From Lachnospiraceae bacterium (GTDB taxonomy: Bacteria > Bacillota > Clostridia > Lachnospirales > Lachnospiraceae): a DNA stretch of 64,000 nt. A program made the position numbers and the translations under genes. The notes beneath the pieces were generated by a model that saw nothing but the letters and a program-made list of their open reading frames with translations, was not told the origin of the DNA and searched no databases. Of this stretch, positions 1 to 64,000 are shown piece by piece (within the stretch, counting starts at the first letter, position 1; each line of letters opens with the position of its first letter). Where the stretch lies: NCBI GenBank assembly GCA_021770755.1, contig JAETQI010000012.1, forward strand, positions 1 through 64,000, in the 5' to 3' direction.

Positions 1-255
1 GTATTCATAGGGCATCACCCTCTTTCGTAAGACTTGAGGGCAAATCATATCGGAAAATCGCATCCAGCTTTCGTTTCAATTATACAAGTCTCATTATAGC
101 ATATGGATAGATAGTGATGGCTCTCCCCTACTCGATTGCACACGGGCATTCTCAGGAAAATTATTTTATCTGCGGCAAATATTCATATTTCAGATTCTGG
201 GACATATATTGAGGTATGGACAAAATGTACAAAGTCTGGGTGAGGGGGTGATCAG
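1..255. other. Leading intergenic region upstream of spoIIIAA
   Basis: No convincing gene is seen here. The stretch is AT-rich relative to the operon that follows. It carries a 17-base segment at 126-142 (CCCTACTCGATTGCACA) that recurs with one mismatch at 63603-63619 after hemW, and a candidate sporulation promoter just before spoIIIAA. The gene that would lie upstream is outside the window. Confidence 0.6.
182..210 (+). promoter_or_regulatory. Candidate sigma-E promoter of the spoIIIA operon
   Basis: A -10-like CATATATT (203-210) is preceded by TTCATATT (182-189) with a 13-base spacer. This resembles the mother-cell sigma-E pattern (GKMATATT, then CATACAMT) that is known to drive spoIIIA in Bacillus. 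It lies 46 bases before the spoIIIAA start. The match is partial, so the site is an inference from position and pattern. Confidence 0.4.
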
Positions 256-1197
256 ATGGCAGCGGACGATCGGATCGTACAGTTTTTTCCACAGAGGCTC
301 AGAGGAGACTGGGAGCGGAGCGGTGTGTGTGCCGGGAAGCTGCAGGAGATCCGGCTGCGCGTCAATCAGCCAGTGCGTGTGCTGTCTGACGGTGAGTACA
401 GGCTTCCGATCATATATGGTGAGCGGGAGATGGAAGAGATATTCCGCTATCTGTGCCACGACTCCGTGTATGCCTATGAGGAGGAACGCAAGCAGGGATA
501 TATCATGGTTGAGGGCGGACACCGCGTCGGTATCACAGGGGAGCTTGTGGCGGCGGAAGACGGCAGATTCATCGCCAAATATATCCGTTATATGAATATC
601 CGACTGGCGCACGAGCACAAGGGGATCGCGGAGCGCATGCTCGGTTATCTGTATCGTGGCACGAAGGAGGGGACACCGTACAACACGCTGATCATCTCAC
701 CGCCGGGAGTCGGCAAGACAACGCTGCTGCGGGATACGATACGCCTGATGTCAAACGGGAGCGGCGGTTACAGGGGATGCAACGTGGGGGTGATCGACGA
801 GAGGGGAGAGATCGCAGGGGCATACCGGGGAAGTGCCGTGCTCGACTGCGGCGAGCGGACGGATATCATCACTGGCGGCGATAAGCGGCAGGGAATCTCC
901 ATATTGGTGAGAACCTTTGCGCCGCGGGTGATCGCCATTGACGAGATCGGAAAATATGCGGACGCGGAGGCGATCCTTCACGCGGGCGTGAGCGGGTGCA
1001 GTATCCTGGCGACGGTCCATGGAAATTCCATCGAGGATATCCGCCACAAGACAGAGATGGCGCAGATCCTTCGTCTGGGTCTTATCGACCGGTTTGTCGT
1101 GCTATCCACAGACGGGAGGCTGGACAGGTATTTTGAAGTTTACGACGGGGAGGGGAACAGACTATGTGGCAGAAACTTATTGCGGGCGCCTGCGTGA
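256..1197 (+). CDS. spoIIIAA: Stage III sporulation protein AA, secretion-type ATPase
   Basis: SpoIIIAA is the mother-cell ATPase of the SpoIIIA-SpoIIQ channel that joins mother cell and forespore during engulfment. The 313-residue product has a Walker A motif PPGVGKTT near residue 150 and a Walker B-like stretch VIAIDEIG near 225, as in AAA/VirB11-like secretion ATPases. The ATG at 256 follows AGGGGG at a spacing of about seven bases. It is the first gene of an eight-gene operon and overlaps spoIIIAB by 34 bases, which suggests translational coupling. Length and gene order match the family. Confidence 0.95.
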   Translation: MAADDRIVQFFPQRLRGDWERSGVCAGKLQEIRLRVNQPVRVLSDGEYRLPIIYGEREMEEIFRYLCHDSVYAYEEERKQGYIMVEGGHRVGITGELVAAEDGRFIAKYIRYMNIRLAHEHKGIAERMLGYLYRGTKEGTPYNTLIISPPGVGKTTLLRDTIRLMSNGSGGYRGCNVGVIDERGEIAGAYRGSAVLDCGERTDIITGGDKRQGISILVRTFAPRVIAIDEIGKYADAEAILHAGVSGCSILATVHGNSIEDIRHKTEMAQILRLGLIDRFVVLSTDGRLDRYFEVYDGEGNRLCGRNLLRAPA

Positions 1198-1685
1198 TGA
1201 CAGGAGCACTCGGATTTGGGTGGTCGCTCTGCGGCGAGATGAACAGCGATATCCGGCATCTGAAACAGCAAAAACAGATCCTTCTGCAGATCTCGGGGGA
1301 GATCGCTTATCTGCACAGACCGATGGAAGAGATCTTTGACATGATGGCGGGCAGGGCGGAGCCGCCGTATGATCTTTTTCTGTGCGACGTCGCGCGGGGG
1401 ATGGAAGAGCGGAATGGAAACTCTCTGATCCGGATATGGAATGCGGCAGTGCAGGACAGGAAGAACGGGGCGGATTTCTCACAGACTGCAATAACGCATC
1501 TTGAAAAGATGGGGAACTGCTTCGAGTATGAGGGCGGGCAACTGCAGGTGGAGGCACTGCGATTGTTTGAGATGGAGCTGGACAGCGAGATAGACAGGCT
1601 TACGGTGAAGAGGAACGAGAACAGCAGGCTGATCAAGGCGCTTAGCACACTGACCGGAATATTGTGCATCATTTTGTTTTTATAG
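1164..1685 (+). CDS. spoIIIAB: Stage III sporulation protein AB
   Basis: This 173-residue protein is the second member of the SpoIIIA complex and is related to the GspF type of secretion platform protein. It has an N-terminal hydrophobic segment (residues about 5-20), a charged helical middle, and a hydrophobic C-terminal tail ending in CIILFL. The ATG at 1164 follows GGGGAGGGG with good spacing and lies inside the end of spoIIIAA. Identification rests on operon position, size and the start MWQKLIAGACVM, typical of the family in Clostridia. Confidence 0.93.
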   Translation: MWQKLIAGACVMTGALGFGWSLCGEMNSDIRHLKQQKQILLQISGEIAYLHRPMEEIFDMMAGRAEPPYDLFLCDVARGMEERNGNSLIRIWNAAVQDRKNGADFSQTAITHLEKMGNCFEYEGGQLQVEALRLFEMELDSEIDRLTVKRNENSRLIKALSTLTGILCIILFL

Positions 1686-1703
1686 TTACTGAGAATTCAT
1701 GAA

Positions 1704-1910
1704 ATGGGGATGAAAATGGAAGTCAGTCTGATATTTAAGATAGCGGCAGTTGGCATATTGATAACGATACTGGGGCAGGTATTAAAGCACAGCGGCAGGG
1801 AGGAACATGCGTTCCTGATCAGCCTCGCGGGGCTGGTGCTGGTGCTCTCGTGGATTGTTCCTTATATATATCAACTGTTTGAGATGATACAGGATTTATT
1901 TGCATTGTGA
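1704..1910 (+). CDS. spoIIIAC: Stage III sporulation protein AC
   Basis: A small two-helix membrane protein of 68 residues, the usual size for SpoIIIAC. Two hydrophobic helices (about residues 9-26 and 38-58) flank a short polar loop with HSGREEHAF. ATGs at 1704, 1710 and 1716 are in frame. The one at 1716 has the best spacing to the GGGG at 1706-1709, so the protein may be 64 residues. It belongs to the membrane part of the SpoIIIA channel. Confidence 0.92.
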   Translation: MGMKMEVSLIFKIAAVGILITILGQVLKHSGREEHAFLISLAGLVLVLSWIVPYIYQLFEMIQDLFAL

Positions 1911-1933
1911 TTTGGTGTTGACGGAGGCATTGT

Positions 1934-2314
1934 ATGATTCAGATTTGTGTGCTTGCCATAGCAGGTCTTTTTGCGGCGCTTGTCATCAGGAAAGACAAGC
2001 CGGAGTTTGCGACCCTGGTCATCATTCTCGTCAGTTTCTTTATCGCGATCCGGATCCTGGCAGTGCTGGGAAATGCGGTGGAGGAGCTGGAGGCGTGGGA
2101 GGCGGTGCTGGGAGGAAATACGGCGTACATATCCCTGCTCCTTAAGATCATAGGGATCACGTATGTGTGTGATTTTGCGTCAAATCTGTGCAAGGATTCC
2201 GGATATTCGGCGCTCAGCAACCACATAGAGCTTTTCGGAAAGGTTGCGATCATGGTGGCAGGGTTTCCGATCATACGGATCATGATAGACATGCTGGAGG
2301 GAATGATGCGATGA
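1934..2314 (+). CDS. spoIIIAD: Stage III sporulation protein AD
   Basis: This 126-residue polytopic membrane protein has about four hydrophobic segments and the conserved stretch ITYVCDFASNLCKDSGYSAL, characteristic of SpoIIIAD. It is the fourth gene of the operon and forms part of the SpoIIIA membrane platform. Its stop codon overlaps the start of spoIIIAE in an ATGA arrangement at 2311-2314, a sign of coupled translation. Confidence 0.94.
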   Translation: MIQICVLAIAGLFAALVIRKDKPEFATLVIILVSFFIAIRILAVLGNAVEELEAWEAVLGGNTAYISLLLKIIGITYVCDFASNLCKDSGYSALSNHIELFGKVAIMVAGFPIIRIMIDMLEGMMR

Positions 2315-3375
2315 GTCAGGAGATCAGTTTGTGGCATGAGATCGATATTCTCCCGGATCTGAGTGTGCTGGACAATCTTTTGCAGGATTTGCTGCCGGGG
2401 AAGAATACGGACTCTGTGGACTTTATCGAGGATGTGCTGAAAGGCAACTGGGTGCTCGATCCGGGTCTGTTCTGGCGGTATATAAGGGATTCGGTGACAG
2501 GCGTCTTTGACGACTGGAAGCGGCTGTTCATCACGGTGCTGATCCTGTTTATCCTGGTGGCGATGGTGAGCAATCTGATGGCTGCGCTCAAGAATGAGGG
2601 GGCTGCAAAGGCGGCAAAAACATTTTTCATACTGTGTCAGTTGGTGGTGCTGATCGACGCGTTTCACGAGGTGCTTGGGATCGTCGAGGAGACGATGGCG
2701 CGGATGATCGAGTTTCTGAAACTGATGATACCGGCGTATATGATCTGTATCGCGGCGGCGGGTTCCGGGCTTACGGCGCTGATCTTTTATAAGATGCTGC
2801 TGGGTTTTTTGTGTCTCATAGAGGGGATCGTGGCGTCGTCCCTGACGACAGTCGTGGAGGGGTATGTGATGCTTGGCGTGGTGGAGAGCATCTGGGGGGA
2901 AGAGCGGTTTAAGGGACTGATGGAACTCATCAAAAAAGGAATGCAGTGGGTGCTTAAAATGATGGTCGTCGTGATGTCGGGGAGCAGTATACTGCAGGTG
3001 ATCATCACGCCGGTGGTCGACAAGACGAACAATGCGGTGCTCCAGAAAACGGCTGGCGCGATCCCGGGGATCGGGGATATCGTGGAATCGGTATCGAGCG
3101 TGACGCTGGCGTCGGCGATCGCGGTCAAGAACAGTCTTGGCGTGCTGATTCTGGTGGTGCTTGTCCTGCTGATCCTGGCGCCGGTCATCAAGGCGTTCAT
3201 GATACTGATCATCGTCAAGGTGAGTGGTGCGCTGGGCAGCATCTGCGGCGAACGTCAGATGCTGAAATGTGTGGAGTATATCTCGGAGGCGGGATTTATG
3301 CTCCTGCGGATACTCATCACGGTCACGACGCTTTTTTTCGTGACGATCGCGGCAGTCACGAACGCTACGAGCTAG
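2311..3375 (+). CDS. spoIIIAE: Stage III sporulation protein AE
   Basis: SpoIIIAE is the large polytopic subunit of the SpoIIIA channel. The 354-residue product has a polar N-terminal region of about 70 residues, followed by at least six hydrophobic segments. The start at 2311 was chosen because it overlaps the spoIIIAD stop (ATGA) and matches the family length; the frame is open further upstream, but that part would lie inside spoIIIAD. The stretch GAIPGIGDIVESVSSVTLASA is typical of the family. Confidence 0.94.
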   Translation: MSQEISLWHEIDILPDLSVLDNLLQDLLPGKNTDSVDFIEDVLKGNWVLDPGLFWRYIRDSVTGVFDDWKRLFITVLILFILVAMVSNLMAALKNEGAAKAAKTFFILCQLVVLIDAFHEVLGIVEETMARMIEFLKLMIPAYMICIAAAGSGLTALIFYKMLLGFLCLIEGIVASSLTTVVEGYVMLGVVESIWGEERFKGLMELIKKGMQWVLKMMVVVMSGSSILQVIITPVVDKTNNAVLQKTAGAIPGIGDIVESVSSVTLASAIAVKNSLGVLILVVLVLLILAPVIKAFMILIIVKVSGALGSICGERQMLKCVEYISEAGFMLLRILITVTTLFFVTIAAVTNATS

Positions 3376-3403
3376 AGCATGTGAATTAAGACAGGAGGGG
3401 ATT

Positions 3404-3799
3404 ATGGAAGTTTTGGCGGCGGAGGTAAGACGCCTTGTGTACACTGTGATCTGTTTTCAGTGCCTGATCCAGCTCACGGAGGGGAGTGCCTATCAGAAAT
3501 ATCTCAAATTATTTTCCTATTTACTGACAATGTGCATCTGCTGCAATGTGGTATTCTCTTTTGTGGGGCAGGTTGAGAACAATTTTTCCAGGGCAGACCA
3601 GTTGTATTCCAGATGGGAGAAGGAGTGGCGGGAGATGACGGAGACGGAGCGGATCTATGACGGAGCCTTATATTACGAACAGCTCTGGGAAGAGAAGATC
3701 ATAGGCGAAGCGCATGAGGAGTATGACAGCAGGAATGGGGGGATGGAGGATGCCGAACATGATTCGGGACAGGATCCGTATGATGATCCGCGGTGGTAG
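3404..3799 (+). CDS. spoIIIAF: Stage III sporulation protein AF (short form)
   Basis: Placed between spoIIIAE and spoIIIAG, this 131-residue protein has the two N-terminal membrane helices expected of SpoIIIAF (about residues 10-25 and 38-55). It ends soon after in a charged, Asp/Glu-rich tail. Bacillus SpoIIIAF is about 200 residues with a C-terminal ring-building-like domain, which is missing here. The GGAGG at 3396-3400 supports the ATG at 3404. Its 3' end overlaps spoIIIAG by about 40 bases, so the short form looks genuine, but a mutation in this genome is possible. Confidence 0.82.
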   Translation: MEVLAAEVRRLVYTVICFQCLIQLTEGSAYQKYLKLFSYLLTMCICCNVVFSFVGQVENNFSRADQLYSRWEKEWREMTETERIYDGALYYEQLWEEKIIGEAHEEYDSRNGGMEDAEHDSGQDPYDDPRW

Positions 3800-4367
3800 C
3801 GGTGGGAAAGGACGGCCGACAAAGGAGACGATGCTCATTATCTTTCTGAGCGGGATACTGATCTTTGTCATCCTGCTGCCGACAGGCGGCAAGGGCAGCA
3901 GCTACATATCAAACAAGAGCCAGAAAAAGACAGAGGGCACAGAACCTGTGGGGAGCGCACCGGGTATCGGGAATAAAAAGGATGAGACGTACCTGGATGA
4001 GTACAGGCGGGAGCTTGAGAGGGAACTGGAAGAATTTCTGTCCAGCGTGGCTGGTGTGGGGGAGGTCAAGGTGCTGATCTATATGAAGAACTCACAGGAA
4101 TATATCGTGGAAAAGGATATCCCGATGTCCAATTCTGTCAACGGCGACAACAGCGAGCTGCGCAAAGAGGAAACGACAGTATACACTACGGATGCGAGCG
4201 GTAATGAGGTTCCTTTCGTCACACAGACCAAAAGACCGGAAGTCGACGGTGTGGTGATCTCCGCAAAGGGAGCTTCCAATGAGGCCGTAAAGCTCCAGAT
4301 CGTAAGGCTCGTGATGGCACTGTACGGGGTGGAGGCAAATAAAGTCGAAGTATTGATGATGGGGTGA
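3759..4367 (+). CDS. spoIIIAG: Stage III sporulation protein AG
   Basis: SpoIIIAG forms a large ring in the space between mother cell and forespore membranes. This 202-residue protein has one N-terminal transmembrane helix (LIIFLSGILIFVILLP), a Gly/Ser-rich linker, and a soluble domain containing the family segment LEEFLSSVAGVGEVKVLIYM. The ATG at 3759 sits nine bases after GGAGG (3745-3749); an ATG at 3750 abuts that site and is less likely. It overlaps the end of spoIIIAF. Confidence 0.93.
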   Translation: MIRDRIRMMIRGGSGGKGRPTKETMLIIFLSGILIFVILLPTGGKGSSYISNKSQKKTEGTEPVGSAPGIGNKKDETYLDEYRRELERELEEFLSSVAGVGEVKVLIYMKNSQEYIVEKDIPMSNSVNGDNSELRKEETTVYTTDASGNEVPFVTQTKRPEVDGVVISAKGASNEAVKLQIVRLVMALYGVEANKVEVLMMG

Positions 4368-4467
4368 AGAAATGAATATCAAAAAGTTGAAAATATTAAG
4401 TCTAAGAAAAGTATGCGGTGAATATGATAGAAGTAGCAAAGAGAAACAACAGGAAGGATATGGTTTG

Positions 4468-5346
4468 GTGAAAAAAATATTAAGAAAGAACCAGATTATG
4501 ATTACGGCGTTGGCAGTCATGATAGCGGTAGCAGGTTATCTGAACTTTGCCGGGACTAAGATCGGAGAAGAGGATTTTATATCTGTGGACGGAAGCAGCA
4601 GCGAGCTTACATATGATATCTCTGACGAAGATATGTATGCCATATCGCTTAGGGAAGATACGGATGGCGCGATCCAGGATCAGGCGTCTGCATCAGGAGA
4701 GGACACGGATATCGCGAGTCTCGACACGGATGACGTGACGATCACGGACAATTATCTGAGCAGTGACATGAACGCCGTGTCAGACAGCGCCATCGACACA
4801 ACTGTCACAGGCGATGCGGCACAGGTGCAGGTGTCCGGCGAGGCGGATGCGCTTGCCGCTGGCACAGATGAGTCCGGCGCCACGATTATCGAGCAGGAGA
4901 TACCGGGAGAGGCAGTGTTTACCAGCGCATCCGGTGTGTCTACCCTCGCGGGCGCAAAGCTCTTAAAGGAGCAGACGCGGGCGCAGAACAAGGAATCCCT
5001 GCTGGAGATCATCCAGAATGAGGAGCTGACGGAGGAGGCAAAGAAGGAGGCGGTGAGCAGCATGATCGCCCTCACGGAGACTGCCCAGAAGGAATCCGAC
5101 GCGCAGATGCTTCTCGAGGCGAAAGGGTTTGCGCAGACAGTGGTGAGCATCAGCGGAGACAAGGCGGATGTCATGGTGGAGGCGGCAAATCTCACAGAGT
5201 CACAGACTGCCCAGATCTTAGACATTGTGCAGAGAAAGACGGACATCGTTCCGGAAAACATCATTATAACAGTATCCGGTGTGACGGATGGCGCCGCAGA
5301 CAACGCGGCGGAGAGTATATCCGGCAGTGCGGGCGGCGAGGAATAA
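4468..5346 (+). CDS. spoIIIAH: Stage III sporulation protein AH
   Basis: SpoIIIAH is the mother-cell partner of SpoIIQ in the engulfment channel. From the GTG at 4468, which follows AGGAAGGA at good spacing, the product is 292 residues. It has one transmembrane helix (IMITALAVMIAVAGYLNF), a long Asp/Ser/Thr-rich linker (about residues 35-170) and a C-terminal YscJ/FliF-like domain with the segment LLEAKGFAQTVVSISGDKAD. The frame is open from an ATG at 4372, four bases after spoIIIAG, which would add 32 charged residues; the internal GTG fits the family better. Last gene of the operon. Confidence 0.92.
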   Translation: MKKILRKNQIMITALAVMIAVAGYLNFAGTKIGEEDFISVDGSSSELTYDISDEDMYAISLREDTDGAIQDQASASGEDTDIASLDTDDVTITDNYLSSDMNAVSDSAIDTTVTGDAAQVQVSGEADALAAGTDESGATIIEQEIPGEAVFTSASGVSTLAGAKLLKEQTRAQNKESLLEIIQNEELTEEAKKEAVSSMIALTETAQKESDAQMLLEAKGFAQTVVSISGDKADVMVEAANLTESQTAQILDIVQRKTDIVPENIIITVSGVTDGAADNAAESISGSAGGEE

Positions 5347-5449
5347 ATATGTGGAATTAATTGGATAAGTGTGGTATACTAAAGTATTATATTGCGAACT
5401 GCCTTGATCATGTGCGTTTTGACAGGCGGTCTGGCGGAAAGGAGCACAT

Positions 5450-5832
5450 ATGAAAAGAGTATTTTTGATCGTGTTAGACAGCTTTGGGATCGGTGAGATG
5501 GAGGATGCGGAAGCCTATGGTGAAAGGGTACGAATACCATAGGCTCCGTTTCCGAGAGCTCATTTTTTCATGTGCCGAATCTCCAGAAGCTGGGGGAGGA
5601 TATCCTGATGATCACCGCGGACCACGGCTGTGATCCGGCGTACACGAAAACGACAGACCACATAAGGGAGCACACGCCCTTTCTCATGTACGGACAAACG
5701 GTAGAAGCGGTAAACTGCGGCACGCGGGAGACGTTTGCGGATATCGCGGCGACAGTGCTGGAGGCGCTCGGCGTGGTACAGAGGGTATCTGGGACAAGTA
5801 TGTTAAGGAATTGTCAAAAAGTAATTATTTAA
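5450..5832 (+). pseudogene. deoB: Phosphopentomutase remnant with internal deletion and frameshift
   Basis: The frame from 5450 begins MKRVFLIVLDSFGIGEMED, the conserved N-terminus of phosphopentomutase (DeoB, alkaline-phosphatase superfamily, metal-binding Asp in LDSFG). After Tyr23-Gly24 one base appears to be missing, because in the shifted frame the text continues NTIGSVSESSFFHVPNLQKL, as in DeoB. It then jumps directly to the C-terminal metal-site region DILMITADHGCDP and DHIREHTPFLMYG. Roughly 250 residues of the usual ~390 are absent. A GGAAAGGAG precedes the ATG. DeoB interconverts ribose-1- and ribose-5-phosphate; this copy cannot be active. Confidence 0.9.
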
Positions 5833-5852
5833 AATAGACGGAGGAAAGATCA

Positions 5853-7448
5853 GTGAGTACAATTGCAGAAGAAATAAACAAGAGAAGGACGTTCGCCATC
5901 ATATCGCACCCCGATGCCGGCAAGACGACTTTGACTGAAAAATTTTTGTTGTATGGAGGAGCCATCAACCTTGCCGGAAGCGTCAAGGGCAAGGCGACTG
6001 CAAGACATGCCGTTTCGGACTGGATGGAGATCGAGAAGGAGAGAGGAATCTCGGTCACGTCCTCCGTTCTGCAGTTCAATTACGGCGGTTATTGTGTCAA
6101 TATCCTGGACACGCCGGGGCATCAGGACTTTTCGGAGGACACGTACAGGACGCTCATGGCGGCAGACTCGGCAGTCATGGTCATCGACGCGTCAAAGGGT
6201 GTCGAGGCGCAGACGAGAAAGCTTTTTAAAGTCTGCGGCATGAGGGGGATCCCTATTTTTACCTTTATCAATAAGCTCGACAGGGATGCGAACGATACCT
6301 TTGAGCTGCTCGATGAGATCGAGAAGGAGCTTGGCATCGCCACCTGTCCGGTAAACTGGCCGATCGGTTCGGGAAAGCGCTTTAAGGGCGTCTATGACAG
6401 GCATGGAAACCATGTGCTCACCTATTCCGATACGCAGAAAGGAACGAAGGAGGGCGAGACGACGGTGATCCCGATGGACGACGAGGCGCTGCTGCTGGAA
6501 AACATCGGTGACGAGGCGCTCGCCACACTGCGCGATGAGATCGAGCTGCTCGACGGGGCGAGCGTAGCGTTTGACATCGAGGAGGTGCGCAGGGGAAAGC
6601 TCACGCCCGTATTTTTTGGCTCGGCGCTCACGAATTTCGGCGTGGAGGTATTTCTGCAGAATTTTTTAAAGATGGCGACGCCGCCGCTTCCGAGGAGATC
6701 GCAGGGGGAGACGATCGATCCGGTCGACAACGATTTCTCTGCGTTTGTATTCAAGATCCAGGCGAATATGAACAAGGCGCACCGTGACAGGGTGGCGTTC
6801 ATGCGCATCTGCTCCGGCAGGTTTGACGCCAGCGCGGAGGTACGCCATGTGCAGGGCGGAAAGGTGCTGCGCCTCTCGCAGCCGCAGCAGATCATGGCGG
6901 ACGAGCGCAAGATATTAGACGAGGCGTATGCGGGGGATATCATCGGCGTGTTCGATCCGGGGATCTTCTCCATCGGCGATACAGTCTGTGCACCCAGAAA
7001 CAATATCTGCTATGAGGGCATACCGACCTTTGCGCCGGAGCATTTTGCGCGGGTGCGGCAGATGGACACGATGAAGCGAAAGCAGTTCATCAAGGGTGTC
7101 AACCAGATCGCTCAGGAGGGCGCGATCCAGATCTTCCAGGAGTTCAACACCGGCATGGAGGAGATCATCGTGGGCGTGGTCGGCGTACTGCAGTTCGATG
7201 TGCTCAAATACCGTCTGGAAAATGAGTACAATGTCGAGATCCGGCTCGAATCGCTTCCATATGAATATATCCGCTGGATCGAGAACAAGGACGAGGTGGA
7301 CTTAAACAAGCTGTCCGGCACTTCGGATATGAAGAAGATACAGGACCTGAAAGGAAATCCGCTCCTCCTGTTCATCAACCAGTGGAGCATCGGCATGACG
7401 CTCGACAGGAACAAGGGGCTGGTGTTATCAGAATTTGGCAGAAATTAG
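5853..7448 (+). CDS. prfC: Peptide chain release factor 3
   Basis: RF3 is the translational GTPase that recycles release factors RF1 and RF2 from the ribosome. The 531-residue product has the G1 motif HPDAGKTT near residue 20, the G3 motif DTPGHQDF near 87 and the G4 motif NKLD near 141, followed by EF-Tu-like domains. The GTG start at 5853 follows GGAGGAAAG with good spacing. It lies 20 bases after the deoB remnant and may now be read from that gene's promoter. Confidence 0.96.
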   Translation: MSTIAEEINKRRTFAIISHPDAGKTTLTEKFLLYGGAINLAGSVKGKATARHAVSDWMEIEKERGISVTSSVLQFNYGGYCVNILDTPGHQDFSEDTYRTLMAADSAVMVIDASKGVEAQTRKLFKVCGMRGIPIFTFINKLDRDANDTFELLDEIEKELGIATCPVNWPIGSGKRFKGVYDRHGNHVLTYSDTQKGTKEGETTVIPMDDEALLLENIGDEALATLRDEIELLDGASVAFDIEEVRRGKLTPVFFGSALTNFGVEVFLQNFLKMATPPLPRRSQGETIDPVDNDFSAFVFKIQANMNKAHRDRVAFMRICSGRFDASAEVRHVQGGKVLRLSQPQQIMADERKILDEAYAGDIIGVFDPGIFSIGDTVCAPRNNICYEGIPTFAPEHFARVRQMDTMKRKQFIKGVNQIAQEGAIQIFQEFNTGMEEIIVGVVGVLQFDVLKYRLENEYNVEIRLESLPYEYIRWIENKDEVDLNKLSGTSDMKKIQDLKGNPLLLFINQWSIGMTLDRNKGLVLSEFGRN

Positions 7449-7453
7449 GGGTA

Positions 7454-8674
7454 ATGAGATCGTCAATGAGAAAATGGAAAGTAGTGTGGGCGGCGCTGAC
7501 TGGCGGCATGATGCTTATGACACAGGGCTGTACAGACCAGATCGCTTATGACCTGCAGCATATCATACGGGAAGAGGAAGCAGAGAGTACGACAGAACCG
7601 CGCGAATACGAGCCGGAACAGCCGCAGGATGACAGCATGGAAGAGGAGCAGGGTGTCAGGGAGGTATCCGGGCTATACTATGCGTATCACCAACTGGATG
7701 AGAAGGATCAGAAGATATACCTTGAGATGCTCGATGCGCTGACAGCCATGCAGAGCGGCGTGCCGCTTTCCACAGTGGACAAGTCTGTTCTGGATGTCGT
7801 GTTTTCCTGTGTGATGAACGACCACCCGGAGCTCTTTTATGTGGAGGGATATCAATATACAGAATATACGCTCGGTAATACGGTGACCGGGATCACTTTC
7901 AGCGGAACGTATTCCATGACAAGCGCGGAGGTGGAGCAGGCAGGACTGATGATCGAACAGAAGCTTGCGGAGTGCTTTGAGCAGGTGCCGTTAAACGAGG
8001 ATGAGTACAGCACAGTCCGGTATCTGTACGAATGGCTGATCGACCACACAGAATATGACAGGAATGCTGAGAATAATCAAAATATATGTTCCGTATTCCT
8101 GCAGGGAAGATCGGTCTGCCAGGGGTATGCCAAGGCGATGCAGTACATGCTGCAGGCAGCAGATATCCAGTGTGTGTTAGTGACCGGTTTCACGAACGGT
8201 GAACGCCATGGGTGGGATCTCGTGCGGGTGAACGGTGAATACTATTATCTGGATCCGACGTGGGGGGATGCCTCTTACGCTTCGGGCGGTTCGGAAGGTG
8301 CGGCAGACGGTTTTGTCCCAGCGATCAACTATGACTACTTTCTGGTGACGACGGATGAGATCACCAGGACGCATTCGATCGAGAAGGTAGTGCCGCTTCC
8401 GGAGTGCACGGCGGTCGACGACAACTATTTTGTGCGTGAGGGATTGTACTTTGACAGCTATGATACCGACAGGCTTGCCAGCATTTTTGACAGCGAGGCG
8501 GTGAAAGCGGCAGGATACATCACACTGAAATGCGACAACAGTGAGACGTACGATCAGATGGTGCAGACACTGATCGGATCGCAGGAGATCTTTTATTTTG
8601 TGGACAAGCAGGGGGAGAGCATCGCATACACCTCGAACGATGAGCAGCGGACGATCAGTTTCTGGAATATATGA
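7454..8674 (+). CDS. Transglutaminase-like lipoprotein
   Basis: A 406-residue exported protein of the transglutaminase-like cysteine protease superfamily. The N-terminus has basic residues, a hydrophobic stretch and a lipobox-like LMTQGC, so it is probably a lipoprotein. The catalytic triad is visible: Cys222 in SVCQGYA, His252 in ERHGWD and Asp267 in YLDPTWGD. ATGs at 7454 and 7466 are both possible starts; the frame is open back into prfC. Substrate is unknown; relatives in Firmicutes act in the cell envelope. It sits six bases after prfC. Confidence 0.85.
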   Translation: MRSSMRKWKVVWAALTGGMMLMTQGCTDQIAYDLQHIIREEEAESTTEPREYEPEQPQDDSMEEEQGVREVSGLYYAYHQLDEKDQKIYLEMLDALTAMQSGVPLSTVDKSVLDVVFSCVMNDHPELFYVEGYQYTEYTLGNTVTGITFSGTYSMTSAEVEQAGLMIEQKLAECFEQVPLNEDEYSTVRYLYEWLIDHTEYDRNAENNQNICSVFLQGRSVCQGYAKAMQYMLQAADIQCVLVTGFTNGERHGWDLVRVNGEYYYLDPTWGDASYASGGSEGAADGFVPAINYDYFLVTTDEITRTHSIEKVVPLPECTAVDDNYFVREGLYFDSYDTDRLASIFDSEAVKAAGYITLKCDNSETYDQMVQTLIGSQEIFYFVDKQGESIAYTSNDEQRTISFWNI

Positions 8675-8724
8675 ATGGATTGGCAGACTTTGGGAAAGTA
8701 TGGGAATAGGGATCAAATTCTGCT

Positions 8725-8752
8725 TTGCAATCCTTAGGGATAATGATATAAT
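8725..8752 (+). promoter_or_regulatory. Promoter of the Asp23-nusB-xse-isp operon
   Basis: A perfect -10 TATAAT (8747-8752) is preceded by TTGCAA (8725-8730) at 16 bases. It lies 38 bases before the Asp23-family gene and, given the tight packing downstream, probably drives the whole run to recN. Seen in sequence; not tested. Confidence 0.6.
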
Positions 8753-8790
8753 GAAATATAATGCAGAAAGAGACACAGGAGGTTTGAAGC

Positions 8791-9171
8791 ATGGAAAAAG
8801 AAACGGAAAAGGGTTATTCATTGAACAATGAGGAATTTGGCACGGTAAAGATCGCGAATGACGTTGTCGCCATGATCGCGGGGCTTGCGGCGACAGAGGT
8901 TGACGGTGTGGGCGCCATGGTCGGAAATATCACGAATGAGCTGATGGGAAAGGTCGGCATGAAGAAGCAGACGAAAGGCGTCAAGGTAGATATCCTTGAC
9001 GGCAACGTGTCCGTGGAGCTTGCGGTGACTCTGGAATATGGCTTTAATATCCCCACGACCTGCAATAAAGTACAGGAAAAAGTAAAGAATGCGATCGAGA
9101 CGATGACCGGATTCAAGGTGTCCGATGTCAATATCAGGATCGTCGGTATCAAGATGGCATCGGATCGGTAA
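8791..9171 (+). CDS. Asp23/Gls24 family protein (YqhY-like)
   Basis: A 126-residue protein of the Asp23/Gls24 (DUF322) family. It shows the family segment GTVKIANDVVAMIAGLAATEVDGV at the N-terminus and a C-terminal alpha/beta domain ending in DVNIRIVGI. In Firmicutes the YqhY member sits next to nusB and is linked to control of acetyl-CoA carboxylase and to envelope stress; the position here matches. It is preceded by ACAGGAGG with proper spacing. Function beyond the family is not shown by the sequence. Confidence 0.9.
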   Translation: MEKETEKGYSLNNEEFGTVKIANDVVAMIAGLAATEVDGVGAMVGNITNELMGKVGMKKQTKGVKVDILDGNVSVELAVTLEYGFNIPTTCNKVQEKVKNAIETMTGFKVSDVNIRIVGIKMASDR

Positions 9172-9185
9172 AGGATCGGTAAAGG
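9162..9185 (+). repeat. Tandem 11-base duplication before nusB
   Basis: The unit GGATCGGTAAA occurs twice in direct succession, followed by GG. It covers the last codons of the Asp23-family gene and the leader of nusB, and supplies the AAAGGAAAAG ribosome-binding region. Probably a small replication-slippage duplication. Confidence 0.7.
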
Positions 9186-9194
9186 AAAAGACAA

Positions 9195-9620
9195 ATGAGC
9201 AGAAGAGAGCTTAGGGAACAGATATTTAAGTACATTTTCAGGATCGAATTTAACGACAGGACGGAGATGCCCGAGCAGGAGCAGTTCTTTTTTGAGACCC
9301 TGCAGATGGAAGCGCAGGAGAGAGAGCGGGCGGGGATCAGGGATGAAGATGCCGCGTACATTTCCGGCAAGAGCAACCGGATCCTTGAGAAGCTTGATGA
9401 GATCGACGGGATGATCAACAAGCGGGCAAAGGGCTGGACAACGCAGCGGATGGGCAAGGTAGACCTCACGATCCTGCGTCTTGCCGTGTATGAGATCGTC
9501 TTTGACGAGGATGTGCCGACAGGGGTTGCGATCAACGAGGCGGTCGAGCTTGCCAAGAAGTTCGGGCAGGAGGAGTCGTCGGGCTTTGTCAACGGGGTGC
9601 TGGCAAAGTTTGCGTCCTAA
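9195..9620 (+). CDS. nusB: Transcription antitermination factor NusB
   Basis: NusB binds boxA RNA together with NusE (S10) and promotes antitermination of rRNA operons. The 141-residue all-helical protein begins MSRRELREQIFKYIF and ends with the conserved TGVAINEAVELAKKFG...FVNGVL region. Length and context upstream of xseA are standard. Confidence 0.95.
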   Translation: MSRRELREQIFKYIFRIEFNDRTEMPEQEQFFFETLQMEAQERERAGIRDEDAAYISGKSNRILEKLDEIDGMINKRAKGWTTQRMGKVDLTILRLAVYEIVFDEDVPTGVAINEAVELAKKFGQEESSGFVNGVLAKFAS

Positions 9621-9650
9621 GGATCCCATACAAAGTACGGAGGCATATTT

Positions 9651-10877
9651 GTGAAGCAGAATGTTTATACAGTTGCCCAGATCAATTCCTACATCAAGAA
9701 CATGTTCACGCAGGATTACATGCTGCGGTATGTTCTGGTGAAAGGCGAGGTCAGTAATTGTAAGTACCATTCGTCGGGGCATATCTATTTTACATTAAAA
9801 GATGCTAAGGGCGTTATCGCCTGTGTCATGTTTGCCGGCAATCGCACCGGACTTTCTTTCCGACTGGAAGAAGGGCAGATGGTGGTGGTTGGCGGTACGG
9901 TTGACGTGTATGAGCGGGATGGAAAATACCAGCTCTACGCGAAACAGGTCACACTGGACGGCGCCGGCGTGCTGTACGAAAAGTTTGACCGCCTAAAGCG
10001 CAGGCTCGAGGAGATGGGAATGTTCGCGCAGGAGTACAAGCAGCCCATTCCCCGGTATATCAGGACACTGGGCGTTGTGACAGCGCCCACAGGTGCGGCG
10101 GTGCGCGATATCATCAATATTGCGACGAGGCGCAATCCTTATGTGCAGATCATACTGTATCCGGCGATCGTGCAGGGAGACCAGGCGCCGGCGAGCATCG
10201 TTAACGGGATCCATGCGCTGGAACAGCTCGGGGTGGACGTGATGATCGTAGGCAGAGGCGGCGGTTCCATCGAGGATCTGTGGGCATTCAATGAAGAGGC
10301 GGTGGCGCAGGCGGTATTTGACTGTCAGGTGCCGGTCATATCGGCGGTCGGACATGAGACAGACACGACGATCACGGATTTTGTGGCAGATCTAAGGGCG
10401 CCCACACCCTCGGCAGCGGCGGAGCTTGCAGTCTATGATATCACACAGCTTATGGAGCGGCTTGCGGCGTACGGCAGCACATTGCACCATGCCGTGCAGG
10501 TGCAGATCCGAAAGCAGCGCAACAGGCTGGAAAACGAGAAACTGCGGCTGAAATATCAAAGTCCGGTGAGCCAGATCCAGCAAAAGCGTACATACGCCAT
10601 GGATCTCGAGGGACGGCTTACGGGATTGATGAACAGCACGCTGACCCGGCAGCAGCACCGGCTGGCACTTTATGCCGAGAAGTTAAAGGGCGTGTCGCCG
10701 CTCGAGAAGCTCAGCCAGGGATATGCGTATGTCGAGAGTGCGGATCATAAGGTGATAAACGATGTGAACAATGTGAAGCCGGAGGATATGGTGCAGATCT
10801 ATGTGAAAAACGGCACGATACAGGCAAAAGTGAAGGAGATTAACAGGGTAGCGTATGGCGAAGGAACAGACACTTGA
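9651..10877 (+). CDS. xseA: Exodeoxyribonuclease VII large subunit
   Basis: XseA is the catalytic subunit of exonuclease VII, which degrades single-stranded DNA in both directions and acts in mismatch and damage repair. The 408-residue protein has an N-terminal OB-fold (SNCKYHSSGHIYFTLKD) and the catalytic core with VVTAPTGAAVRDI, VGRGGGSIEDLW and HETDTTITDFVADLRAPTP. The GTG start at 9651 is preceded by GGAGG. It overlaps xseB by 23 bases. Confidence 0.96.
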   Translation: MKQNVYTVAQINSYIKNMFTQDYMLRYVLVKGEVSNCKYHSSGHIYFTLKDAKGVIACVMFAGNRTGLSFRLEEGQMVVVGGTVDVYERDGKYQLYAKQVTLDGAGVLYEKFDRLKRRLEEMGMFAQEYKQPIPRYIRTLGVVTAPTGAAVRDIINIATRRNPYVQIILYPAIVQGDQAPASIVNGIHALEQLGVDVMIVGRGGGSIEDLWAFNEEAVAQAVFDCQVPVISAVGHETDTTITDFVADLRAPTPSAAAELAVYDITQLMERLAAYGSTLHHAVQVQIRKQRNRLENEKLRLKYQSPVSQIQQKRTYAMDLEGRLTGLMNSTLTRQQHRLALYAEKLKGVSPLEKLSQGYAYVESADHKVINDVNNVKPEDMVQIYVKNGTIQAKVKEINRVAYGEGTDT

Positions 10878-11061
10878 ACAGATGTTTGACAAGCTCGAGG
10901 AAATGATCGGAAAACTGGAGCAGGAGGATATCTCGCTGGAGGAATCCTTCAGATTATATAAGGAAGGCATGAAACTGATCAAGTCCTGCAACGACAAGAT
11001 CGACAAGGTGGAGAAGGAAGTTCTCAAATTGAATGAAAATGGTGAATTGGATGAATTTTGA
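10855..11061 (+). CDS. xseB: Exodeoxyribonuclease VII small subunit
   Basis: A 68-residue helical protein with the family signature FDKLEEMIGKLEQEDISLEESF. Several copies of XseB bind the XseA stalk. It overlaps the 3' end of xseA, consistent with coupled translation, and its own stop overlaps the start of ispA. Confidence 0.94.
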   Translation: MAKEQTLEQMFDKLEEMIGKLEQEDISLEESFRLYKEGMKLIKSCNDKIDKVEKEVLKLNENGELDEF

Positions 11062-11956
11062 TCAAGCGTTGGAAAATAAAGTAAAAGAGACAGAGACCAT
11101 CATAAAAGCGTATCTTCCGGACGAAAGCGGCTGGGCAAGAACGGTGATGGAAGCGATGAACTACAGCGTCAATGTGGGCGGCAAGCGTCTCCGCCCCATG
11201 CTGATGGCAGAGACTTACCGGCTTTTTGGCGGTTCGGACAGCGTGATCGAACCGTTTATGGCGGCGATCGAGATGATACACACATACTCGCTCGTTCATG
11301 ATGATCTGCCGGCGATGGACAACGACGAGTACCGCAGGGGCAGGAAGACGACCTGGGTAGTCTACGGGGACGCCATGGCAGTCCTTGCGGGGGACGGACT
11401 TCTAAACTATGCTTTCGAGACGGCGCTCCGGGTCTTTGAGATGTCTGGCAGCGACGCGGACAGAAAGGCGAGGGCGCTTAAGATCCTTGCGAAAAAAGCG
11501 GGTATCTATGGGATGATCGGCGGGCAGACAGCCGACATCGAGGCGGAAAACTTAGGAGATCAGGTCACGCAGGAGCATCTGCTGTTCATTCATGAGCACA
11601 AGACAGCGGCGCTGATCCAGGCGGCGATGATGGTGGGAGCGGTGCTTGCAGGCGCGGACGATGAGCAGATCTGTCTGGTAGAAAGAGCGGCGTATGAGAT
11701 CGGCATCGCGTTCCAGATACAGGACGATATCCTTGACGTGACGAGCAGTCTCGAGACGTTAGGAAAGCCGGTCGGAAGCGATGCGAGAAACCAGAAGACG
11801 ACTTATGTCACCCTGAAAGGGATCGAGGAGGCATCACGGGAGCAGCGGGAAATGTCAGACCATGCGATAAAGATGCTGGAATCCCTGGGGGAGAAAGGTT
11901 TTCAGAACGAGTTTCTGATCAGATTGATACAAAGCCTGATCACACGGATCAAGTAG
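11051..11956 (+). CDS. ispA: Polyprenyl (farnesyl/geranyl) diphosphate synthase
   Basis: A short-chain trans-isoprenyl diphosphate synthase of 301 residues, which condenses isopentenyl diphosphate with allylic diphosphates. Both aspartate-rich motifs are present: DDLPAMDND near residue 83 and QDDILD near 225, along with GGKRLRPML. The ATG at 11051 overlaps the xseB stop; the frame is open from 11033. It is adjacent to dxs, so isoprenoid precursor supply and elongation are encoded together. Exact chain length (C15 or C20) cannot be read with certainty. Confidence 0.94.
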   Translation: MNFDQALENKVKETETIIKAYLPDESGWARTVMEAMNYSVNVGGKRLRPMLMAETYRLFGGSDSVIEPFMAAIEMIHTYSLVHDDLPAMDNDEYRRGRKTTWVVYGDAMAVLAGDGLLNYAFETALRVFEMSGSDADRKARALKILAKKAGIYGMIGGQTADIEAENLGDQVTQEHLLFIHEHKTAALIQAAMMVGAVLAGADDEQICLVERAAYEIGIAFQIQDDILDVTSSLETLGKPVGSDARNQKTTYVTLKGIEEASREQREMSDHAIKMLESLGEKGFQNEFLIRLIQSLITRIK

Positions 11957-11989
11957 ATAATTCGGAAAGGTAAAGGCGCTGAGTATGAT

Positions 11990-13876
11990 ATGAGTAGAAT
12001 ATTAGAAACGATAGAGAAGGAAAATGATATAAAGAACGTGGCACCCGAAGACTGGAACCAGCTCGCGGATGAGATCAGACAATTCCTGATCAGCAAGATC
12101 AGCGTCACAGGAGGGCATCTCGGTTCCAACCTCGGGGCAGTGGAGCTGACCATGGCACTGCATCTGAGCCTGAATCTTCCGCAGGACAAGATCGTGTGGG
12201 ATGTGGGGCACCAGTCCTACACACACAAGCTGCTGACCGGCAGGCGGTCTGGGTTTGAGAGCCTGCGCAAATATGGCGGGATGAGCGGTTTTCCCAAGAG
12301 AAAGGAGAGCGAGTGCGACTGCTTTGACACAGGGCACAGCTCCACGTCCATCTCGGCGGGGCTTGGGCTTGTGAAGGCGCGGGATCTTCGCGGCGAGGAC
12401 CACACGATCATCTCTGTCATCGGCGACGGCTCCCTCACCGGGGGAATGGCATATGAGGCGCTGAACAATGCTTCGCGGCTGAAAAAGAATTTTATCATTA
12501 TATTAAATGACAATAATATGTCTATCTCGGAAAATGTCGGCGGTGTGTCAAAATATCTCAACAATATCAGAACAGCGGACAAGTATCTCGATATGAAGGA
12601 GGGCATCTACAATTCCCTCATGGAGTCCAACTTAGAGCCGATCGTCACGAGCATCCGGCGCGCAAAAAGTTCTGTGAAGCATCTGGTGATCCCGGGCATG
12701 TTCTTCGAGGATATGGGGATTACATATTTGGGACCTGTGGACGGACACAATATCAGTGCGATGATGAAGGTCCTGCGGGAAGCAAAGCGCTGCAAATCAG
12801 CGGTGCTGGTGCATGTGATCACACAGAAGGGCAAGGGCTTTGCGCCCGCGGAGAAGCATCCGGCGCGCTTTCACGGCGCGGAGCCGTTCGATGTGGAGAC
12901 AGGGCTTCCGCTCACGCCAAAGACGAAGTCGAGCTACACGGATGTCTTTTCGACAGTGATGTGCAAGCTTGGAGACCGCTATCACGACGTTGTGGCGATC
13001 ACGGCGGCGATGCCGGACGGCACAGGACTGAAAAGATTCCGCAATATGTATCCCGACCGGTTTTTTGATGTCGGGATCGCGGAGGAACATGCAGTGACCT
13101 TTGCGGCGGGGCTTGCCGCCGGAGGCTTGCGCCCGGTGGTGGCAGTCTATTCCTCGTTTTTGCAGCGGGCGTATGACCAGATCCTGCACGATGTCTGCAT
13201 CCAGAATCTCCCGGTGGTCTTTGCGATCGACAGGGCAGGACTTGTGGGCAGCGACGGGGAGACGCATCAGGGAATTTTTGACCTGTCATATCTGTCCTCC
13301 ATACCAAACATGCATATCATGGCACCCAAAAATAAGTGGGAATTGTCCGATATGCTGAAATTCGCAGTCGCGTTTCAGGGACCGATCGCACTGCGCTATC
13401 CGCGGGGGGAGGCGTACGATGGTCTTCGCGAGTACCGCGAGCCGATCCGTTTTGGCAGGGCGGAATGGATCTATCGCGAGCAGGATATCGCGCTCGTGGC
13501 AGTGGGCAGCATGGTTAAGGCGGCGCTCACGGTGCGGGACGAGCTGATCCGGAAAGGCTATCGCTGCAGCATCGTCAATGCCCGCTTTGTCAAGCCGGTC
13601 GATACAGAGATACTCGACGAGGCGGCAGAAGATCACAGGCTCATCGTGACAATGGAGGAAAATGTGGCAAGCGGCGGATTTGGCGAGAAGGTGCGCGCTT
13701 ACCTCGACGGGCATCATCCGGCGACGGAACTGATCACAGTCACTGTTCCTGACGAGTATGTGGAGCATGGAAATGTGGAGATCCTGCGCCGCGAGGTCGG
13801 GATCGACGAGGAGACGATCGTGCAGAGGATCCTGGGGAAGTGCAGCGCGCTGTTTGAGGGAGGACGGGAAGTATGA
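11990..13876 (+). CDS. dxs: 1-deoxy-D-xylulose-5-phosphate synthase
   Basis: DXS is the thiamine-diphosphate enzyme that joins pyruvate and glyceraldehyde-3-phosphate in the first step of the MEP isoprenoid pathway. The 628-residue protein has the ThDP/Mg motif GDGSLTGGMAYEALNNAS, the transketolase-like VGIAEEHAVTFAAGLA and the C-terminal domain with ARFVKPVD. Its stop overlaps the start of tlyA (ATGA). Confidence 0.97.
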   Translation: MSRILETIEKENDIKNVAPEDWNQLADEIRQFLISKISVTGGHLGSNLGAVELTMALHLSLNLPQDKIVWDVGHQSYTHKLLTGRRSGFESLRKYGGMSGFPKRKESECDCFDTGHSSTSISAGLGLVKARDLRGEDHTIISVIGDGSLTGGMAYEALNNASRLKKNFIIILNDNNMSISENVGGVSKYLNNIRTADKYLDMKEGIYNSLMESNLEPIVTSIRRAKSSVKHLVIPGMFFEDMGITYLGPVDGHNISAMMKVLREAKRCKSAVLVHVITQKGKGFAPAEKHPARFHGAEPFDVETGLPLTPKTKSSYTDVFSTVMCKLGDRYHDVVAITAAMPDGTGLKRFRNMYPDRFFDVGIAEEHAVTFAAGLAAGGLRPVVAVYSSFLQRAYDQILHDVCIQNLPVVFAIDRAGLVGSDGETHQGIFDLSYLSSIPNMHIMAPKNKWELSDMLKFAVAFQGPIALRYPRGEAYDGLREYREPIRFGRAEWIYREQDIALVAVGSMVKAALTVRDELIRKGYRCSIVNARFVKPVDTEILDEAAEDHRLIVTMEENVASGGFGEKVRAYLDGHHPATELITVTVPDEYVEHGNVEILRREVGIDEETIVQRILGKCSALFEGGREV

Positions 13877-14709
13877 AAGAGCGGCTGGATGTACTGCTGG
13901 TGCGGCAGGGGCTTGCCGAGTCGCGGGAGAAGGCAAAAGCGGTGATCATGGCGGGAAGCGTGTATGTCAACGACCAGAAGGAGGACAAGGCGGGAGCCAT
14001 GTTCGATGAATCGAAGGTACGGCTTGAAGTCAGGGGGAACACGCTGCGCTATGTCAGCCGCGGCGGTCTGAAACTGGAAAAGGCGATTGACTGTTTTGAC
14101 GTGCGGCTGGACGGAAAGATCTGTATGGATATCGGTGCATCTACGGGCGGGTTTACGGACTGTATGCTCCAGAACGGGGCGAGGAAGGTTTATTCTGTCG
14201 ATGTAGGGCACGGTCAGCTAGCGTGGAAGCTGCGCAACGACGAGCGCGTCGTCTGCATGGAAAAGACGAATTTCCGATACATGGTTTTGGAGGATATCGG
14301 GGAAAGGCTCGATTTTGCGTCGGTCGATGTGTCCTTTATATCGCTTGATAAGATCCTGGGACCTGCCCACGGTCTGCTGAAACCAAACGCACAGATGGTC
14401 TGCCTGATCAAGCCGCAGTTTGAGGCAGGCAGGGAGAAAGTCGGGAAAAAGGGTGTTGTGCGGGACCCGCAGGTTCATATGGAAGTGATCAGGACAGTGT
14501 TTATCACTGCGCTGGAAAAAGGCTTTAATATACTTTCGCTTGATTTTTCGCCGGTCCGGGGACCGGAGGGAAACATTGAGTATCTCATGCATCTGCACAG
14601 GGTGGATCTGAGAGAAGAGGATTTCGATGCTGCCGGACTGGTGGATGATTGTTACATAAGGCTTATCGAGGAGACGGTTGCATCTGCACACAAGGCATTG
14701 GATGGCTGA
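13873..14709 (+). CDS. tlyA: TlyA family rRNA 2'-O-methyltransferase
   Basis: This 278-residue protein has an N-terminal S4 RNA-binding domain (RLDVLLVRQGLAESREKAK, residues 3-60) and an FtsJ-like SAM-dependent methyltransferase domain with DIGASTGGFTDC and the catalytic-type Lys in CLIKPQFEAG. TlyA proteins methylate ribose of 16S and sometimes 23S rRNA; older annotations call them hemolysin A. It overlaps dxs by four bases. Confidence 0.94.
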   Translation: MKERLDVLLVRQGLAESREKAKAVIMAGSVYVNDQKEDKAGAMFDESKVRLEVRGNTLRYVSRGGLKLEKAIDCFDVRLDGKICMDIGASTGGFTDCMLQNGARKVYSVDVGHGQLAWKLRNDERVVCMEKTNFRYMVLEDIGERLDFASVDVSFISLDKILGPAHGLLKPNAQMVCLIKPQFEAGREKVGKKGVVRDPQVHMEVIRTVFITALEKGFNILSLDFSPVRGPEGNIEYLMHLHRVDLREEDFDAAGLVDDCYIRLIEETVASAHKALDG

Positions 14710-14729
14710 TAGACAGATACGGGGAATGA

Positions 14730-15542
14730 ATGAGAACATTTTATATATATACAAACCAGACAAAAGACGGAAAAGGGGAGGTCACGCAGTATATACGCGA
14801 CTACCTGCATCTAAAAGGGTGCCGCTGCAGCAGCAGGGTCGACGAGAAGGTTGAGGGGATGATCGTTCTGGGCGGTGACGGGACGATGCTCAGGGCGGCG
14901 CGGGAGTACGTCGCTTATCACATTCCGATGATCGGGGTCAATCTCGGGACGCTTGGTTATCTGGCAGAGGTTGACAGGGAGGATATCGAGTCTGCGCTCG
15001 ACAGCCTGATCGCGAACCGCTATGAGATCGAACCGCGCATGATGCTGAGCGGTATCCCTGTGATAGCCGGTGTCAGCTCCAACCCGCAGACGGCGCTGAA
15101 CGACATCGTGATCAACAGAAAGGGCGCGCTGCATGTCATCAATTTCAATATTTATGTCAACGGGCGCCCGCTCAGTACATACAGTGCGGACGGTATGATC
15201 ATCTCCACGCCGACAGGCTCGACGGCATACAACCTGTCAGCAGGGGGGCCGATCGTGGAGCCTCGGGCAAGGCTGATCATGATGACCCCTGTCTGTTCCC
15301 ACACGCTGGTGAATAACAGGACGATCATTCTTGCCGAGGACGACGTCATCGATATCGAGATCGGGCGGTACAAGCCGGGTGAAAAGCAGGAGGTGGACGC
15401 CAGCTTTGACGGGAGATGTCCGGTCAATCTCAACGAGGGCGACAAGATCCGGATCATCCGTTCCGACAAGGTGACAAAGATCATAAAACTCAGCGAGGGC
15501 AGCTTTCTGGATACATTACACAAGAAAATGCGGGCTTTTTGA
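14730..15542 (+). CDS. nadK: NAD kinase
   Basis: NAD kinase phosphorylates NAD to NADP. The 270-residue protein has the signature GGDGTMLRAAR near residue 49, NLGTLGYLAEVD near 71 and the nucleotide-binding TPTGSTAYNLSAGGPIV near 160. It sits 20 bases after tlyA in the conserved dxs-tlyA-nadK-argR-recN order. Confidence 0.96.
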   Translation: MRTFYIYTNQTKDGKGEVTQYIRDYLHLKGCRCSSRVDEKVEGMIVLGGDGTMLRAAREYVAYHIPMIGVNLGTLGYLAEVDREDIESALDSLIANRYEIEPRMMLSGIPVIAGVSSNPQTALNDIVINRKGALHVINFNIYVNGRPLSTYSADGMIISTPTGSTAYNLSAGGPIVEPRARLIMMTPVCSHTLVNNRTIILAEDDVIDIEIGRYKPGEKQEVDASFDGRCPVNLNEGDKIRIIRSDKVTKIIKLSEGSFLDTLHKKMRAF

Positions 15543-15571
15543 GAGACGGGCGTAAAAAATCTGTGAAAGGC

Positions 15572-16039
15572 ATGGTATCGGATGCAATGAAAAGAGAGAG
15601 ACATGAGGTCGTGGTGGAACTGATCAACAAGTATGATATCGAGACGCAGGAGGAGCTTGCAGCGTATCTGCGCAAGGAAGGCTTTGATGTGACGCAGGCG
15701 ACCGTATCAAGAGATATCCGGGAACTGCACCTGTCAAAGATAGCGGCGGGAAACGGCAGACAGAAATACATCATCCTGCAGAATGAGGATACAAGGCTGG
15801 GCGACAAATATATCCGTGTGCTCCGGGACGGGTTTGTCTCGATGAGCATGGCGCAGAACATACTGGTGATCAAGACCGTGCAGGGGATGGCGATGGCGGT
15901 CGCCGCAGCGGTGGATGCCATGCGGTTTCCGGAGATCGTCGGCTGCATAGCAGGTGACGACACGATATTTGCAGCGGTAAGATCTGCGGAGGAGACCAGG
16001 GCTGTGATGGAAAAAATGGATGAGATTATAAAAGGTTAG
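15572..16039 (+). CDS. argR: Arginine repressor
   Basis: ArgR is a hexameric winged-helix repressor of arginine biosynthesis that uses arginine as corepressor. The protein (155 residues from 15572, 150 from the ATG at 15587) has the N-terminal DNA-binding region with IETQEELAAYLRKEGF and TQATVSRDIRELHL. The C-terminal oligomerisation domain contains GCIAGDDTIFAAV, including the Asp pair that binds arginine. No start has an ideal ribosome-binding site; AAAGG lies just before 15572. The frame is open further upstream, inside nadK. Confidence 0.94.
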   Translation: MVSDAMKRERHEVVVELINKYDIETQEELAAYLRKEGFDVTQATVSRDIRELHLSKIAAGNGRQKYIILQNEDTRLGDKYIRVLRDGFVSMSMAQNILVIKTVQGMAMAVAAAVDAMRFPEIVGCIAGDDTIFAAVRSAEETRAVMEKMDEIIKG

Positions 16040-16048
16040 GTACGGAAA

Positions 16049-17737
16049 ATGTTAATTAGCTTGCATGTAAAAAATCTGGCTCTGATCTCAGAGACGGAAG
16101 TGAACTTTGGGGAAGGACTGAATATCTTAAGCGGTGAGACCGGAGCCGGCAAATCGATCATCATCGGCTCGATCAATCTCGCCCTGGGCGCGAGAGCGGA
16201 CAAGGATATGATCAGGACAGGCGCCGACTATGCGCTTGTCGAGCTGGTCTTCCAGGTGACGGACGAGGCGATGCAGCAGGAGATCAGGGCGCTTGAGATC
16301 CCTGTCGAGGAGGACGGCATCATCATTATCCAGCGCAAGATCCAGCCTGGTAGAAACCTCTTTAAGATTTGCGGCGAGACGGTCACTGCAAAACAGATCA
16401 AGGCACTTTCCGAACTGCTGATCGATATCCACGGACAGCATGAGCACCAGTCCCTCCTGTACAAGAAGAATCACATGGAGATCCTGGATTCCTTCGCGGG
16501 GGAAGGGCTTGACGCGATCAAGGAGGAACTCCGGGAGAAGTATCAGTTGTACACGAGATTCAAAAAGGAGCTTGCGGAATTCTGTGTCGACGACGGGGCG
16601 AAGGCAAAGGAACTCTCGCTTGCGGAGTTTGAGTATCAGGAGATCGAGGAAGCCGGATTGACAGCGGGCGAGGATGAGGAGCTCGAGCGCGATTACCGGA
16701 AGATGGCAAACAGCAGACAGATCGTCGGGGCGGCAGACAAGGCGTATCAGCTCACTGGAAACGGCGAACAGTCGGCGGCGGACGCAGTCGGTTATGCCGT
16801 GCGGGAGCTGCGCAGCGTGGAGGGCTATGACGACAGGGCGCAGGAGCTTGCGGATGAGCTGGAGAATATCGATGCCCTGCTCAGTGATTTTAACCGGGAG
16901 ATCGCCGAGTACATGGCAGACATGGAGTTTGACGGAGAGCGGTTTGGCCAGATGGAGGAGCGGCTGAACCTGCTAAATCATCTAAAGCTCAAGTACGGAA
17001 GCAGCATTCAGGCGGTGCTGCAGTATCAGACAGAACTCGGGGAGAAGATCGAGAAACTTAAGAATGCGGATGTATATAAAGAGCAGTTGGAGGCGAAGAT
17101 CGCCGAGATGCAGACGCGATTAAAGAGTCTGTGCCAGAAAGCCTCCAGGGTTCGCAGCAAGGAGGCGGCAAAGCTTGAAAAGGATATGATCGCGGCGCTG
17201 ACGGATCTGAATTTTCTGGATGTGCAGTTTGAGATCCAGGTGCGGAAGAAGGAGGAGATGACTGCTGGCGGATATGACGATGTGGAATTCATGATCTCGA
17301 CCAATCCCGGCGAGCCGTTAAAGAGTCTTGGCAATGTTGCGAGCGGCGGCGAACTTTCGCGCATCATGCTGGCGATCAAGACCGTCCTCGCCTCGCGCGA
17401 CCGGATACCGACCATGATCTTTGACGAGATCGACACTGGGATCAGCGGAAAGACGGCGTGGAAAGTGTCAGAGAAGCTCGGACATCTGTCGCAGAGCCAT
17501 CAGATCATCTGCATCACACACCTGCCCCAGATCGCGGCGATGGCAGACAACCACTATAAGATCGCAAAGCAGGCAGTGGACAACAAGACCGTCACGGATA
17601 TCGTACAACTGGATGCGGCAAAGACCGTCGACGAGCTAGCGAGAATGCTCGGCAGCGACGCGATCACAGAGACGGTGCGGGAGAACGCGAGGGAGCTGAT
17701 CGCGACTGCGCAGGGGAAGAAGACAGAATATAAATAA
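16049..17737 (+). CDS. recN: DNA repair protein RecN
   Basis: RecN is an SMC-like ATPase recruited to double-strand breaks. The 562-residue protein has Walker A GETGAGKS near residue 30, a long coiled-coil middle region, the ABC signature NVASGGELSRIMLAIK near 430 and Walker B TMIFDEIDTGISG near 455. It starts nine bases after argR. In many spore formers spoIVB and spo0A follow recN; here spoIVB lies 6.7 kb away. Confidence 0.97.
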   Translation: MLISLHVKNLALISETEVNFGEGLNILSGETGAGKSIIIGSINLALGARADKDMIRTGADYALVELVFQVTDEAMQQEIRALEIPVEEDGIIIIQRKIQPGRNLFKICGETVTAKQIKALSELLIDIHGQHEHQSLLYKKNHMEILDSFAGEGLDAIKEELREKYQLYTRFKKELAEFCVDDGAKAKELSLAEFEYQEIEEAGLTAGEDEELERDYRKMANSRQIVGAADKAYQLTGNGEQSAADAVGYAVRELRSVEGYDDRAQELADELENIDALLSDFNREIAEYMADMEFDGERFGQMEERLNLLNHLKLKYGSSIQAVLQYQTELGEKIEKLKNADVYKEQLEAKIAEMQTRLKSLCQKASRVRSKEAAKLEKDMIAALTDLNFLDVQFEIQVRKKEEMTAGGYDDVEFMISTNPGEPLKSLGNVASGGELSRIMLAIKTVLASRDRIPTMIFDEIDTGISGKTAWKVSEKLGHLSQSHQIICITHLPQIAAMADNHYKIAKQAVDNKTVTDIVQLDAAKTVDELARMLGSDAITETVRENARELIATAQGKKTEYK

Positions 17738-17762
17738 GTAAATATCGAAAATAATATTGAAA

Positions 17763-17790
17763 TTGACTCGAAGGGGGATTATACTATAAA
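17763..17790 (+). promoter_or_regulatory. Candidate promoter of the PocR-domain gene
   Basis: TTGACT (17763-17768) is followed after 16 bases by TATAAA (17785-17790) in the AT-rich gap after recN. It lies about 75 bases before the start codon. It is a sigma-A-like match only. Confidence 0.45.
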
Positions 17791-17865
17791 TATAACCAAA
17801 TCAGAAAAACTTTCAGTAATTCAATTGGTGAAATGTTACAATGAAGTCAGGTAGGAGGTAGACGG

Positions 17866-18648
17866 ATGGATTTAAAAGATTTTATGGACATGAAGAAGCT
17901 GCAGAAGATACAGGATGACTTCTCAAATGCGACAGGGCTTGCAGCCATAGCAGTCGGAAAAGATGGGGAATACCTGACAGAGGGGAGTAATTTTACAGAT
18001 TTTTGCATGAAATACACGCGCGGATCAGCCGAGGGAAACCGGCGCTGCGTCAAGTGCGACAACGAGTGCAAGGGAACATATTTCTGTCATGCGGGGCTGA
18101 TGGATTTCTCTGTGGATATTATAGTGAACGGTGAGAAGATGGGGGCAGTCATCGGAGGGCAGGTGCTTCCGAATGAGCCTGACGAAGACAAGTTCAGAGA
18201 GACGGCAAAAGAGCTTGGCATCGACCCTGACAGTTATGTGCAGGCGCTCAGGAAAGTGCCTGTGAGCACGGAGAAAAAGATAAGAGCCTCCTCGGAATTG
18301 CTGGGGGTCATTGTGAACCAGCTTGTAAACCTTGAATTTTTCAAGTACAACAATGCGGGAAAGCTTGACTCCGTGAAGGACAGCATCCGGCAGTCAGGGG
18401 AGCTGGTCCAGACCATCAACGAGAAAACAGGTTATCTGAAAGGGATCGCGAAAAAGCAGACGATCCTGTCATTGAATGCCACGATCGAGGCTGCCAGAAG
18501 CGGCGAGGCGGGCGTTGGGTTCGCTGTGGTTGCAAAGAGCATGCAGGATCTGTCCAACCAGTCTGCCGGCATATACAATGACATAGAGAAATCCGTGGAG
18601 CAGATCACACAGCTTATCAACTCGATGACTTCTTTGTTTGATGATTAA
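17866..18648 (+). CDS. Soluble PocR-domain chemoreceptor-like protein
   Basis: A 260-residue protein with no membrane helix. Residues about 5-155 form a PocR-type sensory domain, with a Cys cluster (CVKCDNECKG and CHAGL) typical of that family. Residues about 180-255 contain the methyl-accepting chemotaxis hairpin tip segment ILSLNATIEAARSGEAGVGFAVVA, so it probably contacts CheA/CheW. The signalling hairpin is short. PocR domains bind small organic ligands; the ligand here is unknown. It is preceded by TAGGAGG and followed by a strong terminator. Confidence 0.85.
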   Translation: MDLKDFMDMKKLQKIQDDFSNATGLAAIAVGKDGEYLTEGSNFTDFCMKYTRGSAEGNRRCVKCDNECKGTYFCHAGLMDFSVDIIVNGEKMGAVIGGQVLPNEPDEDKFRETAKELGIDPDSYVQALRKVPVSTEKKIRASSELLGVIVNQLVNLEFFKYNNAGKLDSVKDSIRQSGELVQTINEKTGYLKGIAKKQTILSLNATIEAARSGEAGVGFAVVAKSMQDLSNQSAGIYNDIEKSVEQITQLINSMTSLFDD

Positions 18649-18680
18649 TATTTAATGATTAGCATTTGACGGATCATACG

Positions 18681-18715
18681 AAAAAGATCAGTCCGGTGAA
18701 CGGACTGATCTTTTT
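18681..18715. terminator. Bidirectional rho-independent terminator
   Basis: A perfect 15-bp inverted repeat (18681-18695 and 18701-18715) around the loop GTGAA, with A-run and T-run at its two edges. It lies between the convergent PocR-domain gene and the minus-strand secreted protein gene and can serve both. Confidence 0.9.
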
Positions 18716-18729
18716 ATGATCGATTTGCC

Positions 18730-19428
18730 TTAAAAGCCTTCCACTGTAAAGCGGACAGCATTTACGGGTACATTGAACTCGCTGTGGTACACTCTTCCTT
18801 TGGAGAGAGAGCTGCAGTAGAGGTGTACTTTTGACAGGACGTTTCCGGCGGCATCGTAGAAATAGCCGTAACAGCCCCATTTAGCGAACGCATCGTCCTT
18901 GTAGGAGGTGCATTGATACTGGAGTTTCAGTATGGACTGGTAGTCATTGAAATCAGCATACTTGAAATCATACGGCACGAATTCATAGCTAACCAGTGCA
19001 CAGTAGTTGTCATGGTTGGTCCCGAGCCTCGAAGGAATCTCCATGACCAGCGGCGATGCGGTGATGGTCACATATGCCACAACCGCCGGATTATCGAGGT
19101 GGTACACGGCTGCGACAGTCGTTCCGCCGCTGCCGTAATTTACCTGGTATGCGGCTGCGTTTCCCGCATAGGCTATGGGGGTGATGGCCGCGACATCCGG
19201 ATCCGCGACGACACACGCAAGCCGCGACGCATCGAAACCGTCTCCGAGTACCGCCGTGAAAGTCGCGGAGGCACCTGCCACGATCGTGATGCTGTCGGTG
19301 GAAAGGATCAGACCGCTGCCGACGCTCTCCTTTGCGGAGGAAGATATGGCAGGCATCGAGGCTGCCGCGGACAGGGTCAGGGCACATGTCAGGATAGAAC
19401 AGATTATTTTTTTGAGTCTTGTCTTCAT
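18730..19428 (-). CDS. Secreted protein of unknown function
   Basis: A 232-residue protein with a clear signal peptide (MKTRLKKIICSILTCALTLS, cleavage probably after SSA near residue 32). The first half of the mature protein resembles an Ig-like/BIG2-type fold by pattern (LSTDSITIVAGASATFTAVL). The second half is Tyr/Asp-rich with several Cys. I do not recognise a specific family. It is transcribed alone, against the efflux operon, and ends at the bidirectional terminator. Confidence 0.7.
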   Translation of the reverse strand: MKTRLKKIICSILTCALTLSAAASMPAISSSAKESVGSGLILSTDSITIVAGASATFTAVLGDGFDASRLACVVADPDVAAITPIAYAGNAAAYQVNYGSGGTTVAAVYHLDNPAVVAYVTITASPLVMEIPSRLGTNHDNYCALVSYEFVPYDFKYADFNDYQSILKLQYQCTSYKDDAFAKWGCYGYFYDAAGNVLSKVHLYCSSLSKGRVYHSEFNVPVNAVRFTVEGF

Positions 19429-19657
19429 AATTTTTCTCCTTGTGCAATAAAATTAGTAGACGGGCTGTCATTATTATAATAAAAAAACAGCCGGAATAAC
19501 AAGTAGCAACGTATTAAAAATTTTATAAAAAAATAAAACTTAGATAAAAAATGTCGTATTCTCTTTTATTTTGCAGAAAATTTAGGTAAAATGGCATGTA
19601 GATGTATGGAGCGTGTTGTAAGATACAATAAAAGGAATGCGATAGGAAGGGAAAAGT

Positions 19658-21220
19658 ATGAGGAACAGACAAAGAAAAACGGCGATGTTCATGGGTGTGT
19701 TACTGTCGGCATCGGCACTCTGGGGATGCAGTCAGGCACCGGAGGCGGAGACCGTGGAGGATGTGGCGGTTGTCGAGACAGCAAACCCCGAGGTCGGAGA
19801 GCTGAAACTCAGCGCTGATTTCATTGCCACGATCAATCCCGACGAGTCCGTATATGTGATTCCCAAGGCTACAGCGGAGGTACTTGAAGTCAGGGTTCAG
19901 GCGGGAGATGCCGTTGAGGAAGGGGACATCCTTGCCGTGCTCGACGACACGATGGCACAGCTCTCCATGCGGAACGCGCAGACTGCGGCACAAAATGCGC
20001 AGATCGGGCTCAACAGTGCTAAGCTTGCCTATGACCTCCAGTACGGGGAGGGTGCGACGACACTGAATGACATGCAGTCGGACAACACCGTCTCACAGGC
20101 GGAGGAGGGCGTCAATCAGCTACAGGAGAGCCTGGTGGACACCATGAACGATCTGCAGAAGGCGAAGGACCAGTTAAAGGACAAGGAAAAAGAGCTGGCG
20201 GATCTGAAAGTGAAGTATGATTTTAAGGAAAGTGTCAATGAGATCAAGGATTACGCGGAATCTTTTGACAAAACGACGGCGGAGGGACTGATCGACTATC
20301 TTTCCAATCTGCAGCGATACCAGACAGCAGCCCAGGAGGTGGCGACTGTGGAGGGGACGATCGCGCAGTACAAGTCGGCGATCGACCAGTACGAGGAGGC
20401 TGTGGAGACTTTGCAGGACAACATCGATACTGCGTATGACTCGTACAGTCAGGCGGTAACTGCCAACAATATCAGCAACGGTGAGATCCTGGAAGGACAG
20501 AAACAGGCGTCGCAGAACAGTATTTCACAGGCACAGGTTGGGATCTCGCAGGCGCAGCTTGGCATAGAACAGGCACAGGAAAGTCTGGACAGCTATGTGA
20601 TCAAGGCGTCGATCTCCGGTGTCATAGAGACCGTCAATCTCAAGGAACATGACTTTGCGACATCGAGCAACCCTGCATTTGTCATTTCCAATAAAAATAC
20701 GATGGTTGCCACATATTATGTCAGTGAGGATGTGCGCAACACCTTTTCGGTCGGTCAGAAGGTCGAACTGAAAAAGGATGAAGCACTTTATGACGGTGAA
20801 GTGATAGAGATCGGAAGTGCGATTGACGCCGCGACAGGACTTTTCCAGATCAAGGCGGCTGTCAAGGGAGATACCACGAGCCTGCTCTCCGGCACGAAAG
20901 CTACCGTCACGACAGATACCTATCATGAAAAAAACGTGGTCATCATACCATATGACGCGGTATATTATGACGGTACGCAGGCTTATGTGTACACAGTCGT
21001 GGACGGAAAGGCAAGGAGGACCGAGGTGTCGACAGGGCTTTACGACGCTGACAGGATCGTGGTCACGGAGGGACTTACCAGGGATGACACGATCATCACG
21101 ACATGGTCAGCCCAGTTGCGGGACGGCGTGGAAGTCTCTGAGCCTGGGAGCGGCGGGGATACCGGCAGCGCTGATGACAGTGAAGATAGCGGTAATACCG
21201 AGACAAGTACACAGGAATAG
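19658..21220 (+). CDS. RND efflux adaptor subunit (HlyD/MFP family lipoprotein)
   Basis: A 520-residue membrane-fusion protein. The N-terminus carries a lipobox-like ASALWGCSQ, so it is probably anchored by lipid. A biotinyl-lipoyl-like half (VIPKATAEVLEVRVQAGDAV) is followed by a long coiled coil (residues about 130-290), the second lipoyl half (SYVIKASISGVIETVNL), a beta-barrel and a membrane-proximal domain ending in a Gly/Ser/Asp-rich tail. It lies 13 bases before the RND permease and works with it. Confidence 0.9.
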   Translation: MRNRQRKTAMFMGVLLSASALWGCSQAPEAETVEDVAVVETANPEVGELKLSADFIATINPDESVYVIPKATAEVLEVRVQAGDAVEEGDILAVLDDTMAQLSMRNAQTAAQNAQIGLNSAKLAYDLQYGEGATTLNDMQSDNTVSQAEEGVNQLQESLVDTMNDLQKAKDQLKDKEKELADLKVKYDFKESVNEIKDYAESFDKTTAEGLIDYLSNLQRYQTAAQEVATVEGTIAQYKSAIDQYEEAVETLQDNIDTAYDSYSQAVTANNISNGEILEGQKQASQNSISQAQVGISQAQLGIEQAQESLDSYVIKASISGVIETVNLKEHDFATSSNPAFVISNKNTMVATYYVSEDVRNTFSVGQKVELKKDEALYDGEVIEIGSAIDAATGLFQIKAAVKGDTTSLLSGTKATVTTDTYHEKNVVIIPYDAVYYDGTQAYVYTVVDGKARRTEVSTGLYDADRIVVTEGLTRDDTIITTWSAQLRDGVEVSEPGSGGDTGSADDSEDSGNTETSTQE

Positions 21221-21233
21221 GAGGGCATGACGG

Positions 21234-24200
21234 ATGAGTTCCCTAACTAAGCTGGCCCTTAAGCGGCCTGTTTCAGCCCTGTTGATCGTGCTGGCGCTTT
21301 TCGTCTTTGGCATCGGCTCCGTGTTCGGCTTTAAGATGGAGCTGACACCCGATCTGGAGATGCCCATGTTGTTTGTCATGACGATCTTTCAGGGCGGCGA
21401 TCCGGCGACGACGGAAGAGCTGGTGACAAAGATCATCGAGGATTCCGGAAAGACGCTTTCAGGCGTGGATGCCGTGACTTCGCAGACGACAGAAAATATG
21501 TCCCTGGTCATGTTCTCCTATGAGTATGGCACGGATACCGACGAGGCGTATGCAGACCTTAGAAGTGCGATCGATACGGCGTCGCTGCAGTTGCCGGACG
21601 ATGCACAGGACCCTGTGATCATTGAGATGGACATGAACGCACAGGATATGATGACACTGTCAGTCACATCGACCGGAGACACGGATGTGCTGGCGTTTGT
21701 GGAGGATGAACTCCGCCCGGAGCTGGAGCGTCTTTCCGATGTCGCCCAGATCACCGTATCGGGCGGCGAGGAGGATTATATCCGGATACAGCTCCATAGC
21801 GACAAGATGCAGCAGTACGGCGTGACCATGGCAAATATCAGGACATACATCACGACGACAGACTTTACGATCCCGATCGGCGGTGTGGAGCAGGGTGCAC
21901 AGAGCATCAGCGCATCCGCCTCCTCCAAGCCCGCCAGTCTGATGGATCTGCAGAAGATTCCCATCATCACAGCCAGGGGCACTACCATAGCGCTTTCGGA
22001 TATTGCCACAGTGTCCATGTCGTCCAAGGCAAACAGCAGTATCAGCCGGTTTAACGGACAGGACAGCATCAGCGTCGGTATCGCCAAGGTGCAGAGCGAA
22101 GGTACGGTTGATGTTTCCAACCATGTGAAGTCGCTGATCGAGCGTGTGGCGGCGAAAAACTCGGCGATCCAGATCTCTGTGGCGTACGATGCGGCGGACA
22201 GCATCAAATCGTCGTTAAGTTCGGTGGCGGAGACCCTTGTGCTCGGTGTCCTGTTTTCCATGCTGGTGCTCTTTATCTTTTTCGGGGATTTCAAAGCCAG
22301 CCTGATCGTCGGCAGTTCCATGCCGATCTCACTGCTTGCGACGCTCATCTTTATGAGCTTTGCCGGATTTTCGCTGAATGTGGTCACGATGGGCGCGCTC
22401 GTCATAGCGATCGGTATGATGGTTGACGCATCGATCGTCGTGCTGGAGAGCTGTTTCAGGCTAAAGGACGAGAAGCCGGACTACAAGGATGCGGCGATGG
22501 TCGGCACGAAGGTAGTGGCGTCGTCAGTGTCGGCTTCGACGATCACTACCGTAGTGGTGTACCTGCCGCTTGCGACGATGAAAGGGCTTGCAGGGCAGCT
22601 CTTCTCACAGCTTGGATTTACGATCATCTTTGCCATGATGTCGTCATTGATCGTGGCGATCACGCTGATCCCGATCTTCTTCTGGAAATACAGGCCAAAG
22701 GAGAAGAAGGACACGCTGGCGAACCGGATCGTGGATAAGGTAGGAAACGGCTACAAGACCTTGCTAAAGCATATCATGCTGAAGAAAAAGACAGTCATGC
22801 TGGTGGCGGTGGGACTGTTGGCGCTGTCGTTTGTGCTTGCCGCACAGCTTGACCAGGAGCTGATGTCGGCGACAGGACTTGACAACATGAGCATCTCCAT
22901 AGAACAGCGCGCAGGGACGCGTCTTGAGGTGATGGATGAGAATATCCAGTTTATCGAACAGATGATTATCGACGATACGGACTTTGCAGGGTGCAACCTG
23001 ACGATCAGCGGCTCTTCGGCGACGATCACGGCGTATCCGTCGGAGACGTGTGAGAAGAGCATCAACCAGCTTGTGGATGCGTACAATGCGAAACTGATGG
23101 GCAGCACGAACATGAGTATCATCGTGTCGGCGGCAGGAAGCGGGATGTCCTCCATGATGAGTGTCATGTCGAGCACAGAGGTTGACATGGTCGGCAACAG
23201 CATAGAGGATCTGAAAATTGCCGCCAGGCAGGTGGACGCGATCATGATGGATATTCCGGGTGTGATCAAGACGTCGAGCAACCTGACATCGGACGCCACA
23301 CAGGCAAAGATCCAGATCAATCCGCTGAAATGCATGAACGTAGGACTCACTGCCGTGCAGGTGGCAAGTGAGATGTACAATGCCAGCAGCGGTATCGAAG
23401 TCATGGATATGACGATCGGGACAGAGGAATATTCCGTGAGAATGGAATTCCCGGAGGACAGCTACGTCAGTATGAACCAGTTGTTAAACCTTGAGATCGC
23501 CACCCCGATGGGAAGCATGATCACCGTGGGAGACGTGGCGGAAGCCGTGTATTCCGATGTGCCGAACACGCTCGTGAGGGCGGACGGCAGATACCAGGTC
23601 GCGGTGACGGCGTACACGACGGACGATGCGAAGTTCACGGCACAGAAAGCCATCATAGAGGCGGTGGACGCGGCGGAACAGAGAGGGGAGTTTCCGGAAG
23701 GTGTCGGACAGACGCAGAATATGATGAATGAGATGATCACGGAAGAGTTTACAGCGATCGGAAAGGCGATCTTTACGGCGGTCTTTTTGATCTTCCTCGT
23801 CATGGCAATGCAGTTTGAATCGCCGGTATTTTCGCTCATGGTCATGCTCAGTATCCCGTTCAGCCTGATCGGTTCCTTCTTCCTGCTGTTTATCACAGGT
23901 TCAACGCTGAACATGACCTCTCTGATGGGTGTGCTGATGCTGGTAGGTATCGTGGTGAATAACGGTATCCTGTACGTCGACACGACGAACCAGCTAAAGG
24001 AGACCATGCCGCTCAACGACGCGCTGATGGAGAGCGGTCGCCTGCGATTAAGACCGATTCTGATGACGACATTGACGACGATCCTGTCCATGCTGCCAAT
24101 GCTGTTTACACAAAATGAAAACGCGGCGATGATGAAGGGCATGTCCCTGATCATCATCGGAGGTCTGATCACTTCCACGCTGCTGATCCTGCTGCTCCTG

Positions 24201-24299
24201 CCAAGCTTCTATCTGCTGATGAGCAAGCAGGGCAGAAAGGAAGCGAAGGAGCGCAGACAGATGAAACGCCAGAAGCGGCTTGCGGATAAGGATCTGTAA
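21234..24299 (+). CDS. RND family efflux permease (AcrB/SwrC-like)
   Basis: A 1021-residue resistance-nodulation-division transporter with TM1 at residues 13-33, a large extracytoplasmic loop, six TM helices near 335-485, a second loop and six C-terminal helices. In TM4 the usual VDD pair reads MVDASIVVLE, so the second Asp is Ala. In TM10 the Lys position of AcrB reads GIVVNNGILYVD, as in other Gram-positive members. Substrate is unknown; SwrC relatives export lipopeptides. It forms an operon with the adaptor. Confidence 0.92.
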   Translation: MSSLTKLALKRPVSALLIVLALFVFGIGSVFGFKMELTPDLEMPMLFVMTIFQGGDPATTEELVTKIIEDSGKTLSGVDAVTSQTTENMSLVMFSYEYGTDTDEAYADLRSAIDTASLQLPDDAQDPVIIEMDMNAQDMMTLSVTSTGDTDVLAFVEDELRPELERLSDVAQITVSGGEEDYIRIQLHSDKMQQYGVTMANIRTYITTTDFTIPIGGVEQGAQSISASASSKPASLMDLQKIPIITARGTTIALSDIATVSMSSKANSSISRFNGQDSISVGIAKVQSEGTVDVSNHVKSLIERVAAKNSAIQISVAYDAADSIKSSLSSVAETLVLGVLFSMLVLFIFFGDFKASLIVGSSMPISLLATLIFMSFAGFSLNVVTMGALVIAIGMMVDASIVVLESCFRLKDEKPDYKDAAMVGTKVVASSVSASTITTVVVYLPLATMKGLAGQLFSQLGFTIIFAMMSSLIVAITLIPIFFWKYRPKEKKDTLANRIVDKVGNGYKTLLKHIMLKKKTVMLVAVGLLALSFVLAAQLDQELMSATGLDNMSISIEQRAGTRLEVMDENIQFIEQMIIDDTDFAGCNLTISGSSATITAYPSETCEKSINQLVDAYNAKLMGSTNMSIIVSAAGSGMSSMMSVMSSTEVDMVGNSIEDLKIAARQVDAIMMDIPGVIKTSSNLTSDATQAKIQINPLKCMNVGLTAVQVASEMYNASSGIEVMDMTIGTEEYSVRMEFPEDSYVSMNQLLNLEIATPMGSMITVGDVAEAVYSDVPNTLVRADGRYQVAVTAYTTDDAKFTAQKAIIEAVDAAEQRGEFPEGVGQTQNMMNEMITEEFTAIGKAIFTAVFLIFLVMAMQFESPVFSLMVMLSIPFSLIGSFFLLFITGSTLNMTSLMGVLMLVGIVVNNGILYVDTTNQLKETMPLNDALMESGRLRLRPILMTTLTTILSMLPMLFTQNENAAMMKGMSLIIIGGLITSTLLILLLLPSFYLLMSKQGRKEAKERRQMKRQKRLADKDL

Positions 24300-24305
24300 A
24301 AAATA

Positions 24306-24350
24306 GGCACTGATATTTTTGCTGAAAAAATATCAGTGCCGTTTATTTTA
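24306..24350 (+). terminator. Terminator of the RND efflux operon
   Basis: Arms GGCACTGATATTTTT (24306-24320) and AAAAATATCAGTGCC (24326-24340) pair perfectly over the short loop GCTGA, followed by GTTTATTTTA. It separates the efflux operon from spoIVB. Confidence 0.88.
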
Positions 24351-24403
24351 TAAAAAAATCCATATACTACAATCAGTCAAAAGTATGTAAGGTAGTGGAG
24401 AAA

Positions 24404-25639
24404 ATGAAAAAATATCTCTTATTTTTGTATGTTTTTCTGGGGTTTGCGATCGGGCTGTTCTGCTGGGCGACCTACGCGTATTATCAGAGTACCGTGCCGA
24501 GTACGATCAGTATCAAGGCAGGGACAAGCGAAGAATTTAATCTGCGTATTCCGGCATCGGGGATCCTCAGCACGGATTCCGAGACGGTGCTGGCACTCAA
24601 TCAGCCGCTCACGATCGTGGCAGGGGAAACGACAAGCTCCTATCAGATGCGGCTGAAACTTTTTGGTCTGGTGCCGCTTAAGGATGTCGATATCCAGGTC
24701 ATCGAGAACACGACGCTGACGCCGGTGGGCAGACCGATCGGCATCTATGTCAGGACGCAGGGCGTGCTTGTGGTGGATACAGGCGGTTTTGAGGGCGCAA
24801 ACGGAGACAAGTACGCGCCCTCCGAGTACAAGCTGCAGGCGGGCGATTATCTCACTGCGATGGATGGCGTGGCGATCAGCGACAAGAAGCAGGTTAGGGA
24901 ATATGTGGAGAACGGAAACGGGGCAGAGATCATTTTCCAGGTCTCGAGAAAAGACGAACTGATCCAGGTAAAGATCAAGCCGGAGGCCGACGGGAACAAT
25001 GTATATAAGATGGGCGCGTGGCTGAGGGACAGTGCCCAGGGGATCGGAACGATGACATATATAGACAGTCAGAACCAGTTTGGTGCGCTGGGGCACGGGA
25101 TCAACGATATGGACACAGGAGAGCTCTTAAAGCTTGGAACCGGACTTTTGTACCACACAGAGATCGTTGCCGTCAAGCGCGGTGAGAGAGGAAATCCGGG
25201 CGAGCTGACGGGCGTGATCGAATATAAGCCGGATCAGGTGTCGGGCGTGATCGTGGACAATACGGTACAGGGAATCTACGGTGTGGCGAACGCGGAGCTG
25301 CTGGAGGAGTACACTGCCGGGATGGAGGCGCTGCCGATCGCACTCAAGCAGGAGGTGACGACAGGTCCGGCACAGATCCTGTGCACTATCGACGGCACGG
25401 CAAAATTTTATGATATCGAGATCACAAAGCTCACACCGGGAAAAGATGCGGTGAACCGCCAGATCTCGCTCGAGGTTACGGACGTGGAGCTGCTCTCCAC
25501 GACAGGCGGGATCGTGCAGGGTATGTCAGGCGCCCCGATCGTCCAAAACGGGAGATTTGTGGGCGCCGTCACACATGTGCTCGTGCAGGACAGCACGAAA
25601 GGGTATGGGATATTTATCGAGGATATGCTGGGGCATTGA
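24404..25639 (+). CDS. spoIVB: SpoIVB serine peptidase
   Basis: SpoIVB is the forespore-secreted PDZ protease that triggers pro-sigma-K processing by cleaving SpoIVFA. The 411-residue protein has an N-terminal membrane helix (LLFLYVFLGFAIGLFCW), a PDZ domain near residues 105-190 and the S55 peptidase domain. His231 sits in GALGHGIND and Ser375 in GMSGAP, matching the family catalytic residues. ATG 24404 is preferred over the in-frame GTG at 24395; neither has ideal spacing to a ribosome-binding site. A CATATACTA at 24360-24368 resembles a forespore -10. It is usually next to recN and spo0A, and neither adjoins it here. Confidence 0.95.
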   Translation: MKKYLLFLYVFLGFAIGLFCWATYAYYQSTVPSTISIKAGTSEEFNLRIPASGILSTDSETVLALNQPLTIVAGETTSSYQMRLKLFGLVPLKDVDIQVIENTTLTPVGRPIGIYVRTQGVLVVDTGGFEGANGDKYAPSEYKLQAGDYLTAMDGVAISDKKQVREYVENGNGAEIIFQVSRKDELIQVKIKPEADGNNVYKMGAWLRDSAQGIGTMTYIDSQNQFGALGHGINDMDTGELLKLGTGLLYHTEIVAVKRGERGNPGELTGVIEYKPDQVSGVIVDNTVQGIYGVANAELLEEYTAGMEALPIALKQEVTTGPAQILCTIDGTAKFYDIEITKLTPGKDAVNRQISLEVTDVELLSTTGGIVQGMSGAPIVQNGRFVGAVTHVLVQDSTKGYGIFIEDMLGH

Positions 25640-25659
25640 AAATAGTACCCGGTATATCC

Positions 25660-26640
25660 TTATGCCTGTGCATCGATGACCGATACGCCGATCTGGTCGG
25701 GCTGGATGATATCGTTAAAGATATTTTTGCTGTATTCTATGACTGCCTTTCCAAACGCGGCATTTTTGCCGAACAGTTCATTGTAAGTATTCTGGAAATC
25801 AGCGGTAGTCATATCAACGCTGTCATCAAAGACCATGTTTTTCTGACCGCTGTCAAAGGTCAGACCAAGCTTGGCAAGCTGATCCTTCCGGCTGAGGCAC
25901 AGTTCGTTGAGCCTGTCTATATTTTCGCTCTTGTGCGTGCTGTCCGTGCGGTACGCCGACTGTGCGAAAGAGTTCAGCAGCAGTTTCACGGAATCCTGCA
26001 CAGTGCTGTCAGAAAGCGAGCCGGGCTGTACGAGTCCCAGCGTCGATGTGACTTGTCCTGCCAGTGTCGTAAAGGCAGCCATCAACACGTCGGTCTCTTT
26101 ATAATTCAGCGTTCTGTTGACTTTATACTCAGAAGTAAGATACTGCGCATCTTCGGCAGACTCCTCAACCTTGCGCATGATCTGATCGGCCTTTCCGATC
26201 AGGGAATCATGTCCGATCAAAAGGGCATCGATCGTCTTGTCAGCAGCCTCGGAGAATGTCTTGCTGTCAAAGGTATATTGGCCATTGACGTTCTCGATGC
26301 CGATCTTCTTTAGATTCTTTTGATTGTCGGAGAACAGTTCTTCAAGCTTGGAGAGCTGTTTTTGGACGTCCTTGTCTGTAACGGCTTCGGAGCTGTTTTT
26401 CATGGTATTATAAGATTTGACAAAATCTTCCACCTGATCAGAAAGCATATCCCGCGAGATTCCTTTCGACGTGTAGCGCTTTAATTTTTTGACGCTTTTG
26501 CGGAAAGATCCAGCCTTATCCTGAAGCTTTTCCACGTTGGTATCCGCCTCTGTGACCCTTTTCCCGAAAGTGTGCGTGTAGGAATAATTGTTGTCCTTGA
26601 TCTTGTTGATCAGGTCAAACGGTTTATATTGAATGTTCAT
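25660..26640 (-). CDS. Orphan FliD (flagellar cap)-like protein
   Basis: A 326-residue helix-rich protein without signal peptide. Residues about 65-170 resemble the C-terminal FliD region: VEDFVKSYNTMKN, then a KLEELFSDNQKNLKKIGI and YTFDSKTFSEA pattern like the family's 'Gl..dg.l.ld...l..al'. I see no hook-association N-terminal domain. Its promoter region carries a sigma-28-like GCCGATAT box, which supports late-flagellar expression. An AGGAGG nine bases before the ATG fixes the start. It may be a motility accessory protein rather than the cap itself; the family link is by pattern only. Confidence 0.6.
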   Translation of the reverse strand: MNIQYKPFDLINKIKDNNYSYTHTFGKRVTEADTNVEKLQDKAGSFRKSVKKLKRYTSKGISRDMLSDQVEDFVKSYNTMKNSSEAVTDKDVQKQLSKLEELFSDNQKNLKKIGIENVNGQYTFDSKTFSEAADKTIDALLIGHDSLIGKADQIMRKVEESAEDAQYLTSEYKVNRTLNYKETDVLMAAFTTLAGQVTSTLGLVQPGSLSDSTVQDSVKLLLNSFAQSAYRTDSTHKSENIDRLNELCLSRKDQLAKLGLTFDSGQKNMVFDDSVDMTTADFQNTYNELFGKNAAFGKAVIEYSKNIFNDIIQPDQIGVSVIDAQA

Positions 26641-26683
26641 ATAGAGTTCCTCCTAAATTGAGATATGTAACAATATATAAATA

Positions 26684-26710
26684 ATATCGGCAGATCCGCG
26701 CCAAAGTTAA
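26684..26710 (-). promoter_or_regulatory. Sigma-28 (FliA/SigD)-like promoter
   Basis: On the minus strand the -10 element reads GCCGATAT (26684-26691), one base from the consensus GCCGATAA. It is preceded at 15 bases by TTAA (26707-26710), close to the TAAA consensus. It lies 44 bases before the FliD-like start codon. The extended -10 makes chance less likely, though the -35 is imperfect. Confidence 0.6.
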
Positions 26711-26816
26711 AGGTTTTGAGCGGATAATGTAAAATTTTCAGTAGCAATTCTCTCAAGTATATGGTACACTACAAATTGATGCATCGGAGTTTTTTACGAA
26801 ATGAGGAGGACGCGCA

Positions 26817-28265
26817 TTGGAGAGAAATACTGCAAAGGAAAATATTATCGAGTTAAAACATATCAGCCGTACATTTGACGACGGCTTTCGCGTGGTTGAC
26901 GATTTCAACCTCACCGTACAGAGAGGCGAGTTTGTCACATTTCTGGGTCCTTCGGGCTGCGGCAAGACGACGACGCTGCGCATGATCGCAGGGTTTGACA
27001 AACCGACGGAGGGGGAGCTTCTGCTCAGCGGCGAGGATATCCGGGATCTGCCGCCCAACAAGCGTCCGATCAACACCGTGTTTCAGCGATATGCATTGTT
27101 TCCGCACTTGAATGTATTTGAGAATGTGGCATTTGGACTGAAACTCAAAAAGCTTCCGAAAGCGGATATCGTAAAAAAGGTCAAGAAAGCGCTGGAGATG
27201 GTTGACCTGGAGGATTTTGAGGACAGGGGCATACAGACACTCTCGGGCGGGCAGCAGCAGCGCATCGCCATCGCGCGGGCGATCGTCAACGAGCCGGAGA
27301 TCCTGCTGCTCGACGAACCGCTGGGGGCGCTGGACTTAAAGATGCGCAAGGAGATGCAGCTCGAGCTGAAAGGCATGCATGAGAAGCTGGGGATCACGTT
27401 CATCTATGTGACGCACGACCAGGAGGAAGCGCTCACCATGTCGGACAAGATCGTCGTGATGTCGGAGGGAAAGATCCAGCAGATCGGCACGCCGGAGGAT
27501 ATCTATAACGAGCCGAAGAATGCGTTTGTCGCCGACTTTATCGGCGAGAGCAATATCTTTAGCGGGATCATGACAGGCAAGTGCAGGGTGCGGTTCTGCG
27601 GCGCGGAGTTTGAGTGCGTGGACGATGTTGAGCACGGCACCATGATCGATGCGGTCGTGCGCCCCGAGGATGTGACGATCACATCACCGGATCGGGGGAT
27701 CATCAGAGGAACAGTGACATCCGTGATCTTTAAGGGTGTGCACTATGAGATCGCAGTACAGTCCGGCAAGAACGAGATCGTGGTGCAGTCCACCAGAAAG
27801 GCGGAGCCGAACACGGTGGTAGGGCTGTGTATCGAGCCGGAGGGGATCCATATCATGCTGGCGGAGAATACGATCAACCGCATCGAGACCGGCGTGGACA
27901 AGGAGTACCGGCTTCAGTTTCTCGGCGGGATCCTCAACTGTGACATGACAGCGATCATACCGGGATCCTCGTACAGCACGGACGGCTCGCTTGTCGATGC
28001 GCACGGCGATGTGATCGAGCCTGACCGTATCCGGGTGATCGTGTCCGTGAAGCCGGAAGACATCACAATGAGCGATGATAAGGAGGCGGGGATCCTGCGG
28101 GGACATATCATCAATCTGATCTACAAGGGCGATCACTACAGCTATGTGGTCCGCACGGAGGAGGATGAGGACTTCATCGTATCGGATGAGTACCTGTGGA
28201 ATATGGATGACTATGTGAGTCTGCTGATCCCGATGGATAAGTTTCACTATGCCATCAAGAAATAA
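26817..28265 (+). CDS. potA: Spermidine/putrescine ABC transporter ATP-binding protein
   Basis: PotA hydrolyses ATP for polyamine uptake. The ATPase domain (residues 10-250) has Walker A GPSGCGKTT, signature LSGGQQQRIAIARAI and Walker B ILLLDEPLGALD. The protein is 482 residues, about 100 longer than usual. The extra length is a second TOBE-like unit: RPEDVTI...GTVTSVIFKGVHYEI is echoed by KPEDITM...GHIINLIYKGDHYSY. The TTG start at 26817 follows GAGGAGGA at seven bases. First gene of potABCD. Confidence 0.93.
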   Translation: MERNTAKENIIELKHISRTFDDGFRVVDDFNLTVQRGEFVTFLGPSGCGKTTTLRMIAGFDKPTEGELLLSGEDIRDLPPNKRPINTVFQRYALFPHLNVFENVAFGLKLKKLPKADIVKKVKKALEMVDLEDFEDRGIQTLSGGQQQRIAIARAIVNEPEILLLDEPLGALDLKMRKEMQLELKGMHEKLGITFIYVTHDQEEALTMSDKIVVMSEGKIQQIGTPEDIYNEPKNAFVADFIGESNIFSGIMTGKCRVRFCGAEFECVDDVEHGTMIDAVVRPEDVTITSPDRGIIRGTVTSVIFKGVHYEIAVQSGKNEIVVQSTRKAEPNTVVGLCIEPEGIHIMLAENTINRIETGVDKEYRLQFLGGILNCDMTAIIPGSSYSTDGSLVDAHGDVIEPDRIRVIVSVKPEDITMSDDKEAGILRGHIINLIYKGDHYSYVVRTEEDEDFIVSDEYLWNMDDYVSLLIPMDKFHYAIKK

Positions 28266-28289
28266 AACATAACTGGATGGAGGTCGCCG

Positions 28290-29093
28290 ATGAACAAATT
28301 TCGTTTTCAGAGGTCGCAGCTATGCATACCGTATGGCATGTTTCTGGTATGCTTCGTGCTGGCGCCCTTGATCGTTATCATATACTATGCGTTTACGGAC
28401 GGGGAGGGGCAGTTTACGCTGGAAAACCTGATGGGATTTTTTTCAAGTCCGAACACGATCGGGACACTGGCGTACAGTCTTGGCGTCGCGGTAGCTACCA
28501 CCGGTATCTGTCTGATGCTGGCGTATCCGATCGCATATATCCTTGCAAGGAGCAGCATCAGGCACAGATCGGTGGTCCTGATGATCTTTGTCATGCCCAT
28601 GTGGATCAATTTTACGCTCAGGATCACTGCGCTCAAGGAGATCCTGACCATGATCGAGGGGAATCTTGCGTATCACCCTTTTCTGAACACCTTGATCGGC
28701 ATGACGTACGATTTTTTGCCGTTTATGATACTGCCGATCTATACGACGCTGTTAAAGCTTGACGGAAGTCTGCTGGAGGCGGCGGCGGACCTTGGGGCGG
28801 ATGCGGTCCATACATTTCTGAAAGTGACGCTTCCGCTGTCTGTTCCGGGGATCATCAGCGGGATCGTGATGGTATTTCTGCCGTCCATGACAAACTACGT
28901 CGTGCTTGACATGCTCTACAACAGCACTTATATCATGGGAAGCCTGATCGGGGCATATTTCAGTGCCTACGACTGGCACAACGGTTCGATGATCGCATTG
29001 ATCCTGCTGATGATCATACTGGTGTTCACACTGTTTACCAACCGCTATGCGGATGAGGACGCGGGCAGCAGCAGAGGAGGTGTACTCGGGTGA
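28290..29093 (+). CDS. potB: Spermidine/putrescine ABC transporter permease
   Basis: A 267-residue inner-membrane permease with six predicted helices. The EAA loop that docks on PotA reads LLEAAADLGADAVHTFLKVTLPLSVPGI. The start ATG at 28290 follows GGATGGAGG. Its stop overlaps the potC start. It forms the translocation pore with PotC. Confidence 0.94.
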   Translation: MNKFRFQRSQLCIPYGMFLVCFVLAPLIVIIYYAFTDGEGQFTLENLMGFFSSPNTIGTLAYSLGVAVATTGICLMLAYPIAYILARSSIRHRSVVLMIFVMPMWINFTLRITALKEILTMIEGNLAYHPFLNTLIGMTYDFLPFMILPIYTTLLKLDGSLLEAAADLGADAVHTFLKVTLPLSVPGIISGIVMVFLPSMTNYVVLDMLYNSTYIMGSLIGAYFSAYDWHNGSMIALILLMIILVFTLFTNRYADEDAGSSRGGVLG

Positions 29094-29917
29094 TGAAAAG
29101 ATTTTTAGAGAGGGCATTTCTGGCGCTGATGATCATACTGCTGTATCTGCCGATCTTTGTGCTGGCAGTGTACAGCTTTACGGATTCTGCAAATATCGGG
29201 GCGATCCATGGATTCTCGCTGCAAAATTACGAGACGCTGTTCACCAAGCCCGATCTGCGGGCAATGATCGCAGGGACACTGGTGCTTGCGATCGGCTCCG
29301 CCTTTGTGTCGACAGTGCTGGGCACGCTTGGCGCCGTGGGCGTCTTTTACTCGGGACGGTTTGGCAACATGACAGTCGGTTCGCTCAATCAGGTGCCTGT
29401 CGTGAACGCGGAAGTTGTGACGGCTTTCTCACTCTGCATCCTGCTGATCGGCGTGTGCGGCGTGGACAAGAGCAGCTTTATATCGCTACTGATCGGTCAT
29501 GTCGTGCTGGAAGCGCCGTTCGTATATCTGTCTGTAGTACCACGGTTAAAGCAGATGGACAACAGTCTCTATGAGGCGGCGCTTGATCTGGGGGCGTCCC
29601 CTGCGATGGCGCTGAGGCGCGTGGTGTTTCCGCAGATCTTCCCGGGGGTCGTCTCCGGGTTCGCGCTGGCGGTCACACTGTCGCTCGATGATTATTTTAT
29701 CACAAGCTACACGAAGCCGGCGACCTTTGACACGATCAGCACTTATGTGGTCAATGCGACGAGGGGATCCCAGACAGAGATCAAGACAGCATTGTGGGCG
29801 CTCTCCACGATCATTTTTGTGGTGGTCGTTCTGATGGTGATGGTGATGAACATGAATGGCAGTAAGAATGACAAAAATCAGAAGAGGGCAGGTGCGGACA
29901 GTGAGAAAAATAGGTAG
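29090..29917 (+). CDS. potC: Spermidine/putrescine ABC transporter permease
   Basis: The second permease, 275 residues from the GTG at 29090 or 274 from the ATG at 29093. It has six helices and the EAA loop LYEAALDLGASPAMALRRVVFPQIFPGV. It overlaps potB at its start and potD at its end. The C-terminal tail is short, polar and Lys/Asn-rich. Confidence 0.94.
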   Translation: MMKRFLERAFLALMIILLYLPIFVLAVYSFTDSANIGAIHGFSLQNYETLFTKPDLRAMIAGTLVLAIGSAFVSTVLGTLGAVGVFYSGRFGNMTVGSLNQVPVVNAEVVTAFSLCILLIGVCGVDKSSFISLLIGHVVLEAPFVYLSVVPRLKQMDNSLYEAALDLGASPAMALRRVVFPQIFPGVVSGFALAVTLSLDDYFITSYTKPATFDTISTYVVNATRGSQTEIKTALWALSTIIFVVVVLMVMVMNMNGSKNDKNQKRAGADSEKNR

Positions 29918-31388
29918 TATGGCGCTGGGAGCCGTTGTTTCCGGCGCAGTTGCGGTATGCGGCATCCCCGGACAGACCGTCTGTGCAAAAGAAGCGCCCG
30001 TCACGCTGCGCGTGTGTAGCTGGGAGGAGTATATCGACCTCGGGGAATGGGACGGGGAGGAAGCGATCGAGCTGGACAATGGCGCTGTGATCTTCGGGGA
30101 GCGGCCGCTCTATGAGGAGTTTGAAGACTGGTACCGGGAGACCTACGGCAGAGAGGTGCGGGTGGAGTACTCCTGTTTTGGCACGAATGAGGATCTGTAC
30201 AATCAGTTAAATATGGGCGACACGTATGATCTGGTATGCCCCTCGGAGTATATGATCATGAAACTGATGGCGGAGGACAGGCTTGTGCCGTACTCGGATC
30301 GTTTTTATGATGAGCATGATGGGAATAATTACTATATTAATAATGTGTCTCCGTTTATACAGAGCACCCTGGAGTCCAACGAGATCGGCGGCGAGAGCTG
30401 GAGCAAATACGCCGCGGGATATATGTGGGGGATCACAGGTGTCCTGTACAATCCGGCGCTTGTCACGGAGGAGGAAGCGTCTACGTGGGAGATCTTTGGA
30501 AATCCGAAGTTCAACAGACAGGTCACGCTCAAGGATAACGTGCGCGACTCTTATTTCGCTGCACTTGGGATCCTGAAAGCGGACGTGCTGACGGATGATG
30601 CGTTTGTGCAGTCGGCGGATTACCATGAGCGGCTTGCCGACGTGATGAATGATGTGAGTCCGGAGACGATCCGGCAGGCGCAGGATCTGCTGAATGAGTT
30701 GATGGACAACGTGTATTCCCTCGAGACCGACAGCGGAAAGGCAGACATGATAACGGGCAAGATCGTGGCAAATTACCAGTGGTCGGGCGATGCTGTGTAT
30801 GCGATGGATCAGGCGGATGAGGAAGATTTTGAGCTGCGGTTCGCGGTGCCCAGGGAGAGTACGAATCTCTGGTTTGACGGCTGGGTGATGCTCGAGAGCG
30901 GTATCGATGGAGATGCAGACAGACAGCACGCGGCGGAGGCGTTTGTTAATTTCCTGTCAAGGACGGACAACGCTGTCAGAAATATGTATTATATCGGCTA
31001 TACGTCGTCCATCGCGGGCAATGAACAGGATGACACGATCTATGAGTATCTGAACTGGTGCTATGGCGCGGAGGATGACGGGGATACCATGGATTATCCG
31101 GTGGGCTATTTCTTTAGCGGCGACAACGGCGATGAGGATTATATCGTGGAAACATCGCGCAGCCAGATGGGAAGACAGCTCTACAGCCAGTATCCGCCGC
31201 AGGATATCATGGACAGGACTGCGGTCATGCGCTACTTTGACGCGGAGGCGAACAAGGCGATCAACCAGATGTGGATCAATGTCAGATGCTTTGATATCCA
31301 TGATGTGCCGTTTGGCGTCTGGATGGCACTGTTGGCAGGGCTGCTTGTGCTGGTCTGGATGGGTTATAGGAAAAGTAAGAGGAGATGA
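29901..31388 (+). CDS. potD: Polyamine-binding protein with C-terminal membrane anchor
   Basis: The extracellular substrate-binding component, 495 residues from the GTG at 29901, which follows AGGGCAGG; longer reads begin inside potC. A signal peptide (MALGAVVSGAVAV, cleavage after VCA) precedes the binding fold with LRVCSWEEYID and LWFDGWVMLESG. Unlike typical lipoprotein PotDs it has no lipobox. It ends in one hydrophobic helix (WMALLAGLLVLVWMGY) and a basic tail KSKRR, without an LPXTG sortase signal, so it is probably anchored at its C-terminus. An insertion of about 80 residues after VCSWEEYID makes it longer than usual. Confidence 0.9.
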   Translation: MRKIGSMALGAVVSGAVAVCGIPGQTVCAKEAPVTLRVCSWEEYIDLGEWDGEEAIELDNGAVIFGERPLYEEFEDWYRETYGREVRVEYSCFGTNEDLYNQLNMGDTYDLVCPSEYMIMKLMAEDRLVPYSDRFYDEHDGNNYYINNVSPFIQSTLESNEIGGESWSKYAAGYMWGITGVLYNPALVTEEEASTWEIFGNPKFNRQVTLKDNVRDSYFAALGILKADVLTDDAFVQSADYHERLADVMNDVSPETIRQAQDLLNELMDNVYSLETDSGKADMITGKIVANYQWSGDAVYAMDQADEEDFELRFAVPRESTNLWFDGWVMLESGIDGDADRQHAAEAFVNFLSRTDNAVRNMYYIGYTSSIAGNEQDDTIYEYLNWCYGAEDDGDTMDYPVGYFFSGDNGDEDYIVETSRSQMGRQLYSQYPPQDIMDRTAVMRYFDAEANKAINQMWINVRCFDIHDVPFGVWMALLAGLLVLVWMGYRKSKRR

Positions 31389-31394
31389 GATATT

Positions 31395-33212
31395 ATGTCG
31401 AATTGGGATCAGAATAAAATCAGAAATTTCTGCATAGTGGCGCATATCGACCACGGGAAGTCCACACTTGCGGACAGGATCATAGAGAAGACGGGGCTTC
31501 TGACAAGCCGCGAGATGCAGGATCAGATCCTTGACAACATGGAGCTGGAGCGGGAGCGCGGTATCACGATCAAGGCGCAGACCGTCCGCACGGTGTACAG
31601 GGCACAGGATGGGGAAGAATATATCTTTAATCTGATCGATACTCCGGGACACGTTGATTTTAATTATGAAGTCAGCCGTGCGCTGGCGGCATGCGACGGG
31701 GCGATCCTCGTGGTGGATGCCGCGCAGGGGATCGAGGCGCAGACGCTGGCAAACGTGTATCTGGCGCTCGATCATGACCTCGATGTATTCCCTGTCATCA
31801 ACAAGATCGATCTGCCAAGCGCACGCCCTGACTGGGTAAAAAATGAGATTGAAGACGTGATCGGCATCGAGGCGCAGGATGCGCCGCTGATATCGGCAAA
31901 AAACGGGATCGGCATCGAGGAGGTGCTGGAGGCGGTCATCGCAAAGATACCTGCGCCAAAGGGCAGTGCGGACAATCCGCTGCAGGCGCTGATCTTTGAT
32001 TCCGTCTATGACTCTTACAAGGGAGTCATCGTATTCTGCCGCATCATGGAGGGAAAGGTCTCTAAAGGAACCAGGATCAGGATGATGGCGACTGCAGCGT
32101 CGTTTGACGTGGTGGAGGTTGGATATTTTGGAGCCGGGCAGTTTATTCCGTGCGAGGAGCTGTCGGCGGGCATGGTAGGATATCTGACAGCATCGATCAA
32201 GAACGTGAAGGACACCGCTGTCGGGGACACGGTCACAGATGCCGACCGCCCTTGTGCGGAGCCGCTTCCGGGTTACAAGAAAGTGCAGTCCATGGTCTAC
32301 TGCGGACTGTATCCCGCCGATGGCGCGAAATATCCCGATCTGAGAGATGCGCTGGAAAAGCTGCAGCTCAATGACGCGTCCCTTTTTTATGAGCCGGAGA
32401 CTTCTGTCGCGCTGGGATTTGGCTTCCGGTGCGGATTTCTGGGACTGCTGCATCTAGAGATCATCCAGGAACGGCTGGAGCGCGAGTACAATCTTGACCT
32501 TGTGACGACAGCGCCGGGCGTCGTGTACAAGGTCCACAAGACAAATGGGGACATGATCGAACTGACGAACCCATCCAATCTGCCAGACCCGTCAGAGATC
32601 GACTATATGGAGGAGCCGATCGTCACTGCAGAGATCATGGTGACGACGGAGTTTATCGGTTCCATCATGGAGCTCTGCCAGGAGCGGCGCGGGCGCTATC
32701 TTGGCATGGAGTATGTGGAGGAGACGCGCGCTCTGCTTAGATATGAACTTCCGTTAAACGAGATCATATATGACTTCTTTGACGCGCTCAAGTCGCGCTC
32801 GAGAGGATATGCCTCGTTTGACTATGACATCAAAGGCTATGAACAGTCTGAGCTTGTGAAGCTGGATATCCTCATCAACAGGGAGGAGGTCGACGCGCTG
32901 TCCTTTATCGTACACAAGGAGTCCGCTTATGACCGGGGCAGGCGGATGTGTGAGAAGCTCAAGGATGAGATACCGAGGCATCTGTTTGAGATACCGATCC
33001 AGGCGGCTGTGGGCGGCAAGATCATAGCCAGGGAGACTGTGAAGGCGATACGCAAGGATGTCCTTGCCAAGTGTTATGGCGGAGATATCACGAGAAAGAA
33101 GAAGCTGCTCGAGAAGCAGAAGGAGGGCAAGAAGCGCATGCGGCAGGTAGGCAGCGTGGAGATACCGCAGAAGGCGTTTATGTCAGTGTTGAAGCTTGAT
33201 GACTCAAAATAA
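31395..33212 (+). CDS. lepA: Elongation factor 4 (back-translocating GTPase LepA)
   Basis: EF4 is a ribosome-associated GTPase involved in translation under stress and in initiation. The 605-residue protein has G1 AHIDHGKST near residue 15, the effector region [12 protein letters not shown]3 DTPGHVDF, G4 NKIDLP and the EF4-specific C-terminal domain ending [13 protein letters not shown]. It starts six bases after potD. In many Firmicutes lepA precedes hemW; here hemW lies 29 kb downstream, beyond the glycan region. Confidence 0.97.
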
Positions 33213-33215
33213 AGA

Positions 33216-33641
33216 TTATAAGTTCTTTTTTTCTGGCTCGCATATGCGGGCTTCTTTTTTTTGTTCCTCCTTTATTCGGTTCACTTCTGAACGGATCATT
33301 TCTGAACGGATCACCTCTCTCTCCAGGATGAGATCGACGGTTTCACGCCCATGATCATCAAGACTGCGGTACTTGTGAATATGCTGCTGTTCGCTGTAGG
33401 AGAGCAGCATCTCAGAGTCGGGATATACACCGTAAATGTCGTTGATCGAGACGTGGAGCGCCCGGCAGACTTCAAACAGGATATCGATCGTCGGACAGTT
33501 GGCACCCTGCTCCCAGTTGGATATGCGGGAGGGGGTGATCCCTAGCTGCTGTGCCAGCTCCCGTTGGGAGAATCCGGCATTTTCGCGGTACTTCGTTATG
33601 TTTTTTGATATGTTTTTCTTGATGTCGTCACTGGATATCAT
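33216..33641 (-). CDS. XRE-family transcriptional regulator
   Basis: A 141-residue repressor-like protein with an N-terminal helix-turn-helix (FSQRELAQQLGITPSRISNWEQG, residues about 24-47) and a C-terminal region with YRSLDDHGRETVDLILERE, common in Firmicute phage and mobile-element regulators. It is read divergently from the small HTH gene and the glycan operon. Its leader has AGGAGA before the ATG. The last 12 codons lie on the lepA terminator hairpin. It is the likely binder of the ACAG-N5-CTGT dyads upstream, by inference. Confidence 0.88.
   Translation of the reverse strand: MISSDDIKKNISKNITKYRENAGFSQRELAQQLGITPSRISNWEQGANCPTIDILFEVCRALHVSINDIYGVYPDSEMLLSYSEQQHIHKYRSLDDHGRETVDLILEREVIRSEMIRSEVNRIKEEQKKEARICEPEKKNL
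33236..33262 (+). terminator. lepA: lepA terminator
   Basis: Arms GCTCGCA (33236-33242) and TGCGGGC (33245-33251) pair with one G-T wobble over a TA turn, followed by TTCTTTTTTTTG. The hairpin is placed inside the 3' coding end of the convergent XRE gene. Confidence 0.8.
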
Positions 33642-33708
33642 TGTGTCTCCTATTCTGTTTTTGTTCTGTTATAGTTCTTCTTTTGTAATTCTGATTTTTC
33701 ATAAAATG

Positions 33709-33737
33709 AATGTATCATAGTAGTTCCGTAAAATCAA
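33709..33737 (-). promoter_or_regulatory. Promoter of the XRE regulator
   Basis: On the minus strand TTGATT (33732-33737) is followed after 17 bases by TACATT (33709-33714), about 70 bases before the start codon. The imperfect dyad ACAG-AAACG-CCGT (33747-33759) lies just upstream. Direct ACAG half-sites on the minus strand at 33655-33658 and 33666-33669 lie in the leader. Confidence 0.5.
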
Positions 33738-33767
33738 CAAAAAAATACAGAAACGCCGTCAAAACTA

Positions 33768-33796
33768 TTGACAATAAACAGAAAAACTGTTAGTAT
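33768..33796 (+). promoter_or_regulatory. Operator-embedded promoter of the small HTH gene
   Basis: A perfect -35 TTGACA (33768-33773) and -10 TAGTAT (33791-33796) are separated by 17 bases. The spacer contains the dyad ACAG-AAAAA-CTGT (33778-33790). This is the classical layout for repression by steric blocking. Confidence 0.8.
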
Positions 33797-33806
33797 ATGG
33801 AAATGT

Positions 33807-33819
33807 ACAGAAATCCTGT
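33807..33819. promoter_or_regulatory. Second ACAG-N5-CTGT operator
   Basis: A dyad ACAG-AAATC-CTGT just downstream of the -10, identical in arms and spacing to the one at 33778-33790. A single half-site ACAG follows at 33828-33831. Centre-to-centre distance between the two full dyads is 29 bases, nearly three helical turns, so cooperative binding on one face is possible. Confidence 0.7.
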
Positions 33820-33860
33820 TTATCATAACAGAAAATACAGAAGTACGAGAGGTGGTGAGT

Positions 33861-34067
33861 TTGTTGTTCGGGATAAAGATCAAAACATACCTTGACGACA
33901 ACGGCATCCGATACACACATGTGTCAGAAAAGACAGGGATTCCGATGGATATCCTGAATCTGCTGCTGAACGGGAAGCGGAAGGTTGAGGCGACAGAATA
34001 TTTTGCGATCTGCAATGTGCTGAATGTTCCGCTGACGAAATTTGCAGATGACGGTGTGAGCGCATGA
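33861..34067 (+). CDS. Small HTH (XRE-like) protein
   Basis: A 68-residue protein, almost entirely one helix-turn-helix domain (IRYTHVSEKTGIPMDILNLLLNGKRKVEATEYFAICNVLNV). The TTG at 33861 follows GAGAGGTGG at about six bases; longer reads start before the promoter and are unlikely. It lies between the divergent XRE repressor and the secreted protein gene and may form a Cro/CI-like switch with the former. The role is inferred from layout. Confidence 0.75.
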   Translation: MLFGIKIKTYLDDNGIRYTHVSEKTGIPMDILNLLLNGKRKVEATEYFAICNVLNVPLTKFADDGVSA

Positions 34068-34091
34068 GGTGTGTGGCAACTTAATAACGTT

Positions 34092-34121
34092 TGAAACGTT
34101 TCTGGCAACAGAAACGTTTCA
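34092..34121. promoter_or_regulatory. Double palindrome before the secreted-protein gene
   Basis: Two copies of the self-palindrome GAAACGTTTC (34093-34102 and 34111-34120) are arranged as a 13-bp inverted repeat around GCAA. The 10-mer with central CG resembles LacI/GalR-family operators. As RNA it forms a stable hairpin without a T-run, so it is not a classical terminator. It lies 45 bases before the start at 34166. Confidence 0.65.
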
Positions 34122-34165
34122 TATAGATAGGGTAAATCACCCAAAACAAAAAGGAGGAAAAAACA

Positions 34166-34846
34166 ATGAAATCTATCAAAGTCAAGAGGATTCTTGCGGC
34201 TGTCCTTGCAGCGTCGATGGTTATGGCATCTGCAGTGACAGTCAGCGCATCCGGCTCAGGTACTTCTGATCCGGGCGTGAGCTCCAGCGAATCGTCCAGC
34301 TCCAGCGATGAAAGCAGCAGCGCAAGCGTAAGTGTGACAACCTACGCGGAGACGATGTCCAAGAAGGCAGATGCGCCTGTCAGCGTGGCAGGAGTGAATG
34401 TCGTGACATCTGTGGGCGGCGTGTATGCGGCTCAGAAGGTGCGGGGTGTTGCGGTTACGACACCGGCTGCTTCGGTGAAGGCATCACTTGGCCTGACCGG
34501 AAACCAGAAGGCAGCGATCATCATCTATGATACGGATGCGAAGAAGAGCTACCGTGCGATGGAGAGCATCAACGCAGCAGCGGCAGCCATCGGCGGCACT
34601 GTAGTTGCATCCCTGAACATCGATCTCGGTGCGAAGGAGAACGGAAAGTGGGTTACACTGTCAAGCGGATCTGTAGGCCTTGTTGCGGGTCTTCCCAAGG
34701 GTGCTGACACAAGCAAAGAATACTGCGCGATCTGTGTACAGCCGGGCGGCGTTGTGACAGTACTTGAGGATCAGGATACAAACCCTGCTACCGTTACATT
34801 TGAAGTGCAGGCTGGTCTTGGAACCTATGCGCTCACTGCAAAATAG
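34166..34846 (+). CDS. Secreted Ser-rich protein of unknown function
   Basis: A 226-residue exported protein. A signal peptide (residues 1-27, ending VTVSA) precedes a Ser/Gly-rich linker (residues 28-55). A compact domain follows with VAVTTPAASVKASLGLTGNQKAAIIIYDTD and CAICVQPGGVVTVL. AAAAAGGAGG precedes the ATG. It is followed after 13 bases by the GT-C-like gene, so it leads the surface-glycan operon. I know similar proteins only as hypothetical. Confidence 0.7.
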   Translation: MKSIKVKRILAAVLAASMVMASAVTVSASGSGTSDPGVSSSESSSSSDESSSASVSVTTYAETMSKKADAPVSVAGVNVVTSVGGVYAAQKVRGVAVTTPAASVKASLGLTGNQKAAIIIYDTDAKKSYRAMESINAAAAAIGGTVVASLNIDLGAKENGKWVTLSSGSVGLVAGLPKGADTSKEYCAICVQPGGVVTVLEDQDTNPATVTFEVQAGLGTYALTAK

Positions 34847-34859
34847 TCACATAAGCGGG

Positions 34860-36614
34860 ATGAAGCTATGGTGCATGCATCATGCATATGCCATAGCTTT
34901 CCTTTTGATGCTGTGCTGTTTCTTTGGATACAGCATCGGAAAGATCTATGGTTTTACGATCCTGCCGGATGAGTTTGGTTACTGGTCTTATGCGGCTGCG
35001 GCCGCAGGGTATGACTGGTCGGGGATCGTATCGCTGAACTCTTATTATTCTTATGGATACAGTGTCATCCTGGTGCCTGTTTTTATGCTGTTTCAGGATG
35101 GCTTAATGGCATACCGCGCGGCGGTTGCAGTAAACTTTGTGCTGCTGGCAGGGATCGGTTCTATGCTGCAGTATCTGGCAAGGAGGATATTTTCCGGTGA
35201 GGACCGGAAGTTCCTTGCTGTCATTGCGGCAGTATCCGCATTATATCCCACCCTCCTTCTCTATGCCAGGACCACAATGGCAGAGACCTTACTGGTATTT
35301 CTGTATGTACTTGCCGTCGTGCTGCTGTATCAGTATCTGGAGCGCAGGAACGGGTTATGGCTGTTCCTGCTGCTTGCGGTACTTGTATACATACATTTTG
35401 TACATATGCGGACCATTTCGCTGCTGGTGGCAGGAATGTTGTCCGTTTTGTTTGGCAGACTGTTTTGTCCGGCGGATGGCGCAAAGGACAGAAAAGAGCA
35501 GCGCCGCAGGCTGTATCTGTGGATCGTCGCCGGATCAGTGATCCTGTTTGTGATGGGCATGGCTGCCAGAAATATGGTCTTTGACCGGGTCTATGACGGA
35601 TCTTCCGAAGTCTTTCAGGTAAATGATTACCAGGGACAGATCGGAAAACTGCGATACATTCTGACGGCGGAAGGATCCGTCAATCTGATCACCAGCGTGG
35701 CAGGAAAAATATTGTACCTTGGGACGGCAACTTACGGGACTGCCTTCTGGGGATTGTTACATGTGTGGAAAAATGTCAGATCCGGGCAGGAGCGGGGCAA
35801 AAGAGTATTTTGGTGCTTTATCCTGCTGTCGGCGGCGGGGGCGCTGATGGTCAATGCGGTCTATACCGTATATCCCGGACGTGTGGATGCGCTGGCATAT
35901 GGCAGATATCACGAGTATGTATTTCCGGTGCTGATCCTTGCAGGACTGTATGAAATGCGGCATGCGCGCAGATTGTGGCGGGGACTGCTGCTGAATGCCG
36001 GACTGGAACTTGGCATGCTCCTGCCAGTGCTTGGCAGCCTTGGCAGATATCATCAGACGAGCCTGCATGCCTGTATGGTATTTGGGATGAGCTATCTGTA
36101 CGATGCGGAAAATCCCGATCCTGTGAAATTTTATCTAGGGGCGTACGGATTTGGCATCTTGCTGATGGTGATCGTCACGATGCTGGTTGATATCAGCCGC
36201 AAAAAGGAAAAACGCGTACAGGTGCTGTTTCTGATCACTGTCATGGAGATCCTGCTGGCGATACGCGCCTCCGCGGTGGTGACGGACGCGGGCAGCATCG
36301 GTGCATACAGGGATTCTGTTGTCGCGGACAAGATCATACAGCTTACGCAGGCGCAGACACCAAGAAGGGTGCTGTATCTGGACAGCGGCGGTGACAGCGA
36401 TATCGGCAGGATACAGTTTTTGCTGCGGGACAGGAAGATCACTGTCATGGACAAGCGGGACAGTGTGGATGATTACAGCAAGGATGAGATGGGCGCATGG
36501 GATCTGGTGCTGACAGATTATAAGGATGACTACGGCGAAGAGCTGGGCAGGCGGTATGACTATACGCTGTCGAGCGGACATTTCATTCTCTATTACAACA
36601 GGATTCCAAAATAA
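34860..36614 (+). CDS. GT-C-type membrane glycosyltransferase-like protein
   Basis: A 584-residue protein with about 11 membrane helices and a C-terminal extracytoplasmic domain. The first loop holds LPDEFGYWSYAAA followed by SYYSYGYS. The acidic DE in the first external loop is where GT-C (GT39/GT83-like) enzymes have their catalytic Asp, so it probably transfers sugars from polyprenyl-phosphate carriers outside the membrane. A paralogue with the same DE-GYW and YGYG motifs is at 45645. The start is ATG 34860; ATG 34875 is also possible. Confidence 0.65.
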   Translation: MKLWCMHHAYAIAFLLMLCCFFGYSIGKIYGFTILPDEFGYWSYAAAAAGYDWSGIVSLNSYYSYGYSVILVPVFMLFQDGLMAYRAAVAVNFVLLAGIGSMLQYLARRIFSGEDRKFLAVIAAVSALYPTLLLYARTTMAETLLVFLYVLAVVLLYQYLERRNGLWLFLLLAVLVYIHFVHMRTISLLVAGMLSVLFGRLFCPADGAKDRKEQRRRLYLWIVAGSVILFVMGMAARNMVFDRVYDGSSEVFQVNDYQGQIGKLRYILTAEGSVNLITSVAGKILYLGTATYGTAFWGLLHVWKNVRSGQERGKRVFWCFILLSAAGALMVNAVYTVYPGRVDALAYGRYHEYVFPVLILAGLYEMRHARRLWRGLLLNAGLELGMLLPVLGSLGRYHQTSLHACMVFGMSYLYDAENPDPVKFYLGAYGFGILLMVIVTMLVDISRKKEKRVQVLFLITVMEILLAIRASAVVTDAGSIGAYRDSVVADKIIQLTQAQTPRRVLYLDSGGDSDIGRIQFLLRDRKITVMDKRDSVDDYSKDEMGAWDLVLTDYKDDYGEELGRRYDYTLSSGHFILYYNRIPK

Positions 36615-36640
36615 AACAATAGAACTAGCGAGGCGGAAAT

Positions 36641-37135
36641 ATGAAAAAGGTATTGATTATGGCAGCGGCTGTGATATGGACGCTGCTGGCAGCGGTGTCT
36701 GTGCCGGTATATGCGGCGGAAACAAGTACGTCCGTGGCAGGAACCGTGCTGAAAACCAGCACCGATGTGGAGGTGCACCAGGAGGCGTCCGAGACATCGC
36801 CCGTGGCAGCGGCGCTGGAAGCGGAAACTGCAGTCCTGGTGACGGACGCGGATGCAGGAGAGGGCTGGTGCAGGATACAGGTTCAGGAGACTACAGGCTA
36901 CATCAGGGCAGAATATCTGGTGCCGCTTTCCAGCAGCGAGGAGATGGATCTGGAGTTTGAGCAGATCAGCAACAATTACCACATGGTCTTTAACGAGGTG
37001 CAGCAGGTGCAGAAACAGCGGTCACAGACGAAGATGTGGGGTGCCGTCATCGCCGCGCTGACAGTTGCCTTATTTGCGGCAGGCATTATACCCGTGATCA
37101 AGAAGAACAGGGAAGATGAAAAGAACAAAGTATGA
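36641..37135 (+). CDS. Membrane-anchored bacterial SH3-like protein
   Basis: A 164-residue protein with a signal peptide (residues 1-25), an SH3b-like domain (VHQEASETSPVAAALEAETAVLVTD...GWCRIQVQETTGYIRAEYL), a short helix and a C-terminal membrane helix (MWGAVIAALTVALFAAGII) with a charged tail. SH3b domains commonly bind peptidoglycan. It overlaps the next gene by 20 bases and belongs to the same operon. Confidence 0.75.
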   Translation: MKKVLIMAAAVIWTLLAAVSVPVYAAETSTSVAGTVLKTSTDVEVHQEASETSPVAAALEAETAVLVTDADAGEGWCRIQVQETTGYIRAEYLVPLSSSEEMDLEFEQISNNYHMVFNEVQQVQKQRSQTKMWGAVIAALTVALFAAGIIPVIKKNREDEKNKV

Positions 37136-38567
37136 ACAGAAACAATATCGTGAGCGGTCAGAGCTGTATATCCTGTTTCTGGCAGGGATCTATAACCTTG
37201 TATTTGTAGATATCTCCCTGGACGGAATGCCGCTGAGGACGCTGATCCTGCTGCTGGCAGATTTTCTCTGTATCGCTGTGCATATTTACAAAAGGGAGAT
37301 GGCGCTGCCGCGCTGGAAGGAGTGCGGTACGTACGAAAAAGCGATGGCGATCCTATTCGTAGGAATGGCTGTGATCCTGGCGTATTTTGCGATTGCGGAA
37401 TCAGAGCAATTCTGGGCGTGCGTGGACACAGTCGCATTGCTGCTGGTGTATCCGTGCATTTACGGCAGGAAGAAATTTCCGCAGGATATCTTTGGCGTGT
37501 ACAGCGCGTGCAGCAGTGTGATCTGCATTCTGCTCATAGCCTATTATCTGTCCGGCGGGGTCGGGGAGCCGTTCATCGCGCTGCTTCTCAGGGATGGCGC
37601 GTTGGTGTCGTGGCTGGTGCTGAGCATCACAGTGAATTTTATCGCGTACTGTTATCAGGAAAACGCGCAGATGTGGTACGGGTGCCAGATCCTGCTGAAT
37701 GCGTTTCTGCTGGCGATCCAGAAAAATGTGTCCGGGCTGGCTGTCGCGGCGTTGGTGCCCCTGATGATCCCGATATTCTGCAGACCGTCAAAGGAAACAG
37801 TAAAACGGGCAGTGCAGGCAGAACTGATGTATGCATTTCTGGTCTGCAACATGTCCCTGATCACAGGATATACACCGCTGGCGGGCAAGGTCGCCACATA
37901 CGATCTGGAGATCAGCGTGTATATGGAACTGATCCTGGCTGCCGCAAGTATATGGTTTTTGGAAACTTGGGACAGATATGCCAGGAATGCAGCAAAGAAC
38001 GCCACCGTGCCGGAGATGCGGATCTGGTGCAGACAAGCGGTCGCAGCCTGTCTGATCGGCAGTGCCGGGATCCTTACAGCGGCAGAACTCTTTGCCGCGG
38101 AAGAAGCTTCTCCATGGAACCGGGTGGCGCAGATCCTCACAAGCGATATCAGACAGAGCGTTGGATGGCGGTTTGGCCTGTTTGGACAGATGGGGCAGCG
38201 CTTCGGGATCTGGGGCATCGTGATCGCGAGCGTGCTATTTTATATAGGTGTCGTGCGGATCAGCAGGACGAAACGGTGGCATGTGAGGGCGCATAAGCTG
38301 TACCGTCTGATCGCGGCGATCTGTCTGCTACAGGCGATGATTTTGCCGCAGACGATGGCATCGCTGCCGGTCTATGCAGTATTTTTCCTGTTGTTCATGC
38401 AGACACAGGAGGACAAGCCCAGGGACAGACTGCTGCAGAAGGCAGAGGAAGATGACGGAGCTTATGATCAGATCCAGATCGATCTGACGAAGCAGGATGC
38501 GAAGAAAGATGAAGAGAAAGGAGAAAGTGCAGATGAAGCTGATCATTCAGATCCCATGCTACAATGA
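37116..38567 (+). CDS. Multipass membrane protein, possible polymerase/ligase
   Basis: A 483-residue protein with about 11 hydrophobic helices and a charged cytoplasmic tail (residues 425-483, rich in Asp, Glu, Lys). The helix count, a long loop between late helices (AAEEASPWNRVAQILTSD) and the context next to glycosyltransferases recall O-antigen polymerases and ligases. I see no decisive motif. It overlaps the SH3 gene at the start and the GT2 gene by 35 bases at the end. Confidence 0.5.
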   Translation: MKRTKYEQKQYRERSELYILFLAGIYNLVFVDISLDGMPLRTLILLLADFLCIAVHIYKREMALPRWKECGTYEKAMAILFVGMAVILAYFAIAESEQFWACVDTVALLLVYPCIYGRKKFPQDIFGVYSACSSVICILLIAYYLSGGVGEPFIALLLRDGALVSWLVLSITVNFIAYCYQENAQMWYGCQILLNAFLLAIQKNVSGLAVAALVPLMIPIFCRPSKETVKRAVQAELMYAFLVCNMSLITGYTPLAGKVATYDLEISVYMELILAAASIWFLETWDRYARNAAKNATVPEMRIWCRQAVAACLIGSAGILTAAELFAAEEASPWNRVAQILTSDIRQSVGWRFGLFGQMGQRFGIWGIVIASVLFYIGVVRISRTKRWHVRAHKLYRLIAAICLLQAMILPQTMASLPVYAVFFLLFMQTQEDKPRDRLLQKAEEDDGAYDQIQIDLTKQDAKKDEEKGESADEADHSDPMLQ

Positions 38568-39573
38568 GGCGGAAACTTTGGAGATCGCACTGAACGATCT
38601 GCCTAAAAAGCTGGATGGCATTGACCAGATCGAGTATCTGATCATCAATGACGGCAGCAAGGACAACACCGTGGAGGTGGCGAGAAACTGGGGCGTCCAT
38701 CATGTGGTAAACTTCACGCAGAATAAAGGGCTGGCAAAAGGTTTCATGGCAGGGCTGGACGAGTGTCTGCGGCAAGGGGCGGACATCATCGTCAACACGG
38801 ACGCGGACAACCAGTACTGTGCGGAGGACATACAGAAGCTGATCCAGCCGATACTAGACGGCAGGGCTGACTACGTAGTCGGGGCAAGGCCGATCGATGA
38901 GACGGAGCACTTCTCCCTGATCAAGAAAAAATTACAGCATCTGGGGAGCTGGGCAGTGCGGAAAGCATCCAACACGAACATTCCCGATGCGCCCAGCGGA
39001 TTCCGCGCGCTGAGCCGCGAGGCGGCGATGCGCATCAATGTGGTCAACGATTATACATACACGCTGGAGACGATCGTGCAGGCAGGGCGTGAAAAGCTTG
39101 CTATAACGAGCGTTCCGATCCGGACAAACTCCGAGCTGCGCCCTTCGAGGCTGTTCAAGAGCATCTGGAGCTATGTGAAGAAATCCATGGTGACGATCCT
39201 GCGGGCATATATGATGTACAAGCCCCTGAAATTCTTTACTTTCCTGATGATACCGCCTGTGGCGGTCGGGCTTGCCTTTATCATCCGCTATTTTATCTAT
39301 GTGGCGCTCGGTACCGCAAACGGACATGTTCAGTCCCTGATCCTGGCGTGCACCTTGCTGATCATGGGGTTCGAGACTTTTACGATCGGTCTGGTCTCCG
39401 ATGTGATCGCAGCGAACAGACGGCTCCTGCAGGACACGCAGTACCACACGCGCAGGGCAGAGTACGATGCGATATACGCACAGCTCAAGCTCGAGCAGGA
39501 ACCGGTGCGGACATACCATGTTGTGAGCGAGAAGCCGCAGTATGAACAGGAGTATGAGAGTTCTGCTATCTAG
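38533..39573 (+). CDS. Family 2 glycosyltransferase, polyprenyl-phosphate type
   Basis: A 346-residue GT2 enzyme of the dolichol-phosphate-mannose-synthase class. The GT-A core has IQIPCYNEAETL, LIINDGSKDNT and the metal-binding NTDADNQY, then PSGFRALSREAA. Two C-terminal membrane helices follow (FFTFLMIPPVAVGLAFIIRY and SLILACTLLIMGFETFTIG). It probably charges a polyprenyl phosphate for the GT-C proteins. The ATG at 38533 follows AAAGGAG at eight bases; the frame is open from 38497. Confidence 0.88.
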   Translation: MKLIIQIPCYNEAETLEIALNDLPKKLDGIDQIEYLIINDGSKDNTVEVARNWGVHHVVNFTQNKGLAKGFMAGLDECLRQGADIIVNTDADNQYCAEDIQKLIQPILDGRADYVVGARPIDETEHFSLIKKKLQHLGSWAVRKASNTNIPDAPSGFRALSREAAMRINVVNDYTYTLETIVQAGREKLAITSVPIRTNSELRPSRLFKSIWSYVKKSMVTILRAYMMYKPLKFFTFLMIPPVAVGLAFIIRYFIYVALGTANGHVQSLILACTLLIMGFETFTIGLVSDVIAANRRLLQDTQYHTRRAEYDAIYAQLKLEQEPVRTYHVVSEKPQYEQEYESSAI

Positions 39574-39641
39574 CCAAAAGGCTTGATATAGATTTATAAA
39601 TACGCACCTTGACAATTGCATACTTTACATTAGGAAAAATG

Positions 39642-39670
39642 TTGTAATGTACACTCCGAAAGGCTATAAT
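39642..39670 (+). promoter_or_regulatory. Promoter inside cassette A
   Basis: TTGTAA (39642-39647) and a perfect TATAAT (39665-39670) are separated by 17 bases, just inside the left inverted repeat and 38 bases before the remnant's ATG. Confidence 0.6.
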
Positions 39671-39707
39671 GAAATCAAATGATTACAAAAGGCAGGGAGG
39701 GACAGCG

Positions 39708-40306
39708 ATGTTAGGAAGACCGGCTCTCGGATATCAGAACTATGAGGAAGTCATCACAGAAAACATTTTCTATATCGACAGATCACCAATTTTGAAGTCC
39801 GGAGAATATTTCGGAAAATGGTGCGGGGCTGGTTTGACGGAAGTGCGGAAACGGTATACAACGATTTCATCAAGGCGCTGCTGCTGGACGACAAAAAGTA
39901 TATGAACCGATACATGAACAAGGTTGCACTCATGACATTCAGCCATTTCGATACAGGAAACAAGCCGTCGGAATACACAGAACCGGAACGCTTCTATCAT
40001 GGATTTGTGCTGGGACTGATGGTGGAATTGTCAGGCAGATATGCGATGACCTCGAATCGCGAGAGCGGTTTTGGTCGCTACGATGTGATGCTCGAACCGT
40101 TAAATGAAAAAGATGACGCGATCATCATGGAATTCAAGGTGCACGATCCCGAAGATGAAAGGACACTGGATGAGACTGTCCAGAATGCACTGAAACAGAT
40201 CGAAGAAAAGCGCTACAGCGCTGCACTGGAGGCAAAGGGGATCGCACCTGGGCGGATCCGGAAATATGGGTTTGCGTTTCGGGGAAAGGAATGTAGGATC
40301 GGGTAA
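39708..40306 (+). pseudogene. AAA-ATPase/PD-(D/E)XK nuclease remnant
   Basis: The ATG at 39708 (after GGGAGG) starts MLGRPALGYQNYEEVITENIFYID, split here as the N-terminus of the AAA-ATPase-like/PD-(D/E)XK family common in Lachnospiraceae. The Walker motifs and most of the ATPase are missing. From 39818, in another frame, the text resumes with MVRGWFDGSAETVYNDFIKALL and the nuclease domain: GFGRYDVMLEP...AIIMEFKVHD, where Asp and ExK are the catalytic pattern. About two thirds of a usual ~520-residue protein is deleted. Confidence 0.8.
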
Positions 40307-40335
40307 GGGATAAAGTGAATAATTGAATATTAGGG

Positions 40336-40397
40336 AAACTCCTGATGTAAAGTATGCAATTGTCGATGGACAGCAGACTTTATGTTAGGAGTTTTTT
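40336..40397 (+). terminator. Right-end hairpin of cassette A
   Basis: Bases 40336-40353 (AAACTCCTGATGTAAAGT) pair at 15 of 18 positions with 40377-40394, followed by T-rich sequence. The 5' arm is the right inverted repeat of the cassette. The 3' arm contains TTAGGAG (40385-40391), the ribosome-binding site of the following GT4 gene, so the hairpin may both end cassette transcripts and hide that site. Confidence 0.55.
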
Positions 40398-40398
40398 A

Positions 40399-41589
40399 GT
40401 GGATAAAATGGTGGATTATGGACGAAAGAAAAAGCTACTTATTACTGGATCGACATTTCCAAGATGGCATGGGGATACGGAACCACGATTCATATTTGAT
40501 TATGCAGATTCCATGGCAGAATATTATGATGTAACAGTTTTGGTTCCCGCTGCGCCTGGTGCGAAAGACAAGGAAAAGATGTCAAAAGTAAATGTGATAA
40601 GATATCATTATTTTCCAATACACAAATGGGAAACACTCTGTTATCCAGGTGCAATTGTCCCAAGGATAAAAGAGAAGAAAATAAGGATATTTTTAGTTCC
40701 GTTTTTATTTCTTTCCCTTTATTTTCGACTAAAAAAGATTCTTCCAGAATATGATATCGTACATGCACACTGGCTGATTCCGCAGGGAATTGTGCAATCA
40801 TTTTTTAAGGACAAGCCATATATTGTTACAGGGCATGGCGGAGATATATCTTCACTAAACAATGGCATTTTTAAGAGACTAAAAGAAAGGTGTTTGAGTA
40901 GAGCCAAAACAATTACTGTTGTATCTGAATTTAAACAAAAGGAACTTAATAAATATTATCCGAGATATGAAAGTGAAATACTTTCTATGGGTGTTAATAC
41001 CTTATTGTTTGACAGAAAAATAAACTATAGTTCTAATTATTTTAATCAGGGGAATAGGAAAGTTATTTTATATGTTGGAAGACTGGCAGAAATAAAAGGA
41101 GTAGAATATTTGATTCAAGCAATGAAACATGTGGGTGATACCATTTTAGTGATTGTAGGTAATGGTCCAGAAAGAGAGCATTTAGAAGAGCTTGCGAAAA
41201 CCTGTAATGTAGATGTTAAATTTCTGGGTAGTAAGTCGCATGAGGAATTGAAAATAATCTATGCATCTGCAGATGTGCTGGTAGTGCCATCGATTATTGA
41301 TCACAAAGGTGCACAGGAAGGACTGCCAACAGTAATTTTGGAAGCAATGGCATCTGAACTTCCTGTGATAGCAACAAAAACTGGTGGTATACCACAATTA
41401 ATTCAAGATGGTGTAAATGGACTGCTTTGTGAAGAGCGATGTGTCTGGCAGTTAACAGATAATATTTGCAGTTTACTAAATGATCATGATCTGTATGAAA
41501 AAATTGCTGCAAACGGGAAAGAGACAATAAAGGAATATGACTATAGAAATATTGCCCAAAAGTACCACGATATATTAGAAAACTATTAA
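40399..41589 (+). CDS. Family 4 glycosyltransferase
   Basis: A 396-residue GT-B fold glycosyltransferase. The N-terminal half has HAHWLIPQGI and GHGGDISSL. The C-terminal half has VGRLAEIKGVEYLI and the nucleotide-sugar-binding E-x7-E region EGLPTVILEAMASELPVIAT. The GTG at 40399 lies eight bases after AGGAG; ATG 40408 is also possible. It marks the start of the AT-rich glycan locus and is sandwiched between cassettes A and B. Confidence 0.88.
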   Translation: MDKMVDYGRKKKLLITGSTFPRWHGDTEPRFIFDYADSMAEYYDVTVLVPAAPGAKDKEKMSKVNVIRYHYFPIHKWETLCYPGAIVPRIKEKKIRIFLVPFLFLSLYFRLKKILPEYDIVHAHWLIPQGIVQSFFKDKPYIVTGHGGDISSLNNGIFKRLKERCLSRAKTITVVSEFKQKELNKYYPRYESEILSMGVNTLLFDRKINYSSNYFNQGNRKVILYVGRLAEIKGVEYLIQAMKHVGDTILVIVGNGPEREHLEELAKTCNVDVKFLGSKSHEELKIIYASADVLVVPSIIDHKGAQEGLPTVILEAMASELPVIATKTGGIPQLIQDGVNGLLCEERCVWQLTDNICSLLNDHDLYEKIAANGKETIKEYDYRNIAQKYHDILENY

Positions 41590-41612
41590 ATTTTGTACTC
41601 TTGTACGTACCT

Positions 41613-42739
41613 TGACAATTTCATACTTTACATTAGATTGAAAAACTCTTTACGGACAAATCGAACATATGATACAATTATTCCTGACAAACAAGAGAGG
41701 AGAAAGAGTCATATGGGAGATATTGACATCAGTGTCAAAAATTTTATTAAAATCAATTCTGTATTTGCACAGTTGTTTGAAAAAGGCGTCTACCATGGAA
41801 CAGCCCACATAGATAGTGGCAGCTTAAAGGAACTGGATGCCGCAAATCAGGACATGATAGATCGCAGTGATGGAACTTATGAATTGATGGAAAGATTCAG
41901 GGACGCCGAAAAAGTGACAATGCTCTTTAAGGATAATGCAGCGTTTCAGATTATTTTGGGAGTGGAGGGACAGACGGAAGTACATTATTACATGCCGGTA
42001 AGGTGCATGGAGCTTGACGCAGTGACGTATTCTGCCCAGTGTAGGAAAATATCCCAGAGGGCAAAGGAAAATAAAACACTGAAAAAGTATGCGGACGGCG
42101 TGCCAAAGGGCACTAAGATCGTGCCGGTAGTGACGCTCGTATTCTACACAGGAAGCCAGCCGTGGAATGGTCCCAGAAGCCTGTATGACATGCTGGATGT
42201 TCCAGAGGACATGAAAGGCTGGATGCTCCAGGCAACACCGGATTATCAGATGAACCTGATTGATGCAAGACACATGACAAAGGAGCAGATTAATGAATTT
42301 GAAGGTGATCTGAAATCATTTCTGCTGATGTTGCAGGATCATTACGATGAGGAGCAGCTTAAAACAGCCCTTGCAATACACCGGGAAACATGGTATGCTC
42401 TTAGTAAAATCAAAAATGACAAAAGATACGCGGAATATATAGACAAGGTATCTGATAAGGAACTGGAAGGAGGTATATATATGGATGCGACACTGGATTA
42501 TATCGAAAAGCGTGGAGCAAAGCGTGGAGCAGGGTTGGTTGTAGAACTGTATCGGTTACTTGTTAATGACGGACGGACGGATGAATGGAATGAAGCCATA
42601 AGGGACGAGGATAGAATGATCGGTCTGCTTAAAGAGTATTCCCTGCTTGAAGACGATATGTGATGCTGTGGCAGGGAATCAACTGTAAAAATTGAATAGT
42701 ATATATATATAAAATCTGATGCAAAGTATGGAATTGTCA
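41613..42739. mobile_element. Inverted-repeat-bounded cassette B (Rpn nuclease)
   Basis: An 1127-bp segment with 27-bp inverted ends (41613-41639 and 42713-42739, three mismatches), homologous to those of cassette A. It contains one intact Rpn-family gene with its own leader. The interior 41640-42700 is closely similar to 59896-61010 around the second Rpn copy, whereas the ends differ there. The shared ends with different cargo suggest a common mobilising activity acting on the ends. Confidence 0.7.
41713..42663 (+). CDS. Rpn-family recombination-promoting nuclease/putative transposase (copy 1)
   Basis: A 316-residue member of the Rpn/Transposase_31 PD-(D/E)XK family. The nuclease core shows FKDNAAFQIILGVEGQTEVHYYMPVR, with Glu and Gln at the usual Exq position, followed by the conserved VPVVTLVFYTGSQPWNGP. 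The C-terminus has a short KRGAKRG linker and a helical tail ending LLKEYSLLEDDM. GAGAGGAGAAAGAG precedes the ATG at 41713. Rpn proteins in Escherichia coli promote RecA-independent recombination. It lies inside cassette B. Confidence 0.88.
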   Translation: MGDIDISVKNFIKINSVFAQLFEKGVYHGTAHIDSGSLKELDAANQDMIDRSDGTYELMERFRDAEKVTMLFKDNAAFQIILGVEGQTEVHYYMPVRCMELDAVTYSAQCRKISQRAKENKTLKKYADGVPKGTKIVPVVTLVFYTGSQPWNGPRSLYDMLDVPEDMKGWMLQATPDYQMNLIDARHMTKEQINEFEGDLKSFLLMLQDHYDEEQLKTALAIHRETWYALSKIKNDKRYAEYIDKVSDKELEGGIYMDATLDYIEKRGAKRGAGLVVELYRLLVNDGRTDEWNEAIRDEDRMIGLLKEYSLLEDDM

Positions 42740-42758
42740 TAGCTGCATCAGATTTTTT
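42711..42758 (+). terminator. Right-end terminator of cassette B
   Basis: AAAATCTGATGCA (42711-42723) pairs perfectly over 13 bp with TGCATCAGATTTT (42744-42756) around a 20-base loop, followed by TT. The 5' arm and loop are the right inverted repeat itself; the 3' arm lies just outside. It resembles the layout at cassette A. Confidence 0.7.
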
Positions 42759-42816
42759 GTTTTATTTTCGCGATGAGATCAATTGTATGGTGAATCAGAT
42801 TGGAGGAATTACATAG

Positions 42817-43596
42817 ATGGATAAAATTCCAAAGAAAATACATTTTTGCTGGTTGGGTGGTGAAGATTATCCAGAACTGATTCAGAAATGTATCAATTCA
42901 TGGAAAGAAAAATTGCCAGATTATGAAATAAAGTGTTGGAATACAGAGAATTTTGATGTGAATATCTGTCAGTATACGAGAGAGGCGTTTCAGGTAAAAA
43001 AATATGCTTTTGTGAGTGATTATATCAGACTCTATGCGTTATACCATGAAGGGGGAATCTATCTGGATACCGATATAGAGGTGCTAAAAAAATTTGATGA
43101 TTTATTGGAAAATAAAGCGTTTACAGGGTATGAAAAAAATAATTCTGCAGTGGCGACATGGTTGTTTGGAAGCGTAAAAGAAAATCCGATATTTAAAGAG
43201 TTTTTAGCATATTATGATGACCGACCGTTTATTCTGCAAGATGATACATATGATCTGACACCGAATCCCATTCCAATAACGGAGATCTGCGTGAAACATG
43301 GACTGGAGTTAAATGGAAATAGACAGCAGCTCGACTATATTACCATATATCCAAAGGATTACTTCTGTCCATATAACCGGGCAACGGAAGAGTTAAACAT
43401 CACAGAGAATACATATACTATTCATTATTTTAATGGTTCATGGATATCTGAGGAAAAAAGGAAAATCATCGCGAAAAGAAAACAGGTCGTAAAGAAGTAT
43501 GGTAAGCTGGCAGGATATATTTATTATGGATTCGGTGTGATTAAAAGTGATGGAGTGATGCAGTTTATAAAAGAATTGAAGCATGCTTTTCAATAG
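42817..43596 (+). CDS. Family 32 glycosyltransferase (capsular polysaccharide synthesis)
   Basis: A 259-residue protein starting MDKIPKKIHFCWLGG, typical of GT32 and DXD-sugar-binding transferases. The metal-binding motif is in GGIYLDTDIEVLK. No membrane helix. A ribosome-binding site TTGGAGG precedes the ATG. It probably adds one sugar to the repeat unit on the cytoplasmic side. Confidence 0.9.
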   Translation: MDKIPKKIHFCWLGGEDYPELIQKCINSWKEKLPDYEIKCWNTENFDVNICQYTREAFQVKKYAFVSDYIRLYALYHEGGIYLDTDIEVLKKFDDLLENKAFTGYEKNNSAVATWLFGSVKENPIFKEFLAYYDDRPFILQDDTYDLTPNPIPITEICVKHGLELNGNRQQLDYITIYPKDYFCPYNRATEELNITENTYTIHYFNGSWISEEKRKIIAKRKQVVKKYGKLAGYIYYGFGVIKSDGVMQFIKELKHAFQ

Positions 43597-43622
43597 AAAA
43601 AGAAATGAGAGATAATATTACT

Positions 43623-44681
43623 ATGAAGATTATTTTCGTTACAAAACATAAGATATATTTAGATGTTTTAAAGGGAGGAGAAATTGCTAGCAAAGCAAAT
43701 TATGATGCGTTAGCAGAGATTTGTGGAGAACAAAATATAGAACTTCTGGAAATAAAGGAAAAAGGAAATTTGTTTGGTAAATATATTCAATATTTATTTA
43801 AAAGAGATGGATATGATAAAGCTGAGGAACGCAGGTTAAGTCAGTATATTAATGATAAATCAGCAGATATTGTTTTTTTTGATGGAAGTTGGTTTGGCGG
43901 GTTGATATATAAACTTAATGTAAATAGTAAAAAGATCGTATTCTTGCATAATGTGGAAAAAAAATATTCACTTGATCGCATGAAACGAAATATGTTGACT
44001 GCAATAAAATATAGGTCAGTAGCCTTTAATGAAAAACAAATTATATCAAAAGCTGATTATGTATTTGTATTGAATCAACGTGATAATCAGTTGATTAAAA
44101 AATATTATCAAAGAGAATGTGATTTATTTCTGCCAATTGCCTTGAAAGATACGTATTGTGCTAAGACACAGGAAATAGAAATTTATGGAAAAAAGAGTTT
44201 ATTGTTTGTGGGATCTTATTTTCAACCCAATGTAAATGGAATTATCTGGTTTATACAGGAGGTGTTGCCTAAAGTTGATTGTAGACTTGTAATTATTGGA
44301 AAAAATATGGAAAAAATAAAATATTTGGAAAATGAGAATATTATTGTGGCGGGAACAGTGAAAAATACAGCAGAGTATTATAATTGTGCTGACGCGGTGG
44401 TTATGCCTATTTTTTCTGGTGGCGGAATGAAAGTTAAGACAGCAGAGGCAATGATGTATGGAAAAAAGATATTAGGGACACAGGAGGCATTAACGGGATA
44501 CTGTGACGAAAAGGTTGAGGGTATACGTGAATGTAATACTGTTGAAGAATTTGTAGACGCAATAAAAAACTTGGACGATCAAAAGTATAAACAAAATATA
44601 AGGCGTTACTTTTTAGATAGTTTTTCATATGAAATTAATAAGAAACGATTAGGAGATTTTTTTCATGAGTGTATATCATGA
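43623..44681 (+). CDS. Glycosyltransferase (GT4/GT-B type)
   Basis: A 352-residue GT-B enzyme. The C-terminal domain has LLFVGSYFQPNVNGIIWFI and the acceptor-side motif VVMPIFSGGGMKVKTAEAMMYGKKILGT, a GT4 hallmark. An upstream ATG at 43605 would add six residues. The gene is very AT-rich and overlaps the next by 17 bases. Confidence 0.85.
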   Translation: MKIIFVTKHKIYLDVLKGGEIASKANYDALAEICGEQNIELLEIKEKGNLFGKYIQYLFKRDGYDKAEERRLSQYINDKSADIVFFDGSWFGGLIYKLNVNSKKIVFLHNVEKKYSLDRMKRNMLTAIKYRSVAFNEKQIISKADYVFVLNQRDNQLIKKYYQRECDLFLPIALKDTYCAKTQEIEIYGKKSLLFVGSYFQPNVNGIIWFIQEVLPKVDCRLVIIGKNMEKIKYLENENIIVAGTVKNTAEYYNCADAVVMPIFSGGGMKVKTAEAMMYGKKILGTQEALTGYCDEKVEGIRECNTVEEFVDAIKNLDDQKYKQNIRRYFLDSFSYEINKKRLGDFFHECIS

Positions 44682-45648
44682 TGTTAAGGATAAAATTTTA
44701 ACAATATCAATCGCAGCATATAATGTTGAGCAGTATATTTCTAAGGCAATTGAAACTTGTATATTAAAGTCGGAAAATAAAAATTGTATAGAAGTTATAG
44801 TTGTTAATGATGGTTCAAATGATAGAACTAGCCAGATTGCGCATTCGTATGAGGTAAAATATCCTCAAATTGTTACGGTTATAGACAAAGAAAATGGTGG
44901 ATACGGTTCAACAATAAATTGTTCGTTAAGATATGCTCACGGAAAATATTTCAGATTGTTGGATGGAGATGACTGGTTTGCCACTGATACATTGGATGTA
45001 TTAGTTTCTGAGCTGAAACAATGCGAAGAGGACATTGTCTTTACAGATTCTCTTTGTGATTATGGAAAAAAGAAAAAGATTACAAAGATTGAATTACCGA
45101 TAGGAAAAACTATTAAAATAGATGATATCAGTGAAAAAACAAATTTTCAAATGCAAAACATGACATATAAAACAAGTATTCTCAAAAATAGTAATATTGT
45201 TATATCAGAAAAATGTTTTTACACTGATATGGAATTTGTAATAATGCCATTACCTTATGTGAAAAATATTCGATATCTGGATAAGGTTTTATATGTGTAC
45301 AGATTGAATGTTCCCACGCAAAGTGTCAGTATCAATGGAATAAAGAAGCATTATAAAGATTCTCAAAAGGTACTTTATAAGCTGTTGGCTAATGTTGGTC
45401 TGTCAAAGTCACCATTATATCAATATCAAATAGCTTTATTTGCGAAAAAGGTAATAGGAAATTATTTGATTGCTGATGATTATAAGAATGTGAAAGAAGA
45501 TATTAGAAAAATAGATATTGATATATTAAAAACAGACAGGTTAGTTTATCGGTTTATGAAAAATAAAACAATATGGTGCCTGCGTAAGAGTGATTATAAA
45601 TTATCGTATATAGTAAAATTAATATATGTGTTGGTAAATAGACGATGA
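44665..45648 (+). CDS. Family 2 glycosyltransferase
   Basis: A 327-residue GT-A enzyme with ISIAAYNVEQYI, VIVVNDGSNDRT and the metal-binding LLDGDDWF near residue 98. AGGAG precedes the ATG at 44665, which lies within the previous gene's end. It overlaps the following membrane protein by four bases. No C-terminal membrane helices, so it is soluble or peripheral. Confidence 0.9.
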   Translation: MSVYHDVKDKILTISIAAYNVEQYISKAIETCILKSENKNCIEVIVVNDGSNDRTSQIAHSYEVKYPQIVTVIDKENGGYGSTINCSLRYAHGKYFRLLDGDDWFATDTLDVLVSELKQCEEDIVFTDSLCDYGKKKKITKIELPIGKTIKIDDISEKTNFQMQNMTYKTSILKNSNIVISEKCFYTDMEFVIMPLPYVKNIRYLDKVLYVYRLNVPTQSVSINGIKKHYKDSQKVLYKLLANVGLSKSPLYQYQIALFAKKVIGNYLIADDYKNVKEDIRKIDIDILKTDRLVYRFMKNKTIWCLRKSDYKLSYIVKLIYVLVNRR

Positions 45649-47360
45649 AAATTGAGGGAAATGTTGTCAAAAAGAAACGTATTTGGGTATTTTGCTTAAT
45701 GCTGATTATCATACATTCATATGGATTTACAAAACGATATATTCCATGGTTTACAGATGAAATAGGATATTGGGCATCAGCCGCTCTGATGAAAGGATAT
45801 AATTGGAGAGAGGTAATGAGCACGGGAGGATACTATGGTTATGGCTATGGGATAATACTGTCTTTGATAATTAATATTTCAAATATTCATATAAGGTTTC
45901 ATTGTGCTCAACTTATTAATATAGCTTTAGTAGTTATTACATATTTTTTGCTGGTTCGTATTATTTGTAGAATATTTGAAACAAGTACAGAAAGTACAGA
46001 AGGTATTTGTTTTGTATGTATGTGTTATCCGTACATTCAAGTATATACACATCTATCAATGGCAGAAATAGCATTGACTTGCATTTATGTCATATCAGTT
46101 TATGCTTTATTACGATTTAGTGAGAAGAGAACAATTAAATGGAGTATAGTAATAGGAATATGTGTGTTTGCAATGTTTAGCATTCATTTAAGATCTCTGG
46201 TAACATTGTTCAGTTTATTAATAATATTATTAATATCGTTAATAGCTGAAAAAAATAAAAAGAATAAAATTAATATTTTGGTAGGAATTTTAATTTCAAT
46301 TATTGCATTGGTAGTGGTTTGGAAGATAAAAGATTATGTAGTTGAGAACTTATATACAGTGACGACAAGTGGAAATCAAGAGTTGGAACCAAATAAAGGA
46401 AATAGTAGTTTTTCAGCGTATATTTGGATGTTATCTAATATTTTTAAGTTTGATTTTTGGAAGTTAATTATTAAATCTTTGGAGGGAAAATTTTTTTATT
46501 CATTGGTAGCATCGTTTACTTTAACGTTTATTGGTTCAATATGGATCTTAAAGTGTTTATTAAATAGTAGTACGATTCGAAAACCAGTTTTGTTATATAT
46601 CTTTTTTAGTTATTGGGGAGAAGTTATATTAACGATTATTACCATGTTTAATGTCGGACGTTTTGATAATTTGATGTATGGGAGGTATTCTGAGGCGTTT
46701 ATATTGCCCATATTATGCATAGGAATATATTTGCTGTGTAATGGCGTATATAGAATGAAAAATTGTATAATTTATATAATGTTAATGCTACTTCTTAGCA
46801 TAGATTTGTTTCAGTTTATTCAAATGAATGAATTTAAACCTTCTTTGGATATGGCAATTTGTTCTGTATCAGGTTGGAATATCACAAATATATCAGATAT
46901 AGAAATATTTTATGTTTTAGGAGTGGTTTTAATTGTCACTGTTGTAACAATCTTGCTTTGTGTTTTGGGAAAGCAAACACGAAAAGGAACAATGCTTTTT
47001 TTGGTATTTGTATGGCTTTTTGTGGGACAAAACTGTTTAAAGCAGAATGTTTATAATGGATATTGGACGGCTGATAGGTTAGAAGAAACAACTATAGCAA
47101 TTGAAGACCAAAATAAAAAAATGTATTATTTACTGCCTGAGGAAACAAATGACATGGGTAGTGCAGCATGGAGGGACATGTTGTTTTTGCAGTATATGCT
47201 TGTCGATAAAATTATCAATGTAATTGATGAAAGTGAAATAAATAGAGTGGGGGATGATGAAATGCTGATAATCGAAAAGAATATATCAGGATATGAACAA
47301 TATGTCGACCAGAATAAGATATTTTATGAAAATGAATTATTTGTGATAATGATGAAGTAG
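45645..47360 (+). CDS. GT-C-type membrane glycosyltransferase-like protein (paralogue)
   Basis: A 571-residue protein with about 12 membrane helices. Its first external loop, FTDEIGYWASAALMKGYNWREVMSTGGYYGYGYG, split as motifs DEIGYW and YGYGYG, matches that of the GT-C-like protein at 34860. The C-terminal external domain ends in NELFVIMMK, again like its paralogue. The DE is the probable catalytic acid position. It is more AT-rich than the 34860 copy, so the two have different histories. Confidence 0.65.
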   Translation: MKIEGNVVKKKRIWVFCLMLIIIHSYGFTKRYIPWFTDEIGYWASAALMKGYNWREVMSTGGYYGYGYGIILSLIINISNIHIRFHCAQLINIALVVITYFLLVRIICRIFETSTESTEGICFVCMCYPYIQVYTHLSMAEIALTCIYVISVYALLRFSEKRTIKWSIVIGICVFAMFSIHLRSLVTLFSLLIILLISLIAEKNKKNKINILVGILISIIALVVVWKIKDYVVENLYTVTTSGNQELEPNKGNSSFSAYIWMLSNIFKFDFWKLIIKSLEGKFFYSLVASFTLTFIGSIWILKCLLNSSTIRKPVLLYIFFSYWGEVILTIITMFNVGRFDNLMYGRYSEAFILPILCIGIYLLCNGVYRMKNCIIYIMLMLLLSIDLFQFIQMNEFKPSLDMAICSVSGWNITNISDIEIFYVLGVVLIVTVVTILLCVLGKQTRKGTMLFLVFVWLFVGQNCLKQNVYNGYWTADRLEETTIAIEDQNKKMYYLLPEETNDMGSAAWRDMLFLQYMLVDKIINVIDESEINRVGDDEMLIIEKNISGYEQYVDQNKIFYENELFVIMMK

Positions 47361-47409
47361 GTAGAAATAGTAAAAATAGTATATTTATTATAGTAGGTGA
47401 AGTACGGAT

Positions 47410-48672
47410 ATGAGCATATATTATACGAAATATTTAATTTTGGGAGCAGGGTGTTCGGGGCTTGCATTTGCAAATCATTTGGACAAGTCGGAATATATTA
47501 TTATGGAAAAAGATGATACGGGGGGGGGCTATTGCAGGACGTTCAAAAAGGATAATTATATTTGGGATTATGCAGGTCATTTTTTTCATTTTGCAACGCC
47601 CTATTGGAAAAATTTTTTTAAATCGAGAATAGATGCGGATGAACTTGTGACAATAAAAAAGTATACAAAAGTATATTATAAAAATCAGCTAATAGATTAT
47701 CCTTTTCAAAAGAATATTCATCAGTTATCGAAGGAGGAACTGATAGATTGTTTATATGATTTGTGTAATAGAGATTTGATATTAAATGAAAAAAACTTTG
47801 AAGAAATGTTATACAAAAGATTTGGGAAAAGTATATCAAATAAATTTTTGATTCCATATAATGAAAAACTTTATGCCTGCAATTTAAAGAATCTGGATGC
47901 AGATGCAATGGGAAGATTTTTTCCCTATGCAGATTTAACGGAAATAATCAATAATATGAAAAAATCAGATAATAATTCATATAATGATTTTTTTATGTAT
48001 CCCAAAAATGGCGCGGAAGTTTTTGTACAGGCATTAATGAAAGACTTGCCGCGCAAACAATTACTTTATAATCAGGAATGTAGAAAAATAGACTTAAAAG
48101 GTCGAGTAGCATATTCTGAAAATTTGGAAGTTCATTATGAAAAATTAGTTAATACCATACCATTAAAATATTTTATTAATTTATTTGATAATAATTATGA
48201 TAGGAAGGATTTGTCATGTAATAAGGTTTTGGTATTAAATATGGGATTTGATAAGAAATCACATTTTAAAGATATTCATTGGATATATTATCCAGATAAG
48301 AATATAAATTTTTATAGAATAGGTTTTTATGATAATATTTTAAATCAACCCTATTTAAGTTTATATGTTGAAATTGGATATAGGGAAGATGAATCAATTA
48401 ATGTGGATAATCAAATTTATTTAACGCTACAAAATTTAAAAAGGGTAGGAGTAATAGATGAGGACTTTCATTTAATGGCGTATAACACTTGTATTATGAA
48501 GCCGGCGTATGTACATATCTCAGAACAATCAAGAAATTTGGTAGATGAGATAAAAAATTTTTTGGCGGAGCAAAATGTTTATACAATAGGAAGATATGGA
48601 GGATGGAAATATTGTTCGATTGAAGATTGTTTGATTGAGGCAAAAGATCTATATGATAGGATGTGTAATTAA
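47410..48672 (+). CDS. FAD-dependent protein, UDP-galactopyranose-mutase/amine-oxidase-like
   Basis: A 420-residue flavoprotein with the Rossmann motif ILGAGCSGLAFA at residues 10-21 and the second FAD motif MEKDDTGGGYCRTF at 32-45. A ring-binding region AGHFFHF and a C-terminal GRYGGWKYCSIEDCL resemble the FAD/UDP-galactopyranose mutase superfamily. The likely role is sugar-nucleotide rearrangement, but related oxidases are possible. Codons 37-40 contain nine G in a row (47520-47528), a candidate slippage tract; loss or gain of one G would truncate the protein near residue 40. Confidence 0.75.
   Translation: MSIYYTKYLILGAGCSGLAFANHLDKSEYIIMEKDDTGGGYCRTFKKDNYIWDYAGHFFHFATPYWKNFFKSRIDADELVTIKKYTKVYYKNQLIDYPFQKNIHQLSKEELIDCLYDLCNRDLILNEKNFEEMLYKRFGKSISNKFLIPYNEKLYACNLKNLDADAMGRFFPYADLTEIINNMKKSDNNSYNDFFMYPKNGAEVFVQALMKDLPRKQLLYNQECRKIDLKGRVAYSENLEVHYEKLVNTIPLKYFINLFDNNYDRKDLSCNKVLVLNMGFDKKSHFKDIHWIYYPDKNINFYRIGFYDNILNQPYLSLYVEIGYREDESINVDNQIYLTLQNLKRVGVIDEDFHLMAYNTCIMKPAYVHISEQSRNLVDEIKNFLAEQNVYTIGRYGGWKYCSIEDCLIEAKDLYDRMCN
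47520..47528. repeat. Poly-G tract (G9) in the flavoprotein gene
   Basis: Nine consecutive G bases give the Gly38-40 codons, all GGG or GGC, in a gene that otherwise prefers A/T-ending codons. The tract is in frame here (gene ON). Confidence 0.85.
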
Positions 48673-48700
48673 GATGCAGATTGTTAATTGGAAGGATGGT

Positions 48701-49762
48701 ATGGATAAATTAGAAAAGTCCGACAGAATTGAAAGTATTGATTTATTAAGGGTGATTTCAATAATGTGCGTTATTGTAATACATTGCGTCGAATATTTGG
48801 ATTGGACAACTTTATCACAGCACAAACGTTTTATTCAAACTTTTGTGGCTATGTTGATTTTTGTCGGAAGGCTTGGTGTTCCTTTTTTTATGATGATATC
48901 GGGGTATTTGATTTTGGATAAAAAATTTGATTCAAATCAATGTAAAATTTTTTTAATGAAGAATTGGCTTCATCTTTTGACTGTTACGCAGTTCTGGTAT
49001 GTAATATATAATATTTATTTGTATTATTTTTGTGAACAACAGATATCAATAAAATATTTGATACAACAAATTTTCTTTGTAAGGAATGTAAATATGAGCC
49101 ATGTTTGGTATATGCCTATGATATTGGGGGCGTATTTAATATTTCCATGGTTGGCAAACGCGCTAGGTTCAATAAGGAAATCCATCATTTTAGTGCCGTT
49201 AACAATTTCTGTTATATATACTTATGTGTTTCCATTTATTAATGGAATTACAAAAGTATTACATGAAGAGCCTATGCAGATACAAATTCAAATTTATTCC
49301 GGGGGGGGGTATATATGGGCTTATTTTGTAATAGGTTATCTGGTTAAAAATTGTCTTTTATCGAATATTAAAAAAGAAAAACTTATAATATTTTCTCTGA
49401 TTATGTTCAGTTTGGCGGTAGTGATTCAAATGTTGGCATTAAACTTAAACTACAAATATAACTTGTGGTATGATTGCCCGATGGTGTTGGTGTGTTCAGT
49501 ATGCTTGTTTGAAATTATCCAAAGAATTGGGCATGTAAAATGGTATAAAGTAATACGCTTTTTATCAGATTATTCGTTTGCAGTTTATTTAATACATAAT
49601 ATGTTTGTGATATGTTTGACACGTTTATTAATGCATAGCAGTATATTAACGGAATTTAAGTTTGTTTTAATCTTTGTGCTAACAGTAATTTTAAGTTATG
49701 GAATAGCATGGGGAATAAATCATATTCCAAAAGTGGGATGCTATATTTTATATATGAGATGA
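48701..49762 (+). CDS. Acyltransferase family 3 membrane protein
   Basis: A 353-residue integral membrane acyltransferase (OafA/WecH-like) with about 10 helices. The signature RIESIDLLRVISIMCVIVIHCVEY places the catalytic His in helix 1. It probably O-acetylates or acylates the glycan. ATG 48701 follows AAGGA; in-frame starts at 48674 and 48635 exist, the latter inside the previous gene. A nine-G tract at 49301-49309 encodes Gly201-203. Confidence 0.85.
   Translation: MDKLEKSDRIESIDLLRVISIMCVIVIHCVEYLDWTTLSQHKRFIQTFVAMLIFVGRLGVPFFMMISGYLILDKKFDSNQCKIFLMKNWLHLLTVTQFWYVIYNIYLYYFCEQQISIKYLIQQIFFVRNVNMSHVWYMPMILGAYLIFPWLANALGSIRKSIILVPLTISVIYTYVFPFINGITKVLHEEPMQIQIQIYSGGGYIWAYFVIGYLVKNCLLSNIKKEKLIIFSLIMFSLAVVIQMLALNLNYKYNLWYDCPMVLVCSVCLFEIIQRIGHVKWYKVIRFLSDYSFAVYLIHNMFVICLTRLLMHSSILTEFKFVLIFVLTVILSYGIAWGINHIPKVGCYILYMR
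49301..49309. repeat. Poly-G tract (G9) in the acyltransferase gene
   Basis: Nine G bases encode three successive GGG glycines between TCC and TAT. The frame is open (ON). A one-base change would truncate the enzyme after about 200 of 353 residues. Confidence 0.85.
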
Positions 49763-49875
49763 AAATGGTAATTATTAATGCATTTTGTGAATAAGAACGT
49801 TTTGAGTGTAGTAAAAACTGGTGATAAGCTATACAGATGCTATTTTAGTGTTTTACAAATTAGGAGTGATTAGGT

Positions 49876-50883
49876 ATGGAAGATATTAAGGTATCAATAT
49901 ATTGTTTAGCTTACAACTGTGCTGATTTCTTTGAAAAATCAATTCAGGGTATGTTGAATCAGAGAGTAAATTTTCGATACAAAATAATTGTACATGATGA
50001 TGCGTCGACAGATGGTACAGATGATTTGATCAGAAAATATGCAGAACAATATCCTGATAAAATTTGTTCCGTTTTGCAGACAGAAAATCAGTATTCAAAA
50101 GGGGTGGATATTTGTAAAGTATATATTGAGCCTAAACTTGAAGGAAAGTATGTGGCGATATGTGAAGGAGATGATTACTGGATTGATGAGAATAAGCTGC
50201 AAGTGCAGTATGATTATATGGAAACACATCCCGAATGTTCTTTGTGTACACATAACACAGAAATACGTGATTTAAATACTGGAAAGAAGAGAAACTTTAA
50301 TAATTGGAAGGATATTCATATATTAACAGAAGAGGAAATATTTTTAAAATGGAGTGTTCATACATCTTCTTACTTTGTAAGAAGAGAAAATGAAAAGTGG
50401 ACAGGCAATTACTATATGTTTGGAGATTACGTAATGTTAACGTGGGCCTTTTATAATGGAGTAGTGGTTTGTTTGCCGCAAATGATGTCAGTATATAATT
50501 TTAATAATCCAAACGGATTAACAAAAATGAATTATGATGCTGGTTTAATGAAAAAACAGAAAATTGAGAGAGATCGAATTTCCTATCTGAATGAATTTAA
50601 CGAGAAAACACAATATAGATATAATAACATAATTGCAAAAAGATGTGAAATTATGGATTACGGATGTTTGGAAAGAGAATGTGATTATATCATTTTACAT
50701 TCCGACTCAAAAGAAGATGTTATTAAAGCAGCAAAGAAATTAACATCGCATGAGTATTATTCCGAATCTCTTCATACAAAAAAAGGTATTAGAAGATTGA
50801 TAAAGAAGTACAGATATGAAGGCTATAGATTTTATCCATTATGGAAAATTGTCATGAAAGTATATTTGACAAATAGGCTGTGA
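49876..50883 (+). CDS. Family 2 glycosyltransferase
   Basis: A 335-residue GT-A enzyme: VSIYCLAYNCADFF, IIVHDDASTDGTDD and the metal-binding ICEGDDYWID near residue 95. TAGGAGTGATTAGGT precedes the ATG. Its stop overlaps a potential GTG start of the flippase gene. Confidence 0.9.
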   Translation: MEDIKVSIYCLAYNCADFFEKSIQGMLNQRVNFRYKIIVHDDASTDGTDDLIRKYAEQYPDKICSVLQTENQYSKGVDICKVYIEPKLEGKYVAICEGDDYWIDENKLQVQYDYMETHPECSLCTHNTEIRDLNTGKKRNFNNWKDIHILTEEEIFLKWSVHTSSYFVRRENEKWTGNYYMFGDYVMLTWAFYNGVVVCLPQMMSVYNFNNPNGLTKMNYDAGLMKKQKIERDRISYLNEFNEKTQYRYNNIIAKRCEIMDYGCLERECDYIILHSDSKEDVIKAAKKLTSHEYYSESLHTKKGIRRLIKKYRYEGYRFYPLWKIVMKVYLTNRL

Positions 50884-50885
50884 AT

Positions 50886-52331
50886 ATGGAAAACAAAAAA
50901 ATTCTTTCTAATTTTATTTGGCGTTTTGCAGAGCGATGTAGTGCGCAAATGGTCACGTTTGTTGTGTCGATTGTCTTAGCACGTCTTTTGGAACCTGATA
51001 CATATGGGACAATTGCATTAATGACAGTATTCATCAGTATTGCACAGATATTTGTTGACTCAGGTTTAGGAAATTCATTGATACAGAAAAAGGATGCCGA
51101 TAACATAGATTTCTCAACAGTTTTTTATGTTAATATATTCTTTTGTTGTGGATTGTATTTGATACTTTATGCGACAGCGCCTGTCATTGCAGCTTTTTAT
51201 CATAATATGGAAATGGTTCCAATGATACGGGTGCTTGGTCTGACGCTTGTTATATCAGGATTAAAAAACGTTCAACAGGCGTATGTTGCCAGAAACATGT
51301 TGTTCAAATGCTTTTTCTTTTCAACGTTGGGAGGGACAGTCTGCGCGGCCATAGTTGGAGTCATAATGGCATATATGGGGTGTGGGGTGTGGGCGCTGAT
51401 CGTTCAAAATGTGATAAATGTGACGATTGATACAGTTATTTTATGGATAACAGTGCGGTGGAGACCACAGGCAGTGTTTTCAATGAAACGTCTGAGAAGA
51501 CTATATTCATTTGGATGGAAGCTTTTGGTTTCTGCAATCCTTGACACAGGATATAACAATTTATGGTCCTTGATTATAGGACGAGTGTATACCCCCGCAG
51601 ATTTGGGACTTTATAATCAGGGAGATAAGTTCCCAAAATTGATTGTAAGCAATGTGAATACCAGTATCGATAGTGTTCTGCTGCCGGCTATGAGCAATGT
51701 GCAGGATGAGCGCGAACATGTAAAGAATATGACGAGAAGGTCAATTATGACAAGTGTATATATTATGGCGCCGCTTATGATCGGAATGATGTCCATGGCA
51801 GAGCCGCTTGTCAGATTTGCGTTAACAGATAAGTGGCTGCCATGTGTTCCATACCTGAGAATCTTTTGTATAACATATATGTTTTGGCCTATTCATACAG
51901 CGAATCTAAATGCGATTAATGCAATGGGGAGAAGTGACCTGTTTCTGAAATTGGAGATCATTAAAAAAGTTGTTGGATTAATGTCTTTGTTAATTACTGT
52001 AAATCGTGGAGTTATGGCGATGGCATATAGTCAATTGATGATTGGTCTGATATGCCAGGTTATCAATGCATGGCCTAATAGGAAATTATTAAATTATAGA
52101 TATATTGACCAGTTAAAAGATATCTTGCCTAGTATTGCTCTGGCGACGATGATGGGGAGTGTAATATATCCAGTATGCTATTTGCATTTGGCAGATAGTT
52201 TGATACTTGTCATTCAGTTAATATTGGGGATCATAGTATATATTGGGTTTTCAATGATATTCAAAAACAATTCGTTCTTTTATATTTGGGGAATCGTCTC
52301 TCGAATGATTGATAAGAAGAAAAGCAGATAA
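50886..52331 (+). CDS. Wzx-type polysaccharide flippase (MOP superfamily)
   Basis: A 481-residue, 12-14-helix transporter that flips lipid-linked repeat units across the membrane. The start NFIWRFAERCSAQMVTFVVS and the region LYNQGDKFPKLIVSNVNTSI are typical of the lipopolysaccharide/teichuronic-acid flippase group. A GTG at 50880 overlaps the previous stop and is an alternative start. It implies a Wzx-dependent pathway with repeat units built inside and polymerised or used outside. Confidence 0.9.
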   Translation: MENKKILSNFIWRFAERCSAQMVTFVVSIVLARLLEPDTYGTIALMTVFISIAQIFVDSGLGNSLIQKKDADNIDFSTVFYVNIFFCCGLYLILYATAPVIAAFYHNMEMVPMIRVLGLTLVISGLKNVQQAYVARNMLFKCFFFSTLGGTVCAAIVGVIMAYMGCGVWALIVQNVINVTIDTVILWITVRWRPQAVFSMKRLRRLYSFGWKLLVSAILDTGYNNLWSLIIGRVYTPADLGLYNQGDKFPKLIVSNVNTSIDSVLLPAMSNVQDEREHVKNMTRRSIMTSVYIMAPLMIGMMSMAEPLVRFALTDKWLPCVPYLRIFCITYMFWPIHTANLNAINAMGRSDLFLKLEIIKKVVGLMSLLITVNRGVMAMAYSQLMIGLICQVINAWPNRKLLNYRYIDQLKDILPSIALATMMGSVIYPVCYLHLADSLILVIQLILGIIVYIGFSMIFKNNSFFYIWGIVSRMIDKKKSR

Positions 52332-52362
52332 ACACAAAATATTCGGGAAGGATTTGTTCAGT

Positions 52363-53928
52363 ATGCAGAAAAAGTTTAAAAGAAGTAAACAAGTATCAGT
52401 AATCATAATGGTAACTTTAGTGGCATTTTGTTTTTGTAATGCAAAGTCAGGATATTTTCTTGATGAAATTTATTCATTCGGACTGTCTAATAGTGAATAT
52501 AAACCGTTTTTAGTAGATGTGATGGATGGAGATATTACAGAGAAAATAATCACTTATAAGGAATTATTTAATTATGTGGCAGCAGGCGATAATAAATTCA
52601 ATTATGATTCGGTGTACTATAATCAGACGCAGGACGTTCATCCGCCACTATACTATGATATTTTGCATACTATCTGTTCTTTGTTTCCCGGTTCTTTTTC
52701 CAAATGGCTGGGATTAATTCCAAATATGATATTTTATGTACTGACACTGGTTTTGCTTTTAGTATTGGCAAACAAGTTGTTTGATAGTGAGATAAATATT
52801 TCGTTGAGTGTAATAATATTATATGGATTAAGTTCAGCAGGTTTGGAAACGTTGTTATTTGTTCGGATGTATATGCTTATGACATTGCTGACAGTACTGC
52901 TGGCAATGATTGTCTTGAAGCTTTTGCGACAAGAAGGGTATTATTTGTATCCGATTATCTCCATAGTTTTATTTATGGGATTAATGACACAATATTATTT
53001 TGTATTCTATGCGTTTTTCTTATGTTCGTTTTATATACGATATCAATGGAAGAGAGAGCAATATAAAAAGGCATTCATTTTCCTGTTGTTTTCTTTATTT
53101 GGCATTGTAAGTATGTATTTAATGTTTCCTAACTGTATTTTACAGATGACAAAAGGAACAGGAGATGGGATAACTGCATGGCAGCACTTGTTGGCATTCA
53201 ATGATTATCCATCAAGGTTTTGGCAATTATTGAAGCAGATGGGACATGCACTCTTTTTGACAGGGGTATTCGGGGGGGGGGTATGCATTGCCTCGATATC
53301 AAATCACAAAAGAATGCTGGGATTGGAAAATAAAAGAATAGAAGTGCAAATAATAATAATGCCAGCATTGTTAGCTAATTTGGTGATTGTGTGCATTTCA
53401 ATGCCAACGATACGCTATATTTATAATCTCTTGCCTTTTTACGTATTATTAGTTGGGTATATGATGTTTGGCTTAAAAAGGGCGATCATTATACATAATA
53501 AATGGATAGGTAAATGTATAATACCAATATTGTTTTGTGTCAGTATGTTGACTGTTCTTCGGTTCAAACCTAATTTTTTATATATGCATCACAGGCAAAA
53601 CAATCAAGTAATAGCACCATATAAAAAATGTGTATACATATCAGACAATGTAAATCCATGTATTACATCGGATTTATGTCAGTTGTTAAATTTTGAGGAA
53701 GTGTTTGTGAGCAATATTTCCAATATATCGAATGGATATATCAATATATGTGATTACATGGATTTTGTTACAGAAGGAATTATTTATATTTCAACATACA
53801 AAAATCCGTATAGTACTGATCAGATTATGGATGTGCTAATGGAGAATTTGCAAGGTTATGAGATGGAAAAATTGTATGAAGGTGAATTTTCCACTACATA
53901 TGTGATAGAAAGGAGTAAGCAGCAGTAG
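52363..53928 (+). CDS. GT39-like (GT-C) membrane glycosyltransferase
   Basis: A 521-residue protein with about 11 membrane helices. The first external loop has YFLDEIYSFGLSNS and later TQDVHPPLYYDIL, the DE and HPPLYY pattern of the PMT/GT39 family using polyprenyl-phosphate sugars. GGGAAGGA precedes ATG 52363. It contains a ten-G tract (53272-53281) at codons 304-307, between helices, so the protein may be switched off by slippage. Confidence 0.78.
   Translation: MQKKFKRSKQVSVIIMVTLVAFCFCNAKSGYFLDEIYSFGLSNSEYKPFLVDVMDGDITEKIITYKELFNYVAAGDNKFNYDSVYYNQTQDVHPPLYYDILHTICSLFPGSFSKWLGLIPNMIFYVLTLVLLLVLANKLFDSEINISLSVIILYGLSSAGLETLLFVRMYMLMTLLTVLLAMIVLKLLRQEGYYLYPIISIVLFMGLMTQYYFVFYAFFLCSFYIRYQWKREQYKKAFIFLLFSLFGIVSMYLMFPNCILQMTKGTGDGITAWQHLLAFNDYPSRFWQLLKQMGHALFLTGVFGGGVCIASISNHKRMLGLENKRIEVQIIIMPALLANLVIVCISMPTIRYIYNLLPFYVLLVGYMMFGLKRAIIIHNKWIGKCIIPILFCVSMLTVLRFKPNFLYMHHRQNNQVIAPYKKCVYISDNVNPCITSDLCQLLNFEEVFVSNISNISNGYINICDYMDFVTEGIIYISTYKNPYSTDQIMDVLMENLQGYEMEKLYEGEFSTTYVIERSKQQ
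53272..53281. repeat. Poly-G tract (G10) in the GT39-like gene
   Basis: Ten G bases encode three GGG glycines and the first base of Val. It is the longest homopolymer G run in the window and lies in one of its most AT-rich genes. The gene is in frame here. Confidence 0.85.
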
Positions 53929-53953
53929 AATAGAGAGGCTGCATGAGCGAAGT

Positions 53954-55165
53954 ATGAAAAAAATATTATTGTTAGGTGGTTCTTATTTTCAGGTTCCGTC
54001 TGTTATTACAGCAAAAAAGTTAGGGTATTATACAATAACTTGTGATTATCTTCCCGACAATCCTGGACATAAGTATGCAGACGAGTATCACAATGTCAGT
54101 ACAACGGATAAAGAGGCGGTATTGCGCCTTGCGCAAGAGTTGAAGGTTGACGGAATAGTATGTTACGCATCAGATCCTGCAGCACCTACAGCCGCTTATG
54201 TTGCAGAACGTATGGGATTTCCGACAAGTCCTTATAAATCAGTAGAAATACTGTCAAATAAAGATAAGTTCAGGGAATTTTTAACAAATAATGGGTTTTG
54301 TGTTCCGAAAGCAAAGGGATATGCTTATGCTGAATTTGATCAGTTACTTCAGGAAGTGGAAATGTTTCGATTTCCTGTAATGGTTAAGCCGGTAGATTCA
54401 TCTGGAAGTAAAGGGGTTAAAAAAGTAGATTTAATTGATGAACTTAAGCAGGCTGTTGATGAAGCAGTCGTGTATTCTAGATGCAAACGCTTTATTGTTG
54501 AGGAGTATGTAGAAAAGTATGGATACCAGATTGCAGGGGACGGTTTTTCCGTAAAGGGGGAACTTCGGTTTAGATGTTTTGCCAATGAACATTTTGATGC
54601 AAGCGGGATTAATCCATACGTTCCTGTAGGAGAAAGTTGGCCATATAATAAGCCGCAAAGAATACATCAGAAGTTACATAATGAAATCCAGCGTGCAATT
54701 TCACTACTTGATATGGAGACACAGGCTTATAATTTTGATGCACGGATTGATAGGGACGAAAACGTTTATTTGATGGAAATTGGCCCGCGCAACGGTGGAA
54801 ACCTGATTGCACAGGTGACGCAATACGCGACAGGCGTGAATATGGTTGAATATACGATCAGGGCTGCCATGGGAGAGGACTGCAGTGACTTACATATGGT
54901 TGAACCGGTAGGATATTGGGCAAATTACATGATACATAGTCAGACATCAGGAATATTGCACAATATCTGGATGGACGAAGATTTTAGGGAGAATAATGTT
55001 GTGGAGTATCAGCCCTTTTTCAGAAAGGGAGACAGGGTAGAAGCCTTTACAGGTTCTAATGGGACGTTAGGGACACTTATTTTGCGATTTTCCAGTGAGT
55101 CTGAAATGCTTGAGAAAATGGACCATATGGAACAATGGATGAGGCCGATTGTCGAGAAGGAATAG
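53954..55165 (+). CDS. ATP-grasp family ligase
   Basis: A 403-residue ATP-grasp enzyme. The N-terminal Rossmann-like part begins MKKILLLGGSYFQ. The ATP-binding part has FPVMVKPVDSSGSKGV and CKRFIVEEYV; the metal site is in YLMEIGPRNGGN near residue 275. Such enzymes join a carboxylate (often an amino acid) to an amine. Next to PLP enzymes and GNATs it may build or attach an amino-acid decoration of the glycan. Substrates are not readable from sequence. Confidence 0.85.
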   Translation: MKKILLLGGSYFQVPSVITAKKLGYYTITCDYLPDNPGHKYADEYHNVSTTDKEAVLRLAQELKVDGIVCYASDPAAPTAAYVAERMGFPTSPYKSVEILSNKDKFREFLTNNGFCVPKAKGYAYAEFDQLLQEVEMFRFPVMVKPVDSSGSKGVKKVDLIDELKQAVDEAVVYSRCKRFIVEEYVEKYGYQIAGDGFSVKGELRFRCFANEHFDASGINPYVPVGESWPYNKPQRIHQKLHNEIQRAISLLDMETQAYNFDARIDRDENVYLMEIGPRNGGNLIAQVTQYATGVNMVEYTIRAAMGEDCSDLHMVEPVGYWANYMIHSQTSGILHNIWMDEDFRENNVVEYQPFFRKGDRVEAFTGSNGTLGTLILRFSSESEMLEKMDHMEQWMRPIVEKE

Positions 55166-55180
55166 GGAGGAATGAAATAT

Positions 55181-56125
55181 ATGACGACGGATAGTATCGG
55201 AGGATACCTTGGATTGGACAGATATTATCTTCCTATGCTGCATGAGGATGCGCTTTCATTGAATTGCGGAAGGAATTGTCTTGCATATCTCATAAGAGCG
55301 AGGAAAATCAAGAAAATTGCACTGCCTCTTTTCTTGTGTGCCTCTGTTAGGGATACATGTCTGAAGGAAGGGGTGGAGATACATTATTATAACATTGATG
55401 AAGGGTTTCATCCGATCGATTTGAAAGTTGACGAGTGGCTGTATCTTGTTAATTATTATGGACAGTTTTCCGCATCTGATATAGAAAAATATTACAATAC
55501 ATATGGAAAAGTTATTGTAGATAATGCCCAGGCCTATTTTGCGACACCGGTGCAGGGGGTGGATACTTTATATACATGTCGCAAATTTTTTGGTGTGACA
55601 GATGGGGCATTTCTTTATACGGATATAAAATTGGATGAAGAGATAAAAAATGATGAATCATACACTAGAATGCTATTTATTTATGGAAGATATGAAAGAC
55701 CGGCATCTGAATTCTATGATATGTATGTTAAAAATAACGAGTTATTTGACACAGAGCCAATAAAGCGGATGTCCAGACTTACAACGAATCTCCTTCATGG
55801 GATTGATTATGAGTTTGTAAAAAGGAAAAGAACTTGTAACTATAACTATTTACATGAATATCTAAACAAAAGAAATAAATTGCAATTGAAACAGGCTGAA
55901 GGTGCGTTTGCGTATCCGCTGCTTGTAGATAATGGTGCAGAGATAAGGAAACAGCTTATCTGCGAAAGAATATATATTCCGACATTGTGGCCTAATGTAT
56001 TAAAAGATGCGGTGCCTGATAGTCTGGAATATCGGTATGCGGAGAATATACTGCCATTGCCCTGTGACCAACGATATGGGGTAAGAGAAATGAAAAGGAT
56101 TTGTGATTTGTTGGAGGAAGTGTGA
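55181..56125 (+). CDS. Small DegT-like PLP-fold protein
   Basis: A 314-residue protein of the DegT/DnrJ/EryC1/StrS aminotransferase fold, shorter than the usual ~370. The cofactor Asp is in VIVDNAQAYFA, and a Lys in the Schiff-base position is Lys135 in TCRKFFGVTDGAFL. The canonical S-x-x-x-K context is replaced. ATG 55181 is ten bases after AGGGAGG; ATG 55172 is too close. It may be a true transaminase or a non-catalytic relative. It sits between the ATP-grasp and GNAT genes. Confidence 0.75.
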   Translation: MTTDSIGGYLGLDRYYLPMLHEDALSLNCGRNCLAYLIRARKIKKIALPLFLCASVRDTCLKEGVEIHYYNIDEGFHPIDLKVDEWLYLVNYYGQFSASDIEKYYNTYGKVIVDNAQAYFATPVQGVDTLYTCRKFFGVTDGAFLYTDIKLDEEIKNDESYTRMLFIYGRYERPASEFYDMYVKNNELFDTEPIKRMSRLTTNLLHGIDYEFVKRKRTCNYNYLHEYLNKRNKLQLKQAEGAFAYPLLVDNGAEIRKQLICERIYIPTLWPNVLKDAVPDSLEYRYAENILPLPCDQRYGVREMKRICDLLEEV

Positions 56126-56132
56126 TTGAAAG

Positions 56133-56723
56133 ATGATGAAATTAAGAGAATTGGAACGAAAAGATATCAGTGAAATTAATACATGGAGAAATCAGCACGA
56201 ATTGATTGACATGCTTGGAGCACCATTTCGATTTATCAATTCAGATGTGGATGTAAAATGGTATGAAGATTATATGGAGAGTCGTGGAAATACTGTCAGA
56301 TGTGCAATCGTTGCAGAAAATGATAAAATCTTGGGATTGATCAGTCTGACGAATATTGACTTTATCAATCGTTCTGCACAGTTGCATATTATGATAGGAC
56401 TAGAAGAAAATCAGAATAAAGGGTTAGGAACGTTTGCATTGTCAGAGATGCTCGCACATGCTTTCTGCAACATGAATCTTGAAAGGGTAGAGCTGGCTGT
56501 TTTAGAGTCGAATAAACGGGCACAGCATTTGTATGAAAAAGCAGGATTTGTCTTGGAGGGAAGAAAAAGGAATGCAATATATAAAAATGGGGAATTTGTG
56601 GATATGATGATGTATTCAATTTTAAAGAACGAAAATAGATGCAAGAACAAATATTCGGGTGGGGGGGGATTAGGGATTTTGTCATTGATATGGTTTACTC
56701 TCAGAGAATTAAATACTACATAA
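56133..56723 (+). CDS. GNAT N-acetyltransferase (PseH/RimJ-like), ending past a G tract
   Basis: A GNAT domain (residues 1-170) with LRELERKDISEINTWRNQ and the acetyl-CoA loop ENQNKGLGTFAL near residue 92, then NKRAQHLYEKAGF. It resembles sugar-amine acetyltransferases such as PseH. The domain is complete at about YSILKNE. The last 20 residues after the eight-G run (56661-56668) look like out-of-frame read-through. With nine G the frame would continue into the next GNAT domain, giving one protein of about 328 residues. Confidence 0.82.
   Translation: MMKLRELERKDISEINTWRNQHELIDMLGAPFRFINSDVDVKWYEDYMESRGNTVRCAIVAENDKILGLISLTNIDFINRSAQLHIMIGLEENQNKGLGTFALSEMLAHAFCNMNLERVELAVLESNKRAQHLYEKAGFVLEGRKRNAIYKNGEFVDMMMYSILKNENRCKNKYSGGGGLGILSLIWFTLRELNTT
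56661..56668. repeat. Poly-G tract (G8) at the GNAT-GNAT junction
   Basis: Eight G bases, preceded by GGGT, lie in the linker between two GNAT domains. G8 puts a stop at 56721-56723. G9 (or G6) aligns frame 56133 with frame 56690. The other three tracts in the locus are in frame at 9, 9 and 10. Confidence 0.85.
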
Positions 56724-57115
56724 TGAATGAATGCGATAGAGCATTTCAGAATTCGATCCTTGAAAGGAATGAATTTGGAGAGTTGTTTCACAAAATAGAT
56801 GTGAATGGAGTATTTATTGTTGCTCATCATGCATATGTGCTTGGATATGCTGTATTATATGCTAATAATTTGTCAGAAAACGAGGGATATCTTACTCTGA
56901 TAGCAGTTTTGCCGGAATATCAGGGAAAACATATTGGTCGGAATCTGATTTTAGCATGCTGTGATATTGCACACAACAAAGGGATGAAGAGGCTTAAACT
57001 CGAAGTGAAAAGAGATAATGGAAAAGCCATACATTTTTATTTGAAAAATGGTTTTTTGTTTGACAGTCATTGCTCAGATAAAAGTGAGTATATGATCAAG
57101 TTACTTGATTCATAA
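56690..57115 (+). CDS. Second GNAT domain protein
   Basis: A GNAT domain of 141 residues from the ATG at 56690, or 158 from 56639 within the previous gene. It has YLTLIAVLPEYQGKHIGRNL, the acetyl-CoA loop near residue 82, and NGKAIHFYLKNGF near 117. No good ribosome-binding site precedes either start, which fits expression as the C-terminal half of a fused protein when the upstream tract has nine G. Substrate unknown. Confidence 0.75.
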   Translation: MVYSQRIKYYIMNECDRAFQNSILERNEFGELFHKIDVNGVFIVAHHAYVLGYAVLYANNLSENEGYLTLIAVLPEYQGKHIGRNLILACCDIAHNKGMKRLKLEVKRDNGKAIHFYLKNGFLFDSHCSDKSEYMIKLLDS

Positions 57116-57235
57116 AAGTATAAACACATCTCCCTGTTAATCAATATTACACTTCAATACTTTCCATAATTATGCATGATTCATAAAATAATTATATTAT
57201 TTATATGTGGTTTTGAAATGAAAGGACGAGAGTGT

Positions 57236-57793
57236 ATGAATATCAAAGGAAAGTATGTTATGTTAAGGGCGATGGAAAAAGTGGATATGGAATTAGTATG
57301 TAGTATGTTCAATGATCCAGAACTTGAAGATGCAGTAGTTGGCTGGTCATTTCCATTATCGTTAGAACAACAGAATAGATGGTTTGAAAATAATATGAGT
57401 GATAATCATAACTTTAGATTTATAATCGAGACCCCTAATGACGGAGCTGTTGGGATAGCTACATTGATTAATATTGATTGGAAAAATCGGCATGCGGGTC
57501 ATGGGATTAAACTTGCAAATAAAGAGAGGCGTTCAAAGGGGATCGGTACGGATTCGGTAATGGCGGTTATGCGATACGCGTTTGATGAATTAGGATTAAA
57601 TCGTTTGAATGGAAGTTGGTTCTCGAATAATCTGGCATCAAAAGGAATGTATATGAAATGTGGATGGAAGGAAGAAGGAATCAGACGAAAATATATATTT
57701 AAAAAGGGAGAATATAGGGACCTGGTTGAAGTTGGTGTTCTTGCATCAGAATACTATGAATTAATTTCAAAAAATCATTACTGGGAATTATGA
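57236..57793 (+). CDS. GNAT family N-acetyltransferase (RimJ/RimL-like)
   Basis: A 185-residue acetyltransferase starting MNIKGKYVMLRAMEKVDMEL. The acetyl-CoA region reads KERRSKGIGTDSVMAVM near residue 98, with NLASKGMYMKCGWKEEG later. AAAGGACGAG lies eight bases before ATG 57236. It is the third GNAT in a row and precedes the aminotransferase by 12 bases, consistent with N-acylation of the amino sugar that enzyme makes. Confidence 0.85.
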   Translation: MNIKGKYVMLRAMEKVDMELVCSMFNDPELEDAVVGWSFPLSLEQQNRWFENNMSDNHNFRFIIETPNDGAVGIATLINIDWKNRHAGHGIKLANKERRSKGIGTDSVMAVMRYAFDELGLNRLNGSWFSNNLASKGMYMKCGWKEEGIRRKYIFKKGEYRDLVEVGVLASEYYELISKNHYWEL

Positions 57794-57805
57794 GGTGATA
57801 AACAT

Positions 57806-58918
57806 ATGAACATATTAGTAACCAGATCATCCATGCCGCCGTTAGATGAGTATATGGATGAGATCAAAGAATTGTGGGAAACACATTGGCTGACGAATAT
57901 GGGAGTAAAGCACAGACAGCTACAGGAGAAGCTGAAAGAATATCTTGGAGTATCCAATATTGATCTGTTGACAAATGGACATATGGCATTAGAATTGACG
58001 TTGCAGGCTTTGAATCTGCGTGGGGAGGTAATTACAACACCGTTTACTTTTGCATCGACAACGCACGCCATTGTGCGAAACGGTTTGATACCTGTTTTTT
58101 GTGATATTAATGCATCTGATTTTACAATAGATGCGGATAAGATAGAGTCACTGATTACGGATAGAACATGCGCGATTGTACCAGTACACGTTTATGGTAA
58201 TATTTGTAATATTGAGGAGATCGAACGGATTGCCCATAAATATGGATTAAAAGTTATCTATGACGCAGCGCACGCTTTTGGTGAGACATATAAAGGAAAA
58301 GGAATTGGAACATTTGGAGATGTATCCTGTTTTAGTTTCCATGCCACTAAAGTTTTTAACACGATTGAAGGTGGGGCTGTCTGCTTTAATGATTCTGATT
58401 TTGGCATGAGAATTTATAGGTTAAAGAATTTTGGTATACGTGGGCCAGAAGTTGTTGACGGAGTGGGTGCAAATGCGAAAATGAACGAATTTTGTGCAGC
58501 AATGGGAATTTGCAATTTAAAACATGTAAATGATGAAATATTAAAAAGGAAATCCATCGCAGAACATTATAGAAGTTGTTTGGAAGGGATTGAAGGCATA
58601 CAGCTAAGTCCACTGCAAGAGAATGTTGAATCAAATTATGCGTATTTCCCAATTATGATAGATGAAAAAATATTTGGTTTTAGTCGTAATGAAGTGTTCG
58701 ATAAATTGGCTGAAAACGGAGTAGGCGCGAGAAAGTATTTTTATCCATTGACAAACACTTTCGAATGTTTTCATGGAAAATATGATGTGACTCTTACACC
58801 TGTAGCAGTACATATTAGCAAACGGATACTCACATTACCACTATATGCGGATTTGAGTGAGGATGATGTGGATTTTATTTGCCGTGTTATTTTGCAATGT
58901 AAAAAAAGAAGGCCGTAA
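57806..58918 (+). CDS. DegT/DnrJ/EryC1/StrS aminotransferase
   Basis: A 370-residue PLP-dependent sugar aminotransferase. The Schiff-base Lys182 is in SFHATKVFNTIEGG and the cofactor Asp in VIYDAAHAFGE. N-terminal SSMPPLDEYMDEIKELWETHWLTNMG is typical. It probably aminates an NDP-keto sugar. No NDP-sugar dehydratase or nucleotidyltransferase is in the window, so the substrate must come from elsewhere. GAGGTG precedes the ATG. Confidence 0.9.
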   Translation: MNILVTRSSMPPLDEYMDEIKELWETHWLTNMGVKHRQLQEKLKEYLGVSNIDLLTNGHMALELTLQALNLRGEVITTPFTFASTTHAIVRNGLIPVFCDINASDFTIDADKIESLITDRTCAIVPVHVYGNICNIEEIERIAHKYGLKVIYDAAHAFGETYKGKGIGTFGDVSCFSFHATKVFNTIEGGAVCFNDSDFGMRIYRLKNFGIRGPEVVDGVGANAKMNEFCAAMGICNLKHVNDEILKRKSIAEHYRSCLEGIEGIQLSPLQENVESNYAYFPIMIDEKIFGFSRNEVFDKLAENGVGARKYFYPLTNTFECFHGKYDVTLTPVAVHISKRILTLPLYADLSEDDVDFICRVILQCKKRRP

Positions 58919-58966
58919 TATATGCATATATAATCATTACAGAAAAAAGCATAATGGGAGGATTAC

Positions 58967-59540
58967 ATGAGAGAAGGTACTTGTAGAAATAAGAAAGTGG
59001 ATATGCTTCGGGGAATCGCTATTATTTTGGTTTTGATTGGTCACGGCTTGGGCTTAATTTTGAATAAGGGGAGTGCGGGGGGTATTCTTTTGTGTGGGGT
59101 ATGTGATATGCAGATATTCGGTTGATAGGAAACGGGTTAACATAATGCTCATCGTATGTCTCAATATGTTATTAATCGGAGTAGACCGTTATATCTCATT
59201 TGGATTGGATAAGTTTGTAAAAATATTTGTGGGCATATCCATTTTTATTATGTATATGTGTATCAAAAATATTCCGCATATTGATTTTTTGGCGTTGTGT
59301 GGACGCAATAGTATGGTGATTTATATGATAAACGGACTTTCACAGTATGTTTGTTATTATGTGATAGTAGAAATGTTTAACATAAAAGCACCTTTTGTTG
59401 TATTGTGTTTTATGATAGTTTTGCAATTAATTTTAGCTTTTTCGGTGATCGGGCTGTTTACTAGGGTTGGGTGTTTACGATGGATCCAAATCATATTTTA
59501 TCCGTATAAGTATATGATTGAAAAGAGTGGCGGAAGATGA
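58967..59540 (+). pseudogene. Broken acyltransferase family 3 gene
   Basis: From ATG 58967 (after GGGAGG) the frame gives KKVDMLRGIAIILVLIGHG, the catalytic helix of acyltransferase family 3. It stops at 59125. A second frame (to 59540) continues with VFFCVGYVICR and several membrane helices typical of the C-terminal half. The frame change falls at a six-G run (59077-59082); losing one G would join the frames, but about 100 residues including the usual MPLFFFISG-like part are still missing. Most likely a deletion derivative. Confidence 0.7.
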
Positions 59541-59969
59541 AAAGGTACTGTAATAGTTTGTTGTAGAGGTGTATTTGCTAGATCTAAGGATCTCAAAGGC
59601 AGTGAAAGTTTGAACCGATTTACCTATGATATTAAGAAATAAGAGGTGTACGATGAAAAAATCGATCATAAAGTTCATGTTGATCATGTCCACATTCGCA
59701 CTAATTTTCATGACAGCAATATTCTCTTTCTTTTCATGGACGCTGAAAGAGTACTCGGAGAGTAATTGGGATTGTCTGTAATGTATTTCAGATGGATTGA
59801 TGAGGTTAAAACGGAGAAACAGGAATAGATTTGATAAAGTGGCAGATAACGCGGCGATTGAACGCTTGACAAAAGGCATTATCATACTTTAGACCGAAAA
59901 ACTCTTTACAGACAAATCGAACATATGATACGATTATTCCTGACAAACAAGAGAGGAGGAAAAAATCAT
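59541..59969. other. Gene-poor junction between glycan locus and Rpn copy 2
   Basis: About 430 bases with one small ORF (59653-59781). An open frame ending at 59642 with the text SKDLKGSESLNRFTYDIKK has no start and may be the tail of a lost gene. From 59866 a degenerate relative of the cassette left end appears (TTGACA, then ATCATACTTTA) and runs into the conserved Rpn leader. Confidence 0.5.
59653..59781 (+). CDS. Small hydrophobic peptide
   Basis: A 42-residue ORF: basic start MKKSIIKF, one hydrophobic helix (MLIMSTFALIFMTAIFSFF) and a short polar tail ending ESNWDCL. AAGAGGTG precedes the ATG. It could be a small membrane protein, a toxin-like peptide or a signal-peptide remnant of a lost gene. 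No family is recognised. Confidence 0.4.
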   Translation: MKKSIIKFMLIMSTFALIFMTAIFSFFSWTLKEYSESNWDCL

Positions 59970-60968
59970 ATGGGAGATATTGACATCAGTGTCAAGAATT
60001 TTATTAAGATCAATTCCGTATTTGCACAGTTGTTTGAAAAAGGGGTCTACCATGGAGCGGTGCACATAGACGGTGACAGTTTAAGGGAACTGGATGCTGC
60101 AAATCAGGACATGATAGATCGTAGTGATGGAACTTATGAATTGATGGAAAGATTTCGGGACGCCGAAAAAGTGACGATGCTCTTTAAGGATAAGGCAGCA
60201 TTTCAGATTATCCTGGGAGTGGAGGGACAAACGGATGTACATTATTACATGCCGGTAAGGTGCATGGAGATTGACGCAGTATCTTATGCTGCCCAGTGCA
60301 GGAAGATATCCCAGAAGACAAGGGAGGATAAAACGCTGAAAAAGTATGCAGGCGGTGTGCCAAAAGGTACCAGGATAGTGCCAGTAGTGACGCTCGTATT
60401 TTACACAGGCAGCCAGCCGTGGGATGGACCCAAAAGCCTGTATGACATGCTGGATGTTCCGGAGGACATGAAAGGCTGGCTGCTCCAGGCAACACCGGAT
60501 TACCAAATGAACCTGATTGACGCAAGGCACATGACAAAGGAGCAGCTTAATGAGTTTGAGGGTGACCTGAAATCATTTCTGCTGATGCTGCAGGAGCATT
60601 ACGATGAGGAACAGCTCAAAACAGCCCTTGCAATGCACCGTGAAACATGGTATGCTCTTAGTAAAATAAAAAACGACAAGAGATATGTGGAATATATAGA
60701 CAGAGTATCGGATGAGGAACTGGAAGGAGGCATATATATGGATGCGACACTGGATTATATCGAAAAACGAGGCGAAAAACGAGGTGAAAAACGAGGTGAA
60801 AAACAAGGCGAAAAGCGCGGAGAGAAGCGTGGGATAGAGTTGGCTGTAGAACTGTATCAATTACTTGCTAATGGCGGGCGGCTGGATGAATGGAATGAAG
60901 CTGTAAGGGACAAGGATAGAATGATAGGTCTGCTTAAGGAGTATTCCCTGCTTGAAGACGATGTATGA
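59970..60968 (+). CDS. Rpn-family nuclease/putative transposase (copy 2)
   Basis: A 332-residue near-duplicate of the Rpn protein at 41713, with the same core IILGVEGQTDVHYYMPVR and VPVVTLVFYTGSQPWDGP. It differs mainly by an expanded hinge: six 12-base units give a repeating EKRG stretch (residues 265-288) where copy 1 has only EKRGAKRG. GAGAGGAGG precedes the ATG at 59970. The cassette left end is degenerate and the right inverted repeat is absent, so this copy may be immobile. Confidence 0.88.
   Translation: MGDIDISVKNFIKINSVFAQLFEKGVYHGAVHIDGDSLRELDAANQDMIDRSDGTYELMERFRDAEKVTMLFKDKAAFQIILGVEGQTDVHYYMPVRCMEIDAVSYAAQCRKISQKTREDKTLKKYAGGVPKGTRIVPVVTLVFYTGSQPWDGPKSLYDMLDVPEDMKGWLLQATPDYQMNLIDARHMTKEQLNEFEGDLKSFLLMLQEHYDEEQLKTALAMHRETWYALSKIKNDKRYVEYIDRVSDEELEGGIYMDATLDYIEKRGEKRGEKRGEKQGEKRGEKRGIELAVELYQLLANGGRLDEWNEAVRDKDRMIGLLKEYSLLEDDV
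60762..60833 (+). repeat. 12-bp tandem repeat encoding EKRG units
   Basis: Six in-frame 12-base units (pattern GAAAAACGAGGY, the last two diverged, one with Gln for Arg) near the 3' end of Rpn copy 2. Copy 1 has about one and a half units. A length-variable charged hinge between nuclease and C-terminal helix is likely. Confidence 0.9.
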
Positions 60969-61010
60969 TGTTGCCGCAGGGAAGCAGTTGCAAAATTTGA
61001 ATGGTATATA

Positions 61011-61047
61011 AAGGTATAAAACCTTACCTTGTAAGGTTTTATACCTT
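61011..61047. terminator. Bidirectional terminator
   Basis: A perfect 17-bp stem (61011-61027 with 61031-61047) over the loop CTT, AT-rich at the base with T-run on the plus side. It separates convergent Rpn copy 2 and the DUF4365 gene. Confidence 0.85.
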
Positions 61048-61055
61048 TTGTCATT

Positions 61056-62075
61056 TCATATCCAATAGCAGTTATCACGAAATTCCCGAGACGACATCTT
61101 CTCCGCTTCGGCATATATTCCTGGATATTGTGTTTCCCAGAAATCCCCTTCGATACTTATGATCAATTCTCTCAGCGTATCTATTATGTTTAGCATATTT
61201 TCCTGAATTCTGGAATGCAGTTCCGAAATCTCTATTTCCAGTACATCATACTCCTCCCAAACATCATAATGCCTGTATGCATCCTTGTATTTTTCTCGAA
61301 CCTTATAGAAATCAATATTATCGAAAGCGACGTCAAGATGCCTGGAAATGATCTGCAATAAGTGATGAAGATGCCTGGTAGTGTTATAAAAGTTCATTGA
61401 CTGCGTCAAAAACGGATCAGCGTTCTGATGGTCAATATGTTCATAATATTTCATTCTGTTTGTCACAAAATCTCGTACGGAATTAAAGAAGTCTGGGTAT
61501 TCAAGCATCAGAAATTTATTTCGCTCAAACATCATGTGACGATAAGTATTGCATATTCCTTCGCTTGACTGGATCGTCTCCGTATTCATTTCTTCAAGCC
61601 TGCTATCTGCGGGTATATAAAACATAAAATGATCTTTTGATACAAATTCACGGTATCGCTGCCGTATCTGGGCTTTGATGTCTGTATAATACAAACAATG
61701 GTGTTTTATATCTGCTAATACAAGCAGGACGGGAAGCGGGCTCTGGAGCCAATAATTGCAGGTTGATCTCTTTATTGGCACTGGAATACTGCCAGCTATC
61801 CTTCCGATTCGAGAGATAGAATCGTTGTCATTGCCATTGTTCTCATGTCTGATTTCGGTGAAGTCAGGAAAATTCTCCGAAGATTTTAATTGCAATGAAA
61901 ACATTTTTCCGGTAACATATCCGTTCTCTGCTATTTCCAGCAAGCCGTCGATTCCATAGTCACGCCCGCCCAGGGAGCGGAAAATATAATGTTTCGGTTC
62001 AAGGATCGTTTGCAATAGCAGGATTCCTTGTTCGTCAATGATATGCTGAACGGGTCTTTTAGGTAGATCACACAT
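61056..62075 (-). CDS. DUF4365 domain protein, PD-(D/E)XK-like
   Basis: A 339-residue protein whose N-terminal domain (residues 5-150) matches DUF4365: GRDYGIDGLLEI...GKMFSLQLKSS, where Asp and the QLK triad resemble a PD-(D/E)XK nuclease site. A C-terminal helical region of about 180 residues follows. The ATG at 62075 follows GGAGGTG; the frame is open to 62135. DUF4365 occurs in defence-associated and mobile-element proteins; the role here is unknown. It is transcribed alone. Confidence 0.78.
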   Translation of the reverse strand: MCDLPKRPVQHIIDEQGILLLQTILEPKHYIFRSLGGRDYGIDGLLEIAENGYVTGKMFSLQLKSSENFPDFTEIRHENNGNDNDSISRIGRIAGSIPVPIKRSTCNYWLQSPLPVLLVLADIKHHCLYYTDIKAQIRQRYREFVSKDHFMFYIPADSRLEEMNTETIQSSEGICNTYRHMMFERNKFLMLEYPDFFNSVRDFVTNRMKYYEHIDHQNADPFLTQSMNFYNTTRHLHHLLQIISRHLDVAFDNIDFYKVREKYKDAYRHYDVWEEYDVLEIEISELHSRIQENMLNIIDTLRELIISIEGDFWETQYPGIYAEAEKMSSREFRDNCYWI

Positions 62076-62102
62076 ATTTTTTACACCTCCACTTTTCATT
62101 TC

Positions 62103-62131
62103 ATTATATCTCGCAGCGTTTAGAAGTACAA
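62103..62131 (-). promoter_or_regulatory. Promoter of the DUF4365 gene
   Basis: On the minus strand TTGTAC (62126-62131) and a perfect TATAAT (62103-62108) with a 17-base spacer, 27 bases before the start codon. Confidence 0.7.
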
Positions 62132-62213
62132 TCAAATGATCGGGGATTTAATAAGAAAATCATTTGGCGTACAATCGGGCATCAAAGCAGGGTGTTGAGT
62201 GTAGTGCGGATAA

Positions 62214-62246
62214 ATAACTTGATTAAGTTATGAAGTCTGGTATAAT
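62214..62246 (+). promoter_or_regulatory. hemW: hemW promoter with overlapping palindrome
   Basis: TTGATT (62219-62224) and TATAAT (62241-62246) with a 16-base spacer. The dyad ATAACTT-GATT-AAGTTAT (62214-62231) overlaps the -35, so a repressor or activator site is possible. About 120 bases of leader precede hemW, without a clear gene. Confidence 0.6.
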
Positions 62247-62369
62247 GAAAAGATGGCAGGCTGACAGAGGCATCTATGCAAAGATTGGAATATTTCAGAT
62301 GTGGATTGGTAAATAAGGGTTGGAATAGAAGGATTAGCTGGAAATGTCGGGAGAGAGGAGTGAAGCGTG

Positions 62370-63587
62370 ATGCGTTCAATCGGGGTGTACATTCATATTC
62401 CTTTTTGTGTCCGGAAATGCGCCTACTGTGATTTCCTGTCAGGACCGGCTCCAAAAGAGCGGCGGCAGGCGTATGCGGCGGCACTGCGAAGGGAGATCGC
62501 GCGGGAGGCTGCGCGGTATGCGGGGTATGAGGTGCATACGATCTTTTTAGGCGGCGGTACGCCTTCTATATTGGAGGCAGGAGAGGCTGCAGGGATCCTC
62601 GAATGTCTGGACCGGTATTACCACATTCAAAAAAAGGCTGAGATCACGATGGAGATGAATCCCGGGACTGTGGACGGTGATAAGCTGACAGGATTAAAGA
62701 GCTCTGGGGTGAACAGACTGAGCATGGGATTACAGTCTGCGGACAATGCGGAGCTAAAGCTGTTGGGACGCATTCACACGTATGAAGATTTTCTGCAGAC
62801 CTATCGGCTGGCGAGGGAAGCGGGCTTTGCCAATATTAATGTCGATCTCATGTCGGCACTGCCGGGGCAGGACATGGATAGCTGGGTGGGGACGCTGGAA
62901 AAAGTGACAGCCCTGCAGCCGGAACACATTTCTGCCTACAGCCTGATCATTGAGGAGGGAACGCATCTGCATGACAGGCTGGACGAATATCCGCCTGTGC
63001 CTGACGAGGACGAGGATCGGCGGATGTACCAGGCGACCAGGCAGATCCTCGCGGAAAAAGGTTATCAGCGCTATGAGATATCAAACTATGCGAAAGCGGG
63101 ATATGCGTGTAGGCATAACTGCATCTACTGGCAGCGCGGGACCGGCCATACTGTCGATTATGCCGGCTTTGGTCTGGGGGCGTCCTCCATGGTGGACAAT
63201 GTGCGGTGGAAAAATACGGACGATATGGAGCGCTATTTCTCTGCCTTTGTAGACGATGCGGACATAGGGCAGGACGTAAAAGAGGACGTACAAAAATTAT
63301 CGCGGGTGGATCACATGGAAGAATTTATGTTTCTGGGGCTGCGCATGACAGACGGTGTGTCCCGGCTGGAGTTTACGGACACCTTTGGTGTGGGGATCGA
63401 TGATGTCTATGGTGAGATACTGCGCAAGTGGGAGAAAGCGGGAATGCTGATCCGGAGTGGTGACCGCATAAGGCTGACGGACGCAGGGATCGATGTCAGC
63501 AATGTGGTACTGGCGGACTTTTTATGCACACGGGCACCCAGAGGAAGATTGTCAGCGTACGCTGACGGGTGCCCGGCGCGCGAGTAG
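62370..63587 (+). CDS. hemW: Radical SAM heme chaperone HemW (HemN-like)
   Basis: A 405-residue radical SAM protein with the cluster motif CVRKCAYC (CxxxCxxC) at residues 13-20, in IPFCVRKCAYCDF. GGGTPS and the HemN/HemW C-terminal domain (LGLRMTDGVSRLEF) follow. HemW delivers heme to respiratory proteins; true HemN oxidises coproporphyrinogen III. The size and absence of the longer HemN N-terminus favour HemW. ATG 62370 follows GAGAGGAG; GTG 62367 is adjacent. Confidence 0.9.
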   Translation: MRSIGVYIHIPFCVRKCAYCDFLSGPAPKERRQAYAAALRREIAREAARYAGYEVHTIFLGGGTPSILEAGEAAGILECLDRYYHIQKKAEITMEMNPGTVDGDKLTGLKSSGVNRLSMGLQSADNAELKLLGRIHTYEDFLQTYRLAREAGFANINVDLMSALPGQDMDSWVGTLEKVTALQPEHISAYSLIIEEGTHLHDRLDEYPPVPDEDEDRRMYQATRQILAEKGYQRYEISNYAKAGYACRHNCIYWQRGTGHTVDYAGFGLGASSMVDNVRWKNTDDMERYFSAFVDDADIGQDVKEDVQKLSRVDHMEEFMFLGLRMTDGVSRLEFTDTFGVGIDDVYGEILRKWEKAGMLIRSGDRIRLTDAGIDVSNVVLADFLCTRAPRGRLSAYADGCPARE

Positions 63588-63611
63588 GGGAAGAGGGTTC
63601 TTCCCTACTCG
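63531..63611 (+). terminator. Compound hairpins at the end of hemW
   Basis: Two structures follow each other. CGGGCACCC (63531-63539) pairs with GGGTGCCCG (63567-63575) and encloses a perfect 16-base palindrome (63551-63566). Then CGAGTAGGG (63581-63589) pairs with CCCTACTCG (63603-63611) with four further base pairs. The first overlaps the hemW 3' coding end. There is no long T-run, so they may be repeat-type structures rather than a classical terminator. Confidence 0.5.
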
Positions 63612-63679
63612 ATCGCACAGACCCGTGCAGGTAAAATATGCCGCCAATGCGGTGATAAAAATGATGATGGAGGACAGGA

Positions 63680-64000
63680 ATGGATAGGGATTTGACACAC
63701 GATATGATGCATGAACAGGGGATCGTGCATGACCATACGCATCAGCATGGGCATTCGCACACACATACGCACAAGGAGACCAAGGCAGTCCTGAACAGAA
63801 TGTCCAAGATCATAGGCCATATGAAATCTGTCAGGACAATGGTGGAAAACGGCAGGGACTGCAGTGAGGTGCTGATACAACTGGCGGCTGTAAAGTCGGC
63901 GATCAGCAGCGTGAGCCGTGTGATCTTAAAGGATCATATCGATCATTGCATTGTAGATGCAGTGCGAGAGAATGATACAGAGTCGATCGAGGAGCTGAAA
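63680..64000 (+). CDS. CsoR/FrmR-family metal-responsive repressor (partial)
   Basis: The first 107 codons of a DUF156 repressor, cut by the window end. A His-rich N-terminus (HDHTHQHGHSHTHTH, residues 17-31) precedes the helical bundle. Cys61, His86 and Cys90 match the copper-binding C-H-C spacing of CsoR. GGAGG lies six bases before ATG 63680. It probably senses Cu(I) or a related metal and controls an efflux gene downstream, outside the window. Confidence 0.85.
   Translation, partial: MDRDLTHDMMHEQGIVHDHTHQHGHSHTHTHKETKAVLNRMSKIIGHMKSVRTMVENGRDCSEVLIQLAAVKSAISSVSRVILKDHIDHCIVDAVRENDTESIEELK

Follow-up and report, generated by a model that had tools for sequence, protein, structure and literature searches.

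The three longer poly-G tracts of a surface-glycan locus in this gut Lachnospiraceae genome (G9, G9 and G10), possibly together with a fourth (G8), very probably act as contingency switches, as judged from the assembled letters. Poly-G slippage itself is already a known mechanism; its use in this host, at this scale and with a rule in the flanking bases was not found in print.

Poly-G tracts in the glycan locus

The window, meaning the whole 64 kb stretch analysed, carries the locus on its + strand, which is also the strand of all four G tracts. The features are as follows.

42817..58918, +, AT-rich glycan locus with the tracts, including glycosyltransferase 2, polysaccharide flippase, ATP-grasp protein, PMT_2-like protein, GNATs and neighbours
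47410..48672, +, UDP-galactopyranose mutase-like (UGM) flavoenzyme, 420 aa (Pfam NAD_binding_8, Amino_oxidase)
47516..47532, +, ATAC-G9C-TAT with spacing 10 at the UGM tract, an instance of the bipartite motif found across the genus
47520..47528, +, G9 tract in the UGM gene; it codes for Gly-Gly in the nucleotide-binding motif DDTGGGYCRT, and a one-base gain or loss leaves 48 or 73 aa
48635..49762, +, membrane O-acyltransferase of the acyltransferase 3 family (Pfam PF01757, E 2.6e-35), 375 aa from TTG, start uncertain
49301..49309, +, G9 tract in the O-acyltransferase, with TAT after it; a one-base gain or loss leaves 237 or 231 aa
52309..53928, +, hydrophobic membrane protein of 539 aa, counted from an uncertain TTG start
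53272..53281, +, G10 tract in the membrane protein, with TAT after it; a one-base gain or loss leaves 341 or 343 aa
56133..56723, +, GNAT acetyltransferase ORF 1, 196 aa (Pfam PF13302, E 1.7e-16, residues 3-140)
56639..57115, +, GNAT acetyltransferase ORF 2, 158 aa (Pfam PF00583, E 1.1e-18, residues 50-139)
56661..56668, +, G8 tract in the overlap of the two GNAT ORFs; the downstream frame reads GGG TGG GGG GGG

The Pfam search of the locus took in the ORFs within 45645-57115, and the tract genes are of a surface or surface-modifying kind. The top PDB match of the UGM ORF is the UDP-galactopyranose mutase 4dsg (E 5.9e-31), whose segment NDTPGGLSRS aligns without a gap to the residues encoded at the tract, the tract standing in the place of conserved residues. 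The membrane protein at 52309..53928 gave no Pfam match at E 0.01; by resemblance it is perhaps a membrane glycosyltransferase.

A run search of the entire 64 kb returned these four tracts and no other G/C run of 7 or more, in agreement with the sequence-only reading of this DNA, which had listed G runs of 9, 9, 10 and 8 in an AT-rich polysaccharide locus. The GC content of the locus is 33%. The claim of that reading that such runs are improbable by chance also held, since under a first-order Markov model of 45-58 kb one would expect 0.10 runs of at least 8 and 0.025 of at least 9, whereas 4 and 3 were observed (Poisson P ~5e-6). Among the G or C runs of the window, 35 have length 5, six have length 6 and none has length 7; after this gap come 8, 9, 9 and 10. 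What the reading had said of codons stood in part. Three GGG codons are indeed found at 49301 and at 53272 (there followed by the G of GTA), but the tract at 47520 reads ACG GGG GGG GGC, with two GGG and one GGC. Outside the tracts GGG is a minority codon for glycine in the locus, although at 50 of 271 it is not rare (GGA 148, GGT 57, GGC 16).

The UGM, O-acyltransferase and membrane protein ORFs are all in frame as assembled, and a gain or loss of one or two G would truncate each of the three products. The GNAT ORFs are separate as assembled and overlap in different frames, the frame of ORF 1 crossing the G8 past its Pfam domain, and one additional base would join them into a single 327-aa ORF. 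This G8 is the less certain case and the weakest of the four, being below 9 and lacking an ATAC/TAT flank. In the mechanism that we propose, replication slippage would add or drop one G, cutting short the UGM, the O-acyltransferase and the membrane protein or, with one base gained at the G8, fusing the GNAT pair; such switching would be reversible and frequent. With several switch genes in one locus and fourteen other G>=9 tracts in the genome, slippage could generate combinatorial glycan coats, which might help against phages or immunity.

Tract length and reading frame across the genome and the genus

The genome to which the window belongs, a 122-contig assembly, holds 17 G>=9 runs, the three of the window included. 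At least 7 of the 17 lie in ORFs of the glycan-locus kind, as assigned by a Pfam family over the cut-off (for UGM also by the PDB match): UGM, three acyltransferase 3 proteins, GtrII, a methyltransferase and a cytidylyltransferase. Outside recognisable surface genes there are tracts in two small Pfam-less ORFs and in a pyridine nucleotide-disulphide oxidoreductase, and one without an ORF. G lies on the coding strand in 18 of 19 G>=8 tracts of this genome and in 86 of 93 of the relatives. That the phenomenon extends over the genome and the genus, and that its flanks are non-random, are both observations beyond the sequence-only reading.

The relatives supply evidence for switching. The reading frame is split at the tract in 26 of 66 cases, compared with 78 of 1040 short G runs used as controls, and in a larger set 37 of 88 tracts are split between frames. 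Length polymorphism between close relatives was seen at related loci: two relatives share 7.0 kb at 98.4% identity in which no indel is unbalanced except one, G10 against G9, and this one alters the frame, and in a Bacilli MAG four tandem paralogues with TTGACA/TATAAT promoters carry spacer tracts of G10, G9, G9 and G8. These frame splits, one-G differences between orthologues and promoter paralogues, drawn from assemblies, strongly support the earlier proposal of phase variation by poly-G slippage. Hand-picked tract ORFs of relatives and other phyla belong to mixed families, including acyltransferase 3, GtrII, pyruvyl transferase, methyltransferases, sulfatases and AlgX-like proteins, but also radical SAM, AMP-ligase and transglutaminase-like.

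For the window UGM itself, a search of the protein against named genomes gave no match, and no close orthologue was found at E 1e-20 in the 37 other same-genus genomes, two of which hold homologues at 23-29% identity with a tract in neither gene. Synonymous glycine codons in place of a tract, the pattern that the sequence-only reading had set against its own proposal, were seen only in these remote UGM homologues.

Could the tracts simply be glycine-rich coding sequence with GGG codons, fixed in length? The UGM tract does lie on a conserved Gly-Gly motif, the three longer window genes are intact as assembled and GGG is used elsewhere in the locus, yet we consider this very unlikely given that the run lengths show a gap and then a second mode at 9-10, that tracts fall in all three phases with many of them frame-split in relatives, and that near-identical relatives differ by one G. 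An artefact, in which dark cycles of two-colour Illumina chemistry were built into contigs as poly-G, is suggested by a G20 and a G33 next to Ns in contig 49 of the same-genus assembly G035 and by the fragmentation of the genome of the window into 122 contigs. As an account of the tracts it is extremely improbable, for the same gene continues on either side of them, they encode conserved residues, occupy the same site in more than one species, share specific flanks within coding sequence and are also present in the assembled genome of the cultured strain Blautia caecimuris DSM 29492. Artefact-like long poly-G was seen in G035 and is suspected from counts in G005, G006, G014 and G017, so assembly error is possible for some tracts.

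Hypermutation through loss of mismatch repair was also considered, using MutS1 as the sole marker. Of 38 same-genus genomes, 34 have a MutS1 score over the cut-off, including G000, G016, G019, G026, G028 and G035, and the four below it are 66-88% complete. Because MutS1 is present in tract-rich genomes, the tracts are not simply a consequence of mismatch-repair loss.

Bases flanking the tracts

Across the genus, tracts often lie within the pattern ATAC-(10-11)-TAT, which has 76 matches where the reversed pattern has none. The pattern forms a near-constant unit of 17-18 bp, and intermediates with 7 G in the core are absent. The flanks are a DNA-level signal: flanked tracts occur in unrelated genes and in all three codon phases (23, 15 and 9 for in-frame tracts of the relatives), which rules out a cause at the protein level. 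Paralogy of the tract genes was likewise rejected, as the 88 tracts of the relatives are spread over 68 protein clusters (46 with TAC upstream) and the tract position varies among acyltransferase-3 members. In the genome of the window the downstream side is strong, with TA after 12 of 17 tracts, and the upstream ATAC is weak (3/17); TA also follows 19 of 23 sampled Treponema tracts. Among viral contigs, ATACNG9TAT was found in 12 stretches (~8 distinct) against none reversed, and one such contig has four tracts in a DNA methyltransferase region.

A single flank rule for all poly-G users is not supported. An uncultured Campylobacter (G712) uses other words, C[AT]TT after the tract in 20 of 28 and AAAC upstream, with TA after 1 of 22. 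C. jejuni G711 is intermediate: among 13 tracts read, one of which the motif had picked, 6 have TA after them and 5 have TAT immediately before them, and the C. jejuni assembly has no directional TAT preference (6 matches versus 7 reversed). Since G711 is not a clean negative, the pooled contrast for TA, 7/35 in Campylobacter versus 50/68, rests mostly on G712. Promoter-type matches to ATAC-G10-TAT in Blautia and Streptobacillus are mostly due to the -10 box and were for this reason not counted for the upstream rule; unselected tracts there have ATAC in 1 of 7 and 1 of 6, respectively. We regard the flank rule of this genus as a genuine constraint on the sites at which tracts arise, last or slip.

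What imposes the constraint can be read in several ways. It may well be slippage physics, to which we give somewhat less than an even chance: AT-rich or self-complementary ATAC...GTAT would melt or fold easily and raise mutability, and would be selected gene by gene, no special factor being involved. In favour of this, the two flanks are complementary and lie roughly one helical turn from each other, tracts within one protein family sit at different positions and thus arose separately, and C. jejuni, a classical poly-G user, has the TA and TAT counts given above. Pairing of the flanks as a hairpin, however, was rejected, as the two sides do not covary beyond their fixed words (the mean stem is 2.98, and 3.05 after shuffling), and the different, poorly complementary pair of G712 is not what universal physics predicts. 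Spread of ATAC-G10-TAT as a short copied cassette, its flanks being heritage and not function, would suit the near-constant unit without 7-G intermediates, the other words of another lineage and an AMP-ligase whose tract lies in what looks like an insert when set against a solved homologue. We find it unlikely, as the UGM tract aligns to its solved homologue without gaps and an epimerase tract with only single-residue gaps, so that the bases there were changed in place; among the loci compared, no tract-free sister gene was near enough for comparison at the DNA level. One further attempt to place a tract against solved structures gave no match. Directed variation in place of passive slippage we regard as distinctly improbable. 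Poly-G lineages would then encode a sequence-specific factor, conceivably a templated writer or a dimeric protein that binds or modifies DNA or modulates repair. It would recognise a bipartite site on either side of the tract, ATAC-N10/11-(G)TAT in these Lachnospiraceae and AAAC...C[AT]TT in the uncultured Campylobacter, and would bring the tract into being, preserve it or adjust it.

Comparison with known poly-G systems

Poly-G phase variation has been described mainly in Gram-negative mucosal pathogens. Here poly-G switching appears to run as a programme through much of a gut Lachnospiraceae genus and to act to a large extent on surface-glycan genes, which are likely seen by phages and antibodies, and one strain would then be a mix of glycan types within its host. 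The non-random and apparently lineage-specific flanks make it testable whether hypermutation of contingency tracts is passive or aimed by a sequence-specific factor.

In C. jejuni the contingency tracts sit in capsule, lipooligosaccharide and flagellar-glycan genes. The window locus resembles this arrangement in having several poly-G tracts within surface-glycan ORFs of an AT-rich genome, with probable switching by frame-shift, and the TA after the tract recurs in the one C. jejuni assembly; it differs in phylum, in the presence of mutS1 in the tract-rich genomes and in the directional TAT preference that the C. jejuni assembly lacks. In Neisseria, porA-type tracts occupy the promoter spacer. 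Some relatives and other gut bacteria similarly have poly-G between TTGACA-like and TATAAT-like boxes, whereas the window tracts are in coding sequence. Poly-G/poly-C contingency loci of C. jejuni are treated in the available parts of PMC8437040 and PMC4965091. A sortase-pilus switch of Bifidobacterium breve, as presented in the available part of its report (PMC9187656), likewise joins a gut commensal, replication slippage at a G tract and a surface structure, but acts on pilus clusters and not on a glycan locus, and that part describes no flank rule. Campylobacter phages also carry poly-G tracts (Sorensen et al. 2021, as referenced in the available part of PMC11868660), a likeness shared by the viral contigs with ATACNG9TAT found here.

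Poly-G tracts of the window and of its own genome

Runs of at least seven G or C occur only four times across the 64-kb window, all of them G runs within one AT-rich locus where glycosyltransferase 2, polysaccharide flippase and ATP-grasp protein genes neighbour the tract genes:

47520 (to 47528), coding strand, G9, UDP-galactopyranose mutase-like (UGM) flavoenzyme gene
49301, coding strand, G9, acyltransferase 3 gene
53272, coding strand, G10, membrane protein gene without Pfam match
56661, coding strand, G8, two overlapping GNAT ORFs

All four runs announced by the sequence-only reading were found, and its judgement that they are improbable by chance is borne out by a Markov estimate for 45-58 kb, by which 0.10 runs of at least eight bases would be expected, against the four observed. 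Computed length changes of one or two G would shorten the UGM product from 420 to 47-74 aa, the acyltransferase from 375 to 231-237 aa and the membrane protein from 539 to 340-344 aa. The G8 as assembled leaves the GNAT ORFs separate (196 and 158 aa), and one additional G would join them into one 327-aa ORF. Poly-G contingency switching is, in our view, the most likely role of the window tracts. Just beyond the locus lies a YhgA-like putative transposase (59925-60968), which matches Pfam Transposase_31 weakly, though above the cut-off; towards its C terminus it carries a Glu-Lys-Arg-Gly repeat encoded by a 12-base tandem repeat.

The own assembly (4.7 Mb, 122 contigs) contains 17 distinct tracts of G9 or longer, and at least seven fall in ORFs with a glycan-locus-type family over the cut-off (all but one contig 4 ORF searched), namely the window UGM and acyltransferase 3, acyltransferase 3 on contigs 91 (with two frames at its tract) and 119, a methyltransferase, GtrII and a cytidylyltransferase. 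The remaining tracts lie in the window membrane protein gene, in a pyridine nucleotide-disulphide oxidoreductase ORF and in ORFs whose Pfam match is weak or absent, except for one at a place where no ORF reaches 60 codons. On contig 119 (region L019, 2629-3156), a Pyr_redox_2 ORF that is out of frame as assembled has a G9 at its second glycine motif; this is a metabolic rather than a surface gene type.

A flank rule within the genus

Same-genus relatives follow the database grouping and include MAGs filed as uncultured Lachnospiraceae; tract places of genomes G016, G019 and G028 match those of MAGs G730, G729 and G731. Forty regions were picked for holding G9TAT (38 of the genus, two of the same-order genome G045) and contain 87 tracts of G9 or longer. 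On their upstream side, which was unselected, ATAC ends within two bases of 42 of the 87 tracts, versus about 2% before short G runs; among the 18 tracts without downstream TAT, 12 continue with TA and 13 carry ATAC. The pattern of ATAC, up to six bases, G7 and TAT gave 76 matches in 20 of 38 same-genus genomes and none when reversed, with an ATAC-to-TAT spacing of 10 (36 matches), 11 (25), 9 (8), 12 (5) or 13 (2). Because the G run shrinks as bases intrude (mean 9.77, 9.23, 8.75 and 8.22 for zero to three), spacing is kept tighter than tract length; its variance is 0.746 versus 1.575 when shuffled, with 0 of 20000 shuffles as low (P 0.010 with only n of at least 9). Moving the gap to the 3′ side gave 22 matches versus 3 reversed, including eight distinct interrupted tracts of which five keep GTAT, and the window UGM tract itself reads ATAC-G9C-TAT with spacing 10. 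In the ATAC-N10/11-TAT core (52 sequences, own and relatives'), G content equals the reversed control up to 6, and above this leaps to 8-10 with none at 7. The own genome is however a counter-case, where ATAC lies within two bases upstream of just 3 of 17 tracts, while TA follows 12 of 17 (background 6%).

GGGGGGGGGTAT occurs 148 times in 21 of 36 genomes (own plus 35 same-genus), and its reversed pattern 6 times. Tract load is uneven, with no G9 in 6 of 38 same-genus genomes and 15-29 TAT tracts in five others. The longer ATACGGGGGGGGGGTAT was found in G035 alone among 250 same-family genomes (249 genera), and G9TAT in 48 of 398 genomes of the phylum, mostly as a single occurrence. On contig 49 of G035 (L051, about 7918-7970, minus strand), two runs, G20 and G33, stand next to Ns and resemble a poly-G assembly artefact; the G9 counts of G005, G006, G014 and G017 may be raised by runs of this sort.

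Frames, families and promoter tracts

From the 40 G9TAT-selected regions, 66 tracts of G8 or longer have at least 50 open codons on either side, and 26 of them are split between frames, versus 78 of 1040 G4-6 runs of the same DNA. Regions L041 (G026) and L068 (G016) are 98.4% identical over a common 7.0 kb and differ there by three indels; two of these, 2 bases apart, compensate each other, and the third is in the tract, G10 versus G9, which alters the frame of an AMP-ligase. Comparing homologues for tract length and frame, as had been proposed from sequence alone, revealed a change of both in this pair, which lies outside the window genes. Thirty tract proteins were hand-picked from about 106 listed ORFs (21 of relatives, nine of Akkermansia or Treponema), and 25 have a Pfam match at E 0.001, covering FkbM and other methyltransferases, sulfatase, pyruvyl transferase, epimerase, AlgX-like, acyltransferase 3 and UbiA, as well as radical SAM, PfkB, AMP-ligase and transglutaminase-like families.

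Spacers between TTGACA-like and TATAAT-like boxes hold a tract in several relatives. In a Bacilli MAG, four tandem paralogues (proteins 46-84% identical) have TTGACA-N10-Gn-TATAAT promoters with n = 10, 9, 9 and 8. This array (L155, 2467-5777), with its repeated genes and near-identical promoters carrying 8-10 G in the -35/-10 spacer, is reminiscent of variable surface-protein arrays, and similar promoters occur in L104, L082 and other CANRBB loci (Bacilli MAGs). The cultured strains Blautia caecimuris DSM 29492 (L176-L182) and Streptobacillus notomytis (L199-L200) also have poly-G at several places between TTGAC(A) and TATAAT/TAAAAT, which suggests transcriptional phase variation in them.

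Flanks in other lineages and their possible origin

Scanning 84,980 species for ATACGGGGGGGGGGTAT returned 89 stretches, compared with a rough chance expectation of about 30 for a random 17-mer, mostly from gut or rumen MAGs of several phyla. Many bear the isolate prefix Lapin, in our reading a reference to rabbit. In promoter-type stretches the TAT is due to the -10 box. Thirty genomes behind these loci, chosen for motif presence, were tested for G9TAT versus its reverse, giving 6, 8, 4, 9 and 2 versus 0 in rabbit Akkermansia, 33 and 18 versus 0 in two Bacilli, and 4, 6, 14 and 4 versus 0, 1, 1 and 0 in four Treponema; Campylobacter jejuni (6 versus 7) and another Campylobacter (2 versus 2) gave no excess. 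Flank-unselected tracts were those of Akkermansia G703 (31 of 39 match places), all of Blautia and part of the listed Treponema and Streptobacillus. TA comes next in 19/23 (Treponema), 9/16 (Akkermansia), 6/7 (B. caecimuris) and 5/6 (Streptobacillus), and TAC lies within three bases before in 13/23, 4/16, 1/7 and 2/6, respectively. The two Campylobacter genomes (35 tracts) have TA in 7 and TAC in 3, and for TA the difference from the pooled others (50/68) is marked (Fisher P 2.5e-7). C. jejuni G711 is not a clean negative, because TA follows 6 of its 13 tracts (one motif-picked) and TAT directly precedes 5; TAC precedes 3. In Campylobacter G712, TA follows 1 of 22 tracts. This genome has words of its own, with C[AT]TT following 20 of 28 tracts and AAAC preceding 11; they extend over 22 protein clusters and every codon phase, so at least one lineage has quite different flanks.

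Among viral contigs, ATACNG9TAT occurs in 12 stretches (about eight distinct; reversed 0) and ATACG10TAT in one (reversed 0). A 58% GC viral contig (L216, IMGVR_UViG_3300032038_000088) carries G9, G10, G8 and G11 inside 1.2 kb (8605-9804), each followed by TA, in or beside ORFs matching an HNH endonuclease and phage DNA methyltransferase families; the region may encode a phase-variable phage methyltransferase.

Since the flank rule covers all phases and unrelated genes, it is a rule at the DNA level. That the flanks reflect physics alone is argued against by the different rule in another lineage, which leaves a putative dedicated factor or a putative copying process as candidates. The UGM tract took the place of existing residues without a gap, therefore simple cassette insertion is not general. 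Tract-rich genomes have an intact mutS1, a mismatch repair gene. Internal stops are reported for a shorter MutS-like gene (about 560-610 aa) in tract-bearing G016 (C31), G019 (C7), G028 (C15) and G000 (C68), and also in tract-free G020 (C184), but not in tract-rich G026 and G035.

Among the titles and abstract openings listed, mainly of non-subscription literature, we found no report of poly-G phase variation in Lachnospiraceae, nor of conserved flanks of poly-G tracts. Sources consulted included PMC9187656, on the pilus G-tracts of Bifidobacterium breve, the review PMC11868660, and PMC13317340.
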